Part shown: positions 1 through 54,643 of the stretch, piece after piece
Numbering within the stretch: the first letter of the stretch is position 1
Layout of the letters: each line of letters begins with the position of its first letter
Origin: Deltaproteobacteria bacterium
GTDB lineage: Bacteria; Bdellovibrionota_B; Oligoflexia; Oligoflexales; Bog-1112
Direction of reading: 5' to 3'
Assembly (NCBI GenBank): GCA_016186945.1
Contig: JACPKR010000006.1
Span: forward strand, 1 to 54,643
DNA: 54,643 nucleotides
Notes under the pieces: model-generated
What the model was told of the DNA's origin: nothing
Database searches by the model: none
What the model saw: the letters and a program-made list of their open reading frames with translations, nothing else
Made by a program: the position numbers and the translations under genes

Positions 1-230
1 AACAAGTCGGATCCCGCGGTCAAGCCGCGGGATGACAGCTTGTAAAAGGTCCTCTCCACCGTCATACCGCGGCTTGACCGCGGGATCCAACGGGGCAGCC
101 TTCCTCGAACAAGTCGGATCCCGCGGTCAAGCCGCGGGATGACAGCTTGTAAAAGTTTGTCCCCAAATTGATTATGATGACAGCTTGTAAAAGTTTGTCC
201 CCAAATTGATTATCTTGAATACTATAGGTA
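1..230. repeat. Tandem and inverted fragments of dispersed element B
   Basis: The palindrome ATCCCGCGG (loop TCAAG) CCGCGGGAT occurs near 10-32 and 119-141 in one orientation and near 66-88 in the other. A unit reading GATGACAGCTTGTAAAAG and then TTTGTCCCCAAATTGATTAT is repeated in tandem between about 138 and 213. The right end, CTTGAATACTATAG, matches the right terminus of the full elements at 3145 and 33104. No gene is visible here. It looks like an element B copy that has been rearranged and partly duplicated. Confidence 0.85.
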
Positions 231-243
231 TTACACATTTCGA

Positions 244-3123
244 TTATTTGAAGACTCTTCCTTTCTTCTTAAAGGCGTCGGCGTCTTGAATGAGGGTTCC
301 CTTTGGCTTTTCCTTGGGAGTCTTTTCTGTCGAGTAATAGATGCTCAGCGAGGCTTTCGTTTTTCCTGTCAAGGCCGATTTGAAAATGCCAAGCATGTCG
401 CCCTTCGAAAGTTTCCGTGCTTCCTTCACAATGTCTGCCTTATAATGGAAGTGTCCTTTCATCGTAATGCCCTCGAAGTAAAGCGTACGAAGTTTTTCGG
501 AAATCGTCTTATCTTGTTCCTCTAACTCCTTGATAACGGCTTCCCTGTAAGTTTCGAAATCTTCCTCAGAAATGGAGGCCAACTCTGCCACAGCCCCCTT
601 CATCCATGCATTGACGCGAGTCGAAATCTCAAATGGCGAAAAACTTGACGACTGGATCAGAAACAAAAGCCCCAGATCTTTCTCATGCATGTCAATGGAG
701 CTTGAAACAATATAGCCCAACTGTTGTTTCGTGCGGAGGGTAGTGAAAAAACTCGACTCCAGATGCGCATGGCCAATTCGCAGGGCTGCATTGAGCCGCA
801 TGTCACGCTTGCCGAATTGAACTCGCTGTGCCCAGGCGTTATTGTTAGTCGGTGTGTGACGAAGCGCCGCAAGAGGAGACCCCTTAGGGAAGATAATCAA
901 TTCCTCTTGAGGTCGTTTCTTAATTGGCAGAATTTTCGATCCGAACTGTGTCGTGTAACGCTGTAAAGCAGGTATTAACGCTGCTGCGTCAAGACTTCCA
1001 TAGGCTGCTCCTTCAATGGCAATTTCCTTCAGAAGTTCTTTTTTGCCAAAATCCTTAATCTGGGAAAGGGTGACATGGGAAATTAAATCCACACCTCCTT
1101 TTTTCCCTGGTTTGTAATACTCGTTGTAATGAATCGCATTCTTGTCGCTTAGATGATTCAATTCATAAAGTGTTTTTTGGTAAGTAGAGTTAAATTGCGT
1201 GTTTGCTATTCTCCTCTTCAAATCTTTCTTGATGATTTCAAACGTTGCCCGGTCGATGGTGATATCGGTCAGGCGTCGGCTCAATTCATCGAGAAGAAGG
1301 GGGAGTTTTTCCGAGTACCCTTCAATGTCGATTTCAATACCGCGGTCAGTCCTCTGGACGTCATAGTGGAGACCGGCCAAACCGATTGTGTAACGCCATT
1401 CGTTCAAACTTTCGTTAAGAGCATCTACAAACAAAAGAGACATGACCTTATCCCGCGGTGACTTGTTCACACTCTGAGCGAGAAGGACCAGACGAAGGTT
1501 TGCTTTGGGAAGATGGAAGGTATCGTCTTTCTGGAACCAAAACGTTCCCCACTCATTGTCGATGATCTTCTCTGCATTCGTGGGCGTCTGGGAAGTCAAC
1601 AGTTCGAGTTTCTGCGGAATAAAAGGGTTAGGTGCAGGAAGAAAGAGAGCCTGATCTGCCGTCGCCGCCTTAAGTCTCGTCAACAAGGCGGGAGGGACAG
1701 ACGTCACCCCATAGGAGACCCCGTAGAACCGTTCCGTGCGGTCCGTTTTCAAGTCTGGAGCAATGAGAAACGCGTTCATCAATTCCGGCTTGATTTGAGA
1801 GAGAAACAGTTTGAATTCATCCTCATCATACTTCTGGATGATGGATTCCCTTCGGTCGATCATGAGCGGAGGGTGAATGTGCATCCTGGAGGCATATTCT
1901 GAGACGACATAGCCGCCTTCTCTATGGTCTCGGTAGAAATAGTCTATCTCTGACATGATTTTCCGCTCATCATGCAGTATGCGCGGCCAACCTTCTTTAG
2001 TGAGCAAATGAATGTATGAGAAAAACAGCTCAAGCACTCTGTCTTTTTCCTGTAGTCCTTTTTCGGTAAGTTCAATATCGACGTGGAACAGACCACCAAA
2101 CGTCGATGCTTCGCTTCCTGCTCCCAATTTGTGCGCTAAACCTTCCTTCTTGAGAAGGGACAGGAGGGATCCTTCCGCTTCATACCCAACTAGATGGCTA
2201 AGCGCCTGTACCGGTTTGGATTCCCAGTACTCGTTAGGATTGGGCGTGGCAAAAACAAGTTCAAGTTTGCGTAGTTCTTTCACGGGGGTTATGTTGACAA
2301 TCCGTGGCAGTTCCTTGTCTTCAAAAACATCAGAGTCGAAATGCGGGCGGGTTAATTTGTGATTAGGAACTTCTGAGAAACGCTCCTTGACCATCGTCTC
2401 CAATTCGTCCAAAGAAAGAGGCGCCAAAACTGCTAATTTCATCTGATTGGCCGAATAGTGATTCCTGTAGAACTCGATCAGGCGCTCTCGTTCCACATTT
2501 TTGAGTGTCTCCTTGTCACCTGTCGAAAATTTCGAGCGGGGATGCCCCTTCTTGTACATCAAGTTGATAACCCTCTGGGTACGCCAGTTATCTTTTTCCA
2601 AATTTTTCTGGTGTTCCGAATCAACGGCATGGAGTTCTCGGTCTACATAATGAGCGTCGAAAAGAGGCTCGACAAAGAACTGAGAGAAGCGGTCGAGTGC
2701 TCCTCCAAAAGCATCAGGGTTGACTTCAAAGAAATAGTTTGTGTTCTCGTCATCGGTGAACGCATTCGAAAAGCCCTGATGTTGGGCCAAGAATTGGTTG
2801 TATTCGTCCACTTCAGGGTATTTTTTCGTTCCTAGGAAAAGCAGGTGTTCCAGAAAGTGAGCCATACCGAAAGATTCCTCTGGGTCGACGAGACTGCCTA
2901 CACCTACATCCATAGCCGCTGCCGATTTGTTGAGTGCCGGGTCGGAGACAAGGAGGACCGTCAATTCATTTTTCAGGGTCAGCGAACGAAATTTTCGCTC
3001 ATCCCCTGGTCGTTTCGCATTGATGTCGACGATGGCAGGTGCTTTTGATTCGAAAAGTTTTTTCATATGCTCGCAACTTACTCCCAAAATAAAAATTGCC
3101 AATAATAAAAGGAACTTTTTCAT
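244..3123 (-). CDS. M16A-family zinc metalloprotease, lipoprotein (insulysin/pitrilysin-like)
   Basis: A 959-residue insulinase-family peptidase, the usual size for M16A (about 960). The inverted zinc motif is H89-F-L-E92-H93, and the third ligand is E170 in AVDSEHQKN, 77 residues after the second His as in insulysin. The C-terminal half has the typical inactive M16 repeats. The N-terminus MKKFLLLLAIFILGVSC is a lipoprotein signal with Cys17 as the lipidation site, so the enzyme should sit in the periplasm, membrane-anchored, and degrade small peptides. A longer open frame runs 76 codons upstream, but that part is only translated element B sequence; the start chosen is the Met before the signal peptide. 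The gene lies alone, facing away from 3406. Confidence 0.93.
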   Translation of the reverse strand: MKKFLLLLAIFILGVSCEHMKKLFESKAPAIVDINAKRPGDERKFRSLTLKNELTVLLVSDPALNKSAAAMDVGVGSLVDPEESFGMAHFLEHLLFLGTKKYPEVDEYNQFLAQHQGFSNAFTDDENTNYFFEVNPDAFGGALDRFSQFFVEPLFDAHYVDRELHAVDSEHQKNLEKDNWRTQRVINLMYKKGHPRSKFSTGDKETLKNVERERLIEFYRNHYSANQMKLAVLAPLSLDELETMVKERFSEVPNHKLTRPHFDSDVFEDKELPRIVNITPVKELRKLELVFATPNPNEYWESKPVQALSHLVGYEAEGSLLSLLKKEGLAHKLGAGSEASTFGGLFHVDIELTEKGLQEKDRVLELFFSYIHLLTKEGWPRILHDERKIMSEIDYFYRDHREGGYVVSEYASRMHIHPPLMIDRRESIIQKYDEDEFKLFLSQIKPELMNAFLIAPDLKTDRTERFYGVSYGVTSVPPALLTRLKAATADQALFLPAPNPFIPQKLELLTSQTPTNAEKIIDNEWGTFWFQKDDTFHLPKANLRLVLLAQSVNKSPRDKVMSLLFVDALNESLNEWRYTIGLAGLHYDVQRTDRGIEIDIEGYSEKLPLLLDELSRRLTDITIDRATFEIIKKDLKRRIANTQFNSTYQKTLYELNHLSDKNAIHYNEYYKPGKKGGVDLISHVTLSQIKDFGKKELLKEIAIEGAAYGSLDAAALIPALQRYTTQFGSKILPIKKRPQEELIIFPKGSPLAALRHTPTNNNAWAQRVQFGKRDMRLNAALRIGHAHLESSFFTTLRTKQQLGYIVSSSIDMHEKDLGLLFLIQSSSFSPFEISTRVNAWMKGAVAELASISEEDFETYREAVIKELEEQDKTISEKLRTLYFEGITMKGHFHYKADIVKEARKLSKGDMLGIFKSALTGKTKASLSIYYSTEKTPKEKPKGTLIQDADAFKKKGRVFK

Positions 3124-3144
3124 CGCTTCTCCAAAATCTATGTA

Positions 3145-3345
3145 ATATAGTATTCGGGAAAAAGAATTTGTGGAGAGGACCTTTTTTTGAAAAATGGATC
3201 CCGCGGTCAAGCCGCGGGATGACAAAGTTCCCCTCCACACCTCCCCCCAAAAAACTTCAAATACTGAAGTTTTTGAAAAAGGGCTTGGGGAAATGACTTT
3301 TTTCAAAAAGTTTTTCCCCAAATTGATTATCTTGAACAGTATAGA
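3145..3345. repeat. Dispersed element B, full copy
   Basis: About 200 bp starting ATAGTATTCGGGAAAAAG and ending CTTGAACAGTATAG. It contains the ATCCCGCGG/CCGCGGGAT hairpin, the run CCTCCCCCCAAAAAACTT, an AAAACTTCAAATACTGAAGTTTT hairpin (split arms AAACTTCA and TGAAGTTT) and a TTTTTTCAAAAAG stretch. Related copies lie at 1, 33104, 39462, 40582 and 47362. This copy separates the divergent genes at 3123 and 3406, so their promoters must lie in or next to it. Confidence 0.9.
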
Positions 3346-3405
3346 TCGCATGTGGCATTATGCTTTCGCTAAGAACGGAAGCCAAGGGAAGATAAGGGAT
3401 TTTCT

Positions 3406-3783
3406 ATGCGGCGAACACACCTTTCATTGATTTTACTGTCAATTCTTCTGCTGAATCAAGGATGTCTGTCAACGGGGCGTAATTTCCCTTCGCAGACCGA
3501 GTGGATTGAAAAGGAGCGGACTTCACAAAATGACGTGAAATTCCTCCTAGGGGAGCCGTTCTCGATCGGTAACTCCGGCGGGGTTCCCACCTGGACTTAT
3601 GCGTTCTACAAATATGAAATACTTGGCAAAAGCCGATATAAGGAGTTGAAATTCTACTGGAAGTCAGACGGCAAGGTTCAACACTTCGCCTTCAGCTCAA
3701 GCTTTCCCGACGACATCAAGACTTTGAACCTCTCCAAACTTTCCAAGAAGCACGAGCAAAAACCCTCCGAAAAAAAGAACTAG
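3406..3783 (+). CDS. Small lipoprotein, possibly BamE/SmpA-like
   Basis: A 125-residue protein with a lipoprotein signal (MRRTHLSLILLSILLLNQGC, lipobox LNQG-C). The mature part has the pattern of the SmpA/BamE fold: an acidic helix (EWIEKERTSQNDVKFLLGEP), a Gly turn (SIGNSGGVPTWTY), then alternating strands FYKYEILGKSRYKELKFYW and GKVQHFAFSS. BamE proteins assist outer-membrane protein assembly, and many paralogues have other roles. The C-terminus is Lys/Glu-rich and probably disordered. The family assignment rests on pattern only and is tentative; the lipoprotein nature is clear. Confidence 0.7.
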   Translation: MRRTHLSLILLSILLLNQGCLSTGRNFPSQTEWIEKERTSQNDVKFLLGEPFSIGNSGGVPTWTYAFYKYEILGKSRYKELKFYWKSDGKVQHFAFSSSFPDDIKTLNLSKLSKKHEQKPSEKKN

Positions 3784-3818
3784 CGCCGCGACCATAAAGT
3801 TATTTCTCAGGTTGGTTC

Positions 3819-3857
3819 CTGGATTGCTTCGTCGGGCTTCACCCTCCTCGCAATGAC
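3819..3857 (-). repeat. Short dispersed repeat C (GTCATTGCGAG type)
   Basis: Reads on the minus strand as GTCATTGCGAGGAGGGTGAA followed by GCCCGACGAAGCAATCCAG. A near-identical copy in the opposite orientation lies at 34457-34495. It sits in the gap between the convergent genes ending at 3783 and 3904. Short repeats of this general form occur in many bacterial genomes; no function is evident here. Confidence 0.75.
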
Positions 3858-3903
3858 GGCAGTGCCATTAAGGTATGAGTGAAAAAACTATCTGGTCACA
3901 ACA

Positions 3904-6432
3904 CTAGCGCTGCACAGCCCCAAGCTGTCCCCGCAGGTAAGCAAGAAGTGCGCCCACTTCCTGGTCAACTTCATGATCGGTAAGAGTTCTTCGCAGGCTT
4001 TGGAACGTGTAGGAAGCGGCAAAGCTCTTCCTGTCTTCACCCACCTGTTCTCCTTCGTAAAGATCGAAGAGTCGCACAGAATTCAGGTGCTTGCGCCCTG
4101 GGAAGTTTAAGGAAGCTTGCTCGAAGGTCTCGAACCGCACGTGCTTGGCTATGGTGAATGCAAGATCGCGCGTTACGGGCGGGAATATTGCGGAAGCTTC
4201 GACGGTCATCCTTGTCTCGTGGGCCTCTTCAAAGACGGCCTCCAAATCTAGCTCGAAGCAAGCGGGTGCCTCGTCTTCTAAGTCGTAGGCCAGCGCAACC
4301 TGAGGGTGCAGTTCTCCCGCCCACCCGAGCTTTCTTTCTCCCAATTCGTTGAAAATCCAAGCCGATGCGTGAGGATGAAGGAAAGGAGCGTGCTCAGGTT
4401 CGATCGTTTTCCACTTCAGAACGCGCAGACCGTGCATCTTAGCCAAGGCGCTAACGATCTCCTTCGCCTCGAAGAATGTAGCGGCCTTCTCAGCGTGATT
4501 CCATTCCTTCGCCAGGAGTGGCTGATCGAGGGTTCCTGTCAGAAGGTCTCGTTCGACGGGTCTATCTTTCTCATCCCTCGCTCGGTGTGTGAGCAGTCGA
4601 CTCGGTCTCAGGAAATGCTGCCAGTGGGGATCGTCTGACCAGGGGCCGGACAAATGCTTGTCGAAAAACCCGCGTCCGATCTCAAAAAGCTTGCTGCCAC
4701 GGCGACCGTGGTTTCGATTGCGCAGAATCGCTTTGAGAAGACCTGGCAAAAGGGAAGTCTGAAGAAGCGAAACGGATTCGTTCAGCGCATTCGCCAATTT
4801 AATCTTCGGCCATAGCCCGTGCAAGGGACTAAGCCTGAGGTTTTGAACATCGGCTTCACTGAGAAAGGGAAGCGTCATGATTTCCGTCAGACCGAGATTA
4901 GCAGCGCTTCTTTTTATGTCGTCATTGAATTCAATGTAGCGGTTTTCAGGTCCTGGGCTAATTTGCAGTCTGGGAATTTCGTAGGGAACTTTGTCGTACC
5001 CCTCCAGACGAGCGATCTCTTCGATGAGGTCGATTTCACGCTGGAGGTCCGCGCGCCAACTTGGGATTTCAAAGAGCATCCGCTCTTCTGTCTTGTCCAA
5101 GAGTTTGCACCCTATTTTCTCCAGTTGTTGAACGCAGGTGTCGAGGAGAAAGACCGGGTTAGCAAGTATAGCTCGTACGCGGGGTAGGCGTAGGGCGATC
5201 CGCTTCAAGACGAGGGTTTGCGGGTAGACATCCACGGGAGCAGAAGAGACATGAGCAGTGGTCACCCCCTGCTCCTGGGAGCACTGCAGGATAAGGGCAC
5301 AAGTGCGCGCAAGCACCTCAAAAGCCCTCTCCATGTCGACCCCACGTTCAAAGCGGTAGGAAGATTCGGTCGCAATACCTGTGCGTCGTGCTGTTTTACG
5401 AATTTTCTGTGGAGAAAAGTGAGCCACCTCGATGATGACTTCCGACGTGTCTTCCTTTATCTCGGAATTCTGCCCGCCCATGATGCCTGCAAGTCCGATC
5501 ATGCGCTCGGTGTCGTAAATCAGGATGTCGTTGACATCCGTCGTAATTTCAATGTCCTTCAATGTTACAAAAGGAAGGCCACCTTTCCTTGACACTGCTT
5601 TTAGAGTGTCGCCTTTGACATCGCGACGGTCGTAGGCATGGATCGGCTGTCCATATTCAAGAAGTACAAAATTCGTGACATCGACAAGAATATTGTGGGC
5701 ATTCATGCCCGAAGCTTCGAGTTTCTTGCGAAGCCAGAGGGGGGACGTTACAGCTTTCACACCGGAGATCATCGCTGCGCAAAAACGAGCGCAGTCGTCT
5801 TCATTTTCAATCACTACGTTCACCTTGTGATTGATCTGCGGTATAGGCATAGGAGCGATAGGGGTTTTTAGCGGTTTGTCAAGCTTGGCAGCGATGTCTC
5901 TTGCTATCCCAATGTAACTCAGGCAATCGGAACGATTGGGAGTAAGTTTGATTTCAAAGAGGCTGTCTTGGGTGTTCATGTAAGACTTGAAAGGTTTACC
6001 TTTCATAAGGTCGGCACTAAGCTCCATGATGCCAGCATGGTTCTCAGAAATGTTGAGTTCTGCCTCACTGCAAATCATCCCCTCGGAAGCTTCCCCTCGA
6101 ATTTTTGTCGCTTTGATCTTTGTCCCGTCAGGGAGTGCTGCCCCTTTCAGGGCGACAGCTACGGTCAAGCCAGTACGAACGTTGGGTGCTCCGCAAACGA
6201 TGGAAAGTTCCGACCCCAGTCCAGCATCTACCTTGCAAAGTCTGAGCGCATCCGCATTAGGATGAGCTTGGACGGAAAGAACCTTTCCCACCACGATATT
6301 TTCATCCAACGCTTGCGTCGTTGTTGTGGATTCAACCTCCAAACCAAGTCCGGTCAGAATTTCCGCAATATTTTCCGGTGAGCGGTCGCTTATGTCCACA
6401 TAGTCATTGAGCCAATTTTTTGAAACGAGCAT
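3904..6432 (-). CDS. pheT: Phenylalanyl-tRNA synthetase beta subunit
   Basis: 842 residues, close to the normal bacterial size. The N-terminus MLVSKNWLNDYVD leads into a tRNA-binding EMAP-like domain (NIVVGKVLSVQAHPNADALRLCKVDAG, about 46-72), then the B3/B4 editing region (LTPNRSDCLSYIGIARD), the B5 domain, the catalytic-like core and a C-terminal ferredoxin-fold anticodon-binding domain (FPPVTRDLAFTI). The enzyme is an alpha2/beta2 tetramer that charges tRNA-Phe; the beta subunit binds tRNA and removes mischarged tyrosine. It lies 31 bases after pheS on the same strand. A GGAG sits about 10 bases before the ATG. Confidence 0.98.
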   Translation of the reverse strand: MLVSKNWLNDYVDISDRSPENIAEILTGLGLEVESTTTTQALDENIVVGKVLSVQAHPNADALRLCKVDAGLGSELSIVCGAPNVRTGLTVAVALKGAALPDGTKIKATKIRGEASEGMICSEAELNISENHAGIMELSADLMKGKPFKSYMNTQDSLFEIKLTPNRSDCLSYIGIARDIAAKLDKPLKTPIAPMPIPQINHKVNVVIENEDDCARFCAAMISGVKAVTSPLWLRKKLEASGMNAHNILVDVTNFVLLEYGQPIHAYDRRDVKGDTLKAVSRKGGLPFVTLKDIEITTDVNDILIYDTERMIGLAGIMGGQNSEIKEDTSEVIIEVAHFSPQKIRKTARRTGIATESSYRFERGVDMERAFEVLARTCALILQCSQEQGVTTAHVSSAPVDVYPQTLVLKRIALRLPRVRAILANPVFLLDTCVQQLEKIGCKLLDKTEERMLFEIPSWRADLQREIDLIEEIARLEGYDKVPYEIPRLQISPGPENRYIEFNDDIKRSAANLGLTEIMTLPFLSEADVQNLRLSPLHGLWPKIKLANALNESVSLLQTSLLPGLLKAILRNRNHGRRGSKLFEIGRGFFDKHLSGPWSDDPHWQHFLRPSRLLTHRARDEKDRPVERDLLTGTLDQPLLAKEWNHAEKAATFFEAKEIVSALAKMHGLRVLKWKTIEPEHAPFLHPHASAWIFNELGERKLGWAGELHPQVALAYDLEDEAPACFELDLEAVFEEAHETRMTVEASAIFPPVTRDLAFTIAKHVRFETFEQASLNFPGRKHLNSVRLFDLYEGEQVGEDRKSFAASYTFQSLRRTLTDHEVDQEVGALLAYLRGQLGAVQR

Positions 6433-6463
6433 GTGTTACGAACTCCTTATATACAGGTAATGT

Positions 6464-7522
6464 TCATCGTGCGGGGTATACAGGAAAGCAGTTGTGAAAC
6501 TGTTCGTCACCCTCGAACATCAGACGCAGGTCGTCGATACCAAACGCCAACATGGCCATGCGGTCCAGACCCATGCCAAAAGCAAAACCTGTGTACGCTT
6601 CGCTATCGTAATTGACATTCTCAAACACGTTAGGGTGAACCATCCCGCAGCCCATGATTTCAAGCCAACCCGTCTGGCTGCAAACACGACAACCTTTCCC
6701 ACGACATAGGGTGCAGAGCATGTCGACTTCCGCGCCAGGCTCGACGAAGGGGAAAAAACTTGGGCGAAAGCGCGTTTTCACATCATGCCCAAACAAGGCT
6801 TTCACGATGGCATCAATCATCCCTTTCAGATGGGCGAACGACACCCCCCTGTCCACCAAAACCCCCTCTAACTGATGAAACATGGGTGAATGCGTAAGGT
6901 CATTGTCGCAGCGATAGACGCGCCCAGGAGCAATAAATCGAATAGGCGGTGGATTTTGAAGCATCGCGTGGATTTGAATGTTCGAAGTGTGTGTGCGTAA
7001 AACAAGCTTCTGGCGATCGGCCACAAAGAACGTGTCCTGCATGTCCCGAGAGGGATGATCGTCGGGAAAATTCAACGCCCCGAAATTATAGAAATCAAAT
7101 TCCAGCTCAGGGCCTTCCCAGACACTGAAACCATAGCGCCGGAATTCTTTCAGAAACTGAGTACGTATCAGCGTGACCGGATGAAGGGACCCCCCCATGA
7201 AATTCCGACTGACGGGAAGCGACGTGTCAAGCTTCCTGTCGGTGAGCTTGGCGTCAATGGCATGCTGAAGGCTGATAGACTTTAAGCGCTCCAGACTCGT
7301 CTCCACGCTCGTTCGTAAGTCATTGATTTTTTTTCCAACTTTCGGGCGTTCTTCGCCGCCCAGCTCCTTAAGCTGCTCATAGAGGGTGGATACTTTGCCC
7401 TTACGCCCCAGCCAGCGGACGCGAAGCTGCTCGACCACTTCCGCTTCAGGATTTTTCTGGACCTGGGCGACTTCCGTCTGAAAATCGCCCTCCCACTGCT
7501 TCAAAGTTTCCAAAAGGCTCAC
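6464..7522 (-). CDS. pheS: Phenylalanyl-tRNA synthetase alpha subunit
   Basis: Catalytic subunit of PheRS, 352 residues from the chosen start. An N-terminal coiled coil contains VRWLGRKGKVSTLYEQLK, followed by the class II core: GPELEFDFYNFGALNFPDDH, SRDMQDTFFV, the motif 2 region MFHQLEGVLVD, and motif 3 GMGLDRMAMLAFGIDDLR near the end. The start is taken as GTG at 7522 (MSLLETLKQWEGD) because a GGGGGAAAG stretch lies upstream. A TTG at 7540 would add six residues but would begin inside that stretch. First gene of a pheS-pheT operon, divergent from the flagellin gene. Confidence 0.97.
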   Translation of the reverse strand: MSLLETLKQWEGDFQTEVAQVQKNPEAEVVEQLRVRWLGRKGKVSTLYEQLKELGGEERPKVGKKINDLRTSVETSLERLKSISLQHAIDAKLTDRKLDTSLPVSRNFMGGSLHPVTLIRTQFLKEFRRYGFSVWEGPELEFDFYNFGALNFPDDHPSRDMQDTFFVADRQKLVLRTHTSNIQIHAMLQNPPPIRFIAPGRVYRCDNDLTHSPMFHQLEGVLVDRGVSFAHLKGMIDAIVKALFGHDVKTRFRPSFFPFVEPGAEVDMLCTLCRGKGCRVCSQTGWLEIMGCGMVHPNVFENVNYDSEAYTGFAFGMGLDRMAMLAFGIDDLRLMFEGDEQFHNCFPVYPAR

Positions 7523-7540
7523 GATGCTTCTTTCCCCCAA

Positions 7541-7832
7541 AAATCAATTAATTCATGGAATCCCTGAGATATAGACAAGCGGCGAGGGTCCGTCAAGGTT
7601 GCTTTGGGATGCGTAAGCCCCAAGTGGCAAACCGAACAGCTTCAATAAAATTTTTAGATAAAAATTATATTGTTTTAATAACATTGATTGTTTTTATTAA
7701 AATTTAATAAAATTAAACATAATAAAGTAAATCTTCTATTAAACAGTCCGAATCATTTTATGGTTTTTAAACGCTTTTAATATCAGCGCGTTTCACAGGG
7801 AGTGAGACGCCCCCAACGACAGGAGGTCTATC
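7541..7832. promoter_or_regulatory. Divergent pheS/flagellin intergenic region, very AT-rich
   Basis: The stretch 7645-7765 is almost entirely A and T and resembles an UP-element or bent-DNA region. TAAAG at 7723 and GTCCGAAT at 7746 resemble the two halves of a flagellar sigma-28 promoter, but the spacing is about four bases too long, so I do not call it. A strong ACAGGAGG ribosome binding site precedes the flagellin ATG. The string GCGTAAGCCCCAAGTGGC near 7612 recalls scrambled element A ends. Confidence 0.4.
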
Positions 7833-8753
7833 ATGGGTCTGCGCATTAAAACCAACACAGCGTCTGTCAATGCACAACGTCACCTGGAAAAATCGACTTC
7901 AGCAGTTCAGGAATCCATGACGAAGTTAGCGTCTGGTTCCCGAATCAACAAATCCGCAGATGATGCCGCGGGATTAGCGGTCAGTGAGAATTTAAGAGCG
8001 GATTTGCGTTCGCTTGCCGTAGCAAAAAGAAACGCGAACGACGGCATTTCCCTCATTCAGGTTGCGGAGGGTGGGTTGGAAGAGACAAATAACATGCTCA
8101 TCCGTTTAAGAGAGCTTGCTATTCAGTCAGCTTCCGACACCATTAGCGACAAGGAGCGAGCGTACCTCGATCAGGAATTTGTGCAGTTAAAGGATGAGAT
8201 CAACAGGATTGCCGGATCGACGGAATTTAACGGCACAAGACTTCTGGTCGGGGAATCCGATCTTCCCGAAGACATGAAGGGTCTTGCGAATCCGTTTCCC
8301 CTCGAAATTCAAGTTAATAAGGACTACTTCGTGGATTCCGACGGTTTAGACAAAACCAACCCTGTAAACGTCATCCGCATTGACCTTTCCAATCTCAATG
8401 CGTTCACGTTCGGGGAGAATTCACTGGACCTAGGAAACCATGAGGAAGGTTCGCGGGTCATGGACAAGGTTAGCGCGCAACACAGCATTTCTGCCATCGA
8501 CAGTGCCATCACGAGAGTCAGCGAACATCGCGCCTATCTTGGCGCTGTGCAGAATCGTATGGGATCTACGATTAACAACCTCGGGCTGCAAATTCAAAGT
8601 TTGACAGAGTCGAGAAGTCGAATTTCCGATACGGATTATGCTGTTGAGACCGCTAACTTTACCAAGGAAAATATCCTACAGCAGGCGGGCACCTCCATTT
8701 TGGCGAGTGCGAATTCGCTTCCTAAAGTGGCGCTGTCCTTGTTGCAGGGATAG
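7833..8753 (+). CDS. fliC: Flagellin
   Basis: 306 residues with the conserved D0/D1 helices at both ends. The N-terminal part is MGLRIKTNTASVNAQRHLEK, then the signature SGSRINKSADDAAGLAVSENLRAD (about 34-57) and NDGISLIQVAEGGLEE. The C-terminal part is NRMGSTINNLGLQIQSLTESRSRI, SDTDYAVETANFTKENIL, ending ALSLLQG. The central D2/D3 region is short (about 140-200), so this is a compact flagellin that builds the filament after export by the flagellar type III system. It is preceded by AGGAGG at good spacing. Only one copy lies in the window and no other flagellar genes are nearby, so it is probably one of several scattered copies. Confidence 0.97.
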   Translation: MGLRIKTNTASVNAQRHLEKSTSAVQESMTKLASGSRINKSADDAAGLAVSENLRADLRSLAVAKRNANDGISLIQVAEGGLEETNNMLIRLRELAIQSASDTISDKERAYLDQEFVQLKDEINRIAGSTEFNGTRLLVGESDLPEDMKGLANPFPLEIQVNKDYFVDSDGLDKTNPVNVIRIDLSNLNAFTFGENSLDLGNHEEGSRVMDKVSAQHSISAIDSAITRVSEHRAYLGAVQNRMGSTINNLGLQIQSLTESRSRISDTDYAVETANFTKENILQQAGTSILASANSLPKVALSLLQG

Positions 8754-8763
8754 TCTTGTGAAC

Positions 8764-8789
8764 AACTACGGCTCTAACGGGCCGTAGTT
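8764..8789 (+). terminator. Hairpin after flagellin gene
   Basis: AACTACGGC and GCCGTAGTT form a perfect 9-bp stem around an 8-base loop, starting 11 bases after the flagellin stop. The T-tract is short (the stem runs into GTTTCAG), so termination may be incomplete. It separates the flagellin gene from the peptide operon that follows. Confidence 0.7.
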
Positions 8790-8818
8790 TCAGTTACAAA
8801 GCCACATGGGCCTTTCGC

Positions 8819-8848
8819 TTGAGCTTGCTACAGCGATTTTTGTATTTA
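8819..8848 (+). promoter_or_regulatory. Possible sigma-70 promoter for the peptide operon
   Basis: TTGAGC at 8819-8824 and TATTTA at 8843-8848 are separated by 18 bases in an AT-rich stretch (GTATTTAAATATATTTCG). This is the best candidate between the flagellin hairpin and the precursor ATG at 8969. The match is only moderate and the leader would be about 115 bases. Confidence 0.3.
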
Positions 8849-8968
8849 AATATATTTCGTATTTTTTCTTGTCTGTCTTTCCCCCAAATGCTAGCTTTCC
8901 GCGCACTGCTAACATCTTAGCGGTCAGCCTACGGCTGTGTTACTAACTCTTTATGAAAGGAAAAAGTC

Positions 8969-9046
8969 ATGCCGTACATTGCCCCCGAACTGGTTATCAT
9001 TCCTAGCGTTAGCAATGTTGATTCAAACTGCTGCACAGCTTGCTAG
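8969..9046 (+). CDS. Candidate RiPP precursor peptide, 25 aa, C-terminal CCTAC
   Basis: A 25-codon ORF that reads MPYIAPELVIIP, then SVSNVDSN, then CCTAC and a TAG stop. AAAGGA at 8956-8961 is an excellent ribosome binding site seven bases before the ATG. The peptide is a plausible short leader (ELVIIP is a likely strand for docking to an RRE domain) followed by a Cys-rich C-terminal core with Cys21, Cys22 and Cys25. It sits directly upstream of a radical SAM enzyme carrying a PqqD-like RRE and of a second radical SAM/SPASM enzyme, the normal place for a RiPP precursor. A different-frame ORF across this region (8937-9125) has no such start signal. I know no RiPP family with this exact sequence, so the chemistry is unknown; Cys thioether formation would be the natural first guess. 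Confidence 0.75.
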   Translation: MPYIAPELVIIPSVSNVDSNCCTAC

Positions 9047-9051
9047 AGTGC

Positions 9052-9123
9052 TAATGCAGTTTCTGAAGCCTTCTGCTTTAAAAAAAAAGGCCTACTCCGC
9101 AATTTCTGCATTATTTTTGTTCT
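9052..9123 (+). terminator. Attenuator-like hairpin between precursor and enzyme genes
   Basis: TAATGCAG (9052-9059) pairs perfectly with CTGCATTA (9106-9113), with an inner GCCTT/AAGGC stem (9068-9072 with 9087-9091). TTTTTGTTCT follows at once. This is an intrinsic terminator just after the precursor stop. Partial read-through would make far more precursor than enzyme, a common arrangement in RiPP operons. Confidence 0.6.
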
Positions 9124-9145
9124 AAAAACGTTTGTTCTAAAAACG
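9116..9145 (+). repeat. Tandem 15-bp direct repeat upstream of radical SAM gene
   Basis: TTTGTTCTAAAAACG occurs twice head to tail (9116-9130 and 9131-9145), ending 18 bases before the first radical SAM start codon. The first copy forms the T-tract of the preceding hairpin, so the duplication could alter terminator strength or be a regulator site. Confidence 0.65.
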
Positions 9146-9163
9146 CTAATGTAAGTAAAAGAT

Positions 9164-10381
9164 ATGAAACACTTTATCGCTTACAAATTTAACAGATGGG
9201 TTTACGTGCGCCCCATAGGTGATACCCTCGCCTTTTACGATAGTCGTGACAAACATTTTCGCTATGTTAATTCCATGGGCAGGATGATCTTCGAGGAAAC
9301 TCGATCTAATGATTCATTGGCCTCGCTTTGTGAACGTTTGCATCGGAGGTTTTCCAACGTAGACGTAGCAATGTTGCAACGCGACGTCAGAACGTTCGTT
9401 GATCGCTTTACCGGTGTTGTGCAAAATATTGGACGAAGTTTCATTCATTCTTTTGAAGAAGCTGAAGACGTGGATTCATTTAAGCATGCCACTGAGCACT
9501 ATATCCAGCAAGGAAAACCGTTAGAGGTTGGAATTGAACTTACAGGCCTGTGTAATTGTGCTTGCGTTCATTGTTACCTTCCACGCGCAAAATTTCAGTG
9601 GACGCCCGAACAATTTGCAAAGGTTGCCGCTGACCTTCAACAAGAGAACGCTTTATTCATCTCCTTAACAGGCGGCGAGATTTTCCTTAACCGCGGTATC
9701 TGGGAAATACTTAATATCTCGACTAAACACTTTCCAACAGCCCTATTGACCAATGGAACTCTCTTTAATGATGAGAAAATTCATCGTTTGGCTAAATACC
9801 CTCTCGAGTGTGTAAATATCAGTATATATGGCCATTCCAGTAACGTTCATGATGCTGTAACCAAAGTAAAGGGTTCATACGAGCGTACGATGAACACCGT
9901 GCGTAAATTGAAATCGCTGGGAGTGAACGTTTGGGGACGTTACGTACTGATGAAAAACAATATTCATGATTTTGAGTCATTCTGTGTGGGTTGGCAAAGA
10001 GAAGGTTTGCCATACAATGTCACTTATCAGTTACAAAATGACTATAATAACAAAATTGATGTCCAATGCCTTCGAGTCAGTCCAACGCAAATCGCCCACT
10101 TCATTAGGACTGGACTATTAAAACCACCACGTGAAAAATATTGCTTTGCCGGTATCACTAAGTGTCGAATCAACCACCAAGGCGATTTTTACGCTTGTGA
10201 ATTGCTGCCTATATCAAATGGTAACGTCCACTTGGATGGTTTTAGCAGGGTATGGCAGAAGAGTAATAAACGGCCACGCCCAACCTCGTCCGGATGTCCA
10301 GGATTTGGATACCTCGAACATGGTAATTTCAAGGAAAATTACACTTACACAAGCAAGATTCTCGAGGCGGTCAATGCGTAA
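9164..10381 (+). CDS. Radical SAM peptide-modifying enzyme with N-terminal PqqD-like RRE
   Basis: 405 residues. Residues about 10-90 look like a PqqD/RRE domain (WVYVRPIGDTLAFYDSRD, NSMGRMIFEE, then a helical LCERLHRRF and DVRTFVDRF), the fold that binds RiPP leaders. The radical SAM core follows with the 4Fe-4S motif C130-x3-C134-x2-C137, the SAM-binding LTGGEIF and SIYGHSSNVHDAVTKVKGSY. The C-terminal part has scattered Cys (KYCF, TKCR, YACEL, SGCPGF) resembling a reduced SPASM/twitch domain. Predicted to modify the 25-aa peptide encoded upstream. Its stop overlaps the next gene by eight bases. The ribosome binding site is weak. The reaction type cannot be read from sequence. Confidence 0.9.
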   Translation: MKHFIAYKFNRWVYVRPIGDTLAFYDSRDKHFRYVNSMGRMIFEETRSNDSLASLCERLHRRFSNVDVAMLQRDVRTFVDRFTGVVQNIGRSFIHSFEEAEDVDSFKHATEHYIQQGKPLEVGIELTGLCNCACVHCYLPRAKFQWTPEQFAKVAADLQQENALFISLTGGEIFLNRGIWEILNISTKHFPTALLTNGTLFNDEKIHRLAKYPLECVNISIYGHSSNVHDAVTKVKGSYERTMNTVRKLKSLGVNVWGRYVLMKNNIHDFESFCVGWQREGLPYNVTYQLQNDYNNKIDVQCLRVSPTQIAHFIRTGLLKPPREKYCFAGITKCRINHQGDFYACELLPISNGNVHLDGFSRVWQKSNKRPRPTSSGCPGFGYLEHGNFKENYTYTSKILEAVNA

Positions 10382-10952
10382 CCGCTTTCTATTTGAAACC
10401 AAGCGCCTTTGTATTCGGCATATAGAGGTTGCCGATCTTGATGCTTTTCCGCAGATTTATGCCCATAACCTTCAGACAGCTAGCCTGCTTGATACCGCGA
10501 AGTTACCAATGAGTATAGAACAGAAACGATCCTCCATCGAGCATGACATTTTAAATGGGGCTGGCAATGGCTTTATCTTCGTAGCTTTTTTCAAAGAAAA
10601 AAACAGCTATATCGGCTGTGCTGGTTTGCAAAGGATCTCTTGGTCTAATTCTTGCGGGTATATGGGAGCAAATATTGAGCCTAAAATGCAGGGCCAAAGG
10701 TTGGGGAGCGAGTTTTGTTTCGGGGTTCTTTTTTATGCATTTCGTGAGCTTAACCTCAATCGCGTCGAGAGCCGTATATTGGTATCGAATCGTGCCAGCA
10801 TTAGTCTGTTTGCTAATTTAGGAGCTGTCCACGAAGGGACGCTGCGACAAGCTCAATATGTTAATGGTACCTATTGTGATGTTCATTTTATGGCAGTACT
10901 GAAATCCGAATTCGAGAAAAAATATGAATCTTGCGCAAAAGTCTACTTCTAA
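10374..10952 (+). CDS. GNAT acetyltransferase, RimJ/RimL type
   Basis: 192 residues. RimJ/RimL-like layout: FETKRLCIRHIEVADLDAFPQIY at the N-terminus, GNGFIFVAFFKEKNSYIGCAGLQ strands, an acetyl-CoA loop in the region EPKMQGQRLGSEFC, then LNLNRVESRILVSNRASISLFANLGAVHEGTLRQ. The start is the ATG overlapping the end of the first radical SAM gene by eight bases; a longer frame upstream only reads through that gene. It overlaps the next gene by 29 bases. In this setting it could acetylate the modified peptide, either as maturation or to protect the producer. It could also be unrelated to the core chemistry. Confidence 0.88.
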   Translation: MRNRFLFETKRLCIRHIEVADLDAFPQIYAHNLQTASLLDTAKLPMSIEQKRSSIEHDILNGAGNGFIFVAFFKEKNSYIGCAGLQRISWSNSCGYMGANIEPKMQGQRLGSEFCFGVLFYAFRELNLNRVESRILVSNRASISLFANLGAVHEGTLRQAQYVNGTYCDVHFMAVLKSEFEKKYESCAKVYF

Positions 10953-12084
10953 GTCTTGGTTTGCTGAGAGAATCTACGGTGGTTATCGCTTCCGTGTCTA
11001 CGCCGATGGTTCGTTAGGCGGACGACTTGAATGCATAGGTACTGATGGCGAAATCTATGATAGTCAAAATTCTTTTGATCTTTTGCAAAAAATTACGTTA
11101 AGAAGCGAGTCCTTGTGGAAAGGAGCAATAGAGCCTACGGCGCGCTGTAACGTGAAGTGCATTCACTGCTATGTCGGTGATGAACGTTTCCAGAAAGTCG
11201 ATGAATTGAAAGTACCGGAAGTCGAAGCTGTTATGGATCAGCTTTTGGCGCGCAATTGCTTATATCTTACCCTCACTGGTGGCGAATTCTTTGTACGTCC
11301 TGATGCCTTGCTTCTCGCTAAAATGGCGGTAAACAAAGGTTTCGCTACCATGATCCAGAGTAATGGTTCACTGATTCGTGAACATACAGCGGTCGCTCTC
11401 GCTGAATTGCCTATCTGCGCAATGGAGGTCAGTGTTTATGGTTTAACTCCTGAGGTCCACGACGCAGTCACAAATATCAAAGGCTCCTATAAGCGTACGA
11501 TCAGTGGATTGAAAAACTTACGCAAGTACAATGTTCCTACAGGTATAAAGTTCGTTATTACTCAGCCGAGCGCCCATCAAGCTCGTGAGGCTAAAAAGTG
11601 GGGCGATGAAATCGGCCTGCCATATACGATTTCCCCCCAAATGGTTCCAGCACGCGATGGTAGTAATAGCAACGAGCAAACTGACGGTTTTTGCAATTAC
11701 GTGATCACAGCAATAGCCGACGTTGCAAATAAGGGGCAGGTCGATATTCAGAAAAATTTGTCCTATCGCCGCAATTGTAAACCAGGTATCAATCGTGTTT
11801 GCATATCATCAATCGGCAAGGTTAAACCGTGCGAATTTCTACCGATGGAATTGGCTGACCTTCGTGTTGAGACTATGAGCGACGCTTGGAACAAAAATGA
11901 ATGGAAAGAATTTCGCGAGGAAATTTACGCACCACGTGAGGGTTGTAGTGGCTGTTCAGCAAAAAGTTATTGTCACGTGTGTCCAGCAGCTGCGTATCTC
12001 ATGGGTGAAAGCTTCGTGGCTCAACCGAAACGCGGATGTACTACTAGTTATGAGTTCAAGGAACTTTGGGAGAAAAATCTGTGA
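10924..12084 (+). CDS. Radical SAM/SPASM peptide-modifying enzyme
   Basis: 386 residues. An N-terminal ~65-residue strand-rich region (YGGYRFRVYADGSLGGRLE) is not clearly PqqD-like. The radical SAM motif is C75-x3-C79-x2-C82 (RCNVKCIHC), followed by LTGGEFFVRPD and VSVYGLTPEVHDAVTNIKGSYKRT, very like the first enzyme. The C-terminus is a full SPASM domain binding auxiliary Fe-S clusters: RNCKPG, VCISSIGKVKPCEF, GCSGCSAKSYCHVCPAA and KRGC. SPASM enzymes install thioether, C-C or other crosslinks in peptides. It presumably acts with the PqqD-bearing enzyme, which could present the substrate. The two enzymes share local motifs and may derive from a common ancestor. Confidence 0.92.
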   Translation: MNLAQKSTSKSWFAERIYGGYRFRVYADGSLGGRLECIGTDGEIYDSQNSFDLLQKITLRSESLWKGAIEPTARCNVKCIHCYVGDERFQKVDELKVPEVEAVMDQLLARNCLYLTLTGGEFFVRPDALLLAKMAVNKGFATMIQSNGSLIREHTAVALAELPICAMEVSVYGLTPEVHDAVTNIKGSYKRTISGLKNLRKYNVPTGIKFVITQPSAHQAREAKKWGDEIGLPYTISPQMVPARDGSNSNEQTDGFCNYVITAIADVANKGQVDIQKNLSYRRNCKPGINRVCISSIGKVKPCEFLPMELADLRVETMSDAWNKNEWKEFREEIYAPREGCSGCSAKSYCHVCPAAAYLMGESFVAQPKRGCTTSYEFKELWEKNL

Positions 12085-12203
12085 AAAAGTTCATCCTTGC
12101 CGCCATTACCATGTTAGCTACAGCTGCGGCTGAAACGAGTTTGGCAGAATTCTATCTTTTTGCGATCTATGAATTGGTGCTTGCAAGAATTGGGGCTTCA
12201 TGA
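12081..12203 (+). CDS. Small 40-aa signal-peptide-like or membrane peptide in the RiPP operon
   Basis: Starts with GTG in a GTGA overlap with the radical SAM/SPASM stop and ends in an ATGA overlap with the next gene, so both junctions show four-base translational coupling. The peptide is MKKFILAAITMLATAAAETS, then LAEFYLFAIYELVLARIGAS. The first half has the form of a signal peptide (two Lys, hydrophobic core, Ala-rich end). The second half is hydrophobic with acidic residues. It contains no Cys. It could be a secreted helper, an immunity peptide, a small membrane partner of the transporter, or a second precursor. It is too short for most gene callers. Confidence 0.6.
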   Translation: MKKFILAAITMLATAAAETSLAEFYLFAIYELVLARIGAS

Positions 12204-12922
12204 AGAATAGTAGGCAGTTAATTCTTATTCTTTTGCTCCATGTCTCGCTTTGTTACACATATGCGTTTCTATCTTTCCTCGGACCACTTATTGTACTGGT
12301 TACTATTGCACTGATTATCCGTAGCCCGAGTAGATTGGGATTCTCCTGGACTAAGCTTGATGCTCTGAGTTTTGTCCTCACGGGAATCGTCACCGCCCTA
12401 TTGGCATTCTACCTGGGACGAACTCTCGATATTACCTTGTGGTATCATGTCTTCTCTGGAAGTTCGATCGCTTATATATTGGGACAAACCCTTTGTGAAG
12501 AAATTTGCCTGGGCTTTCTTCCGATGCAATATCTAGCTGCAAGAATCGTCGGTTTCTTCCCGCGCTTTGTGACAGTAATAGCTATGAGCCTGACGTTCGC
12601 CATCGGTCATCAACTCCTCTATACTCATCCTTGGCGTATCCAGGCGGATCCTCTTAACCTTTCAGCTATTATAGGGCTGTTTCTTTTTGGAGCGCTGCGC
12701 TTTTTTTCTTATCTTGTTACGAAGAAGATCGCGATTGCGTGGGGAATCCATTTGACCTGGAATTTGTTCTTTATTGCTCCGGATCTTTATCATCGCGGGG
12801 AGCTGCTTAAAGAGCCTCAACGATTCCGGTTGCTATTTGGCGAACCACTCGTTTTTGTGACTCTTATTGGTGCGTTGGGGATTGTGCTATTGGCTGGGGC
12901 AAGACGTCGGCTTCAAACATGA
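12200..12922 (+). CDS. CPBP-type intramembrane protein (possible leader protease)
   Basis: 240 residues with about six to eight hydrophobic segments. Two of the three CPBP/Abi motifs are intact: F133-x3-H137 (FAIGH) and H184-x3-N188 (HLTWN). The first, normally EExxxR, reads E100-E101-I-C-L-G, so the Glu pair is kept but the Arg is replaced by Gly. CPBP proteins are Rce1-like membrane proteases found in many bacteriocin clusters as leader peptidases or immunity proteins. Both neighbouring junctions are ATGA overlaps. Removal of the short leader, or self-protection, are the likely roles. The missing Arg leaves activity uncertain. Confidence 0.82.
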   Translation: MKNSRQLILILLLHVSLCYTYAFLSFLGPLIVLVTIALIIRSPSRLGFSWTKLDALSFVLTGIVTALLAFYLGRTLDITLWYHVFSGSSIAYILGQTLCEEICLGFLPMQYLAARIVGFFPRFVTVIAMSLTFAIGHQLLYTHPWRIQADPLNLSAIIGLFLFGALRFFSYLVTKKIAIAWGIHLTWNLFFIAPDLYHRGELLKEPQRFRLLFGEPLVFVTLIGALGIVLLAGARRRLQT

Positions 12923-14013
12923 AATCACTAATTGCATCGCAAACCTTATTTACACTCGCGATGCAGTTTTTGGATCTCTGCATCCTAGTAAACGTTTTCG
13001 ATCGCAGCCATTCCGTTGATTTCACTATTCTGGTTTTTATTTGTCAGATTGTCGCGCCGCTCTTTTCCCTTGTGGTAATCACACCATTAATGAGGCGACA
13101 CGGGTGTTCTGCATTGACTATGATTTCTCTTGCTTTAAGTATCGTTGCGTTAGTGACATTGGCAATTGCTCTACATAACGAAGAGGTTAGAACGGTGCCA
13201 ATTTTAGGTGTTGTATTTTTCTTAGCATTCAGCAACGCTATTTATCGTCCATTGATTCAAGGTGCGATCCCAATTCTGTCTTCTAACTGTATGCATGACA
13301 TTGTTCGAGTTAGCATCTGGAAAAATATCGCTACTGTCATTGCGAAACCACTGGTGCCTTTGTTTGGTTTGATCGTAATTCCTTTGGATTGGATTCTTAT
13401 TGGAGTGGCACTGATTATCATTATATCGATCGCTTTGTTCCGCCCTCCCATGGAAACAAGAGCGAAGATCGCTGATCCTGGCCTCAATCTGTCACTCTTT
13501 TCGCCGATAATGTTCAAAGTTATTCCAATAGCAACACTGCTAGCCTCTGTCGTTCGCATGGGACTTCACCAAGATGTGGGGAAAATTTCACTGCATCTTG
13601 GTATCACGTTTTCGAGTTTTACATTCGGTGTTTTATTGGGTCTTTGGAACAGGACGCTTCGGCGTCTCTCGCTACTGATTGGATTGATCGGTGTGTTGTT
13701 TGCTTTTAGTGGATTCCAGTCTCTGCCATTTTTTGTGACTTTGGTGGCGGGGGTGTTGTTTTCTGTCGTTGACATCTCGTTGAATTCGGAAATTGCCAGA
13801 ATTGTCGATTATGTCTCCAGAGTAAGAGCATTCACGGCACTCATGGTCGCAAGTGCGATTGTTCCGGCAGTTATATTGGCACTGACCAATGTCCTAGCGA
13901 AACGAATTGAGGGTGATTGGTTCGACTGGGGTTTATCGTTGTTGGCAATTGCAGTAACCGTTGTACAGATAAAAAGAATACTGCCGGAAGGGTTTTTCAT
14001 GGCTCGGGTTTGA
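12919..14013 (+). CDS. MFS-type transporter, likely peptide exporter
   Basis: 364 residues with about ten to twelve hydrophobic helices (for example TILVFICQIVAPLFSLVVI, WILIGVALIIIISIALF, LLIGLIGVLFAFSG, FDWGLSLLAIAVTVVQI). The general shape, and a cytoplasmic charged loop near FRPPMETRAKIADPG, fit a Major Facilitator Superfamily drug/efflux-type permease. No clear MFS signature A motif was seen, so the family is inferred from topology. It starts in an ATGA overlap with the CPBP gene and is the last gene of the RiPP operon, the natural place for an exporter of the mature product. Possibly shorter than a standard 12-helix MFS protein (about 390-400). Confidence 0.75.
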   Translation: MKSLIASQTLFTLAMQFLDLCILVNVFDRSHSVDFTILVFICQIVAPLFSLVVITPLMRRHGCSALTMISLALSIVALVTLAIALHNEEVRTVPILGVVFFLAFSNAIYRPLIQGAIPILSSNCMHDIVRVSIWKNIATVIAKPLVPLFGLIVIPLDWILIGVALIIIISIALFRPPMETRAKIADPGLNLSLFSPIMFKVIPIATLLASVVRMGLHQDVGKISLHLGITFSSFTFGVLLGLWNRTLRRLSLLIGLIGVLFAFSGFQSLPFFVTLVAGVLFSVVDISLNSEIARIVDYVSRVRAFTALMVASAIVPAVILALTNVLAKRIEGDWFDWGLSLLAIAVTVVQIKRILPEGFFMARV

Positions 14014-14081
14014 GAGAACAGCGACATGTTTTAAGACGACCGCGCGTCTATTACGAACTTGAAATACAAAGGCTGGATAAC

Positions 14082-15017
14082 TTGAAAGATGCAGTCCCCA
14101 CACAAGCGAGCGCTTGTGGCAAAGTTATACTGATTGGTGAACATGCCGTTTTATACGGCGCCGATGCCATTGCTCTGCCCCTCATTCAAAGGCGGGTAAA
14201 CCTCTCTCTTATTCCCTCGACGGAAAGGCAGGTCCGGATCGATGGAGTTGAGTTAGCTAGCAATGACCTTAACGTGATTGATGATGCCTTTCGCGCTTTA
14301 GACGTTGAACCTTTCCCCTTGCGAATCGAGGGATCGTCACAGGTGCTTTTGAAAGCAGGACTCGGCTCATCCGCTGCGTTTTGTATCGCCTTACTGAGAC
14401 TCATCTCTCAGTCGGTTGGAAAGAACGTGCCACCTCATCAATTAGCAGAAATGGGCAAGACGCTCGAACAGAGATTTCACGGGAAAGCCTCAGGGTTGGA
14501 CCCCACAGTTGTTGCCTACGAGAAGGTCGTTCATTTCAATATCCACACTGCCACTAGCCTTATTGATGTCAAAGGGTCAGGCAGCCAACCCCTCTGGCAT
14601 TTTTGCCTGATCGACAGCGGAGAACGCGCTTCGACAAAACGCATGGTGGAAAAAAGCGCTTGGTATTTCACTTCTGGCAACATAACAGGCAAGCTTAAAG
14701 ACTTCAATGCCCTCACCCGCCTTGCGAAACAAGGACTTGAGTCGGGGCAGTACAAAGCGGTGGCACAGGCGATGAACGAAGCGTCGCAATTGCTGACAGA
14801 CGTGGGGATCATGACTCGAAAACTTCAGGAAATCATCGAAACAGCACATTCTCTGAAGCTTCTTGGTGCGAAAGTGACGGGCGCAGGAGGCGGTGGCTGC
14901 GTGCTGGGACTTCTGGACCCCACTTGTGTGGAAAAACAGAAACAAGCCATGATCGGTACATATGGAATCGAAAGGGTGATAAACTTTACCCTTGGCCCAG
15001 CTGAATCCTACGCGTGA
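14082..15017 (+). CDS. mvk: Mevalonate kinase
   Basis: 311 residues from a TTG start at 14082, chosen because AAAGG lies nine bases upstream and the protein then begins like other mevalonate kinases (KDAVPTQASACGKVILIGEH). GHMP-kinase features are clear: GEHAVLYGADAIALPL near the N-terminus, the ATP loop KAGLGSSAAFCIALLRL, FHGKASGLDPTVVAYEK, and C-terminal KVTGAGGGGCVLGLL. It phosphorylates mevalonate in the isoprenoid pathway. A frame open further upstream runs through the end of the transporter gene and is not credible. First gene of an isoprenoid operon with fni and a prenyl synthase; the other mevalonate genes are not in the window. Confidence 0.93.
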   Translation: MKDAVPTQASACGKVILIGEHAVLYGADAIALPLIQRRVNLSLIPSTERQVRIDGVELASNDLNVIDDAFRALDVEPFPLRIEGSSQVLLKAGLGSSAAFCIALLRLISQSVGKNVPPHQLAEMGKTLEQRFHGKASGLDPTVVAYEKVVHFNIHTATSLIDVKGSGSQPLWHFCLIDSGERASTKRMVEKSAWYFTSGNITGKLKDFNALTRLAKQGLESGQYKAVAQAMNEASQLLTDVGIMTRKLQEIIETAHSLKLLGAKVTGAGGGGCVLGLLDPTCVEKQKQAMIGTYGIERVINFTLGPAESYA

Positions 15018-15031
15018 GTTTTGGAGGAACG

Positions 15032-16369
15032 ATGGCTGAAACGAGAAAAGAAACAGTCTGGATTCAACTTAGCCAAGCGCTTAAAGGGGAACTCAACAGC
15101 CAAAGCATCAACATCATCGCTCTCTCCGAAAGCAGTGTTCTTGTCGGGGATTCAGAACTCAGATTAACCGGAGCTTCCTCGGAGCTTCTGAAGCTACACC
15201 TTTTCGACGACAGTTCTCTGGAACTACGGGGGACACTCAGGCGTCACACCAGCGGTGGTTGGGAACTCGAAGTCTGGGAAAAAAAAGACAAGCTTTCCCT
15301 TCAAGAACTCCTCGGACAAATTCGCAAAAGCCAGCATGTGGACATTTGCAACGACTATGACATCGAAGCAAGTGATCGTTTCACAGGATTTTCTCGCGTT
15401 AAACTTATCCCCCAGGCGATTCCGGAACTCAACGAAAGCGACATCGACACAAGGTGTGAATTCCTGGGGCATCGCTTCGACCTGCCCCTTCTAGTCACAG
15501 GAATGACGGGAGGAATTACAAAGGGTGGAACGATCAACCGACACCTTGCTTCCGCTGCCAGCGCTTTCAATATTCCCATGGGGATCGGTTCCCAACGGAT
15601 CGCTCTTGAAAACAAAAAATACGAGGAACTCTTTCAACTGAAAGACCGGTTCCCCAAACTTTTCCTCATCGGTAACCTCGGTATGGCGCAAGTCCTCAAC
15701 AACGGCGTCGATTTGTGCAAACGTGCCGTCAGCATGGTGGACGCTAACGCGCTTGCCATTCACCTCAATGTGCTTCAGGAGATGATTCAAATTGAAGGAG
15801 ACCAACGCTTTTCTGGTTTCCTCAAACGTCTGGAACAAATCTGTCGCAAGCTTCCCGTACCGGTGATTGTAAAGGAAGTTGGCTCAGGGATCGGACCAAG
15901 AGATGCGCAGCGATTGAAGGACGCAGGTGTTCAAGCTATTGACGTGGGAGGAAAAGGAGGGACCTCATGGTCCTACATAGAGGGAATACGGAGCGGGCAG
16001 GAAGATTTACTTGCTATCGCAAGCACCTTCCGGGACTGGGGTATCCCTACTGCCTACGCACTCGGGGCTATTCGCAACGCAGGGATCGACCTGCCCCTCA
16101 TCGCAACGGGCGGTATTCGTGACGGGCTGACTGCGGCCAAAGCAGTCGCAGTGGGAGCGAACGCCGTAGGTATCGGCTTGCCCCTCATGAGAGCTGCCAT
16201 CCGAGGGGAAGAAGAAGTCCACCGTACACTCAGCGCGCTGAGAAAGGGCCTTAGAATTGCCATGCTGGCAACAGGCAGTGCTAAACTGGCAAAATTGCGC
16301 AATCGCGTGTCACTTCGAGATCCTTTCGAAGAAGACTTTGAAAAATGGTTGAAGAAAACAGGTAAATAA
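15032..16369 (+). CDS. fni: Type 2 isopentenyl-diphosphate isomerase with extra N-terminal domain
   Basis: 445 residues; typical Fni is about 350. The FMN-dependent isomerase domain begins near residue 90 (RKSQHVDIC, GFSRVKLIPQAIPELNESDID, PLLVTGMTGG) and continues through GIGSQRIALE, IHLNVLQEMIQIEGDQRF, KEVGSGI, VGGKGGTSW and ATGGIRDGLTAAKAVAVGANAVGIGLPLM. It interconverts IPP and DMAPP. The first ~85 residues (strand-rich, SSVLVGDSELRLTGASSELL) match no domain I recognise. The ATG at 15032 follows GGAGG at 15023; a GTG at 15014 overlapping the mvk stop is an alternative without a ribosome binding site. Confidence 0.95.
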   Translation: MAETRKETVWIQLSQALKGELNSQSINIIALSESSVLVGDSELRLTGASSELLKLHLFDDSSLELRGTLRRHTSGGWELEVWEKKDKLSLQELLGQIRKSQHVDICNDYDIEASDRFTGFSRVKLIPQAIPELNESDIDTRCEFLGHRFDLPLLVTGMTGGITKGGTINRHLASAASAFNIPMGIGSQRIALENKKYEELFQLKDRFPKLFLIGNLGMAQVLNNGVDLCKRAVSMVDANALAIHLNVLQEMIQIEGDQRFSGFLKRLEQICRKLPVPVIVKEVGSGIGPRDAQRLKDAGVQAIDVGGKGGTSWSYIEGIRSGQEDLLAIASTFRDWGIPTAYALGAIRNAGIDLPLIATGGIRDGLTAAKAVAVGANAVGIGLPLMRAAIRGEEEVHRTLSALRKGLRIAMLATGSAKLAKLRNRVSLRDPFEEDFEKWLKKTGK

Positions 16370-16397
16370 CGCAAAGCAGGGAAAACTTGAGGTCCCC

Positions 16398-17258
16398 ATG
16401 ACTGCGTCCTTTGTAGACATAAAAGAACAATTCGATCAACACTTCCACTCCTTCATAAAAAAACGTTACGGCACCAAAGACCCCTTGTCCCAAGCCTGCT
16501 CCTATGCACTCGAAGGCGAAGGTAAACGGGTACGTCCGCTTCTCGTCCTACTGTCCAATCAAGCCTGCGGAGGGAAAATCACTGAGGCTCTCGACGTCGC
16601 CGTCGCTGTGGAGATGGTGCATACCTACAGCCTGGTCCACGACGACCTACCCATCTGCGATAACGATGACTTGCGAAGAGGACGCCCCACAGTTCATATA
16701 AAATTTGACCCAGCGACAGCACTTCTTTGCGGAGATGCCTTGCTAAGCGATGCCTTTACACTGTTAACAAACAGCCCCTGTCCTCAGGCCCTGGCGATGG
16801 TGAGGGAATTGTCGCTAGCAATTGGCGGAAAGGGGATGGTGCTGGGCCAAATGATGGATCTCATGGCCACAGGACATGCACAAGAACTTACACAGCTGGA
16901 CATGATACACGCCCACAAGACAGGGAAACTTATCGGTTCCGCCTGTGCCCTCGGAGGACATGCGGCAAAGGCTTCGCAGGAAGTCATCAAACATCTGCGA
17001 CAATTCGGAGAGTCTATAGGCCTAGCCTTTCAAATCAAAGACGACCTGCTCGATGATGAAATAGGAACCGGGAAGTCTTTGGGAAAAGACCAGAAACAAG
17101 GAAAGCTGACCTACCGAGGGATCATGAGCAGACAAAAAGCAGAACACAAGGCCCGCGACTTAACCGCTCAGGCAGTGGATCTTCTGGCGTCTCTGGACAC
17201 AGGGAAAAAAAAACCTCTCCTGCATTTTGTCGAAACCTTACTGCAGAGGAAAAGGTGA
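16398..17258 (+). CDS. ispA: Polyprenyl (farnesyl/geranylgeranyl) diphosphate synthase
   Basis: 286 residues, the usual size of short-chain E-polyprenyl synthases. Substrate site features: GEGKRVRPLLVLLS (diphosphate-binding), the first Asp-rich motif in HDDLPICDNDDLRRGRPTVH, GDALLSDAF, GKMVLGQMMDL-like GGKGMVLGQMMDLMATG, KTGKLIGSA, and the second motif in FQIKDDLLDDEIGTGKSLGKDQKQGKLTY. It condenses IPP with DMAPP to C15 (or C20) chains for quinones and undecaprenol. It lies 28 bases after fni, completing a mvk-fni-prenyl synthase set. The product length is not certain from sequence. Confidence 0.94.
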   Translation: MTASFVDIKEQFDQHFHSFIKKRYGTKDPLSQACSYALEGEGKRVRPLLVLLSNQACGGKITEALDVAVAVEMVHTYSLVHDDLPICDNDDLRRGRPTVHIKFDPATALLCGDALLSDAFTLLTNSPCPQALAMVRELSLAIGGKGMVLGQMMDLMATGHAQELTQLDMIHAHKTGKLIGSACALGGHAAKASQEVIKHLRQFGESIGLAFQIKDDLLDDEIGTGKSLGKDQKQGKLTYRGIMSRQKAEHKARDLTAQAVDLLASLDTGKKKPLLHFVETLLQRKR

Positions 17259-18149
17259 TCATTTCGGAGCTTTTCGTTTCAACTCAATAAGAAATGGAGG
17301 GGAGGATGTCGACACCGCTGCTGCTGCGGCAGCTGAAAGCGCTTCCAAGTCCTCATGAGTTGTGGTTCGTCGAAGTCCCCCACCTCCTCGGTCATAAATA
17401 TGCGCAACCTCCTGGTCAGCCTCATCCTCATCTACCACGGTTTCCTCGTCATGACCTTCCAAGATGGCTTCGAACTGAGTAACAGGCTGTTTTGTCGGAG
17501 CCGGTCTAAACCACTCCAGAAACCTTGCATTGTCTTCTTCCTCAAGAATCTCCCGCAGCTGCAACCAAGTTAATTTGTCAACACCTACGCCAAACGGTCC
17601 TGTCAGGAGTTTGGCCTGCCACAACTTTGTGATCGGTATACTGGCCAAACGTATGCGAATGTCAAGGAGTAGCAAGAATTTGTCGATCTGGAAGCCTGCA
17701 AGATGTACACCAAAGATTTGAAAGAGATCGGAAGGTTCTCTATCGTATTTGTCTTCATAAATCCCGGTGAGACGATACATCTCCATCAGCTCCTCAAACG
17801 ACCAACTAGGATCACCCTCTTTGGGAGCAGGAATTGTTTGGCGATGTGTGTGAAGGTAGACCCTTAGCTTGCCCAAGTCTGCCTGTGAGGGCCTTGTTTT
17901 AGTTCGTTTTCTGTAGTCCAAAGCCTTCCCATAATAGGCTCCATTTGCTCCGAAAGTGCCATCTGCCGTTTCCCACCTGTGCCAAGGATCAAGGGGACTT
18001 TCGGTAGGGTTTCGATCGAAAAACACACGTCTAAAATCGTAGTGACTACCAAGATGTTTCAAAAACTCAGGATAATCATCAGCGGCCCAAAGAGGCTGGG
18101 CACCAAGGAATAATAGAGCAATATTTATGCGTAAGAAAAACGGAAGCAT
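17259..18149 (-). CDS. Secreted protein of unknown function
   Basis: 296 residues with a Sec signal peptide (LRINIALLFLGAQPLWA, cleavage after AA or WA). I do not recognise a family. The mature part has a Trp/Tyr-rich segment (SPLDPWHRWETADGTFGANG), a predicted helical middle (QIDKFLLLLDIRIRLASIPITKLWQAKLL), GVGVDKLTWLQLREILEEED, an acidic run (EETVVDEDEADQEV) and a Gly/Ala-rich tail (DRGGGGLRR, ALSAAAAAAVSTSSPP). It ends on the base after the prenyl synthase stop, convergent with it. Upstream lies the broken-transposase zone. Confidence 0.75.
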   Translation of the reverse strand: MLPFFLRINIALLFLGAQPLWAADDYPEFLKHLGSHYDFRRVFFDRNPTESPLDPWHRWETADGTFGANGAYYGKALDYRKRTKTRPSQADLGKLRVYLHTHRQTIPAPKEGDPSWSFEELMEMYRLTGIYEDKYDREPSDLFQIFGVHLAGFQIDKFLLLLDIRIRLASIPITKLWQAKLLTGPFGVGVDKLTWLQLREILEEEDNARFLEWFRPAPTKQPVTQFEAILEGHDEETVVDEDEADQEVAHIYDRGGGGLRRTTTHEDLEALSAAAAAAVSTSSPPFLIELKRKAPK

Positions 18150-18230
18150 TGTTGGTCTCTTTATTATGTTTATTTGCTTGGGTTAACTATAGGAAGAGAG
18201 GGTACTTGGCAATGGATTTCTCAATTTCTT

Positions 18231-18374
18231 CGTAATGCGTAGCCACTTGGGGCAAATAGGGAGAGGGGGGTTGGGGGGGCGAGTGATGCGTCGCCTCCCC
18301 CGGATTTCTTGGAGGAACCAGCTGCGCAGTTTCCTCCAAACCACCTCCTTGCCCCAAGTGGCTTACCCATTACG
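18231..18374. repeat. Dispersed element A, full copy
   Basis: About 145 bp with terminal inverted repeats CGTAATGCGTAGCCACTTGG and its complement ending CCCATTACG. Inside are GGGAGAGGGGGGTTGGGGGG, then GGAGGAACCAGCTGCGCAG followed by TTTCCTCC, an imperfect palindrome, and CCACCTCCTTGCCCC. Other copies or parts lie at 22186, 26719, 30857, 41930, 44350, 46316, 48947, 51184 and 52446. The whole unit can fold into a long hairpin with an inner hairpin. Confidence 0.92.
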
Positions 18375-18379
18375 GGGTA

Positions 18380-18428
18380 GCCCATGGTTAGTGCTGAAGA
18401 CAATTCCTGCACCTTCGTCCAGCTGTGG
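18380..18428 (-). pseudogene. 49-bp fragment of the FAD oxidoreductase gene
   Basis: Nearly identical to 21406-21454 inside the intact oxidoreductase gene (PQLDEGAGIVFSTNHG here versus PQLDEGAGIVFSANHG there). It abuts the 3' end of the transposase remnant in the same frame, giving a chimeric reading frame TDLTL-PQLDEG. It marks a recombination junction. Confidence 0.8.
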
Positions 18429-19012
18429 GAGAGTTAGATCTGTCGAAACAAAGATACACTTGCCTCGCGTCGGATGATTAACAAGGACGAAGCGTACAAG
18501 GTGGCCTACTGGATCCCAGACAAGGTCAATTGTGTAGTAGAGAAGATTGACTTCGATTTCACCGTAGACAGGGCTTGGATCCCTGATGAATTCTGCTGTT
18601 TTGAACAGATCAGAAAATCGAACTTATTCCCCATACTTTCTCGGTCTCCCGCGACGTCGCTTTTCAGGTTGAATAGCAGCACGATAAGCAACAGCCCCAC
18701 TGTTATGCCATCCCCTACAAGAACTAGCTTGCCATTTATACGCATTGTTGGGAAAAATCGTATGACGATCTGCAACCATATCTGCGCCAGGGTATCGAGT
18801 TTGATGGCGCCTGTGTGCATGTTGTCGAGAAGGCGTTGATAGAATCGCGGTGAGATCCCTAAAACTCGCACCAGACTCGTTACGCCTGCAGAGTCCGATC
18901 GGATTGAGATGCCAGCAACAATAGTGGCAAACCAAAGAAAGGAGCGCTTACGTGAAAATGCAGGACGGAGCTGACAGACAAAATTCCACCACTGAAGCCA
19001 AAGTGCCATCAC
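18429..19012 (-). pseudogene. Broken DDE transposase remnant
   Basis: The N-terminal part is intact (WLQWWNFVCQLRPAFSRKRS, IRSDSAGVTSLVRVLGISP, AIKLDTLAQIWLQIVIRFFP, NGKLVLVGDG, a DDE-type motif) and then the frame breaks. A second frame carries EKRRRGRPRKYGE and a third carries RFSDLFKTAEFIRDPSPVYG, VDLVWDP-like TIDLVWDPVGHLVRFVLVNH, PTRGKCIFVSTDLTL. These parts follow the order of a transposase family with a GRPRKYG linker, so an internal deletion and frameshifts have destroyed it. The 3' end is replaced by the oxidoreductase fragment. No intact inverted repeats were identified. Confidence 0.8.
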
Positions 19013-19101
19013 ATGTCCTTCAAGGAGATAAGTCTTTAACTGGAAACTTAGGACGTATGATATCCTCTCTCGCCTCTCTTTTCACGGTAAAGAGAGTTCC
19101 A

Positions 19102-19434
19102 ATGACAGATTGGCTCGATACCCCTGAAGGCAAGGCCTTTGAGGACCTTTCTGGCCGAGTTTATGACATCCTTGATGTTTTCAAATTAGACGCGGAAAAG
19201 CGGTTCTTTGTTGATGGCAAACAAAAATTGATGTCGCTTGATCAGGTGATACAAAAATTGGCTGACGACCTAGAACAAGAGACCTCCGTTATTAGAGAGT
19301 TTGTACTCATGTGGATGTATGAGGCTAGCAATGCACTAGACCCTGAGTTTGAGGGAACTCAAGAACATGTCGACATTGCGCAAAATTGGGCTGACGATGA
19401 ATGCCAAAAATACGGAATTGTTCTTCGTTTTTAA
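19102..19434 (+). CDS. Hypothetical protein
   Basis: 110 residues from ATG 19102 (AGAGAG five bases upstream): MTDWLDTPEGKAFEDLSGRV, YDILDVFKLDAEKRFFVDG, a helical LDQVIQKLADDLEQETSVIREF and a C-terminus with many acidic residues. A longer frame from 18952 would overlap the transposase remnant, so a start at 19057 or 19102 is more credible. No family recognised and no signal peptide. It lies in the mobile zone and may be cargo or a small accessory gene. Confidence 0.5.
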   Translation: MTDWLDTPEGKAFEDLSGRVYDILDVFKLDAEKRFFVDGKQKLMSLDQVIQKLADDLEQETSVIREFVLMWMYEASNALDPEFEGTQEHVDIAQNWADDECQKYGIVLRF

Positions 19435-19567
19435 CGATAGAACTCCGGACTCTCAAGTAATTTAAGGTAGTTACGAATTATCCTCGTTATCCCCTTAAGT
19501 AAAAAGACTTTTTGCCGATTCTACACCGCGATGAGACTTCACAAAATAAACACGAAAGGCTGAGGAG

Positions 19568-20040
19568 ATGCGCTGCCCCCCCCCGCACGAAGACTTCTTG
19601 AACTTTCTTTGTTCTTCTTAGTTTTAGTTTCAGTAATCCAATGCAAGACACTTCCATCTAAAGAAAATGTAGAACAACAAAAAAAGAATCTCGACGTAGA
19701 CAACGAACTTTCAATAAAAGAACGCGAAGGGATTCATCTGGTTAGTAACCCAATGGGTCATGATTTAATATTATCGATTTGTAAGGATTCGATATGCAGT
19801 GAAGATATCTCTTCCCAAGTTGAGTATCCCTTAATCTTATTTAGCGATGGAGATTATAGCGTCTCCATTAGTGAATGCTCCTTCAATGTTCAAGAAAACT
19901 ATTCATGTATAGAAAAATATCGTACCGTACTCCAAAATGTTAGCAAAATGTCAGTTGCCTCTACATTTCGTTTTTTTTTTGATACTGTAATTTCCAAAAA
20001 AATAGGCTTAAATCTTTATTCGCGGGGAAAAGACAAGTGA
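19568..20040 (+). CDS. Possible phase-variable lipoprotein, out of frame at a C9 tract
   Basis: AAAGG (19555-19559) precedes an ATG at 19568 by eight bases, and seven bases into the ORF there is a run of nine C (19576-19584). As sequenced, this frame stops after 17 codons (TAG at 19619). Adding one C, or losing two, would join the ATG to the long frame and give a lipoprotein N-terminus ending LELSLFFLVLVSVIQC. The rest (about 130 residues: ERE GIHLVSNPMG, SICKDSICSEDISS, DGDYSVSISECSF) is of unknown function with several Cys. The only alternative start is a TTG at 19609 without a ribosome binding site. Either a contingency gene in the OFF state, a pseudogene, or a sequencing error in the C run. 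Confidence 0.5.
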
Positions 20041-20054
20041 TTTTTCAGGGGTAG

Positions 20055-20191
20055 CTTACAGGCTCCGGAGTCGTTCAGGGTAGAGGCGTCGGGGTAGTCG
20101 TTCAGATTTTTCTTTCAAAATCAACTCACTCAAACATCGTCCCGCCTCGAAACCAAGCGAAAGGCCTGAGGACATATAGCCGGTGGCTAGA
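20055..20191 (-). pseudogene. Duplicated 3' end of the FAD oxidoreductase gene
   Basis: About 137 bp nearly identical to 21019-21155, which is the 3' end of the intact oxidoreductase gene on the same strand. The stop codon triplet is altered here. The two direct repeats enclose the hairpin repeat D and the toxin-antitoxin genes. Confidence 0.85.
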
Positions 20192-20203
20192 GAAGCCTCC
20201 GCG

Positions 20204-20274
20204 TTTGTCTTTTACTCGGCCCTAAAGGACCGAGTTTCTTTATCCTCGCGCTAAGGCGCTCGGAGTTTTTTGAT
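20204..20274 (+). repeat. Double-hairpin repeat D
   Basis: Two hairpins in a row: ACTCGGCCCTAAAGGACCGAGT and GAGCGCCTTAGCGC (here GCGCTAAGGCGCTC), followed by GGAGTTTTTTGAT. An inverted copy with almost the same sequence lies at 54314-54384. The T run after the second stem makes it able to act as an intrinsic terminator in this orientation. Confidence 0.75.
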
Positions 20275-20387
20275 AAAGAAACTTAACAGTCCTTAAAGGA
20301 AGAGAGGGTGCCAATGGATTTCTCGATTGTTGGGAAAACTTGACCGCGTTTCCGAATATGACTACAGTCATAACTATAGGAGAAAAC

Positions 20388-20627
20388 ATGCCTGCCATTC
20401 GAGTTTCAAAAGGAAGCTTAAAAGCACGGATGCTAGAGTATTTTAGGGAGGTTGAAAGAACAGGGACGGAGTTGATAGTCCTCGATCACAATAAGCCGGT
20501 CCTTCGAATCACTGCCATTGAAAGAGAGAAAAACACCGCAGGTGAGGTTTTCAGAAAAGATCGCGGAAAGATCAAATATCATGAAGACATCAATGCACCA
20601 ACAACTGACGAATGGGGGGATACCTGA
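20388..20627 (+). CDS. Antitoxin, Phd/YefM-like
   Basis: 79 residues starting MPAIRVSKGSLKARMLEYFR, with AGGAGA a few bases upstream. The N-terminal MPAIRVSKGSLKARMLEYFREVERTG resembles Phd/YefM (DNA-binding half), followed by the strand pair ELIVLDHNKPVLRITAIE and an acidic C-terminal tail (KYHEDINAPTTDEWGDT) that should wrap the toxin. The stop codon overlaps the toxin start as TGATG. It is expected to neutralise the PIN toxin and repress its own operon. Confidence 0.88.
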   Translation: MPAIRVSKGSLKARMLEYFREVERTGTELIVLDHNKPVLRITAIEREKNTAGEVFRKDRGKIKYHEDINAPTTDEWGDT

Positions 20628-21016
20628 TGTCCATTCTTCTGGATACCTGCGGGCTCCTTTGGTGGACACTCGATCCTGATCAGTTATCGCATGAAGCGTT
20701 GAAAGCTTGTGAAAAAATGGAGCGAGGCGAAGGTTTTGTCAGCTCAATCAGTCTGTGGGAGTTAAGCATCAAGGTAAAAAACAAGAAGCTCGACATGGGT
20801 ATCTCTATTGAAAAGTATGTCGATAAACTCTATCAGCTAGGCTATCTGAAAATATTACCGGTGGATGAGAAAGTCTGGTTGAAAAATCTTTCTCTCCCCT
20901 GGAGTCATCGAGACCCTGCTGACCGAACGATTGTAGCTACTGCAAAGATTAGAAATTATGGATTGGTAACATCGGACAAGAGAATACGCAAATTCTACGA
21001 AAAATGTATCTGGTAG
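20627..21016 (+). CDS. vapC: PIN-domain toxin, VapC-type
   Basis: 129 residues starting MSILLDTCGLLWWTLDPDQL. PIN-domain acidic residues are in place: Asp6 in LLDTCGLLW, Glu in SISLWELSIK, and the C-terminal pair in SHRDPADRTIVATA and TSDKRIRKF. VapC-type ribonucleases cut tRNA or rRNA and are held off by their antitoxin. The start codon overlaps the antitoxin stop. The pair sits between two direct repeats of the neighbouring oxidoreductase gene's 3' end, which suggests acquisition by recombination. Confidence 0.9.
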   Translation: MSILLDTCGLLWWTLDPDQLSHEALKACEKMERGEGFVSSISLWELSIKVKNKKLDMGISIEKYVDKLYQLGYLKILPVDEKVWLKNLSLPWSHRDPADRTIVATAKIRNYGLVTSDKRIRKFYEKCIW

Positions 21017-21019
21017 ATC

Positions 21020-22162
21020 TTAGAGGCTCCGGAGTCGTTCAGGGTAGAGGCGTCGGGGTAGTCGTTCAGATTTTCCTTTCAAAATCAACTCACTCAAGCA
21101 TCGTCCCGCCTCGAAGCCAAGAGAAAGGCCTGAGGACATATAGCCGGTGGCTAGAAAAACCCGCGACTCTCCGAACATAGGCCCTATGACAGGAAGTTCG
21201 TCGCACGGCCAGATGTCTAAAAGGGGTGTAGTCTTTTTCAGTTCAGTGTTTTGAGCCCAGTCGAATGTTTTGCTCAATTGTTCTCGCAAGTGTTTGGCGA
21301 TTTCCGGAATTTCCTGCGGTTCTAGGGCACCTATCCCTGCAAGTTTTCTCATGTAGCGTCCCCCTCCGACATGAATTTTATGAGGCAGGAGCAAGCCCCA
21401 TTCGTGCCCATGGTTAGCGCTGAAGACAATCCCTGCACCTTCGTCCAGCTGTGGCACCTCGACCTCTGACCACTGGTCAGCGAATGTGACCAGGGCGTCG
21501 CTAAGTTGCGGGAGAAAATGTCCAATGTGATCATGACATGCTAGAACGAGAATTTCCGAGCGTATGGAAGAACCGTCGCTAAATTCCAAGTCCAGTTTTC
21601 CGTCTGAACCCTTTGCAAAGGAGTGAAGTGGCTTTTCCATGCGAAAGGCGTCAGCCGTTCTTAACGCTCCCGTCAGAGCTTCTGTGTCGATCCAGGCCCC
21701 CTTCTCCCCATCATCTTGCACCGAGAGAACACGTGAAGAGAGGCCGTGAAAAAACGTGGATTGGGAAGCCTTGACGAGTTTGCCGGACAACCCAACTTTG
21801 TTCATTTGATCGACCGCTATCTCTGCTTCTCTATTCTCCGCTTCACTCACGATAAGTCGAAGACGTCGATTTTGCACGAAGGGGACCTTATGTTCCTTCG
21901 CAAACGTTACGACATCGTCAAAGCCGCGGTTAGCGAAAGTCCACAGTTCCTTCGCAAAGTCGAGACCATGAGCGTGTGAAAAGCGGGAGAAGTTATCCGC
22001 CATCCCCCCGGCTAAAAGCCCCGCAGAACTTTGACTATAGGCCGCTCTGCGCGGGTGAGAAACGGTGATCACCTTGACCCCGTGCTTCCGTAAATGGAAG
22101 GCTGTGGATAGGCCGGTGATTCCTTCGCCAACTATTGCTACTTCGTAGCCTGGTAATTTAAT
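21020..22162 (-). CDS. FAD-dependent oxidoreductase, DadA/glycine-oxidase-like, probable ATT start
   Basis: 380 residues if translation begins at the ATT at 22162. The Rossmann motif VAIVGEGITGLSTAFHLRKHG lies between that ATT and the first ordinary start (GTG at 22072), so a GTG start would lose the FAD-binding loop. In frame, a TGA lies two codons before the ATT, with no ATG, GTG or TTG between it and the motif. GAGGTGA lies just upstream of the ATT. The rest is typical of amine or amino-acid oxidases: ARRAAYSQSSAGLLAGG-like region, EILVLACHDHIGHF, PLLDIWPCDELPVIGPM, FLATGYMSSGLSLGFEAGRCLSELI. Substrate unknown. It follows pdhC on the same strand. Its 3' end and an internal 49-bp piece are duplicated at 20055 and 18380. 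Confidence 0.78.
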   Translation of the reverse strand: MKLPGYEVAIVGEGITGLSTAFHLRKHGVKVITVSHPRRAAYSQSSAGLLAGGMADNFSRFSHAHGLDFAKELWTFANRGFDDVVTFAKEHKVPFVQNRRLRLIVSEAENREAEIAVDQMNKVGLSGKLVKASQSTFFHGLSSRVLSVQDDGEKGAWIDTEALTGALRTADAFRMEKPLHSFAKGSDGKLDLEFSDGSSIRSEILVLACHDHIGHFLPQLSDALVTFADQWSEVEVPQLDEGAGIVFSANHGHEWGLLLPHKIHVGGGRYMRKLAGIGALEPQEIPEIAKHLREQLSKTFDWAQNTELKKTTPLLDIWPCDELPVIGPMFGESRVFLATGYMSSGLSLGFEAGRCLSELILKGKSERLPRRLYPERLRSL

Positions 22163-22185
22163 GAGTCACCTCACAAGTTCACTCA

Positions 22186-22240
22186 GTTGGAGGGGCGACG
22201 GTTCCCTCGCCCCTCCAAACCTCCCTCTCCCTTAGTCAGA
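22186..22240. repeat. Partial element A
   Basis: TTGGAGGGGCGACGGTTCCC then TCGCCCCTCCAAACCTCCCT and CTCCC match the G-rich core of element A in reverse orientation, without the terminal arms. It separates pdhC from the oxidoreductase gene. Confidence 0.7.
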
Positions 22241-23461
22241 TCAGGACAAGATGAAAAGTGGATTCTCAAGATAGGAGACAAGAGTTTCCAGGAACCTTGC
22301 TCCCACCATTCCATCAACAACACGATGGTCACAGGAGAGGGTCATTTTCACACGATGTTGTGCGATGATGGAGCCATCTTCTGCCACGTGAGGGACACGT
22401 TGGGTTTTTCCGACTGCCAAAATGCACGCCTGAGGAGGGCTGATAATTGCTGTGAAGGATTCCACACCCGTCATCCCCAAGTTGGAGATTGTGAACGTGC
22501 CACCCGTGTATTCGGCAGCTTGAAGTTCCCCCTTCTTTGCTTTTTCACCTAGCAGTTTGCTCTGCCGAGCAATTTCCCTAGCTAGAAGGGAATCGGTGTT
22601 AGGGATCACCGGTGTTATCAGTCCGGAGGGCAGGGCTACGGCAAAGGCAATATGAATAGCACTATGTAACATGATGTGCTCGCCGTGCCAGGAAGCGTTC
22701 ACACTGGGGTGTTGTCGTAAAGCTTTCGCAGTGACCAGAATCAGAAGGTCGTTAACGCTGACCTTGGGAAGCTGGCCCGATTCCACATCCGGGTGATCGT
22801 TGAGTTCCTGACGCCATTTGAGCACGGTTTCCATATTAGCAGATATTGTGAGGTAAAAATGGGGAGCTTCATTTTTCCCAGCAACAAGTCTTTTAGCGAT
22901 GGTCTTACGCATCATGGTAAGGGGAATTTTCTGGTCTCCAGAAACTGTGCTAACAGTGGGAGACGCTACGCTCAGACTTTCCAAATCCCGAGCGATGATC
23001 CGCCCATGAGGCCCGCTCCCTGCGATAAGTTTAAGGTCGAGGCCTTTGTCGGTAGCCATTTTCTTAGCGAGGGGAGAAGCTTTCACACGTTTGCTTGGAG
23101 CAAATGTCTCCTGTTTCGTATTGGGCATGACCATAGCTTTGGGAGTTTCTTGACGTTCTTCAGTGATTCCCCCCTTCGCCTCAGGTTTTTGTCGATTCGT
23201 AAGGGCAGCGTCGAAGGACTCTCCCTTTTTTCCTAGAACCGCGATAGGGCTTCGAAGGGGTGACGATTCTCCCTTTTTTATAAGGACTTTGAGCAGGATT
23301 CCCTCTGCCGGGCTTGCATATTCGATTGTTGATTTGTCGGTTTCGATTTCAACGAGGGGCTCGCCTTCTTCGACCTGCTCCCCCTCCTTTTTCAGCCAGT
23401 TGGCAATACCACCTTCTTCCATTGTGTCACTGAGTTTGGGCATTTCGATAACAGTTGCCAT
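22241..23461 (-). CDS. pdhC: Pyruvate dehydrogenase E2, dihydrolipoamide acetyltransferase
   Basis: 406 residues in the E2 layout. An N-terminal lipoyl domain (MPKLSDTMEEGGIANWLKKE, with the lipoylated Lys in ETDKSTIEY, and GILLKVLIKKGE); a flexible linker; the peripheral-subunit-binding domain (ASPLAKKMATDKGLDLKLIAGSGPHGRII); and the catalytic domain from PLTMMRKTIAKRLV to the active-site DHRVVDGMVGARFLETL. It transfers acetyl groups from lipoamide to CoA. It starts 10 bases after pdhB. One lipoyl domain only, and no E3 (lpd) gene adjacent. Confidence 0.97.
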   Translation of the reverse strand: MATVIEMPKLSDTMEEGGIANWLKKEGEQVEEGEPLVEIETDKSTIEYASPAEGILLKVLIKKGESSPLRSPIAVLGKKGESFDAALTNRQKPEAKGGITEERQETPKAMVMPNTKQETFAPSKRVKASPLAKKMATDKGLDLKLIAGSGPHGRIIARDLESLSVASPTVSTVSGDQKIPLTMMRKTIAKRLVAGKNEAPHFYLTISANMETVLKWRQELNDHPDVESGQLPKVSVNDLLILVTAKALRQHPSVNASWHGEHIMLHSAIHIAFAVALPSGLITPVIPNTDSLLAREIARQSKLLGEKAKKGELQAAEYTGGTFTISNLGMTGVESFTAIISPPQACILAVGKTQRVPHVAEDGSIIAQHRVKMTLSCDHRVVDGMVGARFLETLVSYLENPLFILS

Positions 23462-23471
23462 GAAGTCTCCG

Positions 23472-24452
23472 TCAGCTTTTGTAGGTCACTCGTTTCACCG
23501 CAGCCAGGATTTTGTCAACACTAGGAAGAGCGAGGTGTTCTAGTCCTTCAGAATACGGAACGGGAACGGGTTCCTGGCTCACTCGCTCAACTGGTGCGTC
23601 GAGGTCGTCAAAACATTCGTGTTGGATGCGATCCGAGATTTGGGCTCCCACCGAAGCGAAGGGCCAATTTTCCTCGACGATCACCGCACGATGAGTTTTG
23701 CGAACAGAGGCAAACACAAGTGCTTCATCCATCGGAACGAGAGTACGTAAGTCGATCAGGTCACACGAAACACCCTGTTCTGCGAGCTGACTTACGGCCT
23801 CTATGGCGACCCTTGAAATCTTTCCCCAGCTAACTATGGTAACATCGTTTCCCTCTTGGCAAAGCTTTCCCTGCCCGATGGGAATGAGATGCTCGCCCTC
23901 GGGAACCTCCCCTTTTAATGCATAGAGCATTTCGCTTTCCAAAAAAACGACAGGATTGTTGTCTCTTATTGCGGATTTGAGAAGGCCCTTGGCATCAGAA
24001 GGGTTGGCAACAGAGATCACTTTCAAACCCGGCACATTCGTGAGAAGGGGGTCAAGGTTTTGGGAGTGTTGTGCAGAGAGCATGTGAGCGGCTCCGTTAG
24101 GCCCACGGAAAACGATAGGAACGGGAAATTGTCCACCCGACATGTAGTTCATTTTCGCAGCATGATTGATGATCTGGTCGAAAGCTTGGATGGCAAAATT
24201 CCACGTCATCATCTCAACAATAGGACGTAAACCAGCCATAGCAGCACCGACCCCTACCCCAGCGAAGCCACCTTCGGAAATCGGTGTGTCGATCACTCGT
24301 TTAGGGCCAAAGGTTTTCAGCAATCCTCTGGAAACTTTGTACGCCCCATCATATTCAGCAACTTCCTCACCCATGAGGAAGACCTTCGGATCGCGTTCCA
24401 TTTCCTCCTGCATCGCTTCGCCTAAAGCTTCCCGAATCGTCATGGTTTTCAT
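23472..24452 (-). CDS. pdhB: Pyruvate dehydrogenase E1 component, beta subunit
   Basis: 326 residues starting MKTMTIREALGEAMQEEMER, with AAGGA seven bases upstream. Standard E1-beta features: VFLMGEEVAEYDGAYKVSRGL, DTPISEGGFAGVGVGAAMAGLRP, MTWNFAIQAFDQIINHAAK, GPNGAAHMLSAQHSQ, and VSWGKISRVAIEA, VIVEENWPFASVGAQI in the C-terminal transketolase domain. It pairs with PdhA to decarboxylate pyruvate using TPP. A start at 24479 would overlap pdhA by 17 bases and is less likely. Confidence 0.97.
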   Translation of the reverse strand: MKTMTIREALGEAMQEEMERDPKVFLMGEEVAEYDGAYKVSRGLLKTFGPKRVIDTPISEGGFAGVGVGAAMAGLRPIVEMMTWNFAIQAFDQIINHAAKMNYMSGGQFPVPIVFRGPNGAAHMLSAQHSQNLDPLLTNVPGLKVISVANPSDAKGLLKSAIRDNNPVVFLESEMLYALKGEVPEGEHLIPIGQGKLCQEGNDVTIVSWGKISRVAIEAVSQLAEQGVSCDLIDLRTLVPMDEALVFASVRKTHRAVIVEENWPFASVGAQISDRIQHECFDDLDAPVERVSQEPVPVPYSEGLEHLALPSVDKILAAVKRVTYKS

Positions 24453-24462
24453 GGAATGGTCC

Positions 24463-25458
24463 TTATGTTTCGTCCGCAAAAACGTTTGTCCAAAGTTCCC
24501 TCTCGTCCGGAGGCGGCGACGCTTCGGCGAAAGCCTCTGCTTCTTTAACTTGCTCCCTTATTTCCTTGTCCCATGCTTTGAAAGCATCGTCGTCCGCAAA
24601 ATCGAGGCGAGCTAAATCTTCTTGCAGTTGTAAAATGGGATCCCGCTTTTGGTACTCCTCGACTTCCTCCTTCGTGCGGTATGTGCCAGCGTCGGATACG
24701 GAATGGCCCTTGTATCGGTAGGTCATAGCTTCCACAAGGAAGGGTTCCTTGTTCTTTCGCACGAAAGCGACGGTGGACTTCATATGTTCATAGACCGTAA
24801 GAACGTTCATAGCGTCGATCATCGAATGTTTCATGTCGAAGGCAAGGGCCCGTTTGTAAAGGTGGTCAATGCTTGTCGTGCGATGAATCGCAGTGCCCAT
24901 GCCGTACAAGTTGTTTTCGATGATAAAGAGGACGGGAACTTTCCACGTTGCTGCAATGTTCATGGCCTCGAATACCTGACCCTGATTCATTGCTGCGTCG
25001 CCGAGGTAGCAGACGACGATGGAATTCTCTTGTTCGTAGTTCACTTTAAAGGCCATACCGACGGCAAGAGGTGCCTGACCACCCACAATGCCATGACCAC
25101 CGAAGAACCGGTGTTCCTTGCTAAACATGTGCATGGAACCACCCTTTCCGCTTGAACAACCTTCAGACTTACCGAGAAGTTCGGCAAACACTTTCTGAGC
25201 AGGTATACCCTTCGCAATGGCCTGTGTGTGTGAACGGTAACCGGAGATGACATAGTCGTCAGGTTGGAGACAGGTTTGCACACCAACGTTCAAGGCTTCC
25301 TGACCAATATGAAGGTGGCAGAAGCCTGAAAATTTTTGTTGCGTATAGGCGAGATTAGCCCGCTCCTCGAAGCGACGAAAGAAAAGCATCTTGCGGTACA
25401 TGTCTACCATCAGTTCACGGTCAACCGCTACATTTCGCAAAGTCTTTGGAGCTTTCAT
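24463..25458 (-). CDS. pdhA: Pyruvate dehydrogenase E1 component, alpha subunit
   Basis: 331 residues starting MKAPKTLRNVAVDRELMVDM. E1-alpha signatures: FEERANLAYTQQKFSGFCHL, HIGQEALNVGV, SGYRSHTQAIAKG, GKGGSMHMFSKEHRFFGGHG, and the TPP/Mg motif YLGDAAMNQGQVFEAMNIAATW with NNLYGMGT. Serine-rich phospho-loop region MTYRYKGHSVSDAGTYR. The ribosome binding site GAGGTGA overlaps the end of fabF, two bases before this gene's start codon, so the genes are likely translationally linked. Order fabF-pdhA-pdhB-pdhC joins acetyl-CoA supply with fatty-acid synthesis. Confidence 0.97.
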   Translation of the reverse strand: MKAPKTLRNVAVDRELMVDMYRKMLFFRRFEERANLAYTQQKFSGFCHLHIGQEALNVGVQTCLQPDDYVISGYRSHTQAIAKGIPAQKVFAELLGKSEGCSSGKGGSMHMFSKEHRFFGGHGIVGGQAPLAVGMAFKVNYEQENSIVVCYLGDAAMNQGQVFEAMNIAATWKVPVLFIIENNLYGMGTAIHRTTSIDHLYKRALAFDMKHSMIDAMNVLTVYEHMKSTVAFVRKNKEPFLVEAMTYRYKGHSVSDAGTYRTKEEVEEYQKRDPILQLQEDLARLDFADDDAFKAWDKEIREQVKEAEAFAEASPPPDERELWTNVFADET

Positions 25459-25460
25459 CT

Positions 25461-26705
25461 TCAATCACCTCGAAAATCTTTGTCTGCCATCACAATGCAA
25501 CCGTTTGTTCCGCCAAAACCGAACGAGTTCGACATGGCTACGCGGATTTTTGCCTCCCTTGCATGACGGGGAACATAATCCAGAGGGCACAGAGGGTCAG
25601 GCTCCTGGAGATTGGCTGTGGGAGGTATGATTCCCTCTGCAATTGTTTTTGCAAGAAAAACGGCCTCAATACCGCCCGCTGCTCCCAGGCAGTGGCCAGT
25701 GACACCCTTTGTCGATGAAATAGCCAGGTTCTTAGCGTGAGCGCCGAAAGCGTTGGCAACCGCTTCCGATTCGTACATATCGTTGTAGTACGTCGAAGTT
25801 CCGTGCGCGTTGATATAGTCCACCTCATCCCCCTTGAGCTTTGCTGATGCCAACGCTTGCTTCATACAACGCTTGGCGCCATCCCCATGAGGAGACGGAG
25901 AGGTAATATGGTAGGCGTCGCCAGACATTCCATAACCGATCAGCTCGGCATAAATATGAGCGCCCCTTGCCAAAGCATGTTCCTTTTCTTCAATAACCAA
26001 GAGGCCCGCTCCCTCTCCCATGACGAAACCGTCACGATTCTTATCGAACGGACGTGACGCAATCTTAGGATCAGCATTATTTTTGCTTAACGCTTTCATG
26101 TTTCCAAAGCCAACCATCGTAATTTCACAAATGGCTGCTTCGCTTCCTCCGCAAATCATGACATCCGCCATCCCTTCTTTTATATAGAGAAAAGCTTCGC
26201 CAATTGCATGAGTACCACTCGTACATGCCGTCGTTGGGCAAATATTGGGACCTTGAAGTTTGAACCGATTGGATACAATCCCGGCAGCCATGTTGGTAAT
26301 GACATAAGGAATGAAAAATGGACTGACCTTTTTCGGCCCCCCTTCGTTGAGAAGGATGGAAGTCGCATAAATATCATGAATGGAACCAATACCGACACCG
26401 ATAGAACAACCATACCGTTCTGTCTTTCCTGACAAGTCCAACCCTGCATTGTCGATAGCCTCTTTTGCTGCTGAAACGGCAAACTGGATGAAGCGAGGGG
26501 TGCGTCTTACTTCCTTGCTGTCCATCAATAGAGAAGGGTTGAAATTCTTAACCTCAGCTGCAATCCGAACGGAGTCATGAGTCGCATCGAATGACTGAAT
26601 GGGGGCAACCCCTGAAATACCGTTCAATGCACTCTGCCAAGAACTATTCACGTCAAGCCCGACTGGAGAAACCATCCCCAAACCGGTGATGACAACTTTA
26701 CGCAT
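25461..26705 (-). CDS. fabF: 3-oxoacyl-ACP synthase II
   Basis: 414 residues, the usual FabF length, from MRKVVITGLGMVSPVGLDVN. The condensing-enzyme triad is visible: active-site Cys in CPTTACTSGTHAIGEAF, His in YINAHGTSTYYNDMYE, and His in STKGVTGHCLGAAGGIEAVF. C-terminal SNSFGFGGTNG. It elongates acyl-ACP with malonyl-ACP, with the role in temperature-dependent unsaturated chain elongation known for the family. A longer upstream frame is element A sequence. That element ends about a dozen bases before the ATG, so the promoter must lie in or beyond it. Confidence 0.97.
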   Translation of the reverse strand: MRKVVITGLGMVSPVGLDVNSSWQSALNGISGVAPIQSFDATHDSVRIAAEVKNFNPSLLMDSKEVRRTPRFIQFAVSAAKEAIDNAGLDLSGKTERYGCSIGVGIGSIHDIYATSILLNEGGPKKVSPFFIPYVITNMAAGIVSNRFKLQGPNICPTTACTSGTHAIGEAFLYIKEGMADVMICGGSEAAICEITMVGFGNMKALSKNNADPKIASRPFDKNRDGFVMGEGAGLLVIEEKEHALARGAHIYAELIGYGMSGDAYHITSPSPHGDGAKRCMKQALASAKLKGDEVDYINAHGTSTYYNDMYESEAVANAFGAHAKNLAISSTKGVTGHCLGAAGGIEAVFLAKTIAEGIIPPTANLQEPDPLCPLDYVPRHAREAKIRVAMSNSFGFGGTNGCIVMADKDFRGD

Positions 26706-26718
26706 ACCCTCACTCCCC

Positions 26719-26854
26719 AACGACTTGGGGCAAGGAGGTGGTTTGGAGGAAACTGCGCAGCTGGTTCCTCCAAGAAATCCCTTAGGGGAGCGACGCTTCA
26801 CTCGCCCCCCCAAACCCCCCTCTCCCTATTTGCCCCAAGTGGCTTACGCATTAC
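26719..26854. repeat. Dispersed element A, full copy (reverse)
   Basis: Right arm TTGCCCCAAGTGGCTTACGC followed by ATTAC, left arm ACTTGGGGCAAGG, with the GGAGGAAACTGCGCAGCTGG then TTCCTCC palindrome and the run CCCCCCAAACCCCCCTCTCC. It sits immediately upstream of the fabF start codon. Confidence 0.9.
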
Positions 26855-27029
26855 TTCCTCACACATCTTTTTTCAGCTGCTGGAAAACTTGTCAACGGTT
26901 TGCTAGTGCTAACAGAAATCCCATGAGAGAAGGCAGCTGCTCAGTGTTTCTCCATCCATTGCGGTAACATCACGTTTGATTGCTGGCGTGCTTTGGTTTT
27001 TTATTTTTCACAAACAAAAATTTTATTTA

Positions 27030-27058
27030 TTGACAATAAATGTTTCGCTTAGTACAAA
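27030..27058 (+). promoter_or_regulatory. Sigma-70-like promoter
   Basis: A perfect TTGACA at 27030-27035, 17 bases of AT-rich spacer, and TACAAA at 27053-27058 (four of six matches). An AT-rich stretch lies upstream. It points toward 27462, about 400 bases away, with a terminator in between, so it may drive a separate RNA. Confidence 0.5.
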
Positions 27059-27064
27059 TCATCT

Positions 27065-27344
27065 CTGAAGTCACGGCATGCAGTAATAGTTTGAAACAAC
27101 TTCGGAAATCAGGCTCCAAACGACCTGTTTTCTGATGGAAGAGTCTCTCTAGAACTGCGTAGCTCGGGAACGGGATACAGTGACGAAAACTTAAACTTTA
27201 AGCTCAGCCACTGCATGTTTTTTGCCTTCCCGTGTCTGTAAACTGCAAGTACTGACAATTCCTTTTTTTGACCATCACTTTTACACCATTCACTTTAGGT
27301 GGCCTGAGCTTAAGGTCCCCTCCGGGGGACTTACTCTCTTTTTT
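27065..27344 (+). ncRNA. Candidate structured non-coding RNA of unknown class
   Basis: The interval between the 27030 promoter and the terminator at 27313-27344. TTAAGCTCAGCCAC (27198-27211) pairs with GTGGCCTGAGCTTAA (27299-27313) with one bulged base, closing a ~87-base domain directly before the terminator hairpin. No ORF with a start signal was seen. It does not match 6S, tmRNA, SRP or RNase P features that I can recognise. Confidence 0.3.
27313..27344 (+). terminator. Intrinsic terminator
   Basis: GTCCCC (27315-27320), loop TCCG, GGGGAC (27325-27330), extended by AG/TT pairing, followed by TTACTCTC and six T. Confidence 0.65.
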
Positions 27345-27461
27345 CAGGAATCATTAACCTGCTGTGTTTCCTAGACAAATTCAGTCTACCCTAAATTTAT
27401 TTCGAAAGTAACTCGCCAAATTGGCCGATGGATTGTTCACTGATGACAGTCTGGTGACCAC

Positions 27462-28550
27462 ATGCGTTTTCTTTTCTACATACTCGCTTTTTTTTACGGT
27501 GCTCCGCTTTTCGCGCAGGAGTATCCCTATCTGTTCCGCAGTGCCTATTTTCTAGGCCGTGGGGACACCGGCATTGCCTTGGCGGAGGGATATGAGGCAA
27601 TTTTTTACAATCCGGCCGGGGTGGCGATCTCTGATGGAATTTTGAATGAGGTTATTTTTGTATCGCCGACCTTTGAAATTTCGCAGGATACTCGTGATGT
27701 TGTGAAGGAAGTTTTTGTTCAGGATGAGGACCCTACGAACACCCTACGAGAGCGCCTAGGTGAGCCGCAGCATTTCGGCGTCAACAACTTCACCGGCGTG
27801 CTTTTAAAGCGTGTCGCACTAGGTGTTTTTGTGAGCCAGACAGCCTCTGCTCTTGTATTTCGGGACCCCACCTTGGGAGCTTCCGAAGGTGTGGACGCCG
27901 GAGCAAGACTTGACGGCGGACTAGTCTTTAGTCTTGCCAGCTGGACGTGGAAGAGAAACCTCTATTTCGGTTTCACGGGAAAATACATCGTCCGTAGCCA
28001 GGGCGCTTTTGCCGCTAATGCTGCCGAAGCCAATCAGGTCACCGAATTGAATTCCGAAAAGCTCGCCATGACGGGCACGGGTTTTGGTGGCGACTTTGGC
28101 GTCATGTACCGAGGAGAGGCAAAGCGTGCTCCTTTTTCACTGGGCCTAACGGTTCAAGACATAGGTGGAACGTCCTTTTCACCGACCACGAAAACCGAGC
28201 TTGCCAAAGCTGAGCGTCCCATCAAAGACATCAAGCAGACCGTAAATGCTGGCCTAGCTCTGGAGCCAGGCACCCGAGCTAGCAAGTTTCGTGTACTTGC
28301 GGACGTGAGGGATCTGCTCGATGAGACAAAAATGGATTTCGCAAAAAAAGTCCACATTGGCGGTGAGCTGACAGTCCTCAATGTTGTCGGCTTCACCTTT
28401 GGCCTCAATCAGGGCTACCCGACCTTTGGAATGTTTGCGGACCTTCCCTTCCTACGAGCAGACCTTGGTTTCTACTCGGAGGAATTAGGGGAAAAAGCCG
28501 GACATCGTCCCGATACTCGCTACTTTTTCAGACTCATGGTAGGGCTTTGA
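27462..28550 (+). CDS. Outer-membrane beta-barrel-like protein
   Basis: 362 residues. Signal peptide MRFLFYILAFFYGAPLFAQ, then RSAYFLGRGDTGIALAEGYEAIFYNPAGVA, the N-terminal hallmark shared by PorV/OMPP1/TraF-like outer-membrane proteins. The rest alternates strand-like segments (LYFGFTGKYIVRSQG, FGGDFGVMYRGEAKRAPFSLGLTVQDIG, SKFRVLADVRDLLD, FTFGLNQGYPTFGMFADLP) and ends in YFFRLMVGL with the C-terminal hydrophobic pattern of barrels. Ligand unknown. It is followed one base later by a lipoprotein gene, so the two are probably one transcription unit. Confidence 0.8.
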   Translation: MRFLFYILAFFYGAPLFAQEYPYLFRSAYFLGRGDTGIALAEGYEAIFYNPAGVAISDGILNEVIFVSPTFEISQDTRDVVKEVFVQDEDPTNTLRERLGEPQHFGVNNFTGVLLKRVALGVFVSQTASALVFRDPTLGASEGVDAGARLDGGLVFSLASWTWKRNLYFGFTGKYIVRSQGAFAANAAEANQVTELNSEKLAMTGTGFGGDFGVMYRGEAKRAPFSLGLTVQDIGGTSFSPTTKTELAKAERPIKDIKQTVNAGLALEPGTRASKFRVLADVRDLLDETKMDFAKKVHIGGELTVLNVVGFTFGLNQGYPTFGMFADLPFLRADLGFYSEELGEKAGHRPDTRYFFRLMVGL

Positions 28551-28551
28551 T

Positions 28552-29367
28552 ATGAAGTTTGTCCTGACATTCTTCATCCTGTTAAGTTGCGGCGACAATC
28601 AGTTCGCAAGCCTTACGGAACCCGACCCAGCCGTGAATGCAAGCAAGCACCTGGAAGATCAGAAGCCTGACAGTGCCATAGAAGTCCTTCTCGACGCTCT
28701 CGGCGGCGGGTTTAAGGCGATCTTCAACAGTGTGACTGTTAACAGTAACCTGACAGAAGTTGAAGTTTCCCTTCGTGACGAACTCAATCGGATAAAACCA
28801 AGCAAGCCCGAAGCGCCCAACTGGGTGTCCATTCTTGCCAGTGCGCAAGCACAAAAAGCAGGGATTGATATCCTTTTGATCGTCCTTGAACTGGCCAAAG
28901 GCGAATCGGAAGAAAGTTCTGCCAGTACAACAGGGAGCACGACCACGGGAAGCGAGTTTGAAAAACTCTTCCCGGTTCTTCCCGCGGGAACGACTGAAAA
29001 TTCCTTCAACCTTGGTTTTGCGATTACGCTTTTGGCCTCGATAGGAAGTGAAACTCTCACCAAAGCTGACAACTTCAAGCAAGGCATTTTTCTCACCTCA
29101 CGAACAGCGCTCTTTATCAAATCGGTAGATAAGGATGGGGACGGGGTTGTCTCGCCTTTGGAAGTTCTCGACATCAACGATTCCTCGGCTGAGGATATCG
29201 TAGACACCCTGACTCAGGCGATTGCGACTATAGACGCTGCGGGTATCGGCTCCGGCAGCCGCTCGGAAACTTCCGCCAATCAGATCGAAGAGATTAAGAA
29301 ACAAATTGAAGAGTCTGAGGGGGAAACTCTCGGAGACAAGCTGAGGAATTTCATCATAGCGAAGTAG
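28552..29367 (+). CDS. Lipoprotein with EF-hand-like loop
   Basis: 271 residues. Short lipoprotein signal MKFVLTFFILLSC (lipobox LLS-C). Most of the mature protein is helical; a Ser/Thr-rich linker SSASTTGSTTTGS lies near residue 125. An EF-hand-like calcium loop DKDGDGVVSPLEVLDIND lies near residue 194. The C-terminus is charged (QIEEIKKQIEESEGETLGDK). No family recognised. It starts one base after the outer-membrane protein gene and ends next to the stop of the convergent pentapeptide gene. Confidence 0.75.
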   Translation: MKFVLTFFILLSCGDNQFASLTEPDPAVNASKHLEDQKPDSAIEVLLDALGGGFKAIFNSVTVNSNLTEVEVSLRDELNRIKPSKPEAPNWVSILASAQAQKAGIDILLIVLELAKGESEESSASTTGSTTTGSEFEKLFPVLPAGTTENSFNLGFAITLLASIGSETLTKADNFKQGIFLTSRTALFIKSVDKDGDGVVSPLEVLDINDSSAEDIVDTLTQAIATIDAAGIGSGSRSETSANQIEEIKKQIEESEGETLGDKLRNFIIAK

Positions 29368-29772
29368 CTACTGTTTGCCCACCTTGCATCCTGTTTCCAC
29401 GGAACGGTAAATATCCTCGCGCGGGACAAGCTCTGTGGGAAGAGAAGCACGCCGGAGGTTGGCTTTGTAAAGAATCGAGCCTCGCAGTTTGGAGTAGTCC
29501 AGGTCTGCTCCTTCTAGGTCAGCTTCTGTAAAGTCTGCTCCCTCCAAGTTAGCGTTCCAAAGGGAGCAATCCCTCATGTCAGCCCCTTTAAAGAGAGCAT
29601 CTTTCAGGTTCGCGTAGGAAAAATTACAGTTGCGCAAGTCACAGCCACTGAAATCAACCTTAACAAGGTTTGCTTTCCTCATATCCAAATTGCGGAGATC
29701 TTTCGTCTCGGCGATGATTTCAAGAACTTCCTTGCGCCCAAGGGTTGGCTGTTTTTCTTCCTTTGGACCCAT
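29368..29772 (-). CDS. Pentapeptide-repeat protein
   Basis: 134 residues with about twelve A(D/N)LxX repeats: KANLVKVDFSGCDLRNCNFS, YANLKDALFKGADMRDCSLW, NANLEGADFTEADLEGADLD, YSKLRGSILYKANLRRASL. These form a right-handed quadrilateral beta helix. Roles in the family range from gyrase mimicry to unknown. No signal peptide, so cytoplasmic. It lies 24 bases after gap on the same strand, with AAGGA before the ATG, and may be co-transcribed. Confidence 0.9.
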   Translation of the reverse strand: MGPKEEKQPTLGRKEVLEIIAETKDLRNLDMRKANLVKVDFSGCDLRNCNFSYANLKDALFKGADMRDCSLWNANLEGADFTEADLEGADLDYSKLRGSILYKANLRRASLPTELVPREDIYRSVETGCKVGKQ

Positions 29773-29796
29773 ATGTCCTTACTCCCCATTATCAAT

Positions 29797-30795
29797 TTAC
29801 GATGCCATGAGTCGGGCCACATCGAGCATCCTGTGGCTGAACCCTGTCTCGTTATCATACCAAGACAGAATTTTAACAAGTCTGCCGTCGATTACTTTCG
29901 TCAAGGTTCCGTCGACTATACTTGATAACGGATTGCCGTTGAAGTCGCAAGAAACAAGCGGCTCGGAAGTATATCCAAGTATTCCCTTCAGACTTCTGCG
30001 GGAGGCTTCTTCCAAGGCGGCATTTACTTCCTCTACCGTGGTTTTTTTGCTAACGCGAAACGTTACGTCGACAATCGACACGTTGGGCGTAGGGACTCGA
30101 ATAGCAAGACCGTCAATCTTTCCAGCCAGTTCGGGTATCACAAGGCCGATCGCCTTTGCTGCCCCCGTCGACGTGGGGATCATATTCATCGCCGCAGCAC
30201 GTGCCCGGCGCAGGTCCTTGTGGGGCAAATCCAGAATACGCTGGTCGTTGGTGTAGGAGTGGATCGTGTTCATGAGGCCCGATTCGACCGTGAAATGCTC
30301 GTGAATCACTTTCGTAACCGGAGCGAGGCAATTCGTTGTGCAACTCCCATTTGATACGACTGTGTGCCCGTGTTTAAGCTTGTCAGAATTGACACCGTAA
30401 ACAACGGTAAGGTCTTCTCCCTTGGTCGGTGCAGAGACAAGAACTTTCGAAGCTCCTGCTTTCAGGTGGGTTTCAAAGTCCTCACGATTCTTATACAGGC
30501 CTGTGCATTCCAGAACGATGTCGACCCCCTTTTCCCGCCATGGAAGCTCCGACGGGTTGGGAATCGCAGAGATACTGATGTCGCGACCTCCCACTCGCAG
30601 GGAATTTTCCTTCACGGTTACGTTAGGGAAAAAACCGTGCACGCTGTCGTATCGTAACAGATGGGCAAGAGTCGTCACGTCCATCAAATCGTTAAGATGG
30701 ACAATCTGAAGATCGCTGTTTTGTTGTTCCAGGGCAGCACGAAGGATTGACCGACCAATTCGTCCGAAACCATTGATGCCAATTTTTACCGCCAT
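29797..30795 (-). CDS. gap: Glyceraldehyde-3-phosphate dehydrogenase, type I
   Basis: 332 residues from MAVKIGINGFGRIGRSILRA, the NAD-binding start. Active-site Cys in SNGSCTTNCLAPVTKVIHEHF, then TIHSYTNDQRILDLPHKDLRRARAAAMNMIPTSTGAAKA and C-terminal SWYDNETGFSHRMLDVARLM. Asp after the second strand (VHLNDLMD) favours NAD. It oxidises GAP in glycolysis. The ATG at 30795 follows an AAGGAAAAAAGAG ribosome binding site; a start eight codons upstream is less likely. An element A copy lies upstream of it. Confidence 0.97.
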   Translation of the reverse strand: MAVKIGINGFGRIGRSILRAALEQQNSDLQIVHLNDLMDVTTLAHLLRYDSVHGFFPNVTVKENSLRVGGRDISISAIPNPSELPWREKGVDIVLECTGLYKNREDFETHLKAGASKVLVSAPTKGEDLTVVYGVNSDKLKHGHTVVSNGSCTTNCLAPVTKVIHEHFTVESGLMNTIHSYTNDQRILDLPHKDLRRARAAAMNMIPTSTGAAKAIGLVIPELAGKIDGLAIRVPTPNVSIVDVTFRVSKKTTVEEVNAALEEASRRSLKGILGYTSEPLVSCDFNGNPLSSIVDGTLTKVIDGRLVKILSWYDNETGFSHRMLDVARLMAS

Positions 30796-30856
30796 CTCTT
30801 TTTTCCTTTCCATTTTCAACTCACGGAGCGCAAAATTATAACGCTCTCACTCTTTC

Positions 30857-31021
30857 ACCCCAAGGGATTTCTTGGAGGAACCGTAATGCGTAAGCCACTT
30901 GGGGCAAATAGGGAGAGGGGGGTTTGGGGGGGCGAGGGAACCGTCGCTCCCCCAAGGGATTTCTTGGAGGAACCAGCTGCGCAGTTTCCTCCAAACCACC
31001 TCCTTGCCATAGGCGGCTTAA
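30857..31021. repeat. Dispersed element A, full copy plus partial duplication
   Basis: A full unit from CGTAATGCGTAAGCCACTTG (30882) to the end near 31020, where the right arm has decayed to CTTGCCATAGGCGGCTTA. It is preceded by a short duplicate of the inner part (CAAGGGATTTCTTGGAGGAA, 30860-30880). It lies between korB and gap. Confidence 0.88.
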
Positions 31022-31024
31022 ACC

Positions 31025-31966
31025 TCATCGAAACTGTGCGTTAATCGCTTCGAGAGCCAAAAGGCCGGGAGAAAGTTCCTCGAACGGAATTTGGTTCAGA
31101 GGACGTCGATCAGAATGATTGTGGTCATGGAAATCATGAGCGTCGGGTTTGAGGAAAATGCCCCCCGTCAGGATGACCCCTTCCCGTCTTTTGTCGATGA
31201 GAAAGCGTAAAGCGTCCGTGCGGTCATTGAAAGCTTGATCCAGAGCAAATTCATGCTCCCGGACAAAGGCGTAGCTCTTTGTCGAGCCGTCATGGTTATT
31301 GAAACTAACGCACGGAGACAAGATGTCAATCAGCGCAAAGCCTTTCGTCGACATGGCCGTCTTGAGTAAGGGGACAAGCTGCGCCTTGTTGGCCGAAAAA
31401 CTTCGCGCCGCAAAACTTGCCCCTAACTGGACCGCCCACTCGACAAGGTCAAAACCTGCCTCGTCATGGACCAGCCCCCGCTTGCTTTTGCTTCCCTTAT
31501 CGGCGGTAGAGGAAAATTGACCCTTTGTCAGACCAAACACACCATTGTTTTCCACAAGATACGTGATATTCAAGCGTCTCTTGACCGCATGGACAAAAGA
31601 ACCTACACCGATATTAGCCGTGTCTCCGTCTCCTGAGACTGCTAAATATATAAGGTCACGGTTGGCCATATTCGCACCCGTGGCAATCGCGGGCATGCGT
31701 CCATGTATGGCATTAAACGCATGCGCTCCCCGGACAAAATAGGCGGGCGTTTTAGACGAACAACCAATCCCGCTCAGCTTGACAAGCTTTTCCGGCGGGA
31801 TAGCGAGTTCAAAACACGCCTGCATAATGGCGGTGCTAATGGCGTCATGACCACAACCCCCACAAAGGGTGGAGGGCGCCCCCCGGTAATCGTCGATCTT
31901 TAAACCCAGAGCATTTGCCTTGTGGTGGGTACCCGGAATGACTGGTATTTTGATTGAATAGACCAT
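31025..31966 (-). CDS. korB: 2-oxoacid:ferredoxin oxidoreductase, beta subunit (no alpha partner nearby)
   Basis: 313 residues. Beta-subunit features: LCGGCGHDAIST (Cys for the Fe-S cluster), GIGCSSKTPAYFV, HGRMPAIATGANMANRD, the TPP/Mg motif VSGDGDTANIGVGSFVHAVKRRLNI, and NNGVFGLTKGQFSSTADKG. These enzymes oxidise 2-oxoglutarate or pyruvate with ferredoxin. KorB normally follows KorA, but upstream here is the divergent ddl and downstream is element A, so the alpha subunit must be elsewhere. The 43 bases to ddl leave little room for promoters. Confidence 0.9.
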   Translation of the reverse strand: MVYSIKIPVIPGTHHKANALGLKIDDYRGAPSTLCGGCGHDAISTAIMQACFELAIPPEKLVKLSGIGCSSKTPAYFVRGAHAFNAIHGRMPAIATGANMANRDLIYLAVSGDGDTANIGVGSFVHAVKRRLNITYLVENNGVFGLTKGQFSSTADKGSKSKRGLVHDEAGFDLVEWAVQLGASFAARSFSANKAQLVPLLKTAMSTKGFALIDILSPCVSFNNHDGSTKSYAFVREHEFALDQAFNDRTDALRFLIDKRREGVILTGGIFLKPDAHDFHDHNHSDRRPLNQIPFEELSPGLLALEAINAQFR

Positions 31967-32009
31967 GATGACAGTTTAAGGTTTTTTCAAAGGACTGCGA
32001 GAGGAATTT

Positions 32010-33104
32010 ATGAAAAAAATCAGGGTGGGGATCATTTTTGGTGGACGCTCGGCTGAGCATGAGGTGTCCCTGCAGTCAGCGCGTAACGTCATAGCTGCTA
32101 TAGACAAAAACAAGTACGAAGTCCTGCCCATTGGTATCGACAAGTCGGGACGATGGTTGCTTGCTGATCAAAGCACTCCTCTTCTTAATGCGTCCGATCC
32201 AAAACTGATCAAACTCAACCATGCCTCCTCAAAAACTGTAGCCCTTCTTCCCAGTGAGGGAACGGAACTTATCAGCGCCGATGACTCACAGAATCTGGGC
32301 AAAGTCGATGTTGTGTTTCCCCTTTTGCACGGCCCCCTAGGGGAGGACGGTACGCTTCAGGGCCTCTTGCGTTTTGTCGATGTCCCCTGCGTTGGCCCCG
32401 GAGTTTTAAGCTCAGCAGTTTGCATGGACAAAGTAGTCACGAAAAAACTTCTCCAACACGCTGGGATTCCCACCCCAAACTTTCTCAGCTTTAAGTCGTC
32501 GGAAAAAAAGAGCATCAGCTATCAGAAAGTGAAGGACCGCCTAGGTGCGACTGTCTTTGTCAAACCCACCAACCTAGGCTCAAGTGTAGGGATCAACAAA
32601 GCTAGTGACGAAACATCTTTTGAAAAAGCTGTCGAGGAAGCCTTCACGTTCGACCACTGCATCATCGTGGAAACTTGTATCGTGGGACGAGAAATCGAAA
32701 TCGCTGTCCTGGGAAATGAAGATCCCGAAGTTTCCGTCCCAGGAGAAATTATCCCCAACGACACCTTCTACTCCTACAATGCTAAATACATCAACGCAGA
32801 TGGCGCAAAACTTATTGCACCGGCTGTTTTAGATCCAAAAGTCGAAGAAAAAATTCGTGACCTGGCAAAACAAACGTTCACGACCCTTGCCTGTCAAGGG
32901 ATGGCACGCATCGACTTTTTTGTCACCAAACACGATGTCTATGTCAACGAAGTCAACACAATCCCTGGATTTACTAATATCAGTATGTACCCCCGCTTGT
33001 GGCAAAAATCAGGCCTTAGTTACGAAAAACTGATCGACAGACTCATCCAACTCGCTCTCGAGACCCACAAAAAAGATAAAAAATTGAAAAGGAGTTATAA
33101 TTAA
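32010..33104 (+). CDS. ddl: D-alanine--D-alanine ligase
   Basis: 364 residues starting MKKIRVGIIFGGRSAEHEVS. ATP-grasp features: SLQSARNVIAAID, PLLHGPLGEDGTLQGLLR, VGPGVLSSAVCMDKVVTKKLL, VFVKPTNLGSSVGI, EIEIAVLGNEDPEVSVPGEI, and the Mg-binding C-terminus ARIDFFVTKHDVYVNEVNTIPGFT. It makes D-Ala-D-Ala for peptidoglycan. The ribosome binding site is GAGAGGAA. The stop codon TAA at 33102-33104 lies at the left edge of an element B copy. Confidence 0.97.
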   Translation: MKKIRVGIIFGGRSAEHEVSLQSARNVIAAIDKNKYEVLPIGIDKSGRWLLADQSTPLLNASDPKLIKLNHASSKTVALLPSEGTELISADDSQNLGKVDVVFPLLHGPLGEDGTLQGLLRFVDVPCVGPGVLSSAVCMDKVVTKKLLQHAGIPTPNFLSFKSSEKKSISYQKVKDRLGATVFVKPTNLGSSVGINKASDETSFEKAVEEAFTFDHCIIVETCIVGREIEIAVLGNEDPEVSVPGEIIPNDTFYSYNAKYINADGAKLIAPAVLDPKVEEKIRDLAKQTFTTLACQGMARIDFFVTKHDVYVNEVNTIPGFTNISMYPRLWQKSGLSYEKLIDRLIQLALETHKKDKKLKRSYN

Positions 33105-33299
33105 GTATTTGGGAAAAAGAATTTGTGGAGAGGACCTTTTTTGAAAAATGGATCCCGCGGTCAAGCCACGGGATGACAAAGTTCCCCTCCACTCCTCCCC
33201 CCAAAAAACTTTAAATGCTGAAGTTTTTGAAAAGGGGCTTGGGGAAATAACTTTTTTCAAAAAGTTTGTCCCCAAATTGATTATCTTGAACACTATAGG
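33104..33299. repeat. Dispersed element B, full copy
   Basis: AGTATTTGGGAAAAAGAATT through GGATCCCGCGGTCAAGCCAC (one mismatch in the hairpin stem) and AACTTTAAATGCTGAAGTTT to TTATCTTGAACACTATAG. It lies between the ddl stop and the LRR lipoprotein gene and reaches within 20 bases of that gene's start. Confidence 0.9.
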
Positions 33300-33318
33300 A
33301 AAGAAAGGGGCCGAGCGA

Positions 33319-34395
33319 ATGAGAAAACTCGCATTTTTTGTCCTTTTTTTTGCCATTCCCAACTGCGCTAGAGTTCGCACCAACGAACGGGAGCCTATCA
33401 CCCCCTACCAGGCGCCCCTAACAGAAGCTCGCAGCGCTGAGGAACTGTCATGCCAAGAGGCAGGCAATGTCTGGGATGTCACGACTCACAAGTGTTTTAC
33501 CCGCCGCGCCTATTGTCTGACCAAGAAAGACGCTGTATGGCAGAACGGCAAATGCTTTGACAAAAAAGAACAGTGCGCGGCACGCGGGGATGGCTCACAG
33601 TGGCGGGAAGAGACCTGCATAAGCGCACGGGACGCTTGCCTCAAAGATCAAATGACCTGGCAAAACGATAAATGCCAAACGTCGGAAGCCCTCTGCGTCG
33701 CCAAAGGATTGATCTTCAAACTTAACGAACAAGGCGTCTGCGTTCTGAAAACCTTTCGCGAACTTTGCGACGACCCCGAACTTAACGAAGAGGCAGCCTT
33801 TACCTTGAACGCTCTCAAGGAACATTCCCGCGCACTCCTGTGCGAAAGTATCGAATCCTGGATGCAACGGCAGACGAGCTTTCGACTCGTAGGAGTAGAA
33901 AATCAGAGGAAGCTAAAAGACCTTAGCCTATTCATCGGTTTCAGTAATCTGATCGAATTGGTTCTTGAAAACAATAGCATCGAAGACTTAACCCCACTCG
34001 CATCATTGACATACCTCGAGACCTTACACCTTCAGAACAACGAAGTGAGAGACCTCGAACCCCTCAGAGGACTAAACAAACTCAAATCCCTCTACCTGGA
34101 CAGAAACAAAATCATCGAACTCAGTCACCTATCTGATCTCACTAACCTGCAAATCCTTTCCTTATGGGACAACCGGATAAGTTCCCTTACACCTCTTGCA
34201 AAACTTGGCATGTTGCGCGAGCTATATTTAAATAAAAATGATATAGGAGACGTTTCTCCACTGAAAACTCTTTCCAAACTTGAACGGCTAAGTTTGGATC
34301 AAAACCCCATCGCCATCCGCGAAAATAAAACAGACGCCAATTGCCCCAAGGAACCATGGGTCGTCAGAGTTCTCCGTACTTTCTGTATTGACTGA
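33319..34395 (+). CDS. Lipoprotein with Cys-rich repeats and leucine-rich repeats
   Basis: 358 residues. Lipoprotein signal MRKLAFFVLFFAIPNC. Residues about 40-150 hold five or so Cys/Trp repeats (SCQEAGNVWDVTTHKC, YCLTKKDAVWQNGKC, QCAARGDGSQWREETC, ACLKDQMTWQNDKC, LCVAKGLIFKLNEQGVC). Residues about 215-335 hold six internalin-type LRRs (for example LIELVLENNSIEDLTPLASL, LETLHLQNNEVRDLEPLRGL). A final Cys pair (NCPKE, RTFC) caps the solenoid. Likely surface or periplasmic protein-binding lipoprotein. The open frame begins earlier in element B, but AAAGGGG before 33319 supports this start. Confidence 0.88.
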   Translation: MRKLAFFVLFFAIPNCARVRTNEREPITPYQAPLTEARSAEELSCQEAGNVWDVTTHKCFTRRAYCLTKKDAVWQNGKCFDKKEQCAARGDGSQWREETCISARDACLKDQMTWQNDKCQTSEALCVAKGLIFKLNEQGVCVLKTFRELCDDPELNEEAAFTLNALKEHSRALLCESIESWMQRQTSFRLVGVENQRKLKDLSLFIGFSNLIELVLENNSIEDLTPLASLTYLETLHLQNNEVRDLEPLRGLNKLKSLYLDRNKIIELSHLSDLTNLQILSLWDNRISSLTPLAKLGMLRELYLNKNDIGDVSPLKTLSKLERLSLDQNPIAIRENKTDANCPKEPWVVRVLRTFCID

Positions 34396-34456
34396 TCCAA
34401 CGGATTGACGACAATAGGCTGCTATCCAGGGCTGACGCAAAGTCATGGAAAAGGTC

Positions 34457-34495
34457 GTCATTGCGAGAAGGGTGAAGCCCGACGAAGCAATCCAG
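34457..34495 (+). repeat. Short dispersed repeat C
   Basis: GTCATTGCGAGAAGGGTGAA then GCCCGACGAAGCAATCCAG; nearly identical to 3819-3857 but in the opposite orientation. It lies 36 bases before the aminotransferase start. Confidence 0.75.
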
Positions 34496-34531
34496 TCTCA
34501 CAATATTCCACACCATTTACAAGGATACTAT

Positions 34532-35845
34532 ATGAAATTAAATCCTCTAGCTCAGGAATTGAATCAGCTCATCGAACAAGAAGCTCCTATCCTCTATTCA
34601 CTCTTGTCAGATTACGGCAAGAGACTCTTCTTTCCCAAAGGGATCATCAGTCAGAGCGCAGAAGCAAAGGAACTCGCCAAAAACTACAACGCAACGATCG
34701 GAATCGCTACGGAAAACAAAGTCCCGATGCATTTGAATTGTGTCGGTCGTTTTTTTGATGAAGGCTTAACCCCGCAAGAACTTTACCCCTACGCTCCTAC
34801 CACAGGACTTATGCAGCTCCGAGTCTTCTGGAAGGAAAAACAGGAGCAAGAAAATCCAAGCATGAGAGGAAAGGTGACAAGCTTGCCCGTTGTCACAAAT
34901 GCACTAAGTCACGGGTTATCGCTTGCTGGTGAACTGTTTTGTGAAGAAGGAACTCGACTCGTTCTTGCAGACCAGTATTGGGGCAACTACAAATTCCTTT
35001 GGGGCATGAAAAGCAAATGCGAACTGGTTACCTTTCCGCTCTTTGATGATCAACTGGAATCGTTTAACTTTGATGCCTTCCGAGACACGTTAAAACGTTA
35101 CGAAGGCGAGAAGTTTGTCGTTGCGCTCAACTTCCCCAACAACCCAACAGGCTATCTGCCGACGAAAAAAGAAGCGGAGAGCATCCGGAAAATTCTTGTC
35201 GAAGCTGCAGATAGAGGCTCAAGAATGATCGTCATCTGTGACGACGCCTATTTTGGAATGACCTGGGAAGAACAATGTTTGCAGGAAAGCATGTTCGGTC
35301 TTCTTGCCGACGCTCACCCCAAGCTCCTTGCAGTCAAAGTAGATGGATGCACGAAGGAAGGCTTTATGTGGGGCTTTCGTGTTGGATTCCTGACACTGGC
35401 AATGAAGGGAGTGCCAAAGAAAGTGTTCGACGCTGTCGAAAAGAAAATCGGAGGTGCCATTCGCGCTTCCATCGCCAGTGTAAACCTACCCGGGCAAACA
35501 ATCCTGCTTAAGGCATTCAGGAGCGACACTTATCATCGAGAGCTGCAAGAGAAGAAGAATATTCTGAGAGAGCGCTATGATGCGACAAAACGGTCTGTCT
35601 ATCTTCCTCAATACGCTTCGCTGTGGGATGTCTATCCTTTTCAATCCGGTTACTTCATGACCCTTCGCCTTAAGAACGTAAATGCGGAAACACTCCGTCT
35701 CCATCTTCTCGAAAAATATGGACTTGGTGTGATCAGCGTAAACGACAGTGATTTGAGAATCGCTTTCAGTTGTTTGGAAAAAGAGGACATAAGCAAGGTG
35801 TTTGAATTGATTGCACGGGGCATACGCGACATTTTAGCGCGTTAA
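34532..35845 (+). CDS. Class I/II PLP-dependent aminotransferase
   Basis: 437 residues from MKLNPLAQELNQLIEQEAPI with AAGGA seven bases upstream. Fold-type I features: YAPTTGLMQLRVFWKEKQ, the PLP-contacting NFPNNPTGYLPTKKEAES, the Asp/Tyr in VICDDAYFGMTWEEQ, the likely Schiff-base Lys in VDGCTKEGFMWGFRVGF, and C-terminal LRIAFSCLEKEDISKV. The substrate cannot be fixed; aspartate or aromatic amino acids are typical for the group. It stands alone between the LRR lipoprotein and the symporter gene. Confidence 0.88.
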   Translation: MKLNPLAQELNQLIEQEAPILYSLLSDYGKRLFFPKGIISQSAEAKELAKNYNATIGIATENKVPMHLNCVGRFFDEGLTPQELYPYAPTTGLMQLRVFWKEKQEQENPSMRGKVTSLPVVTNALSHGLSLAGELFCEEGTRLVLADQYWGNYKFLWGMKSKCELVTFPLFDDQLESFNFDAFRDTLKRYEGEKFVVALNFPNNPTGYLPTKKEAESIRKILVEAADRGSRMIVICDDAYFGMTWEEQCLQESMFGLLADAHPKLLAVKVDGCTKEGFMWGFRVGFLTLAMKGVPKKVFDAVEKKIGGAIRASIASVNLPGQTILLKAFRSDTYHRELQEKKNILRERYDATKRSVYLPQYASLWDVYPFQSGYFMTLRLKNVNAETLRLHLLEKYGLGVISVNDSDLRIAFSCLEKEDISKVFELIARGIRDILAR

Positions 35846-35892
35846 TTTGTGTAAGCTGCTGAAATCACCAGTTTATTTATGGTCCAGCGTTG

Positions 35893-35921
35893 TTGACACG
35901 CCCGTTATTTTCCGATAAAGA
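35893..35921 (+). promoter_or_regulatory. Possible sigma-70 promoter upstream of the symporter
   Basis: TTGACA at 35893-35898 and TAAAGA at 35916-35921 with a 17-base spacer. The -35 box is perfect, the -10 box poor. It lies about 95 bases before the symporter start. Confidence 0.35.
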
Positions 35922-36014
35922 TTTTTGTATCAGTTACCCTTTGAGAAACCCCTCACATAGGATCCACTCTAATTTTTTCGTCACGTTTCATGTCACTCGT
36001 CACCTGAGGTGGTA

Positions 36015-37379
36015 ATGAGAATATTGTGGAAAGTGTTTTCGATCTGGAACAAGCAGCCTATTTGGTTAAAAACTGTTCTGGGTCTAACCCTGGGTATTGT
36101 GGGAGGTCTCCTGCTTGGTGAACAGGCAAAGGCTCTCAAACCTATCGGAAGTCTCTTCATAAACGCCATCATGATGATGGTTGGTCCTGTGATTTTTGTT
36201 TCGATTGTGGGTGGCATCATTGCCATGAAAGATCCAGTGAAGATGGGTCGCATTGCATTAAAAGCGATAGCACTTTTCGTAGTGACTACAGCTATAGGCA
36301 CAATGCTTGCTCTGTTCTTATCCTTGAAAGTTTTTGAGCCGGGAAAGAACGTTGCTTTCAATCATTTGACGAAAGACATGTCTATCGGTCCCAAGATGGC
36401 CGGTACTCCTCTCGATTGGGGGGAGACGGTAGTCGGATTGGTGCCTTCCAATGCCATATCGGCCTTCATGGAAGGAAATGTCCTTCAAATCATCATGATT
36501 TCAATATTGTTCGGATTGGCAATCAATTTTGTCGGTCCAGCCGGTCGGCCTGTAGAACGTTTTATCGAGTCCCTTTCGCAGGTCATTTATAAACTTGTAG
36601 GTATGGTGATGGAATTGACACCTTATGGTGTCTTTGCATTGATGGCAGTCATTACTGGGACACAAGGCGGAGAACTCCTTGCTGCCATGTTGAAAGTTGT
36701 GGGGATTATTTACCTGTGTCTGTTCATCATGTTGTTCTTTGTTTATAGCGGTGTTCTATGTTTCGTCTCACGTCTCAATCCTATCCCCTTTTTCAGGAAA
36801 ATGGTTGAAGCTCAACTCGTCGCCTTCAGTACGACTTCGAGTGCCGCAACCCTTCCTGTCAACATGGCGGTTGCTGAGAAAAAGCTGGGGATTCCGAAAA
36901 ATGTTGCCAGTTTTATCCTCCCTCTGGGTTCGACAATCAATATGAACGGACTGTCAACCTGTCTGGGGGTGCTTGCTATTTTTTCAGCAAATCTCTATGG
37001 AATGGAATTGTCGTTCTCCGATCTCGCTACGATTGTGTTTACATCGACAATTGCAGCGATTGGTTGTCCCGGGGTCCCTGCCGCAGGTCTGATAGTTTTG
37101 CCCATGGTTTTAGGTTCGGTCGGAATTCCTCTGGAAGTTGTCGGTATCATCGCAGGAATGAATCGAGTGATTGATCTCATGAGTACGGTTGTGAACATCA
37201 CAGGTGACACGCTCAGTGCGGTGGTGGTTGCAAAAAGTGAGGGGGATCTTGACGAGAACGTTTACTACAGAGGTTATATTCAAACTGAAAAACCCATTTC
37301 CATCGATTCATACGCGTTCGATGGTGGCTCTGAAATGGAGCCTAATTACCCACCCTTGAGAAGCTTCATTGCTGAGTAG
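36015..37379 (+). CDS. Dicarboxylate/amino acid:cation symporter (DAACS family)
   Basis: 454 residues, eight or so membrane helices plus two re-entrant loops. Signature motifs of the glutamate-transporter fold: AFSTTSSAATLPVNMAV (HP1), LPLGSTINMNGLSTCLG (TM7), IGCPGVPAAGLIVLPMVL (HP2) and MNRVIDLMSTVVNITGDTLSAVVV (TM8). It takes up glutamate, aspartate or C4-dicarboxylates with H+ or Na+. TM8 has Asp and Asn for substrate and ion binding. ATG 36015 follows TGAGGTGG. Convergent with the response regulator. Confidence 0.94.
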   Translation: MRILWKVFSIWNKQPIWLKTVLGLTLGIVGGLLLGEQAKALKPIGSLFINAIMMMVGPVIFVSIVGGIIAMKDPVKMGRIALKAIALFVVTTAIGTMLALFLSLKVFEPGKNVAFNHLTKDMSIGPKMAGTPLDWGETVVGLVPSNAISAFMEGNVLQIIMISILFGLAINFVGPAGRPVERFIESLSQVIYKLVGMVMELTPYGVFALMAVITGTQGGELLAAMLKVVGIIYLCLFIMLFFVYSGVLCFVSRLNPIPFFRKMVEAQLVAFSTTSSAATLPVNMAVAEKKLGIPKNVASFILPLGSTINMNGLSTCLGVLAIFSANLYGMELSFSDLATIVFTSTIAAIGCPGVPAAGLIVLPMVLGSVGIPLEVVGIIAGMNRVIDLMSTVVNITGDTLSAVVVAKSEGDLDENVYYRGYIQTEKPISIDSYAFDGGSEMEPNYPPLRSFIAE

Positions 37380-37391
37380 GTTCCTCAGAAC

Positions 37392-38810
37392 CTAATCCCT
37401 ATAATATTCCCTAGCGTTAATCCCATATTTTTCCAATTTGCGCAAAAGTGTAACTTTCGTCATCTTCGTGTGAGCTGCTGTCTGGTTAATACGTCCAGCG
37501 AAAGCTTTGAGAGCGCGGATAATGAACTCTCGCTCAAAACGTTCCTTCAATGCTGGGTAATTGAGAGTAGAGACCTCGGAAAGAAGTTCCTGGCTTTCCT
37601 GGTGAGGCACGGAGTCTGAGTCAGTACCTGTCTCCGACAGGCATGCGACAATCTTCTCGGGAAGAGAGGAAAGGTTGATAACCTCACTATTTTCAAGAAT
37701 GAAAGCATGTTCAATCACGTTTTCCAATTCGCGAATATTACCGGGCCAGTTGTACATACGCAGGGCGTTCATCGCTTCTTTGGAGAGTTTGAGAATATTA
37801 CGGGAGTGGGCTTTGTTGAACTTCTTGATCATAAACTCTGCAAGGGGGGGGATATCCTCGCGCCTATCTCTGAGGGGGGGTAGTGTAATAGGAAGAACAT
37901 TCAGTCGGTAGAAAAGGTCAGAACGAAAGCTCCCGTCTTTTATAAGTTGTTCGAGCGGTCGGTTTGTTGCCGCTACGATACGTGTGTCGACTTCGATTTC
38001 CTGGTTGAGACCGACGGGGGAGACAACTTTTTCTTGAAGGACGCGCAGAAGCTTGACTTGCATGGAGGAGGAAATGTCTCCAATCTCGTCGAGGAAAATC
38101 GTTCCTCCCTCTGCAAATTGAAACTTACCGATCTTGCGACGATCCGCTCCCGTGAAAGCTCCTTTTTCGTGGCCGAAAAGTTCACTTTCAATCAAGTTGT
38201 CGGGTATGGCTGCACAGTTAACAGGAACAAAAGGACCTTTGCGTCGGGCCGAGTTGAAATGAATGGCCCGCGCGACCAGTTCCTTTCCCGACCCGCTTTC
38301 CCCACGGATGAGAACAGAGGTATCGACCTTTGAGAGTTTATAAATAATGTTGAAGACGTGCTTGATTTCCGAAGAACTGCCGATCATCGTGTTTCCCTCG
38401 GCAAATTCAACGAGGGGTGCGGAAAAGGCAGCTGCTTCAACAAGTGCGCTGGCATCTCGCGCCGATTCCATGAGAGACAGGATCGTTTCCGCCTCCACCG
38501 GTTTTTCCACATAGTCATAAGCACCGTGTTTGATGGCGAGCACCGCATCTTTAACGTCAGAATGTGCGGTCAGAATGAGACAGAAAATGCGCGGGTTCAT
38601 TTCGCGAATCGTTTGCAAAGCCTGAATGCCGTTCATCCGAGGCATATTGACATCTAGTAGGACGGCGTCATATTTCTGCGGGTCGTCAGAAACTTTTTCT
38701 ACAGCTTCTAACCCGTCGGCTGCTTCCTCGATTTTATGTCCGAAGGGTTCCAGGGCCATGCGAACAGTCAGTCTCAAGGTCTCATCGTCGTCAACCACCA
38801 ACACTTGCAT
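37392..38810 (-). CDS. Sigma-54-dependent response regulator, NtrC family
   Basis: 472 residues. REC domain with phospho-acceptor Asp in [15 protein letters not shown] and [18 protein letters not shown]+ domain with Walker [16 protein letters not shown], the sigma-54 contact loop [16 protein letters not shown], Walker [14 protein letters not shown] and the sensor/arginine finger region [16 protein letters not shown]. Fis-type HTH at the C-terminus ([23 protein letters not shown]). It activates -24/-12 promoters after phosphorylation. No histidine kinase lies next to it. The perfect -24/-12 promoter at 42150 is a possible target, but nothing links them directly. Confidence 0.95.
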
Positions 38811-38913
38811 GATGTTCTCCCGATTTCCAGAAGCCAGCAGAGCGACCTTAAACCCCGCCGGAAACCCGTTCGAGCCTTCCGTGAGGAAGGTCTAGTGGAA
38901 TTTTAAGATATTA

Positions 38914-39450
38914 TTATTCAAAAGGAAAGTCATCTTTCGGCCATTTTGACTCCCATGCGCAATTAAGGCCGAAGGCAAGAGCAATCGCTACCGCATCGCT
39001 TGCATCAAAGGGCAGCGCTCCCTTTTGAAAGCCCAACAAAGATTCGAGCGCGAGATTAACCTGCTGCTTGTCTGCGTGACCTTTGCCACAGACGATGCGT
39101 TTCACCGTTGTTGATGCGATCTCCCTTACAGCAATCTGACAGCGCGCCGCAGCAGAGATGAACGCCCCCCGCGCCTGCCCCAGCTTGAGGGCAGATTGCG
39201 CGTTTTTCGCCATGTAAACGTTTTCCATCACGCAGACAGACGGTTTGAACTCCTCAATCAACGTATGCATAGACGTGTGCATCAACCCTATACGTTGCCA
39301 GACCTGGAAATTTGCTTGCGCCCGCAGCACCCCCGCTTCTATGATGCGAAAATCTTGCGGACCAATCGGAGACGTTTTCACCGTCTCGATGACGGCAAAT
39401 CCAGCAAGTAGAGTGCCGGGATCAATACCAAGTATCCGTTTTGTACTCAT
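38914..39450 (-). CDS. ruvC: Holliday junction resolvase RuvC
   Basis: 178 residues. Catalytic Asp in RILGIDPGTLLAGFAVIE, Glu in VCVMENVYMAKNAQSALKLGQARGAF, and the C-terminal Asp pair in FDASDAVAIALAFGLN. The basic helix KRIVCGKGHADKQQVNLAL is typical. It cuts Holliday junctions with RuvAB, which are not in the window. Element B begins 12 bases upstream of its start. Confidence 0.96.
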   Translation of the reverse strand: MSTKRILGIDPGTLLAGFAVIETVKTSPIGPQDFRIIEAGVLRAQANFQVWQRIGLMHTSMHTLIEEFKPSVCVMENVYMAKNAQSALKLGQARGAFISAAARCQIAVREIASTTVKRIVCGKGHADKQQVNLALESLLGFQKGALPFDASDAVAIALAFGLNCAWESKWPKDDFPFE

Positions 39451-39461
39451 TATGCACGTCC

Positions 39462-39569
39462 GACACCTCCCCCCAAAAAACTTTAAATATTGAAGTTTTT
39501 AAAAAGGGGCTTGGGGAAATAACTTTTTTCAAAAAGTTTGTCCCCAAATTGATTATCTTGAATACTATG
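39462..39569. repeat. Dispersed element B, right half
   Basis: From ACACCTCCCCCCAAAAAACT through the AACTTTAAATATTGAAGTTT hairpin to TTATCTTGAATACTATGG. The left half with the CCGCGG hairpin is missing. It separates the divergent ruvC and hemB. Confidence 0.88.
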
Positions 39570-39588
39570 GATCGACTGGAGCTAAACA

Positions 39589-40596
39589 ATGCAGTTCTTA
39601 TCATCCTTTCCTGGAAAACGCATGCGTCGGATGAGGACCGACGCTTTCGCTCGTTCTCTCGTCCGTGAACATTCCCTTTCCTCAAGCGATCTCATCTATC
39701 CTCTTTTCATTCTCGATCATCCGACGCAAAAAGAAAATATAGCTTCCCTGCCAGGAATAGAACGACTAGGGCGTGACCCCCTCTTCCAAGTTGCTGAACT
39801 GTGTTTAGAGAGAAAAATCCCTGCGATTGCCTTGTTCCCTGTCGTGGGAGAAGATGAGAAGAGTTTGGGGGCAGTTGAAGCTTATAACCCCGACGGACTC
39901 ATCCCCCGTCGCATCAGGGAACTTAAGCAGCGCTTCCCTGAACTTGGAGTTATCACGGACATTGCCCTCGACCCCTACACATCCCACGGACAGGATGGAC
40001 TCATCGACGAGAATGGCCGTGTTCTGAACGATGAGACAGTCGCCATTCTGAAAAGGCAAGCCATTTGCCACGCAGAAGCAGGTGTCGACATTATAGCCCC
40101 CTCGGATATGATGGATGGGCGCATTGGTGCCATTAGAAGAAGTCTCGACGATCACGGATTTTCCAACACGAAAATACTTGCATACTCTGCGAAATTCGCT
40201 TCAAACTTTTACGGCCCCTTTCGAGATGCAGTAGGATCGTCTGGCAATTTGAAGGGAGCAGGAAAAGAAACCTATCAAATGGATCCAGCCAATATCAACG
40301 AAGCCCTGCACGAAGTTGCTCTTGACCTTCAGGAAGGCGCAGACATCGTGATGATAAAACCAGGCATCCCTTACCTCGATGTGATCTCCCGAGTGAAGGA
40401 GACTTTTGGGGTTCCCACTTTCGCCTACCAAGTTAGCGGCGAATATGCCATGTTAAAAGCAGCAGCTCACAGCGGTTACCTAAATGAACGTGCATGCGTT
40501 CTTGAGACATGGACAGCTTTCAAACGAGCAGGTTGCGATGCTATTCTTACATACTTTGCATTGGAAGCTGCTCCCTGGCTAAACTATAGTATTTGA
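39589..40596 (+). CDS. hemB: Porphobilinogen synthase (ALA dehydratase)
   Basis: 335 residues. Schiff-base lysines K202 in AYSAKFAS and K257 in VMIKPGIPYLD. The metal loop reads ALDPYTSHGQDG, with Asp in place of the Cys of zinc enzymes, so this is a magnesium-type ALAD. It joins two ALA molecules into porphobilinogen. GGAG lies seven bases before the ATG. The last codons (NYSI and the stop) are formed by the left end of an element B copy. It belongs with hemA, hemC and hemD further on. Confidence 0.97.
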   Translation: MQFLSSFPGKRMRRMRTDAFARSLVREHSLSSSDLIYPLFILDHPTQKENIASLPGIERLGRDPLFQVAELCLERKIPAIALFPVVGEDEKSLGAVEAYNPDGLIPRRIRELKQRFPELGVITDIALDPYTSHGQDGLIDENGRVLNDETVAILKRQAICHAEAGVDIIAPSDMMDGRIGAIRRSLDDHGFSNTKILAYSAKFASNFYGPFRDAVGSSGNLKGAGKETYQMDPANINEALHEVALDLQEGADIVMIKPGIPYLDVISRVKETFGVPTFAYQVSGEYAMLKAAAHSGYLNERACVLETWTAFKRAGCDAILTYFALEAAPWLNYSI

Positions 40597-40665
40597 GAAA
40601 AAGAATTTGTGGAGAGTACCTTTTTTGAAAAGTTTTTCCCAAAATTGATTATATTGAATACTATA
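40582..40665. repeat. Dispersed element B, short internal-deletion copy
   Basis: ACTATAGTATTTGAGAAAAA, AGAATTTGTGGAGAG, then directly TTTTTTGAAAAGTTTTTCCC and TTATATTGAATACTATA. Both ends are kept and the middle is missing. The hemB stop lies inside it and the next gene starts nine bases after it. Confidence 0.88.
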
Positions 40666-40673
40666 AAAGAATT

Positions 40674-41927
40674 ATGAATTTTTCAACTTATGCAGCTTTT
40701 CGTTTTTTAAGGGCGAGTCGTGAACAACGCTTCATCTCCTGGATAACGACACTTTCGATTGTCGGTATTGCCATCGGCGTAGCGACAATGATTGTCGTCC
40801 TGTCTGTGATCAACGGTTTTGAAGATGAACTGCGCAATCGTTTTCTTGCGGCAAACGCTCACGTCATGTTGTACCGCTTTCCTGCGGGGCTAAGCAGTCC
40901 TGAGAAATGGGAGCGCTCACTTCAGAAACAATTTGGAAGTGAGATCACCGGCATCTCCCCGTTCGTACATGCTGAAACGATGGGGCGTAAGGAGCATCTC
41001 ATCCATTCCGTCCTCGTGCGGGGTATCGACCCTGAGCAGAGGAAAAGAGTTCAGGATCTTGCCTCCATCGTCCGTCCAGTGGATGCCTTAGCTCTCTTGC
41101 AAGACGAAATTCGTGCCGCTGAGAAAGGCGAGCCTCTTCCCGACGCCCCTAGTATCATCCTTGGGATCAGGCTCCTTGAAACCATGAACGCAAAGGTTGG
41201 GGATCTCGTGGAATTGGTCGCCCCTCAGACGGAGTCATCAGGGGATCCTTTCAGAGATATGCAGAAATATAAGGTTGTAGGTGTCTACGACTCTGGACTC
41301 CAGCATTATGATGTAAAGCTCGGCATCCTCAGCATTCCCGCAGCCCAACAACTTTTCCAGATGGGGGAAGCGGTGACAGGTCTTGAAATAGGCTTGAAAG
41401 ACCCTGACAGAAGCCTCGAAATCGCGGCAGAACTGGATATGCGCTACAACCTTTCTGTCAAGGAATGGCAATCCTACAACCGCCCTATCTTCGAAGCGAT
41501 GAGGACAGAACGTCTTGTCATAGCTCTCATCGTTGCGTTGGTGGCTTTTGTCGCAAGCTTCAACATCCTAACCACTCTCTTTGTGACAGTAACTCAGAAG
41601 CAGAGGGAGATATCCCTTTTCAAAGCAATCGGTGCAAGCAACGGACAAATTCTCATGCTTTTTCTAACGCAAAGTTCCTTCATAGGTTTTTTCGGTGGTG
41701 CCCTCGGGATCTTACTAGCCCTTGGGCTGGGTTTCATTATCGAGCACTATCAAATTGTCGACCTGCCTGACATCTACCTCCTCGCCAAGCTTCCTGTCGA
41801 ATACGACTGGCGCGTATACCTGGGCGTCACCCTTGGCGGGGTGCTGATAGCTGCCCTGGCTGGTCTCTACCCTGCCTGGTCGGCCACTCGGGTGACCCCT
41901 AACCTGGGCCTTATGGAAAACGTGTAA
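40674..41927 (+). CDS. Lipoprotein-releasing ABC permease, LolC/LolE family
   Basis: 417 residues. One N-terminal helix (SWITTLSIVGIAIGVATMIVVLSVINGFEDELRNR), a large periplasmic domain (about 50-265) and three C-terminal helices (IALIVALVAFVASFNILTTLFV, MLFLTQSSFIGFFGGALGILLALGLGF, YLGVTLGGVLIAALAGLYPAWSA). The coupling segment KQREISLFKAIGASNGQI is typical. The family extracts lipoproteins from the inner membrane for LolA. Neither LolD nor a second permease is adjacent, so the ATPase must be elsewhere. The many lipoproteins in this window are its likely clients. Confidence 0.93.
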   Translation: MNFSTYAAFRFLRASREQRFISWITTLSIVGIAIGVATMIVVLSVINGFEDELRNRFLAANAHVMLYRFPAGLSSPEKWERSLQKQFGSEITGISPFVHAETMGRKEHLIHSVLVRGIDPEQRKRVQDLASIVRPVDALALLQDEIRAAEKGEPLPDAPSIILGIRLLETMNAKVGDLVELVAPQTESSGDPFRDMQKYKVVGVYDSGLQHYDVKLGILSIPAAQQLFQMGEAVTGLEIGLKDPDRSLEIAAELDMRYNLSVKEWQSYNRPIFEAMRTERLVIALIVALVAFVASFNILTTLFVTVTQKQREISLFKAIGASNGQILMLFLTQSSFIGFFGGALGILLALGLGFIIEHYQIVDLPDIYLLAKLPVEYDWRVYLGVTLGGVLIAALAGLYPAWSATRVTPNLGLMENV

Positions 41928-41929
41928 TT

Positions 41930-42064
41930 TCCTTGGAGGAACCAGCTGCGCAGTTTCCTCCAAACCACCTCCTTGCCGTAATGGGCGAGGGAACCGTCGC
42001 TCCCCCATGATTTTTCTTGGAGGAACCAGCTGCGCAGTTTCCTCCAAACCACCTCCTTGCCCCA
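41930..42064. repeat. Two partial copies of element A
   Basis: CTTGGAGGAACCAGCTGCGC and the following TTTCCTCCAAACCACCTCCT occur twice (41933-41977 and 42016-42060), separated by GTAATGGGCGAGGGAACCGT. The terminal arms are largely missing. It begins just after the LolC/E stop. Confidence 0.85.
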
Positions 42065-42149
42065 GATGAAATAACTTGCGTTTCCTTCAAGTGTCGAATA
42101 AATTGACACCCGGATTCCCTAAGTGACTGAAATTTCAAGACTCCTTATG

Positions 42150-42165
42150 TGGCACAGAGTTTGCT
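42150..42165 (+). promoter_or_regulatory. Sigma-54 (-24/-12) promoter, consensus match
   Basis: TGGCACAGAGTTTGCT matches the TGGCACR-N4-TTGCW consensus at every fixed position, with GG and GC 12 bases apart. It lies 42 bases before the ATG of the secreted HNH-like protein, with AAAGG (a ribosome binding site) between. The gene should therefore need sigma-54 and an NtrC-type activator. Confidence 0.85.
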
Positions 42166-42207
42166 TCAATATTACGTAAGAGTCCTTTCTTTTTTAAAGG
42201 TATATAT

Positions 42208-42936
42208 ATGAGCTTACAAAAATTCATCATTTATCTCTCTCTGTTAGCGTCCCTCGCTCCCACTTTCGCCCTTTCTGCACCGGATGAACCCGTGGATCCG
42301 CGTGGAACTAAACGGACGAATAGTCAACACGACGACGAAGAGGACGCGGACAAAGCCGACGATCCAGATTATGCGCCCTCTGAAGAATCAGACGACGAGG
42401 ATGACTTCTATGCAAAGAGGCATCGGCCAGGGTGGCAAAAAGGCAGGCGTGAGGCGGTTGCTGACCGCTTCCGATCACCAGGACAAGGTGGGTTAAAGGG
42501 ACGTGTTCGATGTGGGATTTGCGGGAGGCCTGTCCCAGAAACACCGGGTGCATTGCATGTTGATCATTATGCCGAAGACTGGGTCCGACGAGAAGAAAGG
42601 TTGGTGGAATCCCCCCCCTATCAGGCAGCCGCAGGAAGTCCCATCCGGCAAAGAACTATGCGTTCTGGTGCCTTTAACGCTAGCCCGCTACGCCCTGCTC
42701 ACGCTGCTTGCAACTGCGCAAGGAGTGGGCGAACACCGTCTGGCCGACAGCGCGAGCAGGTAGAACGAGCACGGATGGCCGCCCTAGGTGCGGGAGGGGC
42801 GCTTATGGGAGCAGCCGCCGCTCAAGCTCTTCAGGGTGCTTTAGGAGGAGGAGCAGCTGCTGCGGGGGGAATTCGCGGATCTCTCATGCAACGATTTCCC
42901 GGCGGAGGTTGTGGTGGCGGATGTAGTAGAGATTAA
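42208..42936 (+). CDS. Secreted HNH-endonuclease-like protein
   Basis: 242 residues. Signal peptide MSLQKFIIYLSLLASLAPTF with cleavage near ALSA. An acidic, probably disordered stretch follows (HDDEEDADKADDPD, EESDDEDD). An HNH/treble-clef nuclease pattern comes next: C102-G-I-C105, H117-V-D-H120, N157, then H165-A-A-C168-N-C and a basic ARSGR. A Gly/Ala-rich segment (LGAGGALMGAAAAQALQGAL) could insert in a membrane. It ends GGGCGGGCSRD. An exported DNase, either an effector against other cells or for nutrient scavenging, is a reasonable inference. It is preceded by a consensus sigma-54 promoter. Confidence 0.7.
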   Translation: MSLQKFIIYLSLLASLAPTFALSAPDEPVDPRGTKRTNSQHDDEEDADKADDPDYAPSEESDDEDDFYAKRHRPGWQKGRREAVADRFRSPGQGGLKGRVRCGICGRPVPETPGALHVDHYAEDWVRREERLVESPPYQAAAGSPIRQRTMRSGAFNASPLRPAHAACNCARSGRTPSGRQREQVERARMAALGAGGALMGAAAAQALQGALGGGAAAAGGIRGSLMQRFPGGGCGGGCSRD

Positions 42937-42939
42937 GTT

Positions 42940-44319
42940 TTACACCCAATTTTCCTGGAAGAGGGATGAAAGGGTAAACGCCACTTCCAGGCTTTGATGA
43001 TAGTTCAACCGGGGGTCACAGAAACTTGTGTAATTCTTCACGAGGTCTTTTTCCCCTAGGTTCACAAGACCCCCCAAACATTCTGTCACTGCTTCTCCGG
43101 TCATCTCAAAATGAACGCCTCCCAGGAAGCTTCCTTGGTCCTGATGAATGCGCACACTTTCCATCATTTCACTGAGAATATCGGAAAATTTCCTCGTCTT
43201 TATACCGTCCTTTGCCTTGAAACTGTTACCGTGCATGGGGTCACATGACCAAAGCACAATACGTTTCGCTTTCCGGATGCTTTGAATAAGAGGAGGCAGA
43301 CAGTCAGAAACGTTTTCAGTTCCTAAACGAGTAATAAGGGTGATACGGCCCGCTTCGTTTTCCGGATTCAGCATGCCGATCAGTGCTAGAATTTCCTCGG
43401 GATTCGCTGAGGGGCCTATTTTTATGCCTATGGGATTAGCAATGCCGCGAAAGTATTCGGCATGGGCGCCGTCAAGTTGTCTTGTGCGATCCCCGATCCA
43501 CAGCATGTGGGCACCAAGATTATAATATTGCCCTCTCTCGCTGACAAAATGGGTCAGAGCTTCTTCCAGATTCAGGTGTAGACCTTCGTGCGAGGTAAAT
43601 ACCGTCATACGTCGAGCATCTTGGGTCATGGCTCCCAAGGACGTCATGAAGCCCACCGCCCGTGCTATATTTTTCGTTAGTGCCTGGTACATCTTATAGT
43701 GTGGTGTCTCGCGGAAAATCCCCAATTCCCACTGTTCTGGATGGTGGAAATCGGCAAAACCACCTGTGGCAAGAGAACGGATGAAGTTCAGAGTCATCGC
43801 GGAGCTGTGGTAACACGTCAACAGACGAAAGGGATCTGGGGTCCTCCCAAAGAGAGTCGGATCAATCGAGTTAATGCTTTCTCCTCGAAAGACAGGAAGC
43901 TGCTGACCGTTCACCCACTCAAAATCAACGGAGCGCGGTTTGCTGTATTGACCTGCCATCCGTCCTATACAGACGACTGGTTTTTGCAGCCCGTAACAGA
44001 GCACGGTTGCCATCTGAAGGAGGATTTTTAGTTTGGCAGAAATAACTTCCGCCTTGCAATCTCGGAAACTTTCCGCACAATCTCCGCCCTGCAGTACAAA
44101 TCTTTTTCCATAGGTGGCATCGGCCAGTTGTTTTTTGAGCGCTTCCACCTCACCCACAAAAACAAGCGGCGGGTACTGCCGGATCGTTGATAAAACTTTC
44201 TGCAGTGCAAGCCCGTCGTGATAGTGTGGCACTTGCGTGACGGGAAAATCATGCCAGGAAAAAGGTGACCATCGTAATGAATGCAATCTATCTGTGCCTC
44301 GTAAAAGTTGACTTACCAT
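42940..44319 (-). CDS. 3-deoxy-7-phosphoheptulonate (DAHP) synthase, class II
   Basis: 459 residues, the plant/mycobacterial class II type. Clear blocks: LRWSPFSWHDFPVTQVPHY, PPLVFVGEVEALKKQLADA, FVLQGGDCAESFRDC, CIGRMAGQYSKPRS, LWIGDRTRQLDGAHAEYFRG, NPIGIKIGPSANPEE, LWSCDPMHGNS, GGVHFEMTGEAVTECLGG and CDPRLNYHQSLEVAF. It is the first step of the shikimate pathway. The start ATG 44319 has only a weak ribosome binding site; TTG at 44286, behind GAGG, is an alternative. A longer frame upstream is element A. Convergent with the HNH-like gene, four bases apart. Confidence 0.95.
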   Translation of the reverse strand: MVSQLLRGTDRLHSLRWSPFSWHDFPVTQVPHYHDGLALQKVLSTIRQYPPLVFVGEVEALKKQLADATYGKRFVLQGGDCAESFRDCKAEVISAKLKILLQMATVLCYGLQKPVVCIGRMAGQYSKPRSVDFEWVNGQQLPVFRGESINSIDPTLFGRTPDPFRLLTCYHSSAMTLNFIRSLATGGFADFHHPEQWELGIFRETPHYKMYQALTKNIARAVGFMTSLGAMTQDARRMTVFTSHEGLHLNLEEALTHFVSERGQYYNLGAHMLWIGDRTRQLDGAHAEYFRGIANPIGIKIGPSANPEEILALIGMLNPENEAGRITLITRLGTENVSDCLPPLIQSIRKAKRIVLWSCDPMHGNSFKAKDGIKTRKFSDILSEMMESVRIHQDQGSFLGGVHFEMTGEAVTECLGGLVNLGEKDLVKNYTSFCDPRLNYHQSLEVAFTLSSLFQENWV

Positions 44320-44349
44320 GTCTACGGAAATTAAAGTAAAAACCCGCAC

Positions 44350-44517
44350 GTGGCAAGGAGGTGGTTTGGAGGACAGTAAAGCGTAAGCCAACCGGGGCAA
44401 ATAGGGAGAGGGGGGTTTGGGGGGGCGAGTGAAGCGTCGCCTCCCCCGGGATTTCTTGGAGGAACCAGCTGCGCAGTTTCCTCCAAACCACCTCCTTGCC
44501 CCGGTTGGCTTACGCTT
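44350..44517. repeat. Dispersed element A, full copy with changed arms
   Basis: The arms here read AAGCGTAAGCCAACCGGGGC and its perfect complement ending GGCTTACGCTT. In other copies the same arm is GCGTAAGCCACTTGGGGC. The changes occur in both arms and keep pairing. A short extra piece (GGCAAGGAGGTGGTTTGGAG) lies at 44352-44371. Confidence 0.9.
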
Positions 44518-44558
44518 CCTTGGGGGAGAGGATAAAACGCGGAGGTTACTTGGGGGAA

Positions 44559-44981
44559 ATGTTTCTCATTTGTCATATCATCGGTGCTCTGGCGGGTGAA
44601 TTATTTGCGGTTTTGGCCGCGGTACTCTCCTTCCTCTATTTAGTCCAAGTCAGGCTTTTAAAAGAAAGGCGGCTGGACAGACTGATGTTCAATTTGCCTG
44701 CCTTGGATGTGCTGGAACGTCTCTTGTTTATTTCTCTAGGCACAGGCTTTTTTTTCCTGAGTTTAGCACTTTTGAGTGGGTCGATCATTTTCTGGCAGGA
44801 AGGGATGCAAAACAGCGCACTTGTGGGAAAATTGATATGGGCCTTGGTGGTTTGGAGCTGGTACCTAATTGCCCTTTTGTCGCGTTTTTCATGGAAAGTT
44901 TCGCGGAAAACCACAGCACGGATGAGTCTTTGGGGTTTTTGCCTCCTAGGTGGGGCGTACTTTGGCTTCATCTTCAGATGA
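44559..44981 (+). CDS. Small membrane protein, HemX/CcsA-like
   Basis: 140 residues with about four helices: HIIGALAGELFAVLAAVLSFLYLVQ, LLFISLGTGFFFLSLALLSGSII, LIWALVVWSWYLIALLSRF, SLWGFCLLGGAYFGFIF. The WALVVWSWYLIALLSR block is like CcsA/HemX cytochrome assembly proteins, which are about 265 residues, so this is a short relative. It lies 12 bases before hemA, matching the hemX-hemA association known from other bacteria, where HemX influences GluTR level. The function here is inferred from position. Confidence 0.7.
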   Translation: MFLICHIIGALAGELFAVLAAVLSFLYLVQVRLLKERRLDRLMFNLPALDVLERLLFISLGTGFFFLSLALLSGSIIFWQEGMQNSALVGKLIWALVVWSWYLIALLSRFSWKVSRKTTARMSLWGFCLLGGAYFGFIFR

Positions 44982-44993
44982 GAAAGGAAAATC

Positions 44994-46466
44994 GTGAAGG
45001 CAAAAGGAGTCTTTTCTCCAGAGGACAATTTCGAGGATCACCGCCTTTTTTGCTACGGCACGAATCACCGGGTTGCAAAGTTGTCCTTTCGTGAAACATT
45101 CTACCTAGGGCATGAAGAGCTGCTGTCGGTACTTCCGAAAGTTTCAGGCAGCCACCAGGTTTCCGAACTAGCCGTCCTGTCAACATGCAATCGTTTCGAA
45201 ATGTATGGCGTCCTGTCAGATCATGTCCCCTCACAACGAGAACGCCTCGACCATGTTTGTACAGACCTGCTGAGACACGCAAATAAGACGACGATACCCA
45301 AGCTTTCCGAACTGACTCCTCAAATCTATTGCCTGACGGGGGATGACGCTGTCTCTCACGGGTTTGCGGTAGCCTCCAGTCTTGATTCACTGGTTGTCGG
45401 GGAAACGCAAATCACTGGGCAATTCAAGGATGCCTTTCAAATCGCTCGACAAGCAAATACACTCGGCCCTCGCCTACACTTTCTGTCCCAACAAGCCCTT
45501 CGCGTAGCCAAAAGAATACGAAACCAGACGGGTATAAGTCAGAAGGTTGTATCCATAGGACACGCCGCTCTGGATCTCGCTAAAAGAGTGTTCGGCAATC
45601 TAAGCGAACAGCAAGTCCTCATCATCGGGGCAGGTGAAATCGCAAAAACGACCGCAAAGTACGCCAAGAAACAGGTGAAAGATATCCATATACTCAACCG
45701 CACCCTCGCCCATGCTCAAGCCCTCGTGGAAGAATTAGGACTTGGATACGCGGGTTCCCTTGATGCTTTGGCAGAGAAACTAACAAGTGCGGATATCGTC
45801 GTGACGGGCATTACGACTGCGAAGCCGATTATCACGGCCGAGTTGATGAAAGATGTGATGATGAGGCGGCGGAATCGCCCGCTCTTTATAGTAGACATCG
45901 GCCTTCCGCGTAATGTTGAACCAGAATGTGAAGCGTTTGAGCAAGTCTACCTTTTCGAGATTGATGACCTTCGGCAAATCGTTGATGAAAACTTGGAAGA
46001 GCGCAAATCTTCCTTTCAAGACGCAAAACAAATTATCTTGGACTCACTCGACCTTTTTCGAGCTAAACGTCGCTACGAAAACTTTTCGTCAACCTTTTCT
46101 GAATTTCGACAGTACGTTTATGGGATTGTTGAGAGAGAAACAACAAAGTCTACGCGAGATTTTACGGAAGAACAAAAGATCAGCCTGGAAATGATGGCAC
46201 GTTCTGTGGCTGAAAAAATGACAGCTGACTTTGTTTGTGCGCTTAAAAAATCTGAGAAAGACGAGGCTAAAAGAGAGGTCGTGAATTTCATGCAGAATAT
46301 GATGACGAAATCTTTGCTTGGGGCAAAAAGGGAGAGGGGGGTTTGGGGGGGCGAGGGAAAAGCCTGCCCAGAGCGTAGCCGAAGGGTCGCTCCCCCAGGG
46401 GAATTCATGGAGGAACCAGCTGCGCAGTTTCCTCCAAACCACCTCCTTGCCCCAAGTGGCTTATGA
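44994..46466 (+). CDS. hemA: Glutamyl-tRNA reductase with repeat-encoded C-terminus
   Basis: 490 residues; GluTR is usually about 420-430. Catalytic Cys in SELAVLSTCNRFEMYGV, FAVASSLDSLVVGETQITGQFKDAF, NADPH loop VLIIGAGEIAKTTAKYA, and DIGLPRNVEPE. It reduces Glu-tRNA to glutamate-1-semialdehyde. From about residue 442 on the protein is encoded by an element A copy (KRERGVWGGEGKA, EFMEEPAAQFPPNHLLAPSGL). The stop overlaps the hemC start as ATGA, and both lie at the right end of the element. The start is GTG behind AAGGAAAA. Order hemX-like, hemA, hemC. Confidence 0.95.
   Translation: MKAKGVFSPEDNFEDHRLFCYGTNHRVAKLSFRETFYLGHEELLSVLPKVSGSHQVSELAVLSTCNRFEMYGVLSDHVPSQRERLDHVCTDLLRHANKTTIPKLSELTPQIYCLTGDDAVSHGFAVASSLDSLVVGETQITGQFKDAFQIARQANTLGPRLHFLSQQALRVAKRIRNQTGISQKVVSIGHAALDLAKRVFGNLSEQQVLIIGAGEIAKTTAKYAKKQVKDIHILNRTLAHAQALVEELGLGYAGSLDALAEKLTSADIVVTGITTAKPIITAELMKDVMMRRRNRPLFIVDIGLPRNVEPECEAFEQVYLFEIDDLRQIVDENLEERKSSFQDAKQIILDSLDLFRAKRRYENFSSTFSEFRQYVYGIVERETTKSTRDFTEEQKISLEMMARSVAEKMTADFVCALKKSEKDEAKREVVNFMQNMMTKSLLGAKRERGVWGGEGKACPERSRRVAPPGEFMEEPAAQFPPNHLLAPSGL
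46316..46466. repeat. Dispersed element A inside hemA, with nested insert
   Basis: The G-rich core GGGAGAGGGGGGTTTGGGGG, a 24-base nested piece containing CAGAGCGTAGCCGAAGGG that is missing from most other copies, the AACCAGCTGCGCAGTTTCCT palindrome and the arm CTTGCCCCAAGTGGCTTATG. It is read in frame as the last ~48 codons of hemA, and its last bases form the hemC ATG. Confidence 0.92.
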
Positions 46467-47383
46467 TTAATGTAGCTACACGGGGAAGTAAACTTGCACT
46501 GTGGCAAGCCGAGTTTGTCCGGGAAAAATTGAAGTCGATCGGTGTATCGGCGCAGTTGAAGGTTGTAAAAACGACAGGAGACATCATCCAGGATAAACCC
46601 TTGCATGAATGGGGGGGCAAGGGCGTTTTTGTGAAGGAAATCGAGAAAGCCCTGCTCGATAGAGAGGCTGATATTGCTGTACATAGTTTGAAGGACCTTC
46701 CGGCAAACATAGAAAGCCCCTTTGTCCTACCCTGCATTTTCGCAAGACACCCTGCTCATGACGTCATCGTCTTGTCGAAACAGCTTGCGAAAAGGTTCGC
46801 GGGAAAGGAAATTCTGTCGCAGGACGACTTCCGAGATTCGACACCATTAAAAATGGGAACAGGCAGTTTGCGCCGCTCTTGGCTCCTGCGCTCTGTAAAT
46901 CCCCAGCTCGCGATTCTTCCCATGCGGGGAAATATCGACACTCGCCTCAAACGCTTGCAAGACGGTGATTTCGACGCCATCATACTAGCAGGTGCTTCCT
47001 TATACCGTTTGCCCTTGGCTCAGGACTTGGCCGCGTTCACCCTCGACCCCGTATGGTTCGTCCCCTGTGCAGCGCAAGGAGCACTGGCGGTGGAAACACT
47101 GAAAGATCATCCCTTGGTAGGAAAACTTCGACACCTTACGGATGCTACAACGGAAAGACTTGTCGCTATAGAAAGGAAAGTTCTAAGTCTTCTTGGTGCC
47201 GACTGCAATTTACCTGTAGGCGTGCACGCACGCGAAGAAGGAAATACGGTTCGCTGCCGAGCAGTCTTATTTGACGAAACCGGGAAAGAGTCACGATCCC
47301 AGGCTGTTTTTGCAAAGTCGATACCTGCCGACGATTGCGCCCAACAAATCTTCGAAGCACTCTATAGTGTTCAATATAATTAA
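46463..47383 (+). CDS. hemC: Hydroxymethylbilane synthase (porphobilinogen deaminase)
   Basis: 306 residues. Cofactor-binding Cys248 in LLGADCNLPVGVHA, and TRGSKLALWQAEFV, KVVKTTGDIIQD, AVHSLKDLPANI, GTGSLRRSWLLR, RGNIDTRLKRL. It polymerises porphobilinogen on a dipyrromethane cofactor. The start overlaps the hemA stop (ATGA). The final residues LYSVQYN and the stop codon are made by the end of an element B copy. Confidence 0.97.
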   Translation: MINVATRGSKLALWQAEFVREKLKSIGVSAQLKVVKTTGDIIQDKPLHEWGGKGVFVKEIEKALLDREADIAVHSLKDLPANIESPFVLPCIFARHPAHDVIVLSKQLAKRFAGKEILSQDDFRDSTPLKMGTGSLRRSWLLRSVNPQLAILPMRGNIDTRLKRLQDGDFDAIILAGASLYRLPLAQDLAAFTLDPVWFVPCAAQGALAVETLKDHPLVGKLRHLTDATTERLVAIERKVLSLLGADCNLPVGVHAREEGNTVRCRAVLFDETGKESRSQAVFAKSIPADDCAQQIFEALYSVQYN

Positions 47384-47530
47384 TTTGGGGACAAACTTTT
47401 TGAAAAAAGTTATTTCCCCAACCCCCTTTTCAAAAACTTTAGTATTTAAAGTTTTTTGGGGGGAGGTGTGGAGGGGAGCTTTTTTTCAAAAAAGGTCCTC
47501 TCCACAAATTCTTTTTCCCAAATACTCTAG
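47362..47530. repeat. Dispersed element B between convergent hemC and msrBA
   Basis: CTATAGTGTTCAATATAATT through the ACTTTAGTATTTAAAGTTTT hairpin to TCCCAAATACTCTAG. The hemC stop (47381) lies in its left end and the msrBA stop (47527) in its right end. With its hairpins and A/T runs it looks suited to terminate both transcripts. The CCGCGG hairpin is absent. Confidence 0.9.
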
Positions 47531-48579
47531 CGTTCTTTACTGCCCCAGAACTCTTCCAGACGTTTGTCCCGTCCGCAGTTGAAACGATAGACCCGATATA
47601 GGATAGGGTGTTTTTTATAGTACTCCTGATGGTACTCCTCTGCCTTGTAGAATTCCCCAGCTTCCGAAATGGGCGTAGCGATCTTCAGGTTTTTAGCTTC
47701 CTCTATGGCCTTTCGGGAAGCTTCCGCCAGTTTTTTCTGTTCGGCATTGTGATAGAAAATCTCCGAGCGATACTGATTCCCTACATCGCAGAACTGTCTA
47801 TCTTTCGCAACCGGATCCACGTTATGCCAAAAAACATCGAGGAGTTTTTCATAGGTAATCTTGGAAGGATCAAACATCACTTCCAAAGCTTCCGCATGGC
47901 CTGTTCCGCCGGCCGAGACCTCCTTGTAAGTTGGGGCCTGCTTTTGTCCCCCCGTATAACCTACGCTTGTTGAAATAACTCCATCCACTTCGTCGAAAGG
48001 TTTCTCCATGCACCAGAAACAACCACCTGCAAAGGTCGCTTTAGTTTGCTCTGTCATCCCTTGACCCCCCTTTTCCGCAAATAAGGGAAGATAGCGCTCG
48101 TATCCTTCCTCCTTTAATTTCTCCACGGGAATAAAGCGAAGCGCTGCTGAGTTAATACAGTAACGTAAGCCCGTTGGTGCTGGTCCGTCGTCAAATACAT
48201 GGCCCAAGTGTGAGTCGGCGAGTTTTGATCGCAGCTCGATTCGTTTTGTGAAAAAATGATAGTCATCGCGGCTAACAAGGTGCTCGGGTTCTAGCGGCTG
48301 GAAAAAAGACGGCCAGCCGGTTTTGGAATCGTACTTGTGGGTGGAACTAAAAAGCGGCTCTCCCGAAACAAGATCCACATAAATGCCAGGCTTTTTGTTG
48401 TCCCAATATTCATTGTCGAAGGCTCTTTCGGTGGCCTCTTCCTGCGTTACCTTGTATTGAAGGGGGCTAAGGGTCTTTTTCAATTCGTGCTGATTTGGCT
48501 TTCTGAACTTCATATCCTGCGCACCTAGGAAAAAAGATGACGAAAATGTTACTGCAAGTAGGATAAATCTTGAATTCAT
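47527..48579 (-). CDS. msrBA: Secreted MsrB-MsrA methionine sulfoxide reductase fusion
   Basis: 350 residues. A hydrophobic N-terminus ([18 protein letters not shown]) suggests export. An MsrB domain (about 35-155) has catalytic Cys141 in [12 protein letters not shown] and the motif GWPSFF, but lacks the zinc-binding CxxC pairs ([10 protein letters not shown] where CGxxLF is usual). An MsrA domain (about 180-340) has catalytic Cys187 in [12 protein letters not shown] and [13 protein letters not shown]. Together they reduce both sulfoxide forms of methionine in periplasmic proteins. The order MsrB then MsrA is one of the known fusion arrangements. Confidence 0.95.
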
Positions 48580-48642
48580 ATTGTTACTGAGTCCTTTGTT
48601 AGTCTACTTATTTTTCATCGTCCGATACGCTTGGAAAGATAA

Positions 48643-49425
48643 ATGATTCTTGAGAACTTAAAAAAAACAATCATATGGACACGTTCCCGTGAAGATTGGG
48701 AGGAGGACATCCAGTTTTTTGCAGGGCTTCCCGTGATTCATCTTCCCTGCATCAGCATCGAGTTGCTCGAGATTTCCAATTTACCGGAAATCGGGGGCAC
48801 TTGCGTCGTTGTTTTTACGAGCAGAAAGGCTGTTCAGTATTCCTTTCGGATTCCTCAAATGACAGTGATTCTGTCCAACTCGAAAACGCGAGTTTATTGC
48901 ACGGGAGAAAAGACTGCTGCGGAAGTCTCTCGACAGATGGAAATCTTGGGGGAGCGACCCTTCGGCTACGCTCTGGGCAAGCTTTTCCCTCGCCCCTCTC
49001 CCTTTAAGGATTTCCGTTGTAGCACGCAGGACACCATCCTTCTGCCCGGTCCCGTAGAGCGAGCCATCCCTCTAGCTGAGGAACTTAATAAGCAAGGTCT
49101 GAAAGTTTTCCCTCTCGACCTTTACAGAACCAAGTCTCGTCTTACCCTCTCCGACGGGACACTACCGACACCGGAGCAGAAAGCGTTTCTGATGGACTCT
49201 TTAAAAGGAGTTGTTTGTTTTCTCAGTCCATCTGCTGTCCTCGGTTTTCGAATTGCTCTGCGCCCGGGGATGAATCGCTTAGGAAGAAATCTTCACGCGG
49301 TGGTCATCGGAGAAACTACGAAAAAAGCCTGCGAGGGGACTTTTGAAACTATACATGTCGCGAAGAAACATTCAGTTGTCGAGGTCGTCACCATCGCCAG
49401 ACGCTTAGTGGAAGCTAAGGCTTAG
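48643..49425 (+). CDS. hemD: Uroporphyrinogen-III synthase with repeat-derived insert
   Basis: 260 residues. HemD is poorly conserved, but the pattern fits: IIWTRSREDW at the start, VVVFTSRKAVQYSF, VYCTGEKTAAEV, ILLPGPVERAIPLAEEL, KVFPLDLYRTK, VVCFLSPSAVLGFRIAL and VVIGETTKKACEGTF. It closes and flips hydroxymethylbilane to uroporphyrinogen III. Residues about 102-121 (ILGERPFGYALGKLFPRPSP) are encoded by a piece of element A in reverse orientation, in frame, at a point where family members have a variable loop. Its last 21 bases overlap the convergent lipoprotein gene. Confidence 0.88.
   Translation: MILENLKKTIIWTRSREDWEEDIQFFAGLPVIHLPCISIELLEISNLPEIGGTCVVVFTSRKAVQYSFRIPQMTVILSNSKTRVYCTGEKTAAEVSRQMEILGERPFGYALGKLFPRPSPFKDFRCSTQDTILLPGPVERAIPLAEELNKQGLKVFPLDLYRTKSRLTLSDGTLPTPEQKAFLMDSLKGVVCFLSPSAVLGFRIALRPGMNRLGRNLHAVVIGETTKKACEGTFETIHVAKKHSVVEVVTIARRLVEAKA
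48947..49004. repeat. Element A fragment embedded in hemD
   Basis: TGGGGGAGCGACCCTTCGGC then TACGCTCTGGGCAAGCTTTT and CCCTCGCCCCTCTCCC is the reverse complement of 46348-46397 in hemA, with one mismatch and a short deletion in the C-rich part. It shares the nested AGAGCGTAGCCGAAGGG piece with the hemA copy. Confidence 0.88.
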
Positions 49426-51057
49426 GTAGCTATCTTCGCTCTGAGTATGAATAAGGTTGTTCTGCTTATCGAATACGCATACTCGGTAGCTCGCATGTTC
49501 GGAAATCGCATCATCAACCATAAGCGCACCACCGTCTTCCATTTGCGACTTATCCCAAATCCCGACGATTTCCCCGTCACTGACACAATCACGATGGGGG
49601 GGATCCCATCCGTTGACTTTGCGAACCACGACCTCTCCATACAGCGAAACATCGAGAGGAAGAACCATGGCAAGTCGGACGATATCTTTCTGTTCAGGAT
49701 CCGCAAAGGCTCGGAATTTCCGCATGCCTAACATGTCAATCGAAGTTCCCAAGGAGGTGACCCGAAAAAGGTACAAATTTTGTCTATCCTGGTTAAGAGC
49801 GTCTATTTGCTCCTGGAGCTGTACGATCTGGCTTTCACAACGTGCGATTTGCTCTTCAATTCCGAGAAGGGTTTGATTCAACTCGTTAGCCTTATCAAGA
49901 TTCTCAGCGAGCAAGGCCCAGTCAACGCTTTTTCCCTTTTGAAAACGCATATTCGTTTTTTCGATTTCATTCACAACAGATCTATAATCGACCCAGATCT
50001 TCCAATAATCTATATTAAGCTGACGAAGTTCACTGTTAATTGCGGATATCTCATTTTTGAGACTGTCTTTCTGGTCAGGAATTGCTTCCGAAGCTTCTTT
50101 TATGGCCTCCCCTTCTTCTTTTTCCTGTTTTTCAATCTCTTTTTTGATGATTTCGGTGACGATCTTGTTGAAGACGTCTGTGGGAATTTCAATTTTTACT
50201 TCTTTCGGAGGATCTTGCTTTACTTTGTCGATATCGTCGTCGGCTTTATCTTTTTCGGCTTTGTCTATTTCAACTGTCTTTGTTTCTTTCTGAGAAATCG
50301 CGGGTGAAATGCTTTCTTGAACCAGTTCCTGGATATCAAGGATATTTTGGATAACTTCCCGTTTCGCTTTGTTTTCAATATCTGAGACTGAGACAATGAT
50401 CTTATTGCCAGCGCTTGGTTTTTCACTGATGATGGTAGCCTGGTATGCGCCAAATTCAAAAATTTCAACTTCAATGCCATCTGCGGTTAGGGAAATCTGA
50501 TCGGGGTTGATAATCCTCACTTTAATCAAACCGCCGTCGTCCTGGTCAATCACTCTTGACACTACGACCAGATTTTCAAAGGGATTTTTTGCAATCTTCA
50601 ACTCAAAAGCAGGGACGGGGAGAATGAGCACCATTGCATTTTTTGCTTCTTCCTTAGAAGTTGAGGAAACAAGGACGGCATCACTCGCCGTCAGTACCTT
50701 CGAGTTGTCCTTTAGATCCAGAAATTCTGTCACCTCCAGGTCGTAAACTATGGTGCTAGCTTCTTCGAGAGTGACTTCAGAACCGACGGCCAGCGATCCG
50801 GCAGGTACCGCCAGCCCGCTTTTGCGTCCGTTTGAGAAAACAGTACGTAGGTTGAGAGATACCCCCTCTTCCACAGTTTCTGTGACAGAGGGGATGAAAC
50901 CGCCTGAAAAAGATGACTTTTGCAATTCATGGGATGCGGTTTCTTGGTCATTTACCTCTTCAATCACGCCAGGAAGTTTGGAATTTGTGTCGCACCCGGT
51001 GAGATATAAAAGTATCCCAAAAAGAAAGAGACTCAAAGTATTGGCATTTTTAGCCAT
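49405..51057 (-). CDS. Large lipoprotein with coiled coil, unknown function
   Basis: 550 residues. Lipoprotein signal MAKNANTLSLFLFGILLYLTGC. Strand-rich N-terminal half (VEEGVSLNLRTVFSNGRKSG, PAGSLAVGSEVTLEEASTIV), a charged Lys/Glu/Asp region (DKAEKDKADDDIDKVKQDPP), then a coiled coil (about 315-420: SLKNEISAINSELRQLNIDY, GIEEQIARCESQIVQLQEQI). A C-terminal strand domain with one Cys pair (HRDCVSDGE, YRVCVFDKQ) follows. No family recognised. It is anchored to a membrane and may reach across the periplasm through the coiled coil. Confidence 0.8.
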   Translation of the reverse strand: MAKNANTLSLFLFGILLYLTGCDTNSKLPGVIEEVNDQETASHELQKSSFSGGFIPSVTETVEEGVSLNLRTVFSNGRKSGLAVPAGSLAVGSEVTLEEASTIVYDLEVTEFLDLKDNSKVLTASDAVLVSSTSKEEAKNAMVLILPVPAFELKIAKNPFENLVVVSRVIDQDDGGLIKVRIINPDQISLTADGIEVEIFEFGAYQATIISEKPSAGNKIIVSVSDIENKAKREVIQNILDIQELVQESISPAISQKETKTVEIDKAEKDKADDDIDKVKQDPPKEVKIEIPTDVFNKIVTEIIKKEIEKQEKEEGEAIKEASEAIPDQKDSLKNEISAINSELRQLNIDYWKIWVDYRSVVNEIEKTNMRFQKGKSVDWALLAENLDKANELNQTLLGIEEQIARCESQIVQLQEQIDALNQDRQNLYLFRVTSLGTSIDMLGMRKFRAFADPEQKDIVRLAMVLPLDVSLYGEVVVRKVNGWDPPHRDCVSDGEIVGIWDKSQMEDGGALMVDDAISEHASYRVCVFDKQNNLIHTQSEDSYLSLSFH

Positions 51058-51363
51058 CGGCTTTTCCCGTTATATGGCAGTTCCTCTATGTTGCCAAGTT
51101 TTCAAGCCTCCATGATTAGACGAACGGAGTTTTATTTCCCAAGCTTGAGACTATTTTGTAAGCCAGTGGAACCATTCGGTAACCCGTAAGCTGTTTGTGG
51201 CAAAATTTCTTGGAGGAACCAGCTGCGCAGTTTCCTCCAAACCACCTCCTTGCTCCTTTCCATAATCCAAACCACCTCCTTGCCATAAGAAGCGAGTTAC
51301 CTTGCCATAAGAAGCGAGTTACGCTAAAAACGCATGATTCCTTAATGAATTGACGTAGGTTTT
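51058..51363. other. Intergenic region between divergent genes
   Basis: About 300 bases containing the element A remnants listed at 51184 and no ORF with credible start signals. The promoters of the lipoprotein gene and rlmN must lie here; none is clear. Confidence 0.6.
51184..51323. repeat. Element A remnants with tandem sub-repeats
   Basis: TTCTTGGAGGAACCAGCTGC and GCAGTTTCCTCCAAACCACC are the inner palindrome. CCAAACCACCTCCTTGC then occurs twice, and CTTGCCATAAGAAGCGAGTT (plus AC) occurs twice in tandem. This shows slippage or recombination within the element. Confidence 0.85.
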
Positions 51364-52440
51364 ATGAGCAAGGCATCCTTTTTTTCTGCCAGTCCAGCTT
51401 TTATCAATGATTTTGTTGGGTTGTGGGGTGAGAAGCCTTTTCGGGCAAGGCAGCTTATACATTGGCATTTTCGTAAACGGGTCTTTTCCGTTGAGGCGAT
51501 GAGCGACTTGCCCCAAGCTTTTCGCGAACGTTTGGAGCAGGAATTTTCCTGGCACTTGCCGGAAATCGTCAGTTTACTGGATGCAGACGATGGTGCTACG
51601 AAGCTTCTCCTGAAAGCAGACCGCAATCAGCTTATTGAAACCGTTATCCTTCGCTATCCCCATCGGACAGCTCTGTGTGTATCAAGTCAAGTGGGCTGTA
51701 AACTTGCATGTCGTTTTTGTCAGACGGGTAAATTGGGGTTTTTTCGTCATTTGTCTGCTTCGGAAATTCTAGGTCAGTTCTGTCTTGCTGAGTCCATAGT
51801 GCAGAAAGAAGGACGTACGATCAGTAACGTTGTCTTTATGGGTATGGGTGAACCGCTCGACAATTATGACGAGGTCGTCAAGGCGGTACAAATCTTGACG
51901 GATCCCGAAGGGTTTGGGCTGTCTCATCGCAAAGTGACGGTCTCCACATCGGGACTGGCTGACAAGATCGTTCGACTGAGTGAAGATGTGAGAGTCGCTC
52001 TTGCTATTTCCCTTCACGCGTGCCGAGATGAATTGCGTAGCGACCTGATGCCCATCAATAAGCGTTTCCCCCTTGCCCCGCTCAAAGAAGCCATCCAGCA
52101 CTATCAGCGTACAAGCGATACAAAGATTACGTTTGAGTACATCCTCATCAAGGACAAGAATTGCAGTGTGCGGGAGGCAAAGGAGCTGGTGCATTTCCTC
52201 CAAGGAATCCCATGCAAGGTGAACTTGATTCCTTTCAACAATCATCCTGGCTTGCCCTATGAACGGCCTTCTGAGGAAGTTATCAAGACTTTTCAGAAAT
52301 ACTTGATGGACAGAGGCTTTGTAGCAACGGTGCGTTATAGCAAGGGCGGGGACGTTTCTGCTGCCTGTGGGCAATTGGCGGCCAAACGCGTCGCAGGCTT
52401 AGGTGAAGTGCCTCAACGGCTGTCCGTTCTGACGGTATGA
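51364..52440 (+). CDS. rlmN: 23S rRNA (adenine-C2)-methyltransferase RlmN
   Basis: 358 residues. Radical SAM motif C112-x3-C116-x2-C119 (GCKLACRFCQTGKLG), FRARQLIHWHF near the N-terminus, NVVFMGMGEPLDNYD, VTVSTSGLADKI, ALAISLHACRDELRSDLMPIN, and the C-terminal methyl-carrying Cys in GGDVSAACGQLA. It methylates A2503 of 23S rRNA and A37 of some tRNAs. Starts ATG 51364 next to GTAGGTTTT with a weak ribosome binding site. Downstream is element A. Confidence 0.96.
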   Translation: MSKASFFSASPAFINDFVGLWGEKPFRARQLIHWHFRKRVFSVEAMSDLPQAFRERLEQEFSWHLPEIVSLLDADDGATKLLLKADRNQLIETVILRYPHRTALCVSSQVGCKLACRFCQTGKLGFFRHLSASEILGQFCLAESIVQKEGRTISNVVFMGMGEPLDNYDEVVKAVQILTDPEGFGLSHRKVTVSTSGLADKIVRLSEDVRVALAISLHACRDELRSDLMPINKRFPLAPLKEAIQHYQRTSDTKITFEYILIKDKNCSVREAKELVHFLQGIPCKVNLIPFNNHPGLPYERPSEEVIKTFQKYLMDRGFVATVRYSKGGDVSAACGQLAAKRVAGLGEVPQRLSVLTV

Positions 52441-52445
52441 ATAGA

Positions 52446-52592
52446 GGGGTAATGCGTAAGCCGCTTGGGGCGAAAAGGGGGGGGGGGGGTTGGGGGGGGC
52501 GAGGGAACCGTCGCTCCCTCAAGGGATTTCTTGGAGGAACCAGCTGCGCAGTTTCCTCCAAACCACCTCCTTGCCCCAAGTGGCTTACCCTC
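52446..52592. repeat. Dispersed element A with long G runs
   Basis: Arms GGTAATGCGTAAGCCGCTTG and CCAAGTGGCTTACCC. The core has a run of 13 G (52477-52489), TT, then 8 G. The inner GAACCAGCTGCGCAGTTTCC palindrome is intact. It lies between the convergent rlmN and ricT and could terminate both. Confidence 0.92.
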
Positions 52593-52599
52593 TCTCGAT

Positions 52600-53475
52600 T
52601 TAGACTAAATCTTCGAGGTGAATATCGTCGCCCCAGGTATCTGCCTCGTTAGCTTCGGAACTTCGTTCCCCTTCCACAGCGACATCCTGAATCTTGGCGG
52701 ACACCTGACTTCCAAATTCGGTTTCCACAAGAAGTGTTTGGTTCAAAAGATCAGACTTAAGCACTGTCCCTTTGTCACCATTGGCAAGGATGCGAACTCG
52801 GGTCCCTCGTGGGGGCATTATCTGGCGCAATTCACTATAGACATCGTTTTCATAAGTCAGGCAGCAGAGAAGACGGCCGCAACCCCCTGAAACTTTCTGC
52901 GGATTGAGAGCGAGGTTTTGGTTCTTGGCCATCTTGATAGAAACAGGGACGAATTCGCGCAGGAAACTTGAGCAGCAGTATTCCCTTCCGCAGACCCCAA
53001 TGCCGCCCAAGAGTTTTGTTTCATCCCGTGCACCGACTTGTTTGAGTTCCACGCGAGACTTGAGGCCGCCGGCCAGTTCTTTCACCAGCTCACGAAAATC
53101 CACGCGACCAGGAGCGCTGAAATAGATGATGACCTTGTTTCCACCAAACTGAATTTCCCCTTTAAGAACACGCATTTTAAGTTGGAATTTTGCTACTTTT
53201 TTCTCCGTGAACGCGACGACTTCTTCCGGGGTGAGGCGTGTGACGGGTGTCAATTCCTTGGCGGTCGCTTTACGCAGAATGGGCTTGAGGCCCAGATTCT
53301 CTCCGTCTGTATAAAGACGAAAGCCCAAGCGTACGACTGTTGCTAAGCAAAGCCCTCTTTCTGTTTCCACGACAACCTGGTCGCGAATCCTTAGGTCGAG
53401 GGTGGTGTAGCTAAAGTCATATATTTTTCCAGCGCGGTGAAATTGTACGCCGCCTATGTTGACGCCTTTGATCAA
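52600..53475 (-). CDS. ricT: PSP1-domain protein, RicT/YaaT-like
   Basis: 291 residues. PSP1 domain with strands (VVVETERGLCLATVVRLGFRL, GNKVIIYFSAPGRVDFRELVKELA) and the Cys-rich core GGIGVCGREYCCSSFLREFV, VSGGCGRLLCCLTYENDVY, which binds Fe-S clusters in Bacillus RicT. C-terminal KOW-like strand region (GTRVRILANGDKGTVLKSDL). In Bacillus it works with RicA/RicF in RNA processing; here it is probably a similar RNA-related factor. TTG start at 53475, six bases after the holB stop, so the two genes form an operon. Confidence 0.92.
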   Translation of the reverse strand: MIKGVNIGGVQFHRAGKIYDFSYTTLDLRIRDQVVVETERGLCLATVVRLGFRLYTDGENLGLKPILRKATAKELTPVTRLTPEEVVAFTEKKVAKFQLKMRVLKGEIQFGGNKVIIYFSAPGRVDFRELVKELAGGLKSRVELKQVGARDETKLLGGIGVCGREYCCSSFLREFVPVSIKMAKNQNLALNPQKVSGGCGRLLCCLTYENDVYSELRQIMPPRGTRVRILANGDKGTVLKSDLLNQTLLVETEFGSQVSAKIQDVAVEGERSSEANEADTWGDDIHLEDLV

Positions 53476-53481
53476 GTTATA

Positions 53482-54315
53482 TCAATTCTTCAGGTTACAA
53501 AATCCCAGCGTTTCGAGAACGAGCTGAGGATTCAAAGCGATTCTCTGATGACCGACCAAATCTTTCAGCTCACCTAGAACTTTCCGGCGGTGTCTAAGAG
53601 AGGCTGTGTCCAAGCGATGGTCTGTCAACGCCTTTCGGTAAAGCAAGTTGAGAGAGTACTCAAATTCTTGAATGAAGTCAAAAAGACGGGGGGCAATGGT
53701 AGGGCGGATCGTTTCGCAGAAACTGATGATTGGGGAGGCATCACGAAGTTGTAACAATTGATCAGCGAAGGAGGAAAGTTCTTTGCTTTCCTGATCCCGT
53801 AATTTAGTCAGCGTCCCCTCATGCGGCCGAAGGCGCCAACGCACACAACGGGAGAGAAGGGTAGGGAGCAGGTGTTTTGCTTTACACGTTGAGAGCAGGA
53901 TTCGTCCGTAGGGGGATGGCTCCTCAAGGGTTTTTAGAAGCTTATTCACAGCAGCTCTTGTCATAGTCTCTACATTGCACAGAACAGCGATACGTTTTGC
54001 GTAAGGGGAATGCCCTTGCGGAGCGAAATTCAGAAAATCAGCAATGTCTCGAATGTCTTCTACTTTTAGCGATGTGCCCTCTTCCTTGATAAAGGTCACG
54101 TCGGGGTGGCGATTGCTCGCTATTACCTGACAGGACGGACATTTCCCACAAGCGCTCGTCTGGTCGCAGAAGTGTAGGGCTGCAAGTTGACGAAGGAAGG
54201 AGGATTTACCTATCCCCTTGTGTCCTTCCAGAAGGATCACGTCGGGCATCCTTCTTTCCCTCAAAAGAGTCTGAAAGAGTTGCAGGTCATTGGCAAAGGG
54301 GGACTCAGTTTTCAT
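53482..54315 (-). CDS. holB: DNA polymerase III delta-prime subunit
   Basis: 277 residues. AAA+ clamp-loader features: P-loop GHKGIGKSSFLRQLAA, zinc module C-x8-C-x2-C-x2-C in CDQTSACGKCPSCQVI, RHPDVTFI, KIAVLCNVETMTRAAVNKLLKTLEEP (Walker B/sensor region) and TCKAKHLLPTLLSRC. It is part of the clamp loader that puts the sliding clamp on DNA. ATG 54315 preferred over a TTG one codon earlier. The start lies at the edge of repeat D. Confidence 0.93.
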   Translation of the reverse strand: MKTESPFANDLQLFQTLLRERRMPDVILLEGHKGIGKSSFLRQLAALHFCDQTSACGKCPSCQVIASNRHPDVTFIKEEGTSLKVEDIRDIADFLNFAPQGHSPYAKRIAVLCNVETMTRAAVNKLLKTLEEPSPYGRILLSTCKAKHLLPTLLSRCVRWRLRPHEGTLTKLRDQESKELSSFADQLLQLRDASPIISFCETIRPTIAPRLFDFIQEFEYSLNLLYRKALTDHRLDTASLRHRRKVLGELKDLVGHQRIALNPQLVLETLGFCNLKN

Positions 54316-54384
54316 CAAAAAACTCCGAGCGCCTTAGCGCGAGGATAAAGAAACTCGGTCCTTTAGGGCCGAGTAAAAGACAAA
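54314..54384 (-). repeat. Double-hairpin repeat D, inverted copy
   Basis: AACTCCGAGCGCCTTAGCGC, GAGGATAAAG, then AAACTCGGTCCTTTAGGGCC and GAGTAAAAGACAAA; the reverse complement of 20204-20274 with only a few differences. It sits directly upstream of holB. Confidence 0.75.
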
Positions 54385-54538
54385 TGCGAAGGGGGGAGTC
54401 CACACTCCCTCCTGAGCCGTACGAGAAAAATGCTTTAGCATTTTACGAGTTCCCTATTGGTGGCGTTGTGTCCTTGCCGGCGCGTGGCTCGGTAATACGA
54501 AAGGGTATCGTTACTGATATAAAATAATTTGATTTTTC

Positions 54539-54566
54539 TTGACAAATCTATTGAGCAGCATAATTA
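54539..54566 (+). promoter_or_regulatory. Possible promoter for the HTH gene at the window end
   Basis: TTGACA at 54539-54544 and TAATTA at 54561-54566 with a 16-base spacer. The start codon follows eight bases after the -10, so the message would be nearly leaderless or start elsewhere. Confidence 0.35.
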
Positions 54567-54573
54567 TAAGAGC

Positions 54574-54643
54574 ATGCTTCTCAAGATCACAGACGCTGCA
54601 AAGCATCTTGGCATCCACCCCGATACTCTTCGCCGTTGGGCAA
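54574..54643 (+). CDS. N-terminus of a helix-turn-helix protein, cut by the window end
   Basis: 23 codons are visible: MLLKITDAAKHLGIHPDTLR then RWA. This is a MerR/excisionase-type HTH (DAAKHLGIHPDTLRRW). Such a start is typical of IS607-family serine recombinases (OrfA) and of small excisionase-like regulators. The rest lies outside the window, so the assignment is open. Confidence 0.6.
   Translation, partial: MLLKITDAAKHLGIHPDTLRRWA

Follow-up and report, generated by a model that had tools for sequence, protein, structure and literature searches.

A candidate RiPP operon combining two radical SAM enzymes with a PqqA-sized, cysteine-tailed peptide in a deltaproteobacterial genome

The window analysed here, meaning the whole stretch of DNA under study, comprises 54,643 nt and corresponds to positions 1-54,643 of contig JACPKR010000006.1 from a Deltaproteobacteria bacterium (GCA_016186945.1). 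ORF calling on this window revealed seven ORFs between positions 8969 and 14013, all on the + strand. The first (8969-9046) encodes a peptide of 25 residues, pep25 (MPYIAPELVIIPSVSNVDSNCCTAC), a precursor candidate that is preceded by the RBS AAAGGA and carries a YxxPxL motif and a Cys tail. It is followed by the gene of a 405-residue radical SAM protein (rSAM1, 9164-10381), by that of a GNAT acetyltransferase of 192 residues (10374-10952, with an ATG at 10374), and by the gene of a second radical SAM protein of 386 residues (rSAM2, 10924-12084). The remaining three ORFs encode a hydrophobic, signal-peptide-like product of 40 residues that begins with MKKFILAAITMLATAAAETS and uses a GTG start (12081-12203), a 240-residue homologue of CPBP (Rce1-like) intramembrane proteases (12200-12922), and a 12-helix membrane protein of 364 residues (12919-14013), which from a low-confidence model is a candidate MFS-like exporter. 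From rSAM1 onwards consecutive genes overlap by 8, 29, 4, 4 and 4 bases, which indicates one coupled operon, the sole gap among the six junctions being the 117 bases that separate pep25 from rSAM1. Both the seven-gene content and the overlap of 4 to 29 bases at five of the six junctions, as given in the initial annotation, were borne out by the ORF coordinates. Pfam searches recognised Radical_SAM in rSAM1 and rSAM2, traces of PqqD and SPASM in rSAM1, SPASM in rSAM2, Acetyltransf_3 in the GNAT protein (RimJ/RimL-like) and Rce1-like/CPBP in the protease homologue. A promoter scan gave signal at background level, and a partial terminator considered 3' of pep25 was rejected, its fold being no better than that of shuffled sequences (z 0.51).

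The motif of pep25, Y3-I-A-P6-E-L8, fits the pattern [Y/W]xxPx[L/V/I/A/F/Y] bound by PqqD-type RREs. Motifs of the YxxPx type constitute the site bound by discrete lasso RREs and are also found in PQQ precursors (PMC13381572), and a W/Y/LxxP-type recognition sequence has been reported for RREs of the PqqD and StsC types, the latter from a sactipeptide system (PMC12710340). The three Cys of pep25 (C21, C22 and C25) lie within its final five residues, which end in CCTAC, and the core, SNVDSNCCTAC, presents the Cys-bearing-core feature of sactipeptides and ranthipeptides, with aromatic residues absent from the C-terminal half of the peptide. Among 2217 small start-stop combinations of the window, only pep25 placed three Cys within the final seven residues, and the joint occurrence of the Cys tail and a YxxPx[LIVAFY] motif was seen 0 times in 40 simulated windows. 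The peptide is single copy in the genome, and neither a peptide search in plasmids nor a genome search found a homologue. An annotated PqqA from a Methylocystis plasmid (MTWSSPIIVEVCVGMEVTSYESAEI, W3xxP6xI8) and a pqqA-like ORF lying 5' of a Roseomonas pqqE (MAWKKPRVVEVCLGMEINCYEGAEV, W3xxP6xV8) are each 25 residues long; pep25 thus matches PqqA in length and leader and differs in having a Cys core. The motif, the RBS and the chance tests together provide a hallmark of RiPP clusters, a gene-encoded precursor with a recognisable leader adjoining its modifying enzymes. Judged from its sequence, pep25 is very probably the precursor of the operon's product, and confidence is high that the locus encodes a RiPP pathway with pep25 as substrate.

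In rSAM1 the radical SAM motif, CNCACVHC, lies at residues 130-137 and is preceded by a PqqD-like RRE spanning approximately residues 13-89. The PqqD match (PF05402, residues 30-81) was borderline in hmmscan (21.7 bits against a cut-off of 23.4) and above the cut-off in a search of the genome (24.6 against 23.4 bits), where it was the only PqqD match. The AlphaFold2 model of rSAM1 (pLDDT 65, with weak confidence over the N-terminal domain) starts with a beta-beta-alpha-alpha-alpha succession, and its closest solved structures are CteB, SkfB and SuiB, all of them RRE-containing RiPP maturases (E values of 1e-13 to 1e-14 over about 400 columns). The borderline profile match, backed by this predicted fold and by the acidobacterial relative described below, supports a predicted leader-recognising RRE in rSAM1. 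The C-terminal domain of the protein holds C327-X12-G-X4-C345 and C378, with the CX2CX5CX2C block missing, and by its sequence it is a Twitch-like truncation of SPASM. The operon presents, in rSAM1, the RRE-rSAM-SPASM/Twitch maturase feature of sactipeptide and ranthipeptide pathways.

The second enzyme, rSAM2, has its radical SAM motif (CNVKCIHC) at residues 75-82 and a complete SPASM domain of seven Cys (C285-X12-G-X4-C303 ... C341-X2-C-X5-C-X2-C ... C372), and no RRE was recognisable in it with Pfam profiles or by sequence inspection. Neither rSAM1 nor rSAM2 reached an NCBIfam equivalog cut-off; in the case of PqqE (381 bits) both fell far below, with 49.8 and 57 bits, respectively. In a phylogenetic tree the two enzymes occupied long branches whose placement was not resolved. 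In the thuricin CD system, TrnC, bearing an RRE and a seven-Cys SPASM domain, and the Twitch protein TrnD form a complex and achieve efficient cross-linking only jointly, TrnD's own radical SAM cluster being dispensable (PMC12093266). By analogy, rSAM1 and rSAM2 would rather probably cooperate as a two-enzyme pair. Two other loci also carry several radical SAM genes: a Macrococcoides bohemicum plasmid has a further example of a two-radical-SAM operon (L008:4385-8461; PqqD, rSAM, a 40-residue peptide MKKEFKKPTIIVKPTDNVIMANKSAQCSGSSSHIIIKKSE, rSAM and an ABC transporter), and an Indioceanicola plasmid (L009:6010-9865) carries a radical SAM gene, PqqD and two further radical SAM genes consecutively, with TIR and SIR2 family genes adjacent.

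Regarding the accessory genes, the 40-residue ORF is likely a real gene, since it spans the interval between rSAM2 and the CPBP gene and overlaps each of them by 4 bases; its product resembles a signal or TM peptide and has neither Cys nor an RRE motif. The CPBP homologue matches its Pfam family with 29.5 bits (cut-off 22.4). By eye, it keeps the EE, FxxxH and HxxxN motifs of the family, with EExxxG replacing EExxxR. The protein could remove the leader or confer immunity, the protease role being plausible if slightly short of an even chance, and the GNAT enzyme could cap the N-terminus of the product or protect the producer. For the last protein, no match was found in Pfam, NCBIfam, PHROG or the PDB, nor any match by sequence, so the label MFS derives from the 6+6 helices of a poor model (pLDDT 51) and from an MFS-like loop, LMRRHG. 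With the position of its gene, the helix arrangement makes it a candidate MFS-like exporter.

Searches for relatives, of limited sensitivity, found no close homologue of either enzyme in the other 57 genomes of the phylum (at 1e-35 for rSAM1 and 1e-20 for rSAM2) or in plasmids (at 1e-20). A first scan of genome contigs, with poorly conserved patterns, yielded nothing beyond distant radical SAM proteins, and a second returned only acidobacterial and Aminicenantes enzymes, also distant radical SAM proteins; a phage search gave one weak match, and a viral scan with an alignment of rSAM1 and its acidobacterial relative found none. This relative, the best full-length one, lies at locus L089 of one (G314) of 396 genomes of the acidobacterial phylum. 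It aligns with residues 13-404 of rSAM1 (E 1e-44, 29% identical), its PqqD domain is unambiguous (4.2e-11), and the Cys places C327, C334, C345 and C378 are common to both RRE-rSAM-Twitch proteins. Directly upstream of it lies a 24-residue peptide (MRKYVKPRAVSTKSGVACSTQSKK), preceded by AAAGGAGG, with a Y4xxP7 motif and a single internal Cys. The genes 3' of it, in overlapping frames, encode a protein without assignment, a second radical SAM/SPASM protein, a glycosyltransferase and a PLP enzyme, the last two in place of the GNAT, CPBP and transporter genes. The second radical SAM protein is only weakly like rSAM2 (4e-5) and may be an independent recruit. On sequence grounds, the grouping of a predicted tiny precursor, an RRE-rSAM-Twitch protein and a second radical SAM gene recurs in another phylum. 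Homologous clusters lacking a short Cys-ended ORF upstream had been named at the outset as an observation that would count against the proposal: a Cys-bearing peptide is indeed found upstream in the acidobacterial operon, but its Cys is neither terminal nor part of a CCxxC, unlike the CCTAC of pep25.

A Cys-bearing YxxP peptide also lies 5' of each of the more distantly related PqqD-rSAM fusions, which are carried by plasmids of E. coli and Photobacterium and by two viral contigs. An RBS-preceded YxxP peptide was present within 450 bp upstream of 5 of 6 PqqD-rSAM fusions, against 74 of 5280 random positions, and the sixth has a YxxP peptide without a matching RBS; these represent three independent cases rather than six, because the plasmid and viral fusions form one family. 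The plasmid and viral loci (L007:5755-7383, L006:5753-7374, L013:4812-6682 and L014:5670-7289; E. coli, Salmonella and Photobacterium plasmids and two IMG/VR contigs) constitute a mobile mini-RiPP cassette in their own right, in which a peptide such as MSYSKPTVLAKSSTYMAQCRPNSKPSGRPCNPPGPSGR stands directly 5' of a PqqD-rSAM/SPASM fusion. On the conjugative plasmids of E. coli and Photobacterium the peptide, which belongs to no NCBIfam family, is identical. The cassettes share with the operon the Cys-containing YxxP peptide directly upstream of the fusion, and they differ from it in having one radical SAM/SPASM enzyme (22-26% identical), a peptide of 38-46 residues with a C...PCNPPGPSGR tail, and an adjacent serine recombinase. 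A recurrent acidobacterial cluster (L074:6101-9119, L076:743-3716, L090, L091:5423-8510 and L092) was also observed, with a YxxP peptide ending in ...FE.MAL(S/A)CGK...C and genes that, named by eye, are S26/signal-peptidase-like, HPr-kinase-like, PqqD and radical SAM/SPASM.

The initial annotation had described the stretch as more AT-rich than its surroundings, in agreement with a GC content of 43.8% for 8969-14013 versus 48.7% for the rest of the window. This value is below those of all 395 other windows of equal length (minimum 45.9%), and GC3 in the operon is 0.42-0.44 versus a mean of 0.52. The low GC is consistent with horizontal acquisition; in relatives the genes for flagellin and mevalonate kinase lie apart, and because the order of flanking genes is not kept there, an empty site could not be demonstrated. 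GC is low in a second stretch as well, 18952-21016 (33.8% at 19609-20040), at the end of which lies a likely antitoxin/PIN-toxin pair, named by eye (20340-20627 and 20612-21016). Short dispersed repeats, possibly palindromic repeat elements, occur on both strands (approximately 3168-3296, 33123-33176 and 47439-47507); they encode MWRGPF..K-like peptides and some extend into ORF starts.

Taken as a whole, the locus is probably best explained as a RiPP operon in which an RRE-guided pair of radical SAM enzymes introduces Cys cross-links into a peptide that is then processed and exported. The initial proposal, of a RiPP-type operon built from a PqqD/RRE-radical SAM enzyme, a further radical SAM/SPASM enzyme and a very small precursor ending in Cys, is now backed independently by the RRE motif at the PqqA position, by the acidobacterial relative and by the CteB, SkfB and SuiB folds. 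In the proposed model, the N-terminal YxxPxL of pep25 would be held by the PqqD-type RRE of rSAM1, and rSAM1 and rSAM2 would work as a pair, probably as a complex, in which this single RRE serves both active sites. Radical cross-links, most likely thioethers, would then connect Cys21, Cys22 and Cys25 to carbons of neighbouring residues, although the likelihood of thioether chemistry itself is evenly poised. Removal of the leader, for which the CPBP protease is a possible candidate, would follow; the GNAT enzyme may acetylate the product or protect the producer, and the 12-helix protein would export the product.

The same genes could make a RiPP by other chemistry, such as C-C cyclophane formation or epimerisation, or with one active enzyme and a helper (rSAM2 or rSAM1), the Cys engaging in disulfides or metal binding. 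SuiB, which forms C-C cross-links, is among the closest folds, rSAM1, in its Twitch truncation, is reminiscent of TrnD, whose own radical SAM cluster is dispensable, and SPASM enzymes catalyse many reactions. This reading is nonetheless fairly unlikely: the C-terminal half of pep25, with its three Cys and its lack of aromatic residues, argues against Tyr/Trp cyclophanes, which makes Cys-to-carbon thioethers the likeliest product, and both the Twitch enzyme SkfB and SPASM sactisynthases form thioethers at Cys. It is also unlikely that pep25 is a PqqA-like scaffold whose CCTAC end the two enzymes rebuild, to be excised as a small molecule (a redox cofactor derived from thiols, or a metal chelator), the remainder being discarded as in PQQ biosynthesis. 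The length and motif position equal to those of PqqA would suit such a scaffold, as would the mere ten or so residues outside the leader-like half, the three thiols in five residues, fit for metal binding, and the GNAT and export-like proteins, appropriate for a small secreted compound. However, PqqB, PqqC and other PQQ-type enzymes are absent from the operon, beside which neither an uptake receptor nor a cofactor-using enzyme is encoded, and a small cross-linked peptide accounts for the same parts. Finally, the lack of a detected pep25 homologue in the plasmid peptide and genome searches, the 117-bp gap and the tight coupling of the 40-residue ORF between rSAM2 and CPBP might suggest that the pep25 ORF is fortuitous or encodes an unrelated leader peptide and that the operon otherwise modifies the 40-residue product or a protein encoded elsewhere, which is very improbable given that the motif, RBS, Cys tail and place of pep25 are jointly far beyond chance, that a peptide is likewise positioned in the acidobacterial operon, and that the 40-residue product is signal/TM-like.

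Radical SAM RiPPs are well known and many of their clusters are undescribed, 22 new pathways having been annotated in one example (PMC9062424). The combination had not been recognised initially, and likewise no paper with these parts was found in the open-access literature; as far as found there, the gene combination, the PqqA-sized Cys precursor and the division of RRE/Twitch and SPASM between two proteins are new. A bolder view, rather doubtful at present, is that of a new RiPP class in which a PqqA-sized, thiol-core precursor is acted upon by an obligate pair that splits leader binding (RRE and Twitch) from full SPASM catalysis, CCTAC becoming a small, acetylated and exported thioether-polycyclic compound or metal chelator, with an outline common to at least two phyla. 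Precursors this tiny are easily missed in annotation, and the rule of a YxxP peptide upstream of a PqqD-rSAM fusion offers a simple way to find further pathways, the enterobacterial plasmid cassettes included.

With the pqq system the operon shares a 25-residue precursor, [W/Y]xxPx(I/V/L) at residues 3-8, a PqqD-type RRE and a radical SAM/SPASM enzyme; the pqq core, however, is Glu/Tyr and is served by PqqB/C, whereas that of the operon is Cys, with two radical SAM enzymes. PQQ biosynthesis was rejected since pep25 has no Glu-x3-Tyr, both enzymes miss the PqqE cut-off and PqqB/C are lacking. A lasso peptide, despite the YxxP motif, was rejected as the operon has no gene for a B protease or an asparagine-synthetase-like cyclase, and the gene set does not match mycofactocin. 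Since not all of their defining features were found, the operon is not placed in the thuricin CD, PQQ or lasso families. The skf cluster of Bacillus subtilis has, like the operon, an RRE-rSAM-Twitch maturase, SkfB (PMC6231123), together with a putative protease gene, skfC, and export genes (PMC8172795), but it has a single radical SAM enzyme, a larger precursor and skfE/skfF for export, without counterparts of rSAM2 or GNAT. Thuricin CD (trn) and thuricin Z likewise combine a Cys-rich substrate with two radical SAM enzymes, one with a full seven-Cys SPASM domain and one Twitch, and need the enzyme complex for efficient cross-linking (PMC12093266). Thuricin CD is defined by an RRE and a full SPASM domain on one enzyme, with a Twitch partner carrying an RRE-like domain, a combination that the operon lacks: in trn both enzymes have an RRE, the canonical one in the SPASM-bearing TrnC, whereas in the operon it lies on the Twitch enzyme and none is recognisable on rSAM2, the precursor has just 25 residues, and GNAT and CPBP are additional. 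In the operon, a radical SAM substrate of the smallest type, that of PqqA size, is brought together with Cys chemistry and a two-enzyme arrangement, for which thuricin CD is the case that has been studied, with the domains distributed differently; the operon would probe whether the active sites of two radical SAM enzymes can share a single RRE.

Follow-up and report, generated by a model that had tools for sequence, protein, structure and literature searches.

The window, by which we mean the whole 54,643-nucleotide stretch of DNA that was analysed, contains a 25-codon open reading frame (ORF) that sits between a flagellin gene (7833-8753) and a radical SAM gene (rSAM1, 9164-10381). The features of the locus are as follows.

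8956-8961, plus strand: Shine-Dalgarno-like site AAAGGA, 7 nt 5' of the ATG of the short ORF, assigned from the sequence
8969-9046, plus strand: probable precursor ORF of 25 residues, MPYIAPELVIIPSVSNVDSNCCTAC, with its ATG at 8969, stop codon TAG at 9044-9046 and the leader motif YIAPEL at residues 3-8
9164-10381, plus strand: rSAM1, 405 residues, with an RRE at about residues 12-82, the radical SAM core CNCACVHC and a short carboxy-terminal domain
10374-10952, plus strand: GNAT acetyltransferase, overlapping rSAM1 and rSAM2
10924-12084, plus strand: rSAM2, 386 residues, with a full SPASM domain and no RRE detected
12081-12203, plus strand: 40-residue ORF with a GTG start, a hydrophobic signal-like amino terminus and no Cys, overlapping both neighbours
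12200-12922, plus strand: CPBP/Rce1-like membrane protease (Pfam PF02517, E 9e-7)
12919-14013, plus strand: hydrophobic multi-pass protein of 364 residues, MFS-like by eye

Each of the six genes from rSAM1 to the 364-residue protein overlaps its successor, as in a translationally coupled operon, and the 25-codon ORF has a ribosome site of its own and lies 117 nt 5' of rSAM1. The 40-residue ORF, the second short ORF of the operon, contains neither Cys nor the leader motif; it matches no NCBIfam or Pfam family, and PHROGs families only at E 0.19 and above. The CPBP protein, in which we recognize by eye what we take to be the EE, FxxxH and HxxxN motifs, is a candidate leader peptidase or immunity protein. 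The 364-residue protein has no match in Pfam, NCBIfam or PHROGs and is a candidate exporter.

The GC content of the region is 0.42-0.46 over 9-14 kb, as against 0.49-0.53 over 14-18 kb and 0.47-0.53 over 4-9 kb. For comparison there is one other genome of the genus, which is 75% complete. On its relevant contig, of 4,866 bases, the homolog of the window gene at 21020-22072 comes about 60 nt after the closest flagellin gene. About 12.3 kb (8754-21019), including the operon, is therefore absent from that site, a difference that fits either horizontal acquisition or rearrangement. A Phd/YefM-like antitoxin and PIN toxin pair (20340-21016) lies within the same stretch. Directly 3' of the operon, at 14082-17258, are GHMP mevalonate-kinase-like, FMN-dependent isomerase-like and polyprenyl synthetase genes, the pathway names being our interpretation; these isoprenoid genes have the higher GC content and are probably host genes. 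Two smaller features flank the short ORF. On its 5' side, only one of 200 shuffles folds as well as or better than the stretch 8754-8968 (z -2.4), which has a hairpin at the flagellin end and more stems near the ribosome site; on its 3' side, 9116-9145 is a perfect tandem repeat of two copies of the 15-mer TTTGTTCTAAAAACG.

The 25-codon ORF and its chance level

A first-pass annotation had singled out this ORF for its AAAGGA site, its end with three Cys and its position between the flagellin and radical SAM genes, and both the sequence and the shuffles described here bear this out. When the 410-nt intergenic stretch (8754-9163) was shuffled 20,000 times with its dinucleotides preserved, 429 of the shuffles had an ATG ORF of 18-80 residues with a Shine-Dalgarno-like site. 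Such an ORF carried at least three Cys in its last six residues in two shuffles, a criterion that was picked post hoc, after the Cys tail had been noticed, and carried [YW]xxPx[LVIFA] near its start, a criterion taken from independent literature, in four. The combination of ribosome site, [YW]xxPx[LVIFA] and at least three terminal Cys appeared in none of the 20,000, and shuffling the whole window 300 times likewise gave no ORF with all features among 109,489 ORFs on the plus strand. Within the real window, the 25-codon ORF is the only one of 658 ATG ORFs of 18-80 residues, counted on both strands, to have at least three Cys in its last six residues.

The peptide belongs to no family that we could detect: it matches no NCBIfam family at E up to 1, and no Pfam or PHROGs family either. 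It had been described as far shorter than usual, which holds against most RiPPs but not against PqqA, whose average length is given as 23 residues in PMC3023750. The same annotation had divided it into a leader of about 20 residues and a core of five, a division that is not supported. The recognition motif and a predicted strand fill residues 3-12 and thus leave about 13 residues (SVSNVDSNCCTAC) as the potential core, so that residues 13-25, rather than the last five, are more likely to be the core.

Among 58 genomes of the phylum, no rSAM1 ortholog was found at E 1e-25 outside its own genome, in which the second match is its own rSAM2; searches of 144 relatives at 1e-20 and of 383 relatives at 1e-30 gave three and two distant genomes, respectively, besides its own. 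An exact-peptide-word search of genome contigs and viral contigs returned no relative, and no ortholog of the whole operon was found in the relatives, genome contigs and viral contigs searched. Across its class, 4 of the 57 other genomes have weak matches (E 0.1-1) to the precursor sequence, and a short-ORF scan of these four loci (L008-L011) yielded no YxxP peptide. The precursor has no match in plasmids, and no description of the locus was found in the open-licence literature searched.

Leader recognition and the radical SAM enzymes

The motif [Y/W]xxPx[L/V/I/F/A] has been published as the leader motif recognized by the RREs of lasso peptides (PMC13381572), and the YxxP leader motif is likewise reported in PMC12710340; YxxP recognition is described mainly for lasso peptides. 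YIAPEL, residues 3-8 of the 25-residue peptide, fits this motif.

The enzyme next to the peptide, rSAM1, has a PqqD-like RRE at its amino terminus, and the fold predicted for this domain is nearest to that of the leader-bound lasso B1 RREs. By sequence, a Pfam PqqD match at rSAM1 residues 30-81 scores 21.7 bits, just below the cut-off of 23.4. On a profile built from 79 PqqD-like proteins (77 ORFs of distant loci and two seeds, with rSAM1 left out), residues 12-82 score 17.6 bits, as compared to 8.6 for the best of 2,000 shuffles of the amino terminus. The fold itself was taken from an AlphaFold model in which the precursor, the intergenic codons and the RRE form a single chain, with 48 other alignment rows. 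In this model pLDDT is about 80-93 across most of the RRE, and the leader has a mean pLDDT of 80 over residues 1-10 and forms a strand at 8-11, although 27 of the 48 other alignment rows put one or two stray residues in the precursor columns (30 cells in all); the linker is at 32-49. A Foldseek search with the RRE model places lasso B1 proteins with a bound leader peptide at ranks 1-6 (best E 3.6e-3), and pairwise comparison with TbiB1 and another leader-bound lasso B1 gives Z 10.4-10.5 and rmsd 1.7-2.1 over 85-88 aligned residues, whereas PqqD gives Z 7.7. A YxxPxL leader next to an RRE of lasso-B1-like fold means that motif and RRE type agree independently, and the leader is predicted by the model to dock on the RRE of rSAM1.

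The leader is thus ordered in the single chain of precursor and RRE, but in an earlier model of the precursor with the whole of rSAM1 the precursor is unplaced (pLDDT about 28) and the RRE is itself poor (block means 32-72). As regards gene content, rSAM1 joins an RRE to a radical SAM domain (Radical_SAM, E 9.8e-22) in one maturase, and a short precursor with an RRE-recognition leader adjoins it, both of which are expected of RRE-dependent radical SAM RiPPs. The leader motif, the identity of the RRE, the fold prediction and the analogous loci described below support the original proposal, in which the RRE-radical SAM enzyme next to the peptide uses it as a RiPP precursor. A degenerate pattern of ribosome site, ATG and YxxP, compared with a reversed control in 20 genomes, matched about as often as the control in many of them and is therefore useless alone.

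Over 284 aligned positions, rSAM1 and rSAM2 share 29% identity. In alignments of rSAM1 with its relatives, C327, C334, C345 and C378 fall on the auxiliary-cluster-I cysteines, whereas rSAM1 has neither the CxxCx5C segment nor the last Cys. Using anSME numbering, we take these four residues to be the ligands of auxiliary cluster I. The cluster-I ligands as quoted in PMC6231123 match this assignment. The closest solved structure to rSAM1 by sequence is the sactisynthase SkfB (E 6.5e-14), and SuiB, SkfB and CteB stand, among others, near the top of the structural matches listed for the first rSAM1 model; these two results make thioether formation plausible. For each enzyme 25 curated families were listed, and the scores of both stay below the cut-offs of all of these. 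Against the sactipeptide equivalogs, rSAM1 scores 58.3 of 300 (SkfB), 75.7 of 850 (AlbA) and 45.6 of 625 (StsB) bits. It scores 49.8 of 381.35 bits for PqqE and 69.7 of 265 for mycofactocin MftC, and rSAM2 57 and 81.9 bits against the same two cut-offs.

Proposed pathway and competing explanations

The 25-codon ORF very probably encodes a RiPP precursor, and we think it likely that this peptide is the substrate of both radical SAM enzymes. In the pathway that we propose, the leader YIAPELVII would form a beta strand docked to the lasso-B1-like RRE of rSAM1, as the model predicts, and would thereby present the carboxy-terminal SVSNVDSNCCTAC to rSAM1 and then, if this order is correct, to rSAM2. 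The two enzymes would form crosslinks, of which Cys thioethers between C21, C22 or C25 and nearby residues are the most likely kind; the chances that such thioether chemistry takes place on the peptide seem to us about even. The leader may then be cut off by the CPBP protease or by a housekeeping protease, and capping of an amine may fall to GNAT and export of the product to the multi-pass protein (12919-14013). Taken as a whole, this reading of a small RiPP precursor with an RRE-docked leader, crosslinking by two radical SAM enzymes, processing and export is one that we favour on balance; on this reading the system would have been acquired horizontally.

The competing explanations assign a different role either to the peptide or to its Cys codons. 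In a cofactor-type RiPP the peptide would be a scaffold, from which one or two Cys-derived residues at the carboxy terminus are modified and excised to give a small redox-active or metal-binding molecule, as in the PqqA and mycofactocin systems. The length of the peptide is within the PqqA range (average 23 residues according to PMC3023750), its striking residues are at the extreme carboxy terminus, much as the invariant residues of the mycofactocin precursor are reported in its last eight positions, and the operon offers a small tailoring enzyme in GNAT. However, rSAM1 and rSAM2 are far below the PqqE and mycofactocin cut-offs, the operon contains no other PQQ or mycofactocin gene and the precursor matches no family, and we regard this explanation as improbable. 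More doubtful still is that the true substrate is another peptide, either the 40-residue ORF (12081-12203) or one encoded elsewhere, and that the 25-codon ORF is an untranslated accident. The 40-residue ORF overlaps both rSAM2 and the CPBP gene and is therefore probably translationally coupled to them, but it lacks both Cys and YxxP, its amino terminus resembles that of a signal or membrane peptide, and the combination of features in the 25-codon ORF is one that the shuffles never produced.

It is also conceivable, but very unlikely in our estimate, that the ORF is an attenuator, a regulatory leader peptide that senses cysteine or charged tRNA-Cys and controls transcription of the operon. Clustered Cys codons in a short ORF just 5' of an operon would suit this role, and the 117-nt gap contains an inverted repeat (AATGCAG/CTGCATT) with T-rich sequence after it; yet 8700-9200 contains no terminator-like site, the stability of 9040-9130 is ordinary (z 0.45), no Rfam family reaches its gathering score in 7500-9300, and the RRE-type leader motif would be left unexplained.

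Returning to the crosslinked RiPP, a narrower version of it can be put forward, although only tentatively: a minimal two-radical-SAM system in which a 25-residue precursor, recognized through a lasso-type RRE that belongs to a radical SAM enzyme carrying just one auxiliary cluster, gives a product of at most about 13 residues with its crosslinks or metal site all within the terminal CCTAC. To our knowledge, such chemistry has not been described on so small a substrate. If the chemistry is as proposed, the locus would offer a compact substrate on which to study how the work on one Cys-rich tail is shared between two radical SAM enzymes, and the YxxP recognition rule, so far mainly a lasso-peptide rule, would enter radical SAM systems. 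Gene callers readily overlook precursors of this size, as do RiPP miners that depend on a known maturase family; comparing a leader motif with the type of fold of the RRE next door can flag an orphan 25-codon precursor that has no homolog.

The CTAC end, the Rce1-like protease and the isoprenoid genes downstream also led us to consider a bolder variant, in which CTAC is lipidated in the manner of a CAAX box. We rejected this as the main reading and give it hardly any credence: the operon shows no prenyltransferase, the polyprenyl synthetase has nothing unusual about it and the isoprenoid genes have a higher GC content. In addition, the FNI and polyprenyl synthetase homologs are found about 2.0-2.1 kb apart in three genomes of the family (L138-L140), where the RiPP genes are absent from the stretches fetched.

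Known systems and related loci

Several known systems share part of this layout. The lasso peptide B1/leader pair has both the YxxPxL leader and the B1-type RRE fold found here, but here the RRE forms part of a radical SAM enzyme, and Pfam and NCBIfam reveal neither a lasso cyclase (asparagine-synthetase-like) nor a B2 protease among the operon proteins. Thuricin CD and ruminococcin C resemble it in having two radical SAM enzymes per RiPP cluster. The former has two precursors and the latter larger ones, as against one very short precursor here. In the SkfB and CteB sactipeptides an enzyme with RRE, radical SAM domain and auxiliary cluster acts on Cys, SkfB is the nearest solved sequence, and the single auxiliary cluster that rSAM1 appears to have is also reported for SkfB (PMC6231123); what differs here is the 25-residue precursor, the Cys cluster at its extreme carboxy terminus, the YxxP-type leader and the distance of rSAM1 from the SkfB and AlbA cut-offs.

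The SSH RaS-RiPP family, whose function is listed as not characterized in PMC13361665, is represented on the Macrococcoides plasmid p19Msa0383-1, where the gene order is PqqD, radical SAM, precursor (FxxP...Cys), radical SAM and ABC, and where the precursor scores 86.4 against the NCBIfam cut-off of 45 (NF050043). A short Cys-containing precursor with a [YF]xxP leader, a pair of radical SAM genes, a PqqD-type RRE and an exporter gene, here a candidate one, are common to both loci. In Macrococcoides, however, the RRE is a separate gene, the precursor has 40 residues and lies between the enzymes, the exporter is of the ABC type and the core contains SSH; the 25-residue peptide fails to match NF050043.

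A sister layout was reached by tblastn of plasmids. On seven conjugative plasmids from Escherichia, Salmonella and Photobacterium, an RRE-radical SAM fusion is preceded by a short ORF, MSYSKPTVLAKSSTYMAQCRPNSKPSGRPCNPPGPSGR, of 38 residues (YxxP...Cys; 4755-4871 in L013 and 4753-4869 in L012), which is identical in all seven records and annotated in none. The Photobacterium copy and one of the E. coli copies differ at 17 of 117 nt without a single amino acid change, while the enzymes are 77% identical, so the short ORF is clearly coding. As at our locus, the precursor lies directly 5' of the fusion, the YxxP leader begins at residue 3 and Cys follows the leader; the plasmid system differs in its 38-residue precursor with a Pro-rich tail and in its single radical SAM gene, which has a full SPASM domain and about 22% identity to rSAM1. 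The set of complete E. coli genomes gave no near match to the plasmid region.

A YxxP-type ORF with Cys adjoins the enzyme in 6 of 15 distinct radical SAM loci from other whole genomes, and a scan of 80 distant loci found a Cys-bearing ORF of this type near eight (one of which, L060, is the same locus as L006) and not near the other 72. The pairing of such an ORF with a radical SAM enzyme is thus recurrent but not universal. Acidobacterial precursors of the form [KR]PYxKPS/A...FE/YE...LACGK occur beside PqqD and radical SAM genes (L070 7155-7316, L077 7317-7478, L083 5393-5554, L086 7161-7322, L097 1144-1347 and L105 7184-7351), and the two of the six that were tested, L077 and L097, match no NCBIfam or Pfam family. 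Fused RRE-radical SAM enzymes are also found in Ruminococcus (L049) and in Oscillospiraceae (L107), and the short ORFs just 3' of them, at 7173-7310 and 7064-7228, end in AICCGRYVDADCGLLKSYKS and TSACGKVPGICGKLVQH, respectively.

Follow-up and report, generated by a model that had tools for sequence, protein, structure and literature searches.

Copies of a MITE probably form a C-terminal tail of HemA and an in-frame replacement within HemD in an Oligoflexia-like bacterium

The stretch of DNA that we analyzed (the window, 54,643 nt) contains the heme genes hemA, hemC and hemD as well as several copies of a palindromic repeat, element A, and repeat sequence also occurs within hemA and hemD (Table 1). 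This raises the question of whether a repeated element has become part of two enzymes, what kind of element it is, and how the two pieces are related. Our answer, which we consider quite likely, is that element A is a MITE that spread through the genome, copies of which are read as a tail of HemA and as an in-frame replacement within a HemD that still looks functional; translation of both segments is deduced from open frames and conserved flanks.

Table 1. Positions of genes and palindromic elements in the window.
Feature	Position	Strand	Evidence or remarks
Element A copy	18232..18368	+	
Partial element A match, left hairpin	22190..22233	.	inverted repeat I19
Element A copy	26723..26854	-	
Element A copy	30858..31020	+	
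Element A, two cores	41929..42064	+	
Element A copy, upstream of hemA region	44352..44516	+	
hemA, glutamyl-tRNA reductase	44994..46466	+	490 aa, element-encoded tail; TIGR01035, 360 bits, residues 19-436
Element A long-variant copy in hemA	46317..46463	+	in frame, HemA residues 442-490
Nested segment GCCTGCCCAGAGCGTAGCCGAAGGG in hemA copy	46362..46386	+	
hemC, porphobilinogen deaminase	46463..47383	+	Pfam PF01379/PF03900
Second palindromic family (B) copy	47362..47530	.	inverted repeats I2, I3, I5, I13
msrB-msrA fusion between hemC and hemD	47527..48579	-	Pfam PMSR and SelR
hemD, uroporphyrinogen-III synthase	48643..49425	+	260 aa; Pfam HEM4, 1.7e-17
Inverted element A piece in hemD	about 48940..49005	-	residues ~100-121; replaces ~18 native residues
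Element A core only	51205..51256	+	
Element A copy, intergenic	52449..52595	+	both terminal inverted repeats

The host genome is a 2.66-Mb, Oligoflexia-like draft assembly in 76 contigs. A search of it for the element A core, GGAGGAACCAGCTGCGCAGTTTCCTCC, gave 395 matches with up to three mismatches, versus none for the reversed-pattern control, which excludes chance. The element is ~144–147 nt long, or 169 bp when it contains a nested segment, with long terminal inverted repeats, and the intergenic copy at 52449..52595 folds with -79.1 kcal/mol (z -3.9). The terminal inverted repeat, GTAATGSGTAAGCCACTTGGGGC, occurs in 200 places of the genome with up to two mismatches, and the element has GTAA ends (GTAATGCGTAAGCC). 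Exact direct repeats of at least 8 bp flank 12 of the 39 copies bounded by inverted repeats that were examined, and 16 of the 39 have repeats with at most one mismatch over 8 bp, compared to 1 of 1482 mismatched flank pairs used as a control; a clear target duplication was missing in 22 of them. By its inverted repeats and fixed 8-bp target duplications, element A is a MITE, a non-autonomous transposable element presumably of the DDE type. The copy in hemA has degenerate ends, may extend to about 46471, and showed no clear target duplication when inspected by eye. An Rfam search of the window gave no match, and no prior description of an Oligoflexia MITE or of the nested motif was found in the open-access literature.

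Searches for the IS66 and Y1 families in this genome, which is 91% complete, found no transposase with element A ends. IS66-type MITEs have GTAA ends and produce 8-bp duplications, as does element A, but the IS66 origin prompted by this likeness was discarded: the genome contains no match to PF03050, and the ends of eight IS66 loci in related genomes have no sequence match to those of element A. A Y1/RAYT origin was likewise rejected, as none of the four Y1 matches in the genome is flanked by the core; at two of them (L166 and L168) element A ends lie more than 1 kb off, at around background density, and the exact core was beside none of the 14 Y1 loci of the family that were examined. Two candidate autonomous elements, each an inverted-repeat pair ~2.2 kb apart, were also dismissed: C52 encloses a gene that we take to be O-antigen ligase-like, and the ends of C23 belong to two separate short copies.

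The first-pass annotation had attributed the last ~48 residues of HemA to element A, and this was borne out, with the tail corrected to 49 residues (442–490). The Pfam domain GlutR_dimer stops at residue 436, the hemA copy and another long copy share 92.5% identity across 147 nt, and none of the 40 relative rows extending to the C-terminus, a region whose length differs among relatives, has the tail. The element had also been credited with the overlap of the hemA stop and the hemC start. The hemC ATG does overlap the hemA TGA (ATGA), but, among 12 relatives that lack the element, 5 have the same overlap, which, therefore, may be ancestral and native instead of supplied by the element.

A reversed piece of the element had been proposed to code for ~20 residues within HemD, which holds for about residues 100–121. 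The piece is, however, a replacement and not the in-frame insertion first suggested, the anchored stretch measuring 45 residues versus mostly 40–42 in relatives. Its alignment to element A is gapped, with a 12-nt deletion, and the segment is in no relative row of the HemD alignment. The reading frame and the conserved motifs run on across it. HemD retains 23 of 25 conserved residues, as many as the best of seven family members (19–23), and HemA keeps 85 of 101 (81–94 in five members of the same family); the AlphaFold model of HemD matches PDB 3mw8 (E 2.4e-10). Judged on its sequence, HemD looks functional despite the replaced stretch. Values of pLDDT were below 50 at HemA residues 445–490 and HemD residues 111–120, with most of the remaining parts of both models being confident; a lack of homologues in the alignments used, which were shallow (12 and 13 sequences), can likewise produce such low values. 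The HemA tail is predicted to be disordered.

The pieces in hemA and hemD are identical in 49 of 50 bases (98% over 50 nt; pair I14), in inverted orientation, and no other copy matches the hemD piece as well as the hemA copy does, with a score of 97 versus 83 for the next. A similarity search with the hemA copy retrieved 41 matches from its own genome, of which 40 candidates were scored. The nested segment, thought at first to be peculiar to hemA and hemD, is present in some form in 18 of the 29 other copies retrieved in this way, although in other versions, mostly CCCTGAGCAAAGCGAAGGG; it is the version CCCAGAGCGTAGCCGAAGGG that was found solely in hemA and hemD. Because they share this private version, one of the two pieces was probably copied from the other, as had been suspected, and the direction would be from hemA to hemD, since hemA holds the whole element. 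The nested motif may be common to many phyla; this was not borne out by loci of other organisms, none of which contained it in the form of the pattern used.

Between the two genes, HemC takes its last seven residues and its stop from a copy of the other palindromic family, B, and by alignment its C-terminus is ~20 residues shorter than in relatives. In a leave-one-out comparison to distant families, conserved residues were kept at 25 of 27 positions in HemD, 80 of 95 in HemA and 66 of 77 in HemC, with HemA and HemC ranking below every relative included. As our genome is not part of the set compared, this test is biased, and we relied instead on the same-family comparison, which covers HemA and HemD.

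Element A is mainly intergenic and often adjoins stop codons. Of 98 copies sampled, 42 are located within -12 to +15 nt of a stop, whereas random intergenic placement predicts 3.1 (sd 1.8) and reached at most 10 in 300 runs. In-gene copies, whose frequency the first-pass annotation had left to be counted, are rare, as only 3 copies of this unselected sample of 98 encode at least 16 residues. Three internal candidates (C14:59425, C6:5643 and C6:66121) were set aside as over-long ORFs because the part before the element had no convincing coding score, and 16 apparent 5′-end overlaps, six of them inspected, were taken as over-long starts. Element A forms tails in at least eight other proteins (GlpD-like, LysC, Maf, Alr, a kinase, UbiG-like, SpeD and CtaA), in which the recognized domains mostly end before the element residues; in LysC and Alr, the domain is truncated by a few positions or shares them with the element. 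These tails stem from both strands of the element and several frames, and ctaA and speD end in related pieces.

The palindromic elements of Rickettsia are ~150 bp repeats read in frame within unrelated proteins, and nearly half of those first described lie in genes (PMC10969869). To the extent covered by that account, element A is similar in being read in frame, as judged by open frame and conserved flanks, in HemA, HemD and others; it differs in its phylum, in being mostly intergenic at stop codons with few in-gene copies, and in having 8-bp duplications and no open-frame bias. In Coxiella burnetii, the MITEs QMITE1 and QMITE2 (the latter mostly located 3′ of genes) occur at the 3′ ends of genes and provide stops or short C-terminal tails (up to 16 residues in Table 2 of that work), with direct repeats of 2–3 or 7–11 nt (PMC5896051). 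Compared to the cases given there, element A is also a MITE at gene 3′ ends that adds C-terminal tails, but these reach ~50 residues, the direct repeats are of 8, and there is an internal replacement in HemD. REPs of the GTAG/CGTC class are palindromes beside gene 3′ ends, some giving a stop codon and some translated (PMC3733652); element A shares this location with the intragenic and stop-abutting REPs described there, but is a ~146 bp MITE with inverted repeats and target duplications, and no flanked Y1 partner was found. Among the translated palindromic elements, the element-derived replacement inside HemD is unusual.

Palindromic sequences in frame in unrelated genes, together with a proximity to stop codons of the kind described for REPs (PMC3733652, in the part cited), could suggest that element A is a Rickettsia-type member or a REP/RAYT element targeting protein-coding genes. 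This is very unlikely in view of the 8-bp target duplications, the lack of a Y1 gene flanked by the core among the loci examined, and the substantially coding copies being only 3 in 98; the resemblance to in-gene palindromes of Rickettsia noted in the first-pass annotation thus extends to behaviour but not to membership. It is extremely unlikely that the HemA and HemD segments are an assembly artefact, even in a draft of 76 contigs, or native to the proteins. Relatives with the same segments, which the first-pass annotation had named as the refuting observation, were looked for and not found (0 of 40 rows with a C-terminus for HemA and none for HemD), the core is found 395 times elsewhere, and the hemD piece interrupts neither the frame nor the conserved motifs.

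The element segments might instead be functional in protein or mRNA, as a regulatory tail, a degradation tag or a 3′-end RNA hairpin, and be kept by selection. The recurrence of C-terminal tails in housekeeping proteins, the strong placement at stop codons and the stable fold are in line with such a role, but we consider it unlikely: in ten copies examined, the frames were no more open than dinucleotide shuffles, leaving open-frame selection unsupported, the HemA tail is predicted to be disordered at a C-terminus whose length varies among relatives, and tails derive from both strands in several frames. A decay of the hem genes, with hemD being a pseudogene that stays in frame by accident, also appears improbable. 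Three adjacent heme genes are indeed changed (the HemA tail, the shortened HemC and the replacement in HemD), and in the distant-family comparison most relatives retain more invariant residues than HemA and HemC do here; against this, the ORFs are intact, HemD is at the top and HemA in the middle of their family ranges, and the genome also contains ctaA and ctaB, for heme A/O.

We thus favour a history in which element A, moved by a DDE-type transposase, would have spread to hundreds of copies within one Oligoflexia-like lineage, with copies landing at gene ends presumably surviving because changes at protein C-termini are tolerated. In hemA, a copy would have inserted right at the gene's end, in a frame with no stop before the hemA stop/hemC start. 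HemA would thereby have acquired its 49 additional residues, and hemC would stay reachable by translational coupling. The hemA piece would then have been copied, inverted, into hemD ~2.5 kb away, or the reverse, swapping ~18 native HemD residues in frame for ~22 new ones, with gene conversion or template switching as the likely route. More tentatively, it is possible, if doubtful, that fragments of this stop-codon-abutting MITE enter genes not only by transposition but also by local copying, such that sequence of the inverted hemA copy 2.5 kb away took the place of a native stretch in the fold of a HemD that still works, and that the repeat, with related pieces terminating ctaA and speD, acts as a portable protein module in heme and other housekeeping genes.

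These results add an Oligoflexia-like lineage, with its own MITE, to the bacteria in which palindromic elements are translated, and the tails are longer than the Coxiella cases described in the source cited (PMC5896051). In turn, hemD offers a testable case in which a repeat fragment replaces part of a folded metabolic enzyme and does not simply add a tail. Complementation assays of HemA and HemD activity make it directly testable whether parasites of the genome can serve as protein material without loss of function, and our analysis suggests how bacterial genomic parasites can turn into parts of working proteins.

Element A is a MITE, because bounded copies with direct repeats of 8 bp lie far above the mismatched-flank control (1/1482). 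Of the 39 bounded copies, 12 carry perfect direct repeats of 8 bp or longer, and in 16 the 8-bp flanking repeats differ at no more than one position; many of these copies were picked since both ends were already listed, one locus was counted twice, and the set takes in two forms of 77 bp and a few of unusual length. Full copies extend from GTAATGCGTAAGCCACTTGGGGC to its complement and measure 143–148 bp, or 169 bp for the long variant that includes the nested segment; they are predicted to fold into an outer stem plus two inner hairpins (folding z of −3.9 for the copy at 52449–52595 and −2.2 for that in hemA). The repeat is real, as the first-pass annotation held: with up to 3 mismatches allowed, its core has 210 + 185 occurrences across the genome, and the control has none. 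The genome comprises 2,661,317 bases in 76 contigs, is 91% complete and includes the window as contig C75. A search of 43 genomes of the order at up to 1 mismatch found the core in three (our genome, 382 occurrences; G007, 82; G005, 59) and not in the same-genus G001, which is 75% complete. In G007 (loci L136–L145), it forms both inverted ends of longer units of roughly 270–490 bp.

BLAST with three window copies as queries, run over 454,643 bases (17% of the genome: the window and four stretches of 80–120 kb), yielded 98 loci, or one in every 4.6 kb. A home-made, crude ORF caller placed 60 of them in intergenic sequence and four inside genes; 16 overlap a gene by fewer than 25 nt, 16 cover a 5′ end and two a 3′ end. 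Among the four inside genes, only hemD has a positive coding score on both sides and a long first part. A stop codon lies within −12 to +15 nt of 42 loci (3.1 expected), and inside the element itself in 17.

Coordinates of the heme genes, repeats and translated copies
Feature	Position	Strand or orientation	Remark
hemA	44994-46466	+	
hemC	46463-47383	+	
hemD	48643-49425	+	
msrB-msrA fusion	between hemC and hemD	-	
Element A in hemA	starts 46317, 147 nt		HemA residues 442-490
Element A piece in hemD	48940-49005	reverse	
Family B (CTATAGTGTTCAA...)	47362-47530, 3149-3345, 33104-33299, 39409-39571		first copy at HemC end
GATCCCGCGGTCAAGCCGCGGGATGACA hairpin	1-58, 108-165, 3188-3245, 33142-33199		within family B at 3188 and 33142, free-standing elsewhere
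Third dispersed repeat (TTGCGAGAAGGGTGAAGCCCGACGAAGCAATCC type)	3819-3858, 34456-34495		inverted pair
lysC	L029:1434-2840 (C3)		
Alanine racemase	L027:1124-2770 (C9)		
ctaA	L203:1069-2067 (C64)		
speD	L202:863-1282 (C24)		

The element does supply the C-terminal residues of HemA, a tail predicted to be disordered; the copy is 147 nt long, and the frame is therefore kept to the TGA overlapping the hemC ATG. Pfam and TIGR01035 matches stop at residue 436, and the tail occurs in none of the 40 relative HemA rows with a C-terminus, some carrying different tails of their own (42 rows aligned, several of them the same genome from two collections; the C-terminus is missing from L058 and L072). The proteins nearest to HemA come from MAGs whose titles include Oligoflexia, Oligoflexales and Pseudobacteriovorax. 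Among 12 named relatives with complete HemA, hemA, hemC and hemD lie close together in 11, and coordinates give the same hemA/hemC overlap in five; the overlap may thus be older than the element, contrary to the proposal that the element provided it. In relatives, HemC is longer by about 20 residues; here, its last 7 residues and stop come from family B, a second palindromic family.

Inside HemD, the reversed piece was confirmed, but its reading as an insertion was not. The GEKT-to-LLPG stretch has 45 residues, near the 40–42 of most relatives (45 also in family member L112; 46, 52 and 57 in three rows; fragmentary rows give lower lengths), so by alignment element A replaced native sequence, save about four extra residues. 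The HemD model, confident apart from the start and residues 111–120, matches uroporphyrinogen-III synthases, and 23 of 25 conserved residues, defined from 19 reference sequences, are retained (19–23 in seven same-family HemDs).

The first-pass annotation saw the nested segment in hemA and hemD and not in the other copies of the window. Forms of it occur in 18 of 29 other fetched copies (L023 not being alignable), every version unlike that of hemA/hemD. The GAGCRNAGNCGAAGGNTC form has eight genome sites at up to 1 mismatch (reversed-pattern control, 1): hemA, hemD, the C-termini of ctaA, speD and a kinase (C16), and three without assignment to a recognised gene (C6, C53, C2). Only hemA and hemD share CCCAGAGCGTAGCCGAAGGG, the version for which the observation stands. 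One of the two was probably copied from the other, a step of the proposed mechanism.

In the unselected sample, a tail of at least 16 residues besides that of HemA was found only in a GlpD-like protein (540–556); four of 23 further copies outside it have ORFs through the element (LysC, Maf, Alr, kinase). The UbiG-like, SpeD and CtaA tails came from targeted looks, and their number is uninformative on frequency. In LysC, the ACT domain ends about 9 positions short and a whole reversed copy follows. Alanine racemase reads through the element and about 120 more residues, antisense to an adjacent helicase-like gene. Nested-segment pieces encode the C-termini of SpeD and of CtaA, whose gene overlaps the start region of ctaB.

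Element A has the anatomy of a MITE, prefers stop codons and, as judged by conserved flanks, is read in frame. Its reading frames are no more open than usual, and this speaks against a protein-coding role inherent in the element. It would have been moved by a transposase now absent or not found, and the proteins presumably tolerate C-terminal change. In published work, in-frame fusions by MITE insertion are "not unusual", Rickettsia elements being the extreme (PMC10969869), Coxiella MITEs change gene 3′ ends (PMC5896051), and REPs adjoin stop codons, some within genes (PMC3733652). The suggested likeness to Rickettsia holds for in-frame fusion, but only 3/98 sampled copies encode 16 or more residues. 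Element A joins the known MITE, REP and Rickettsia-type elements that alter genes, the replacement within HemD being its least usual feature.
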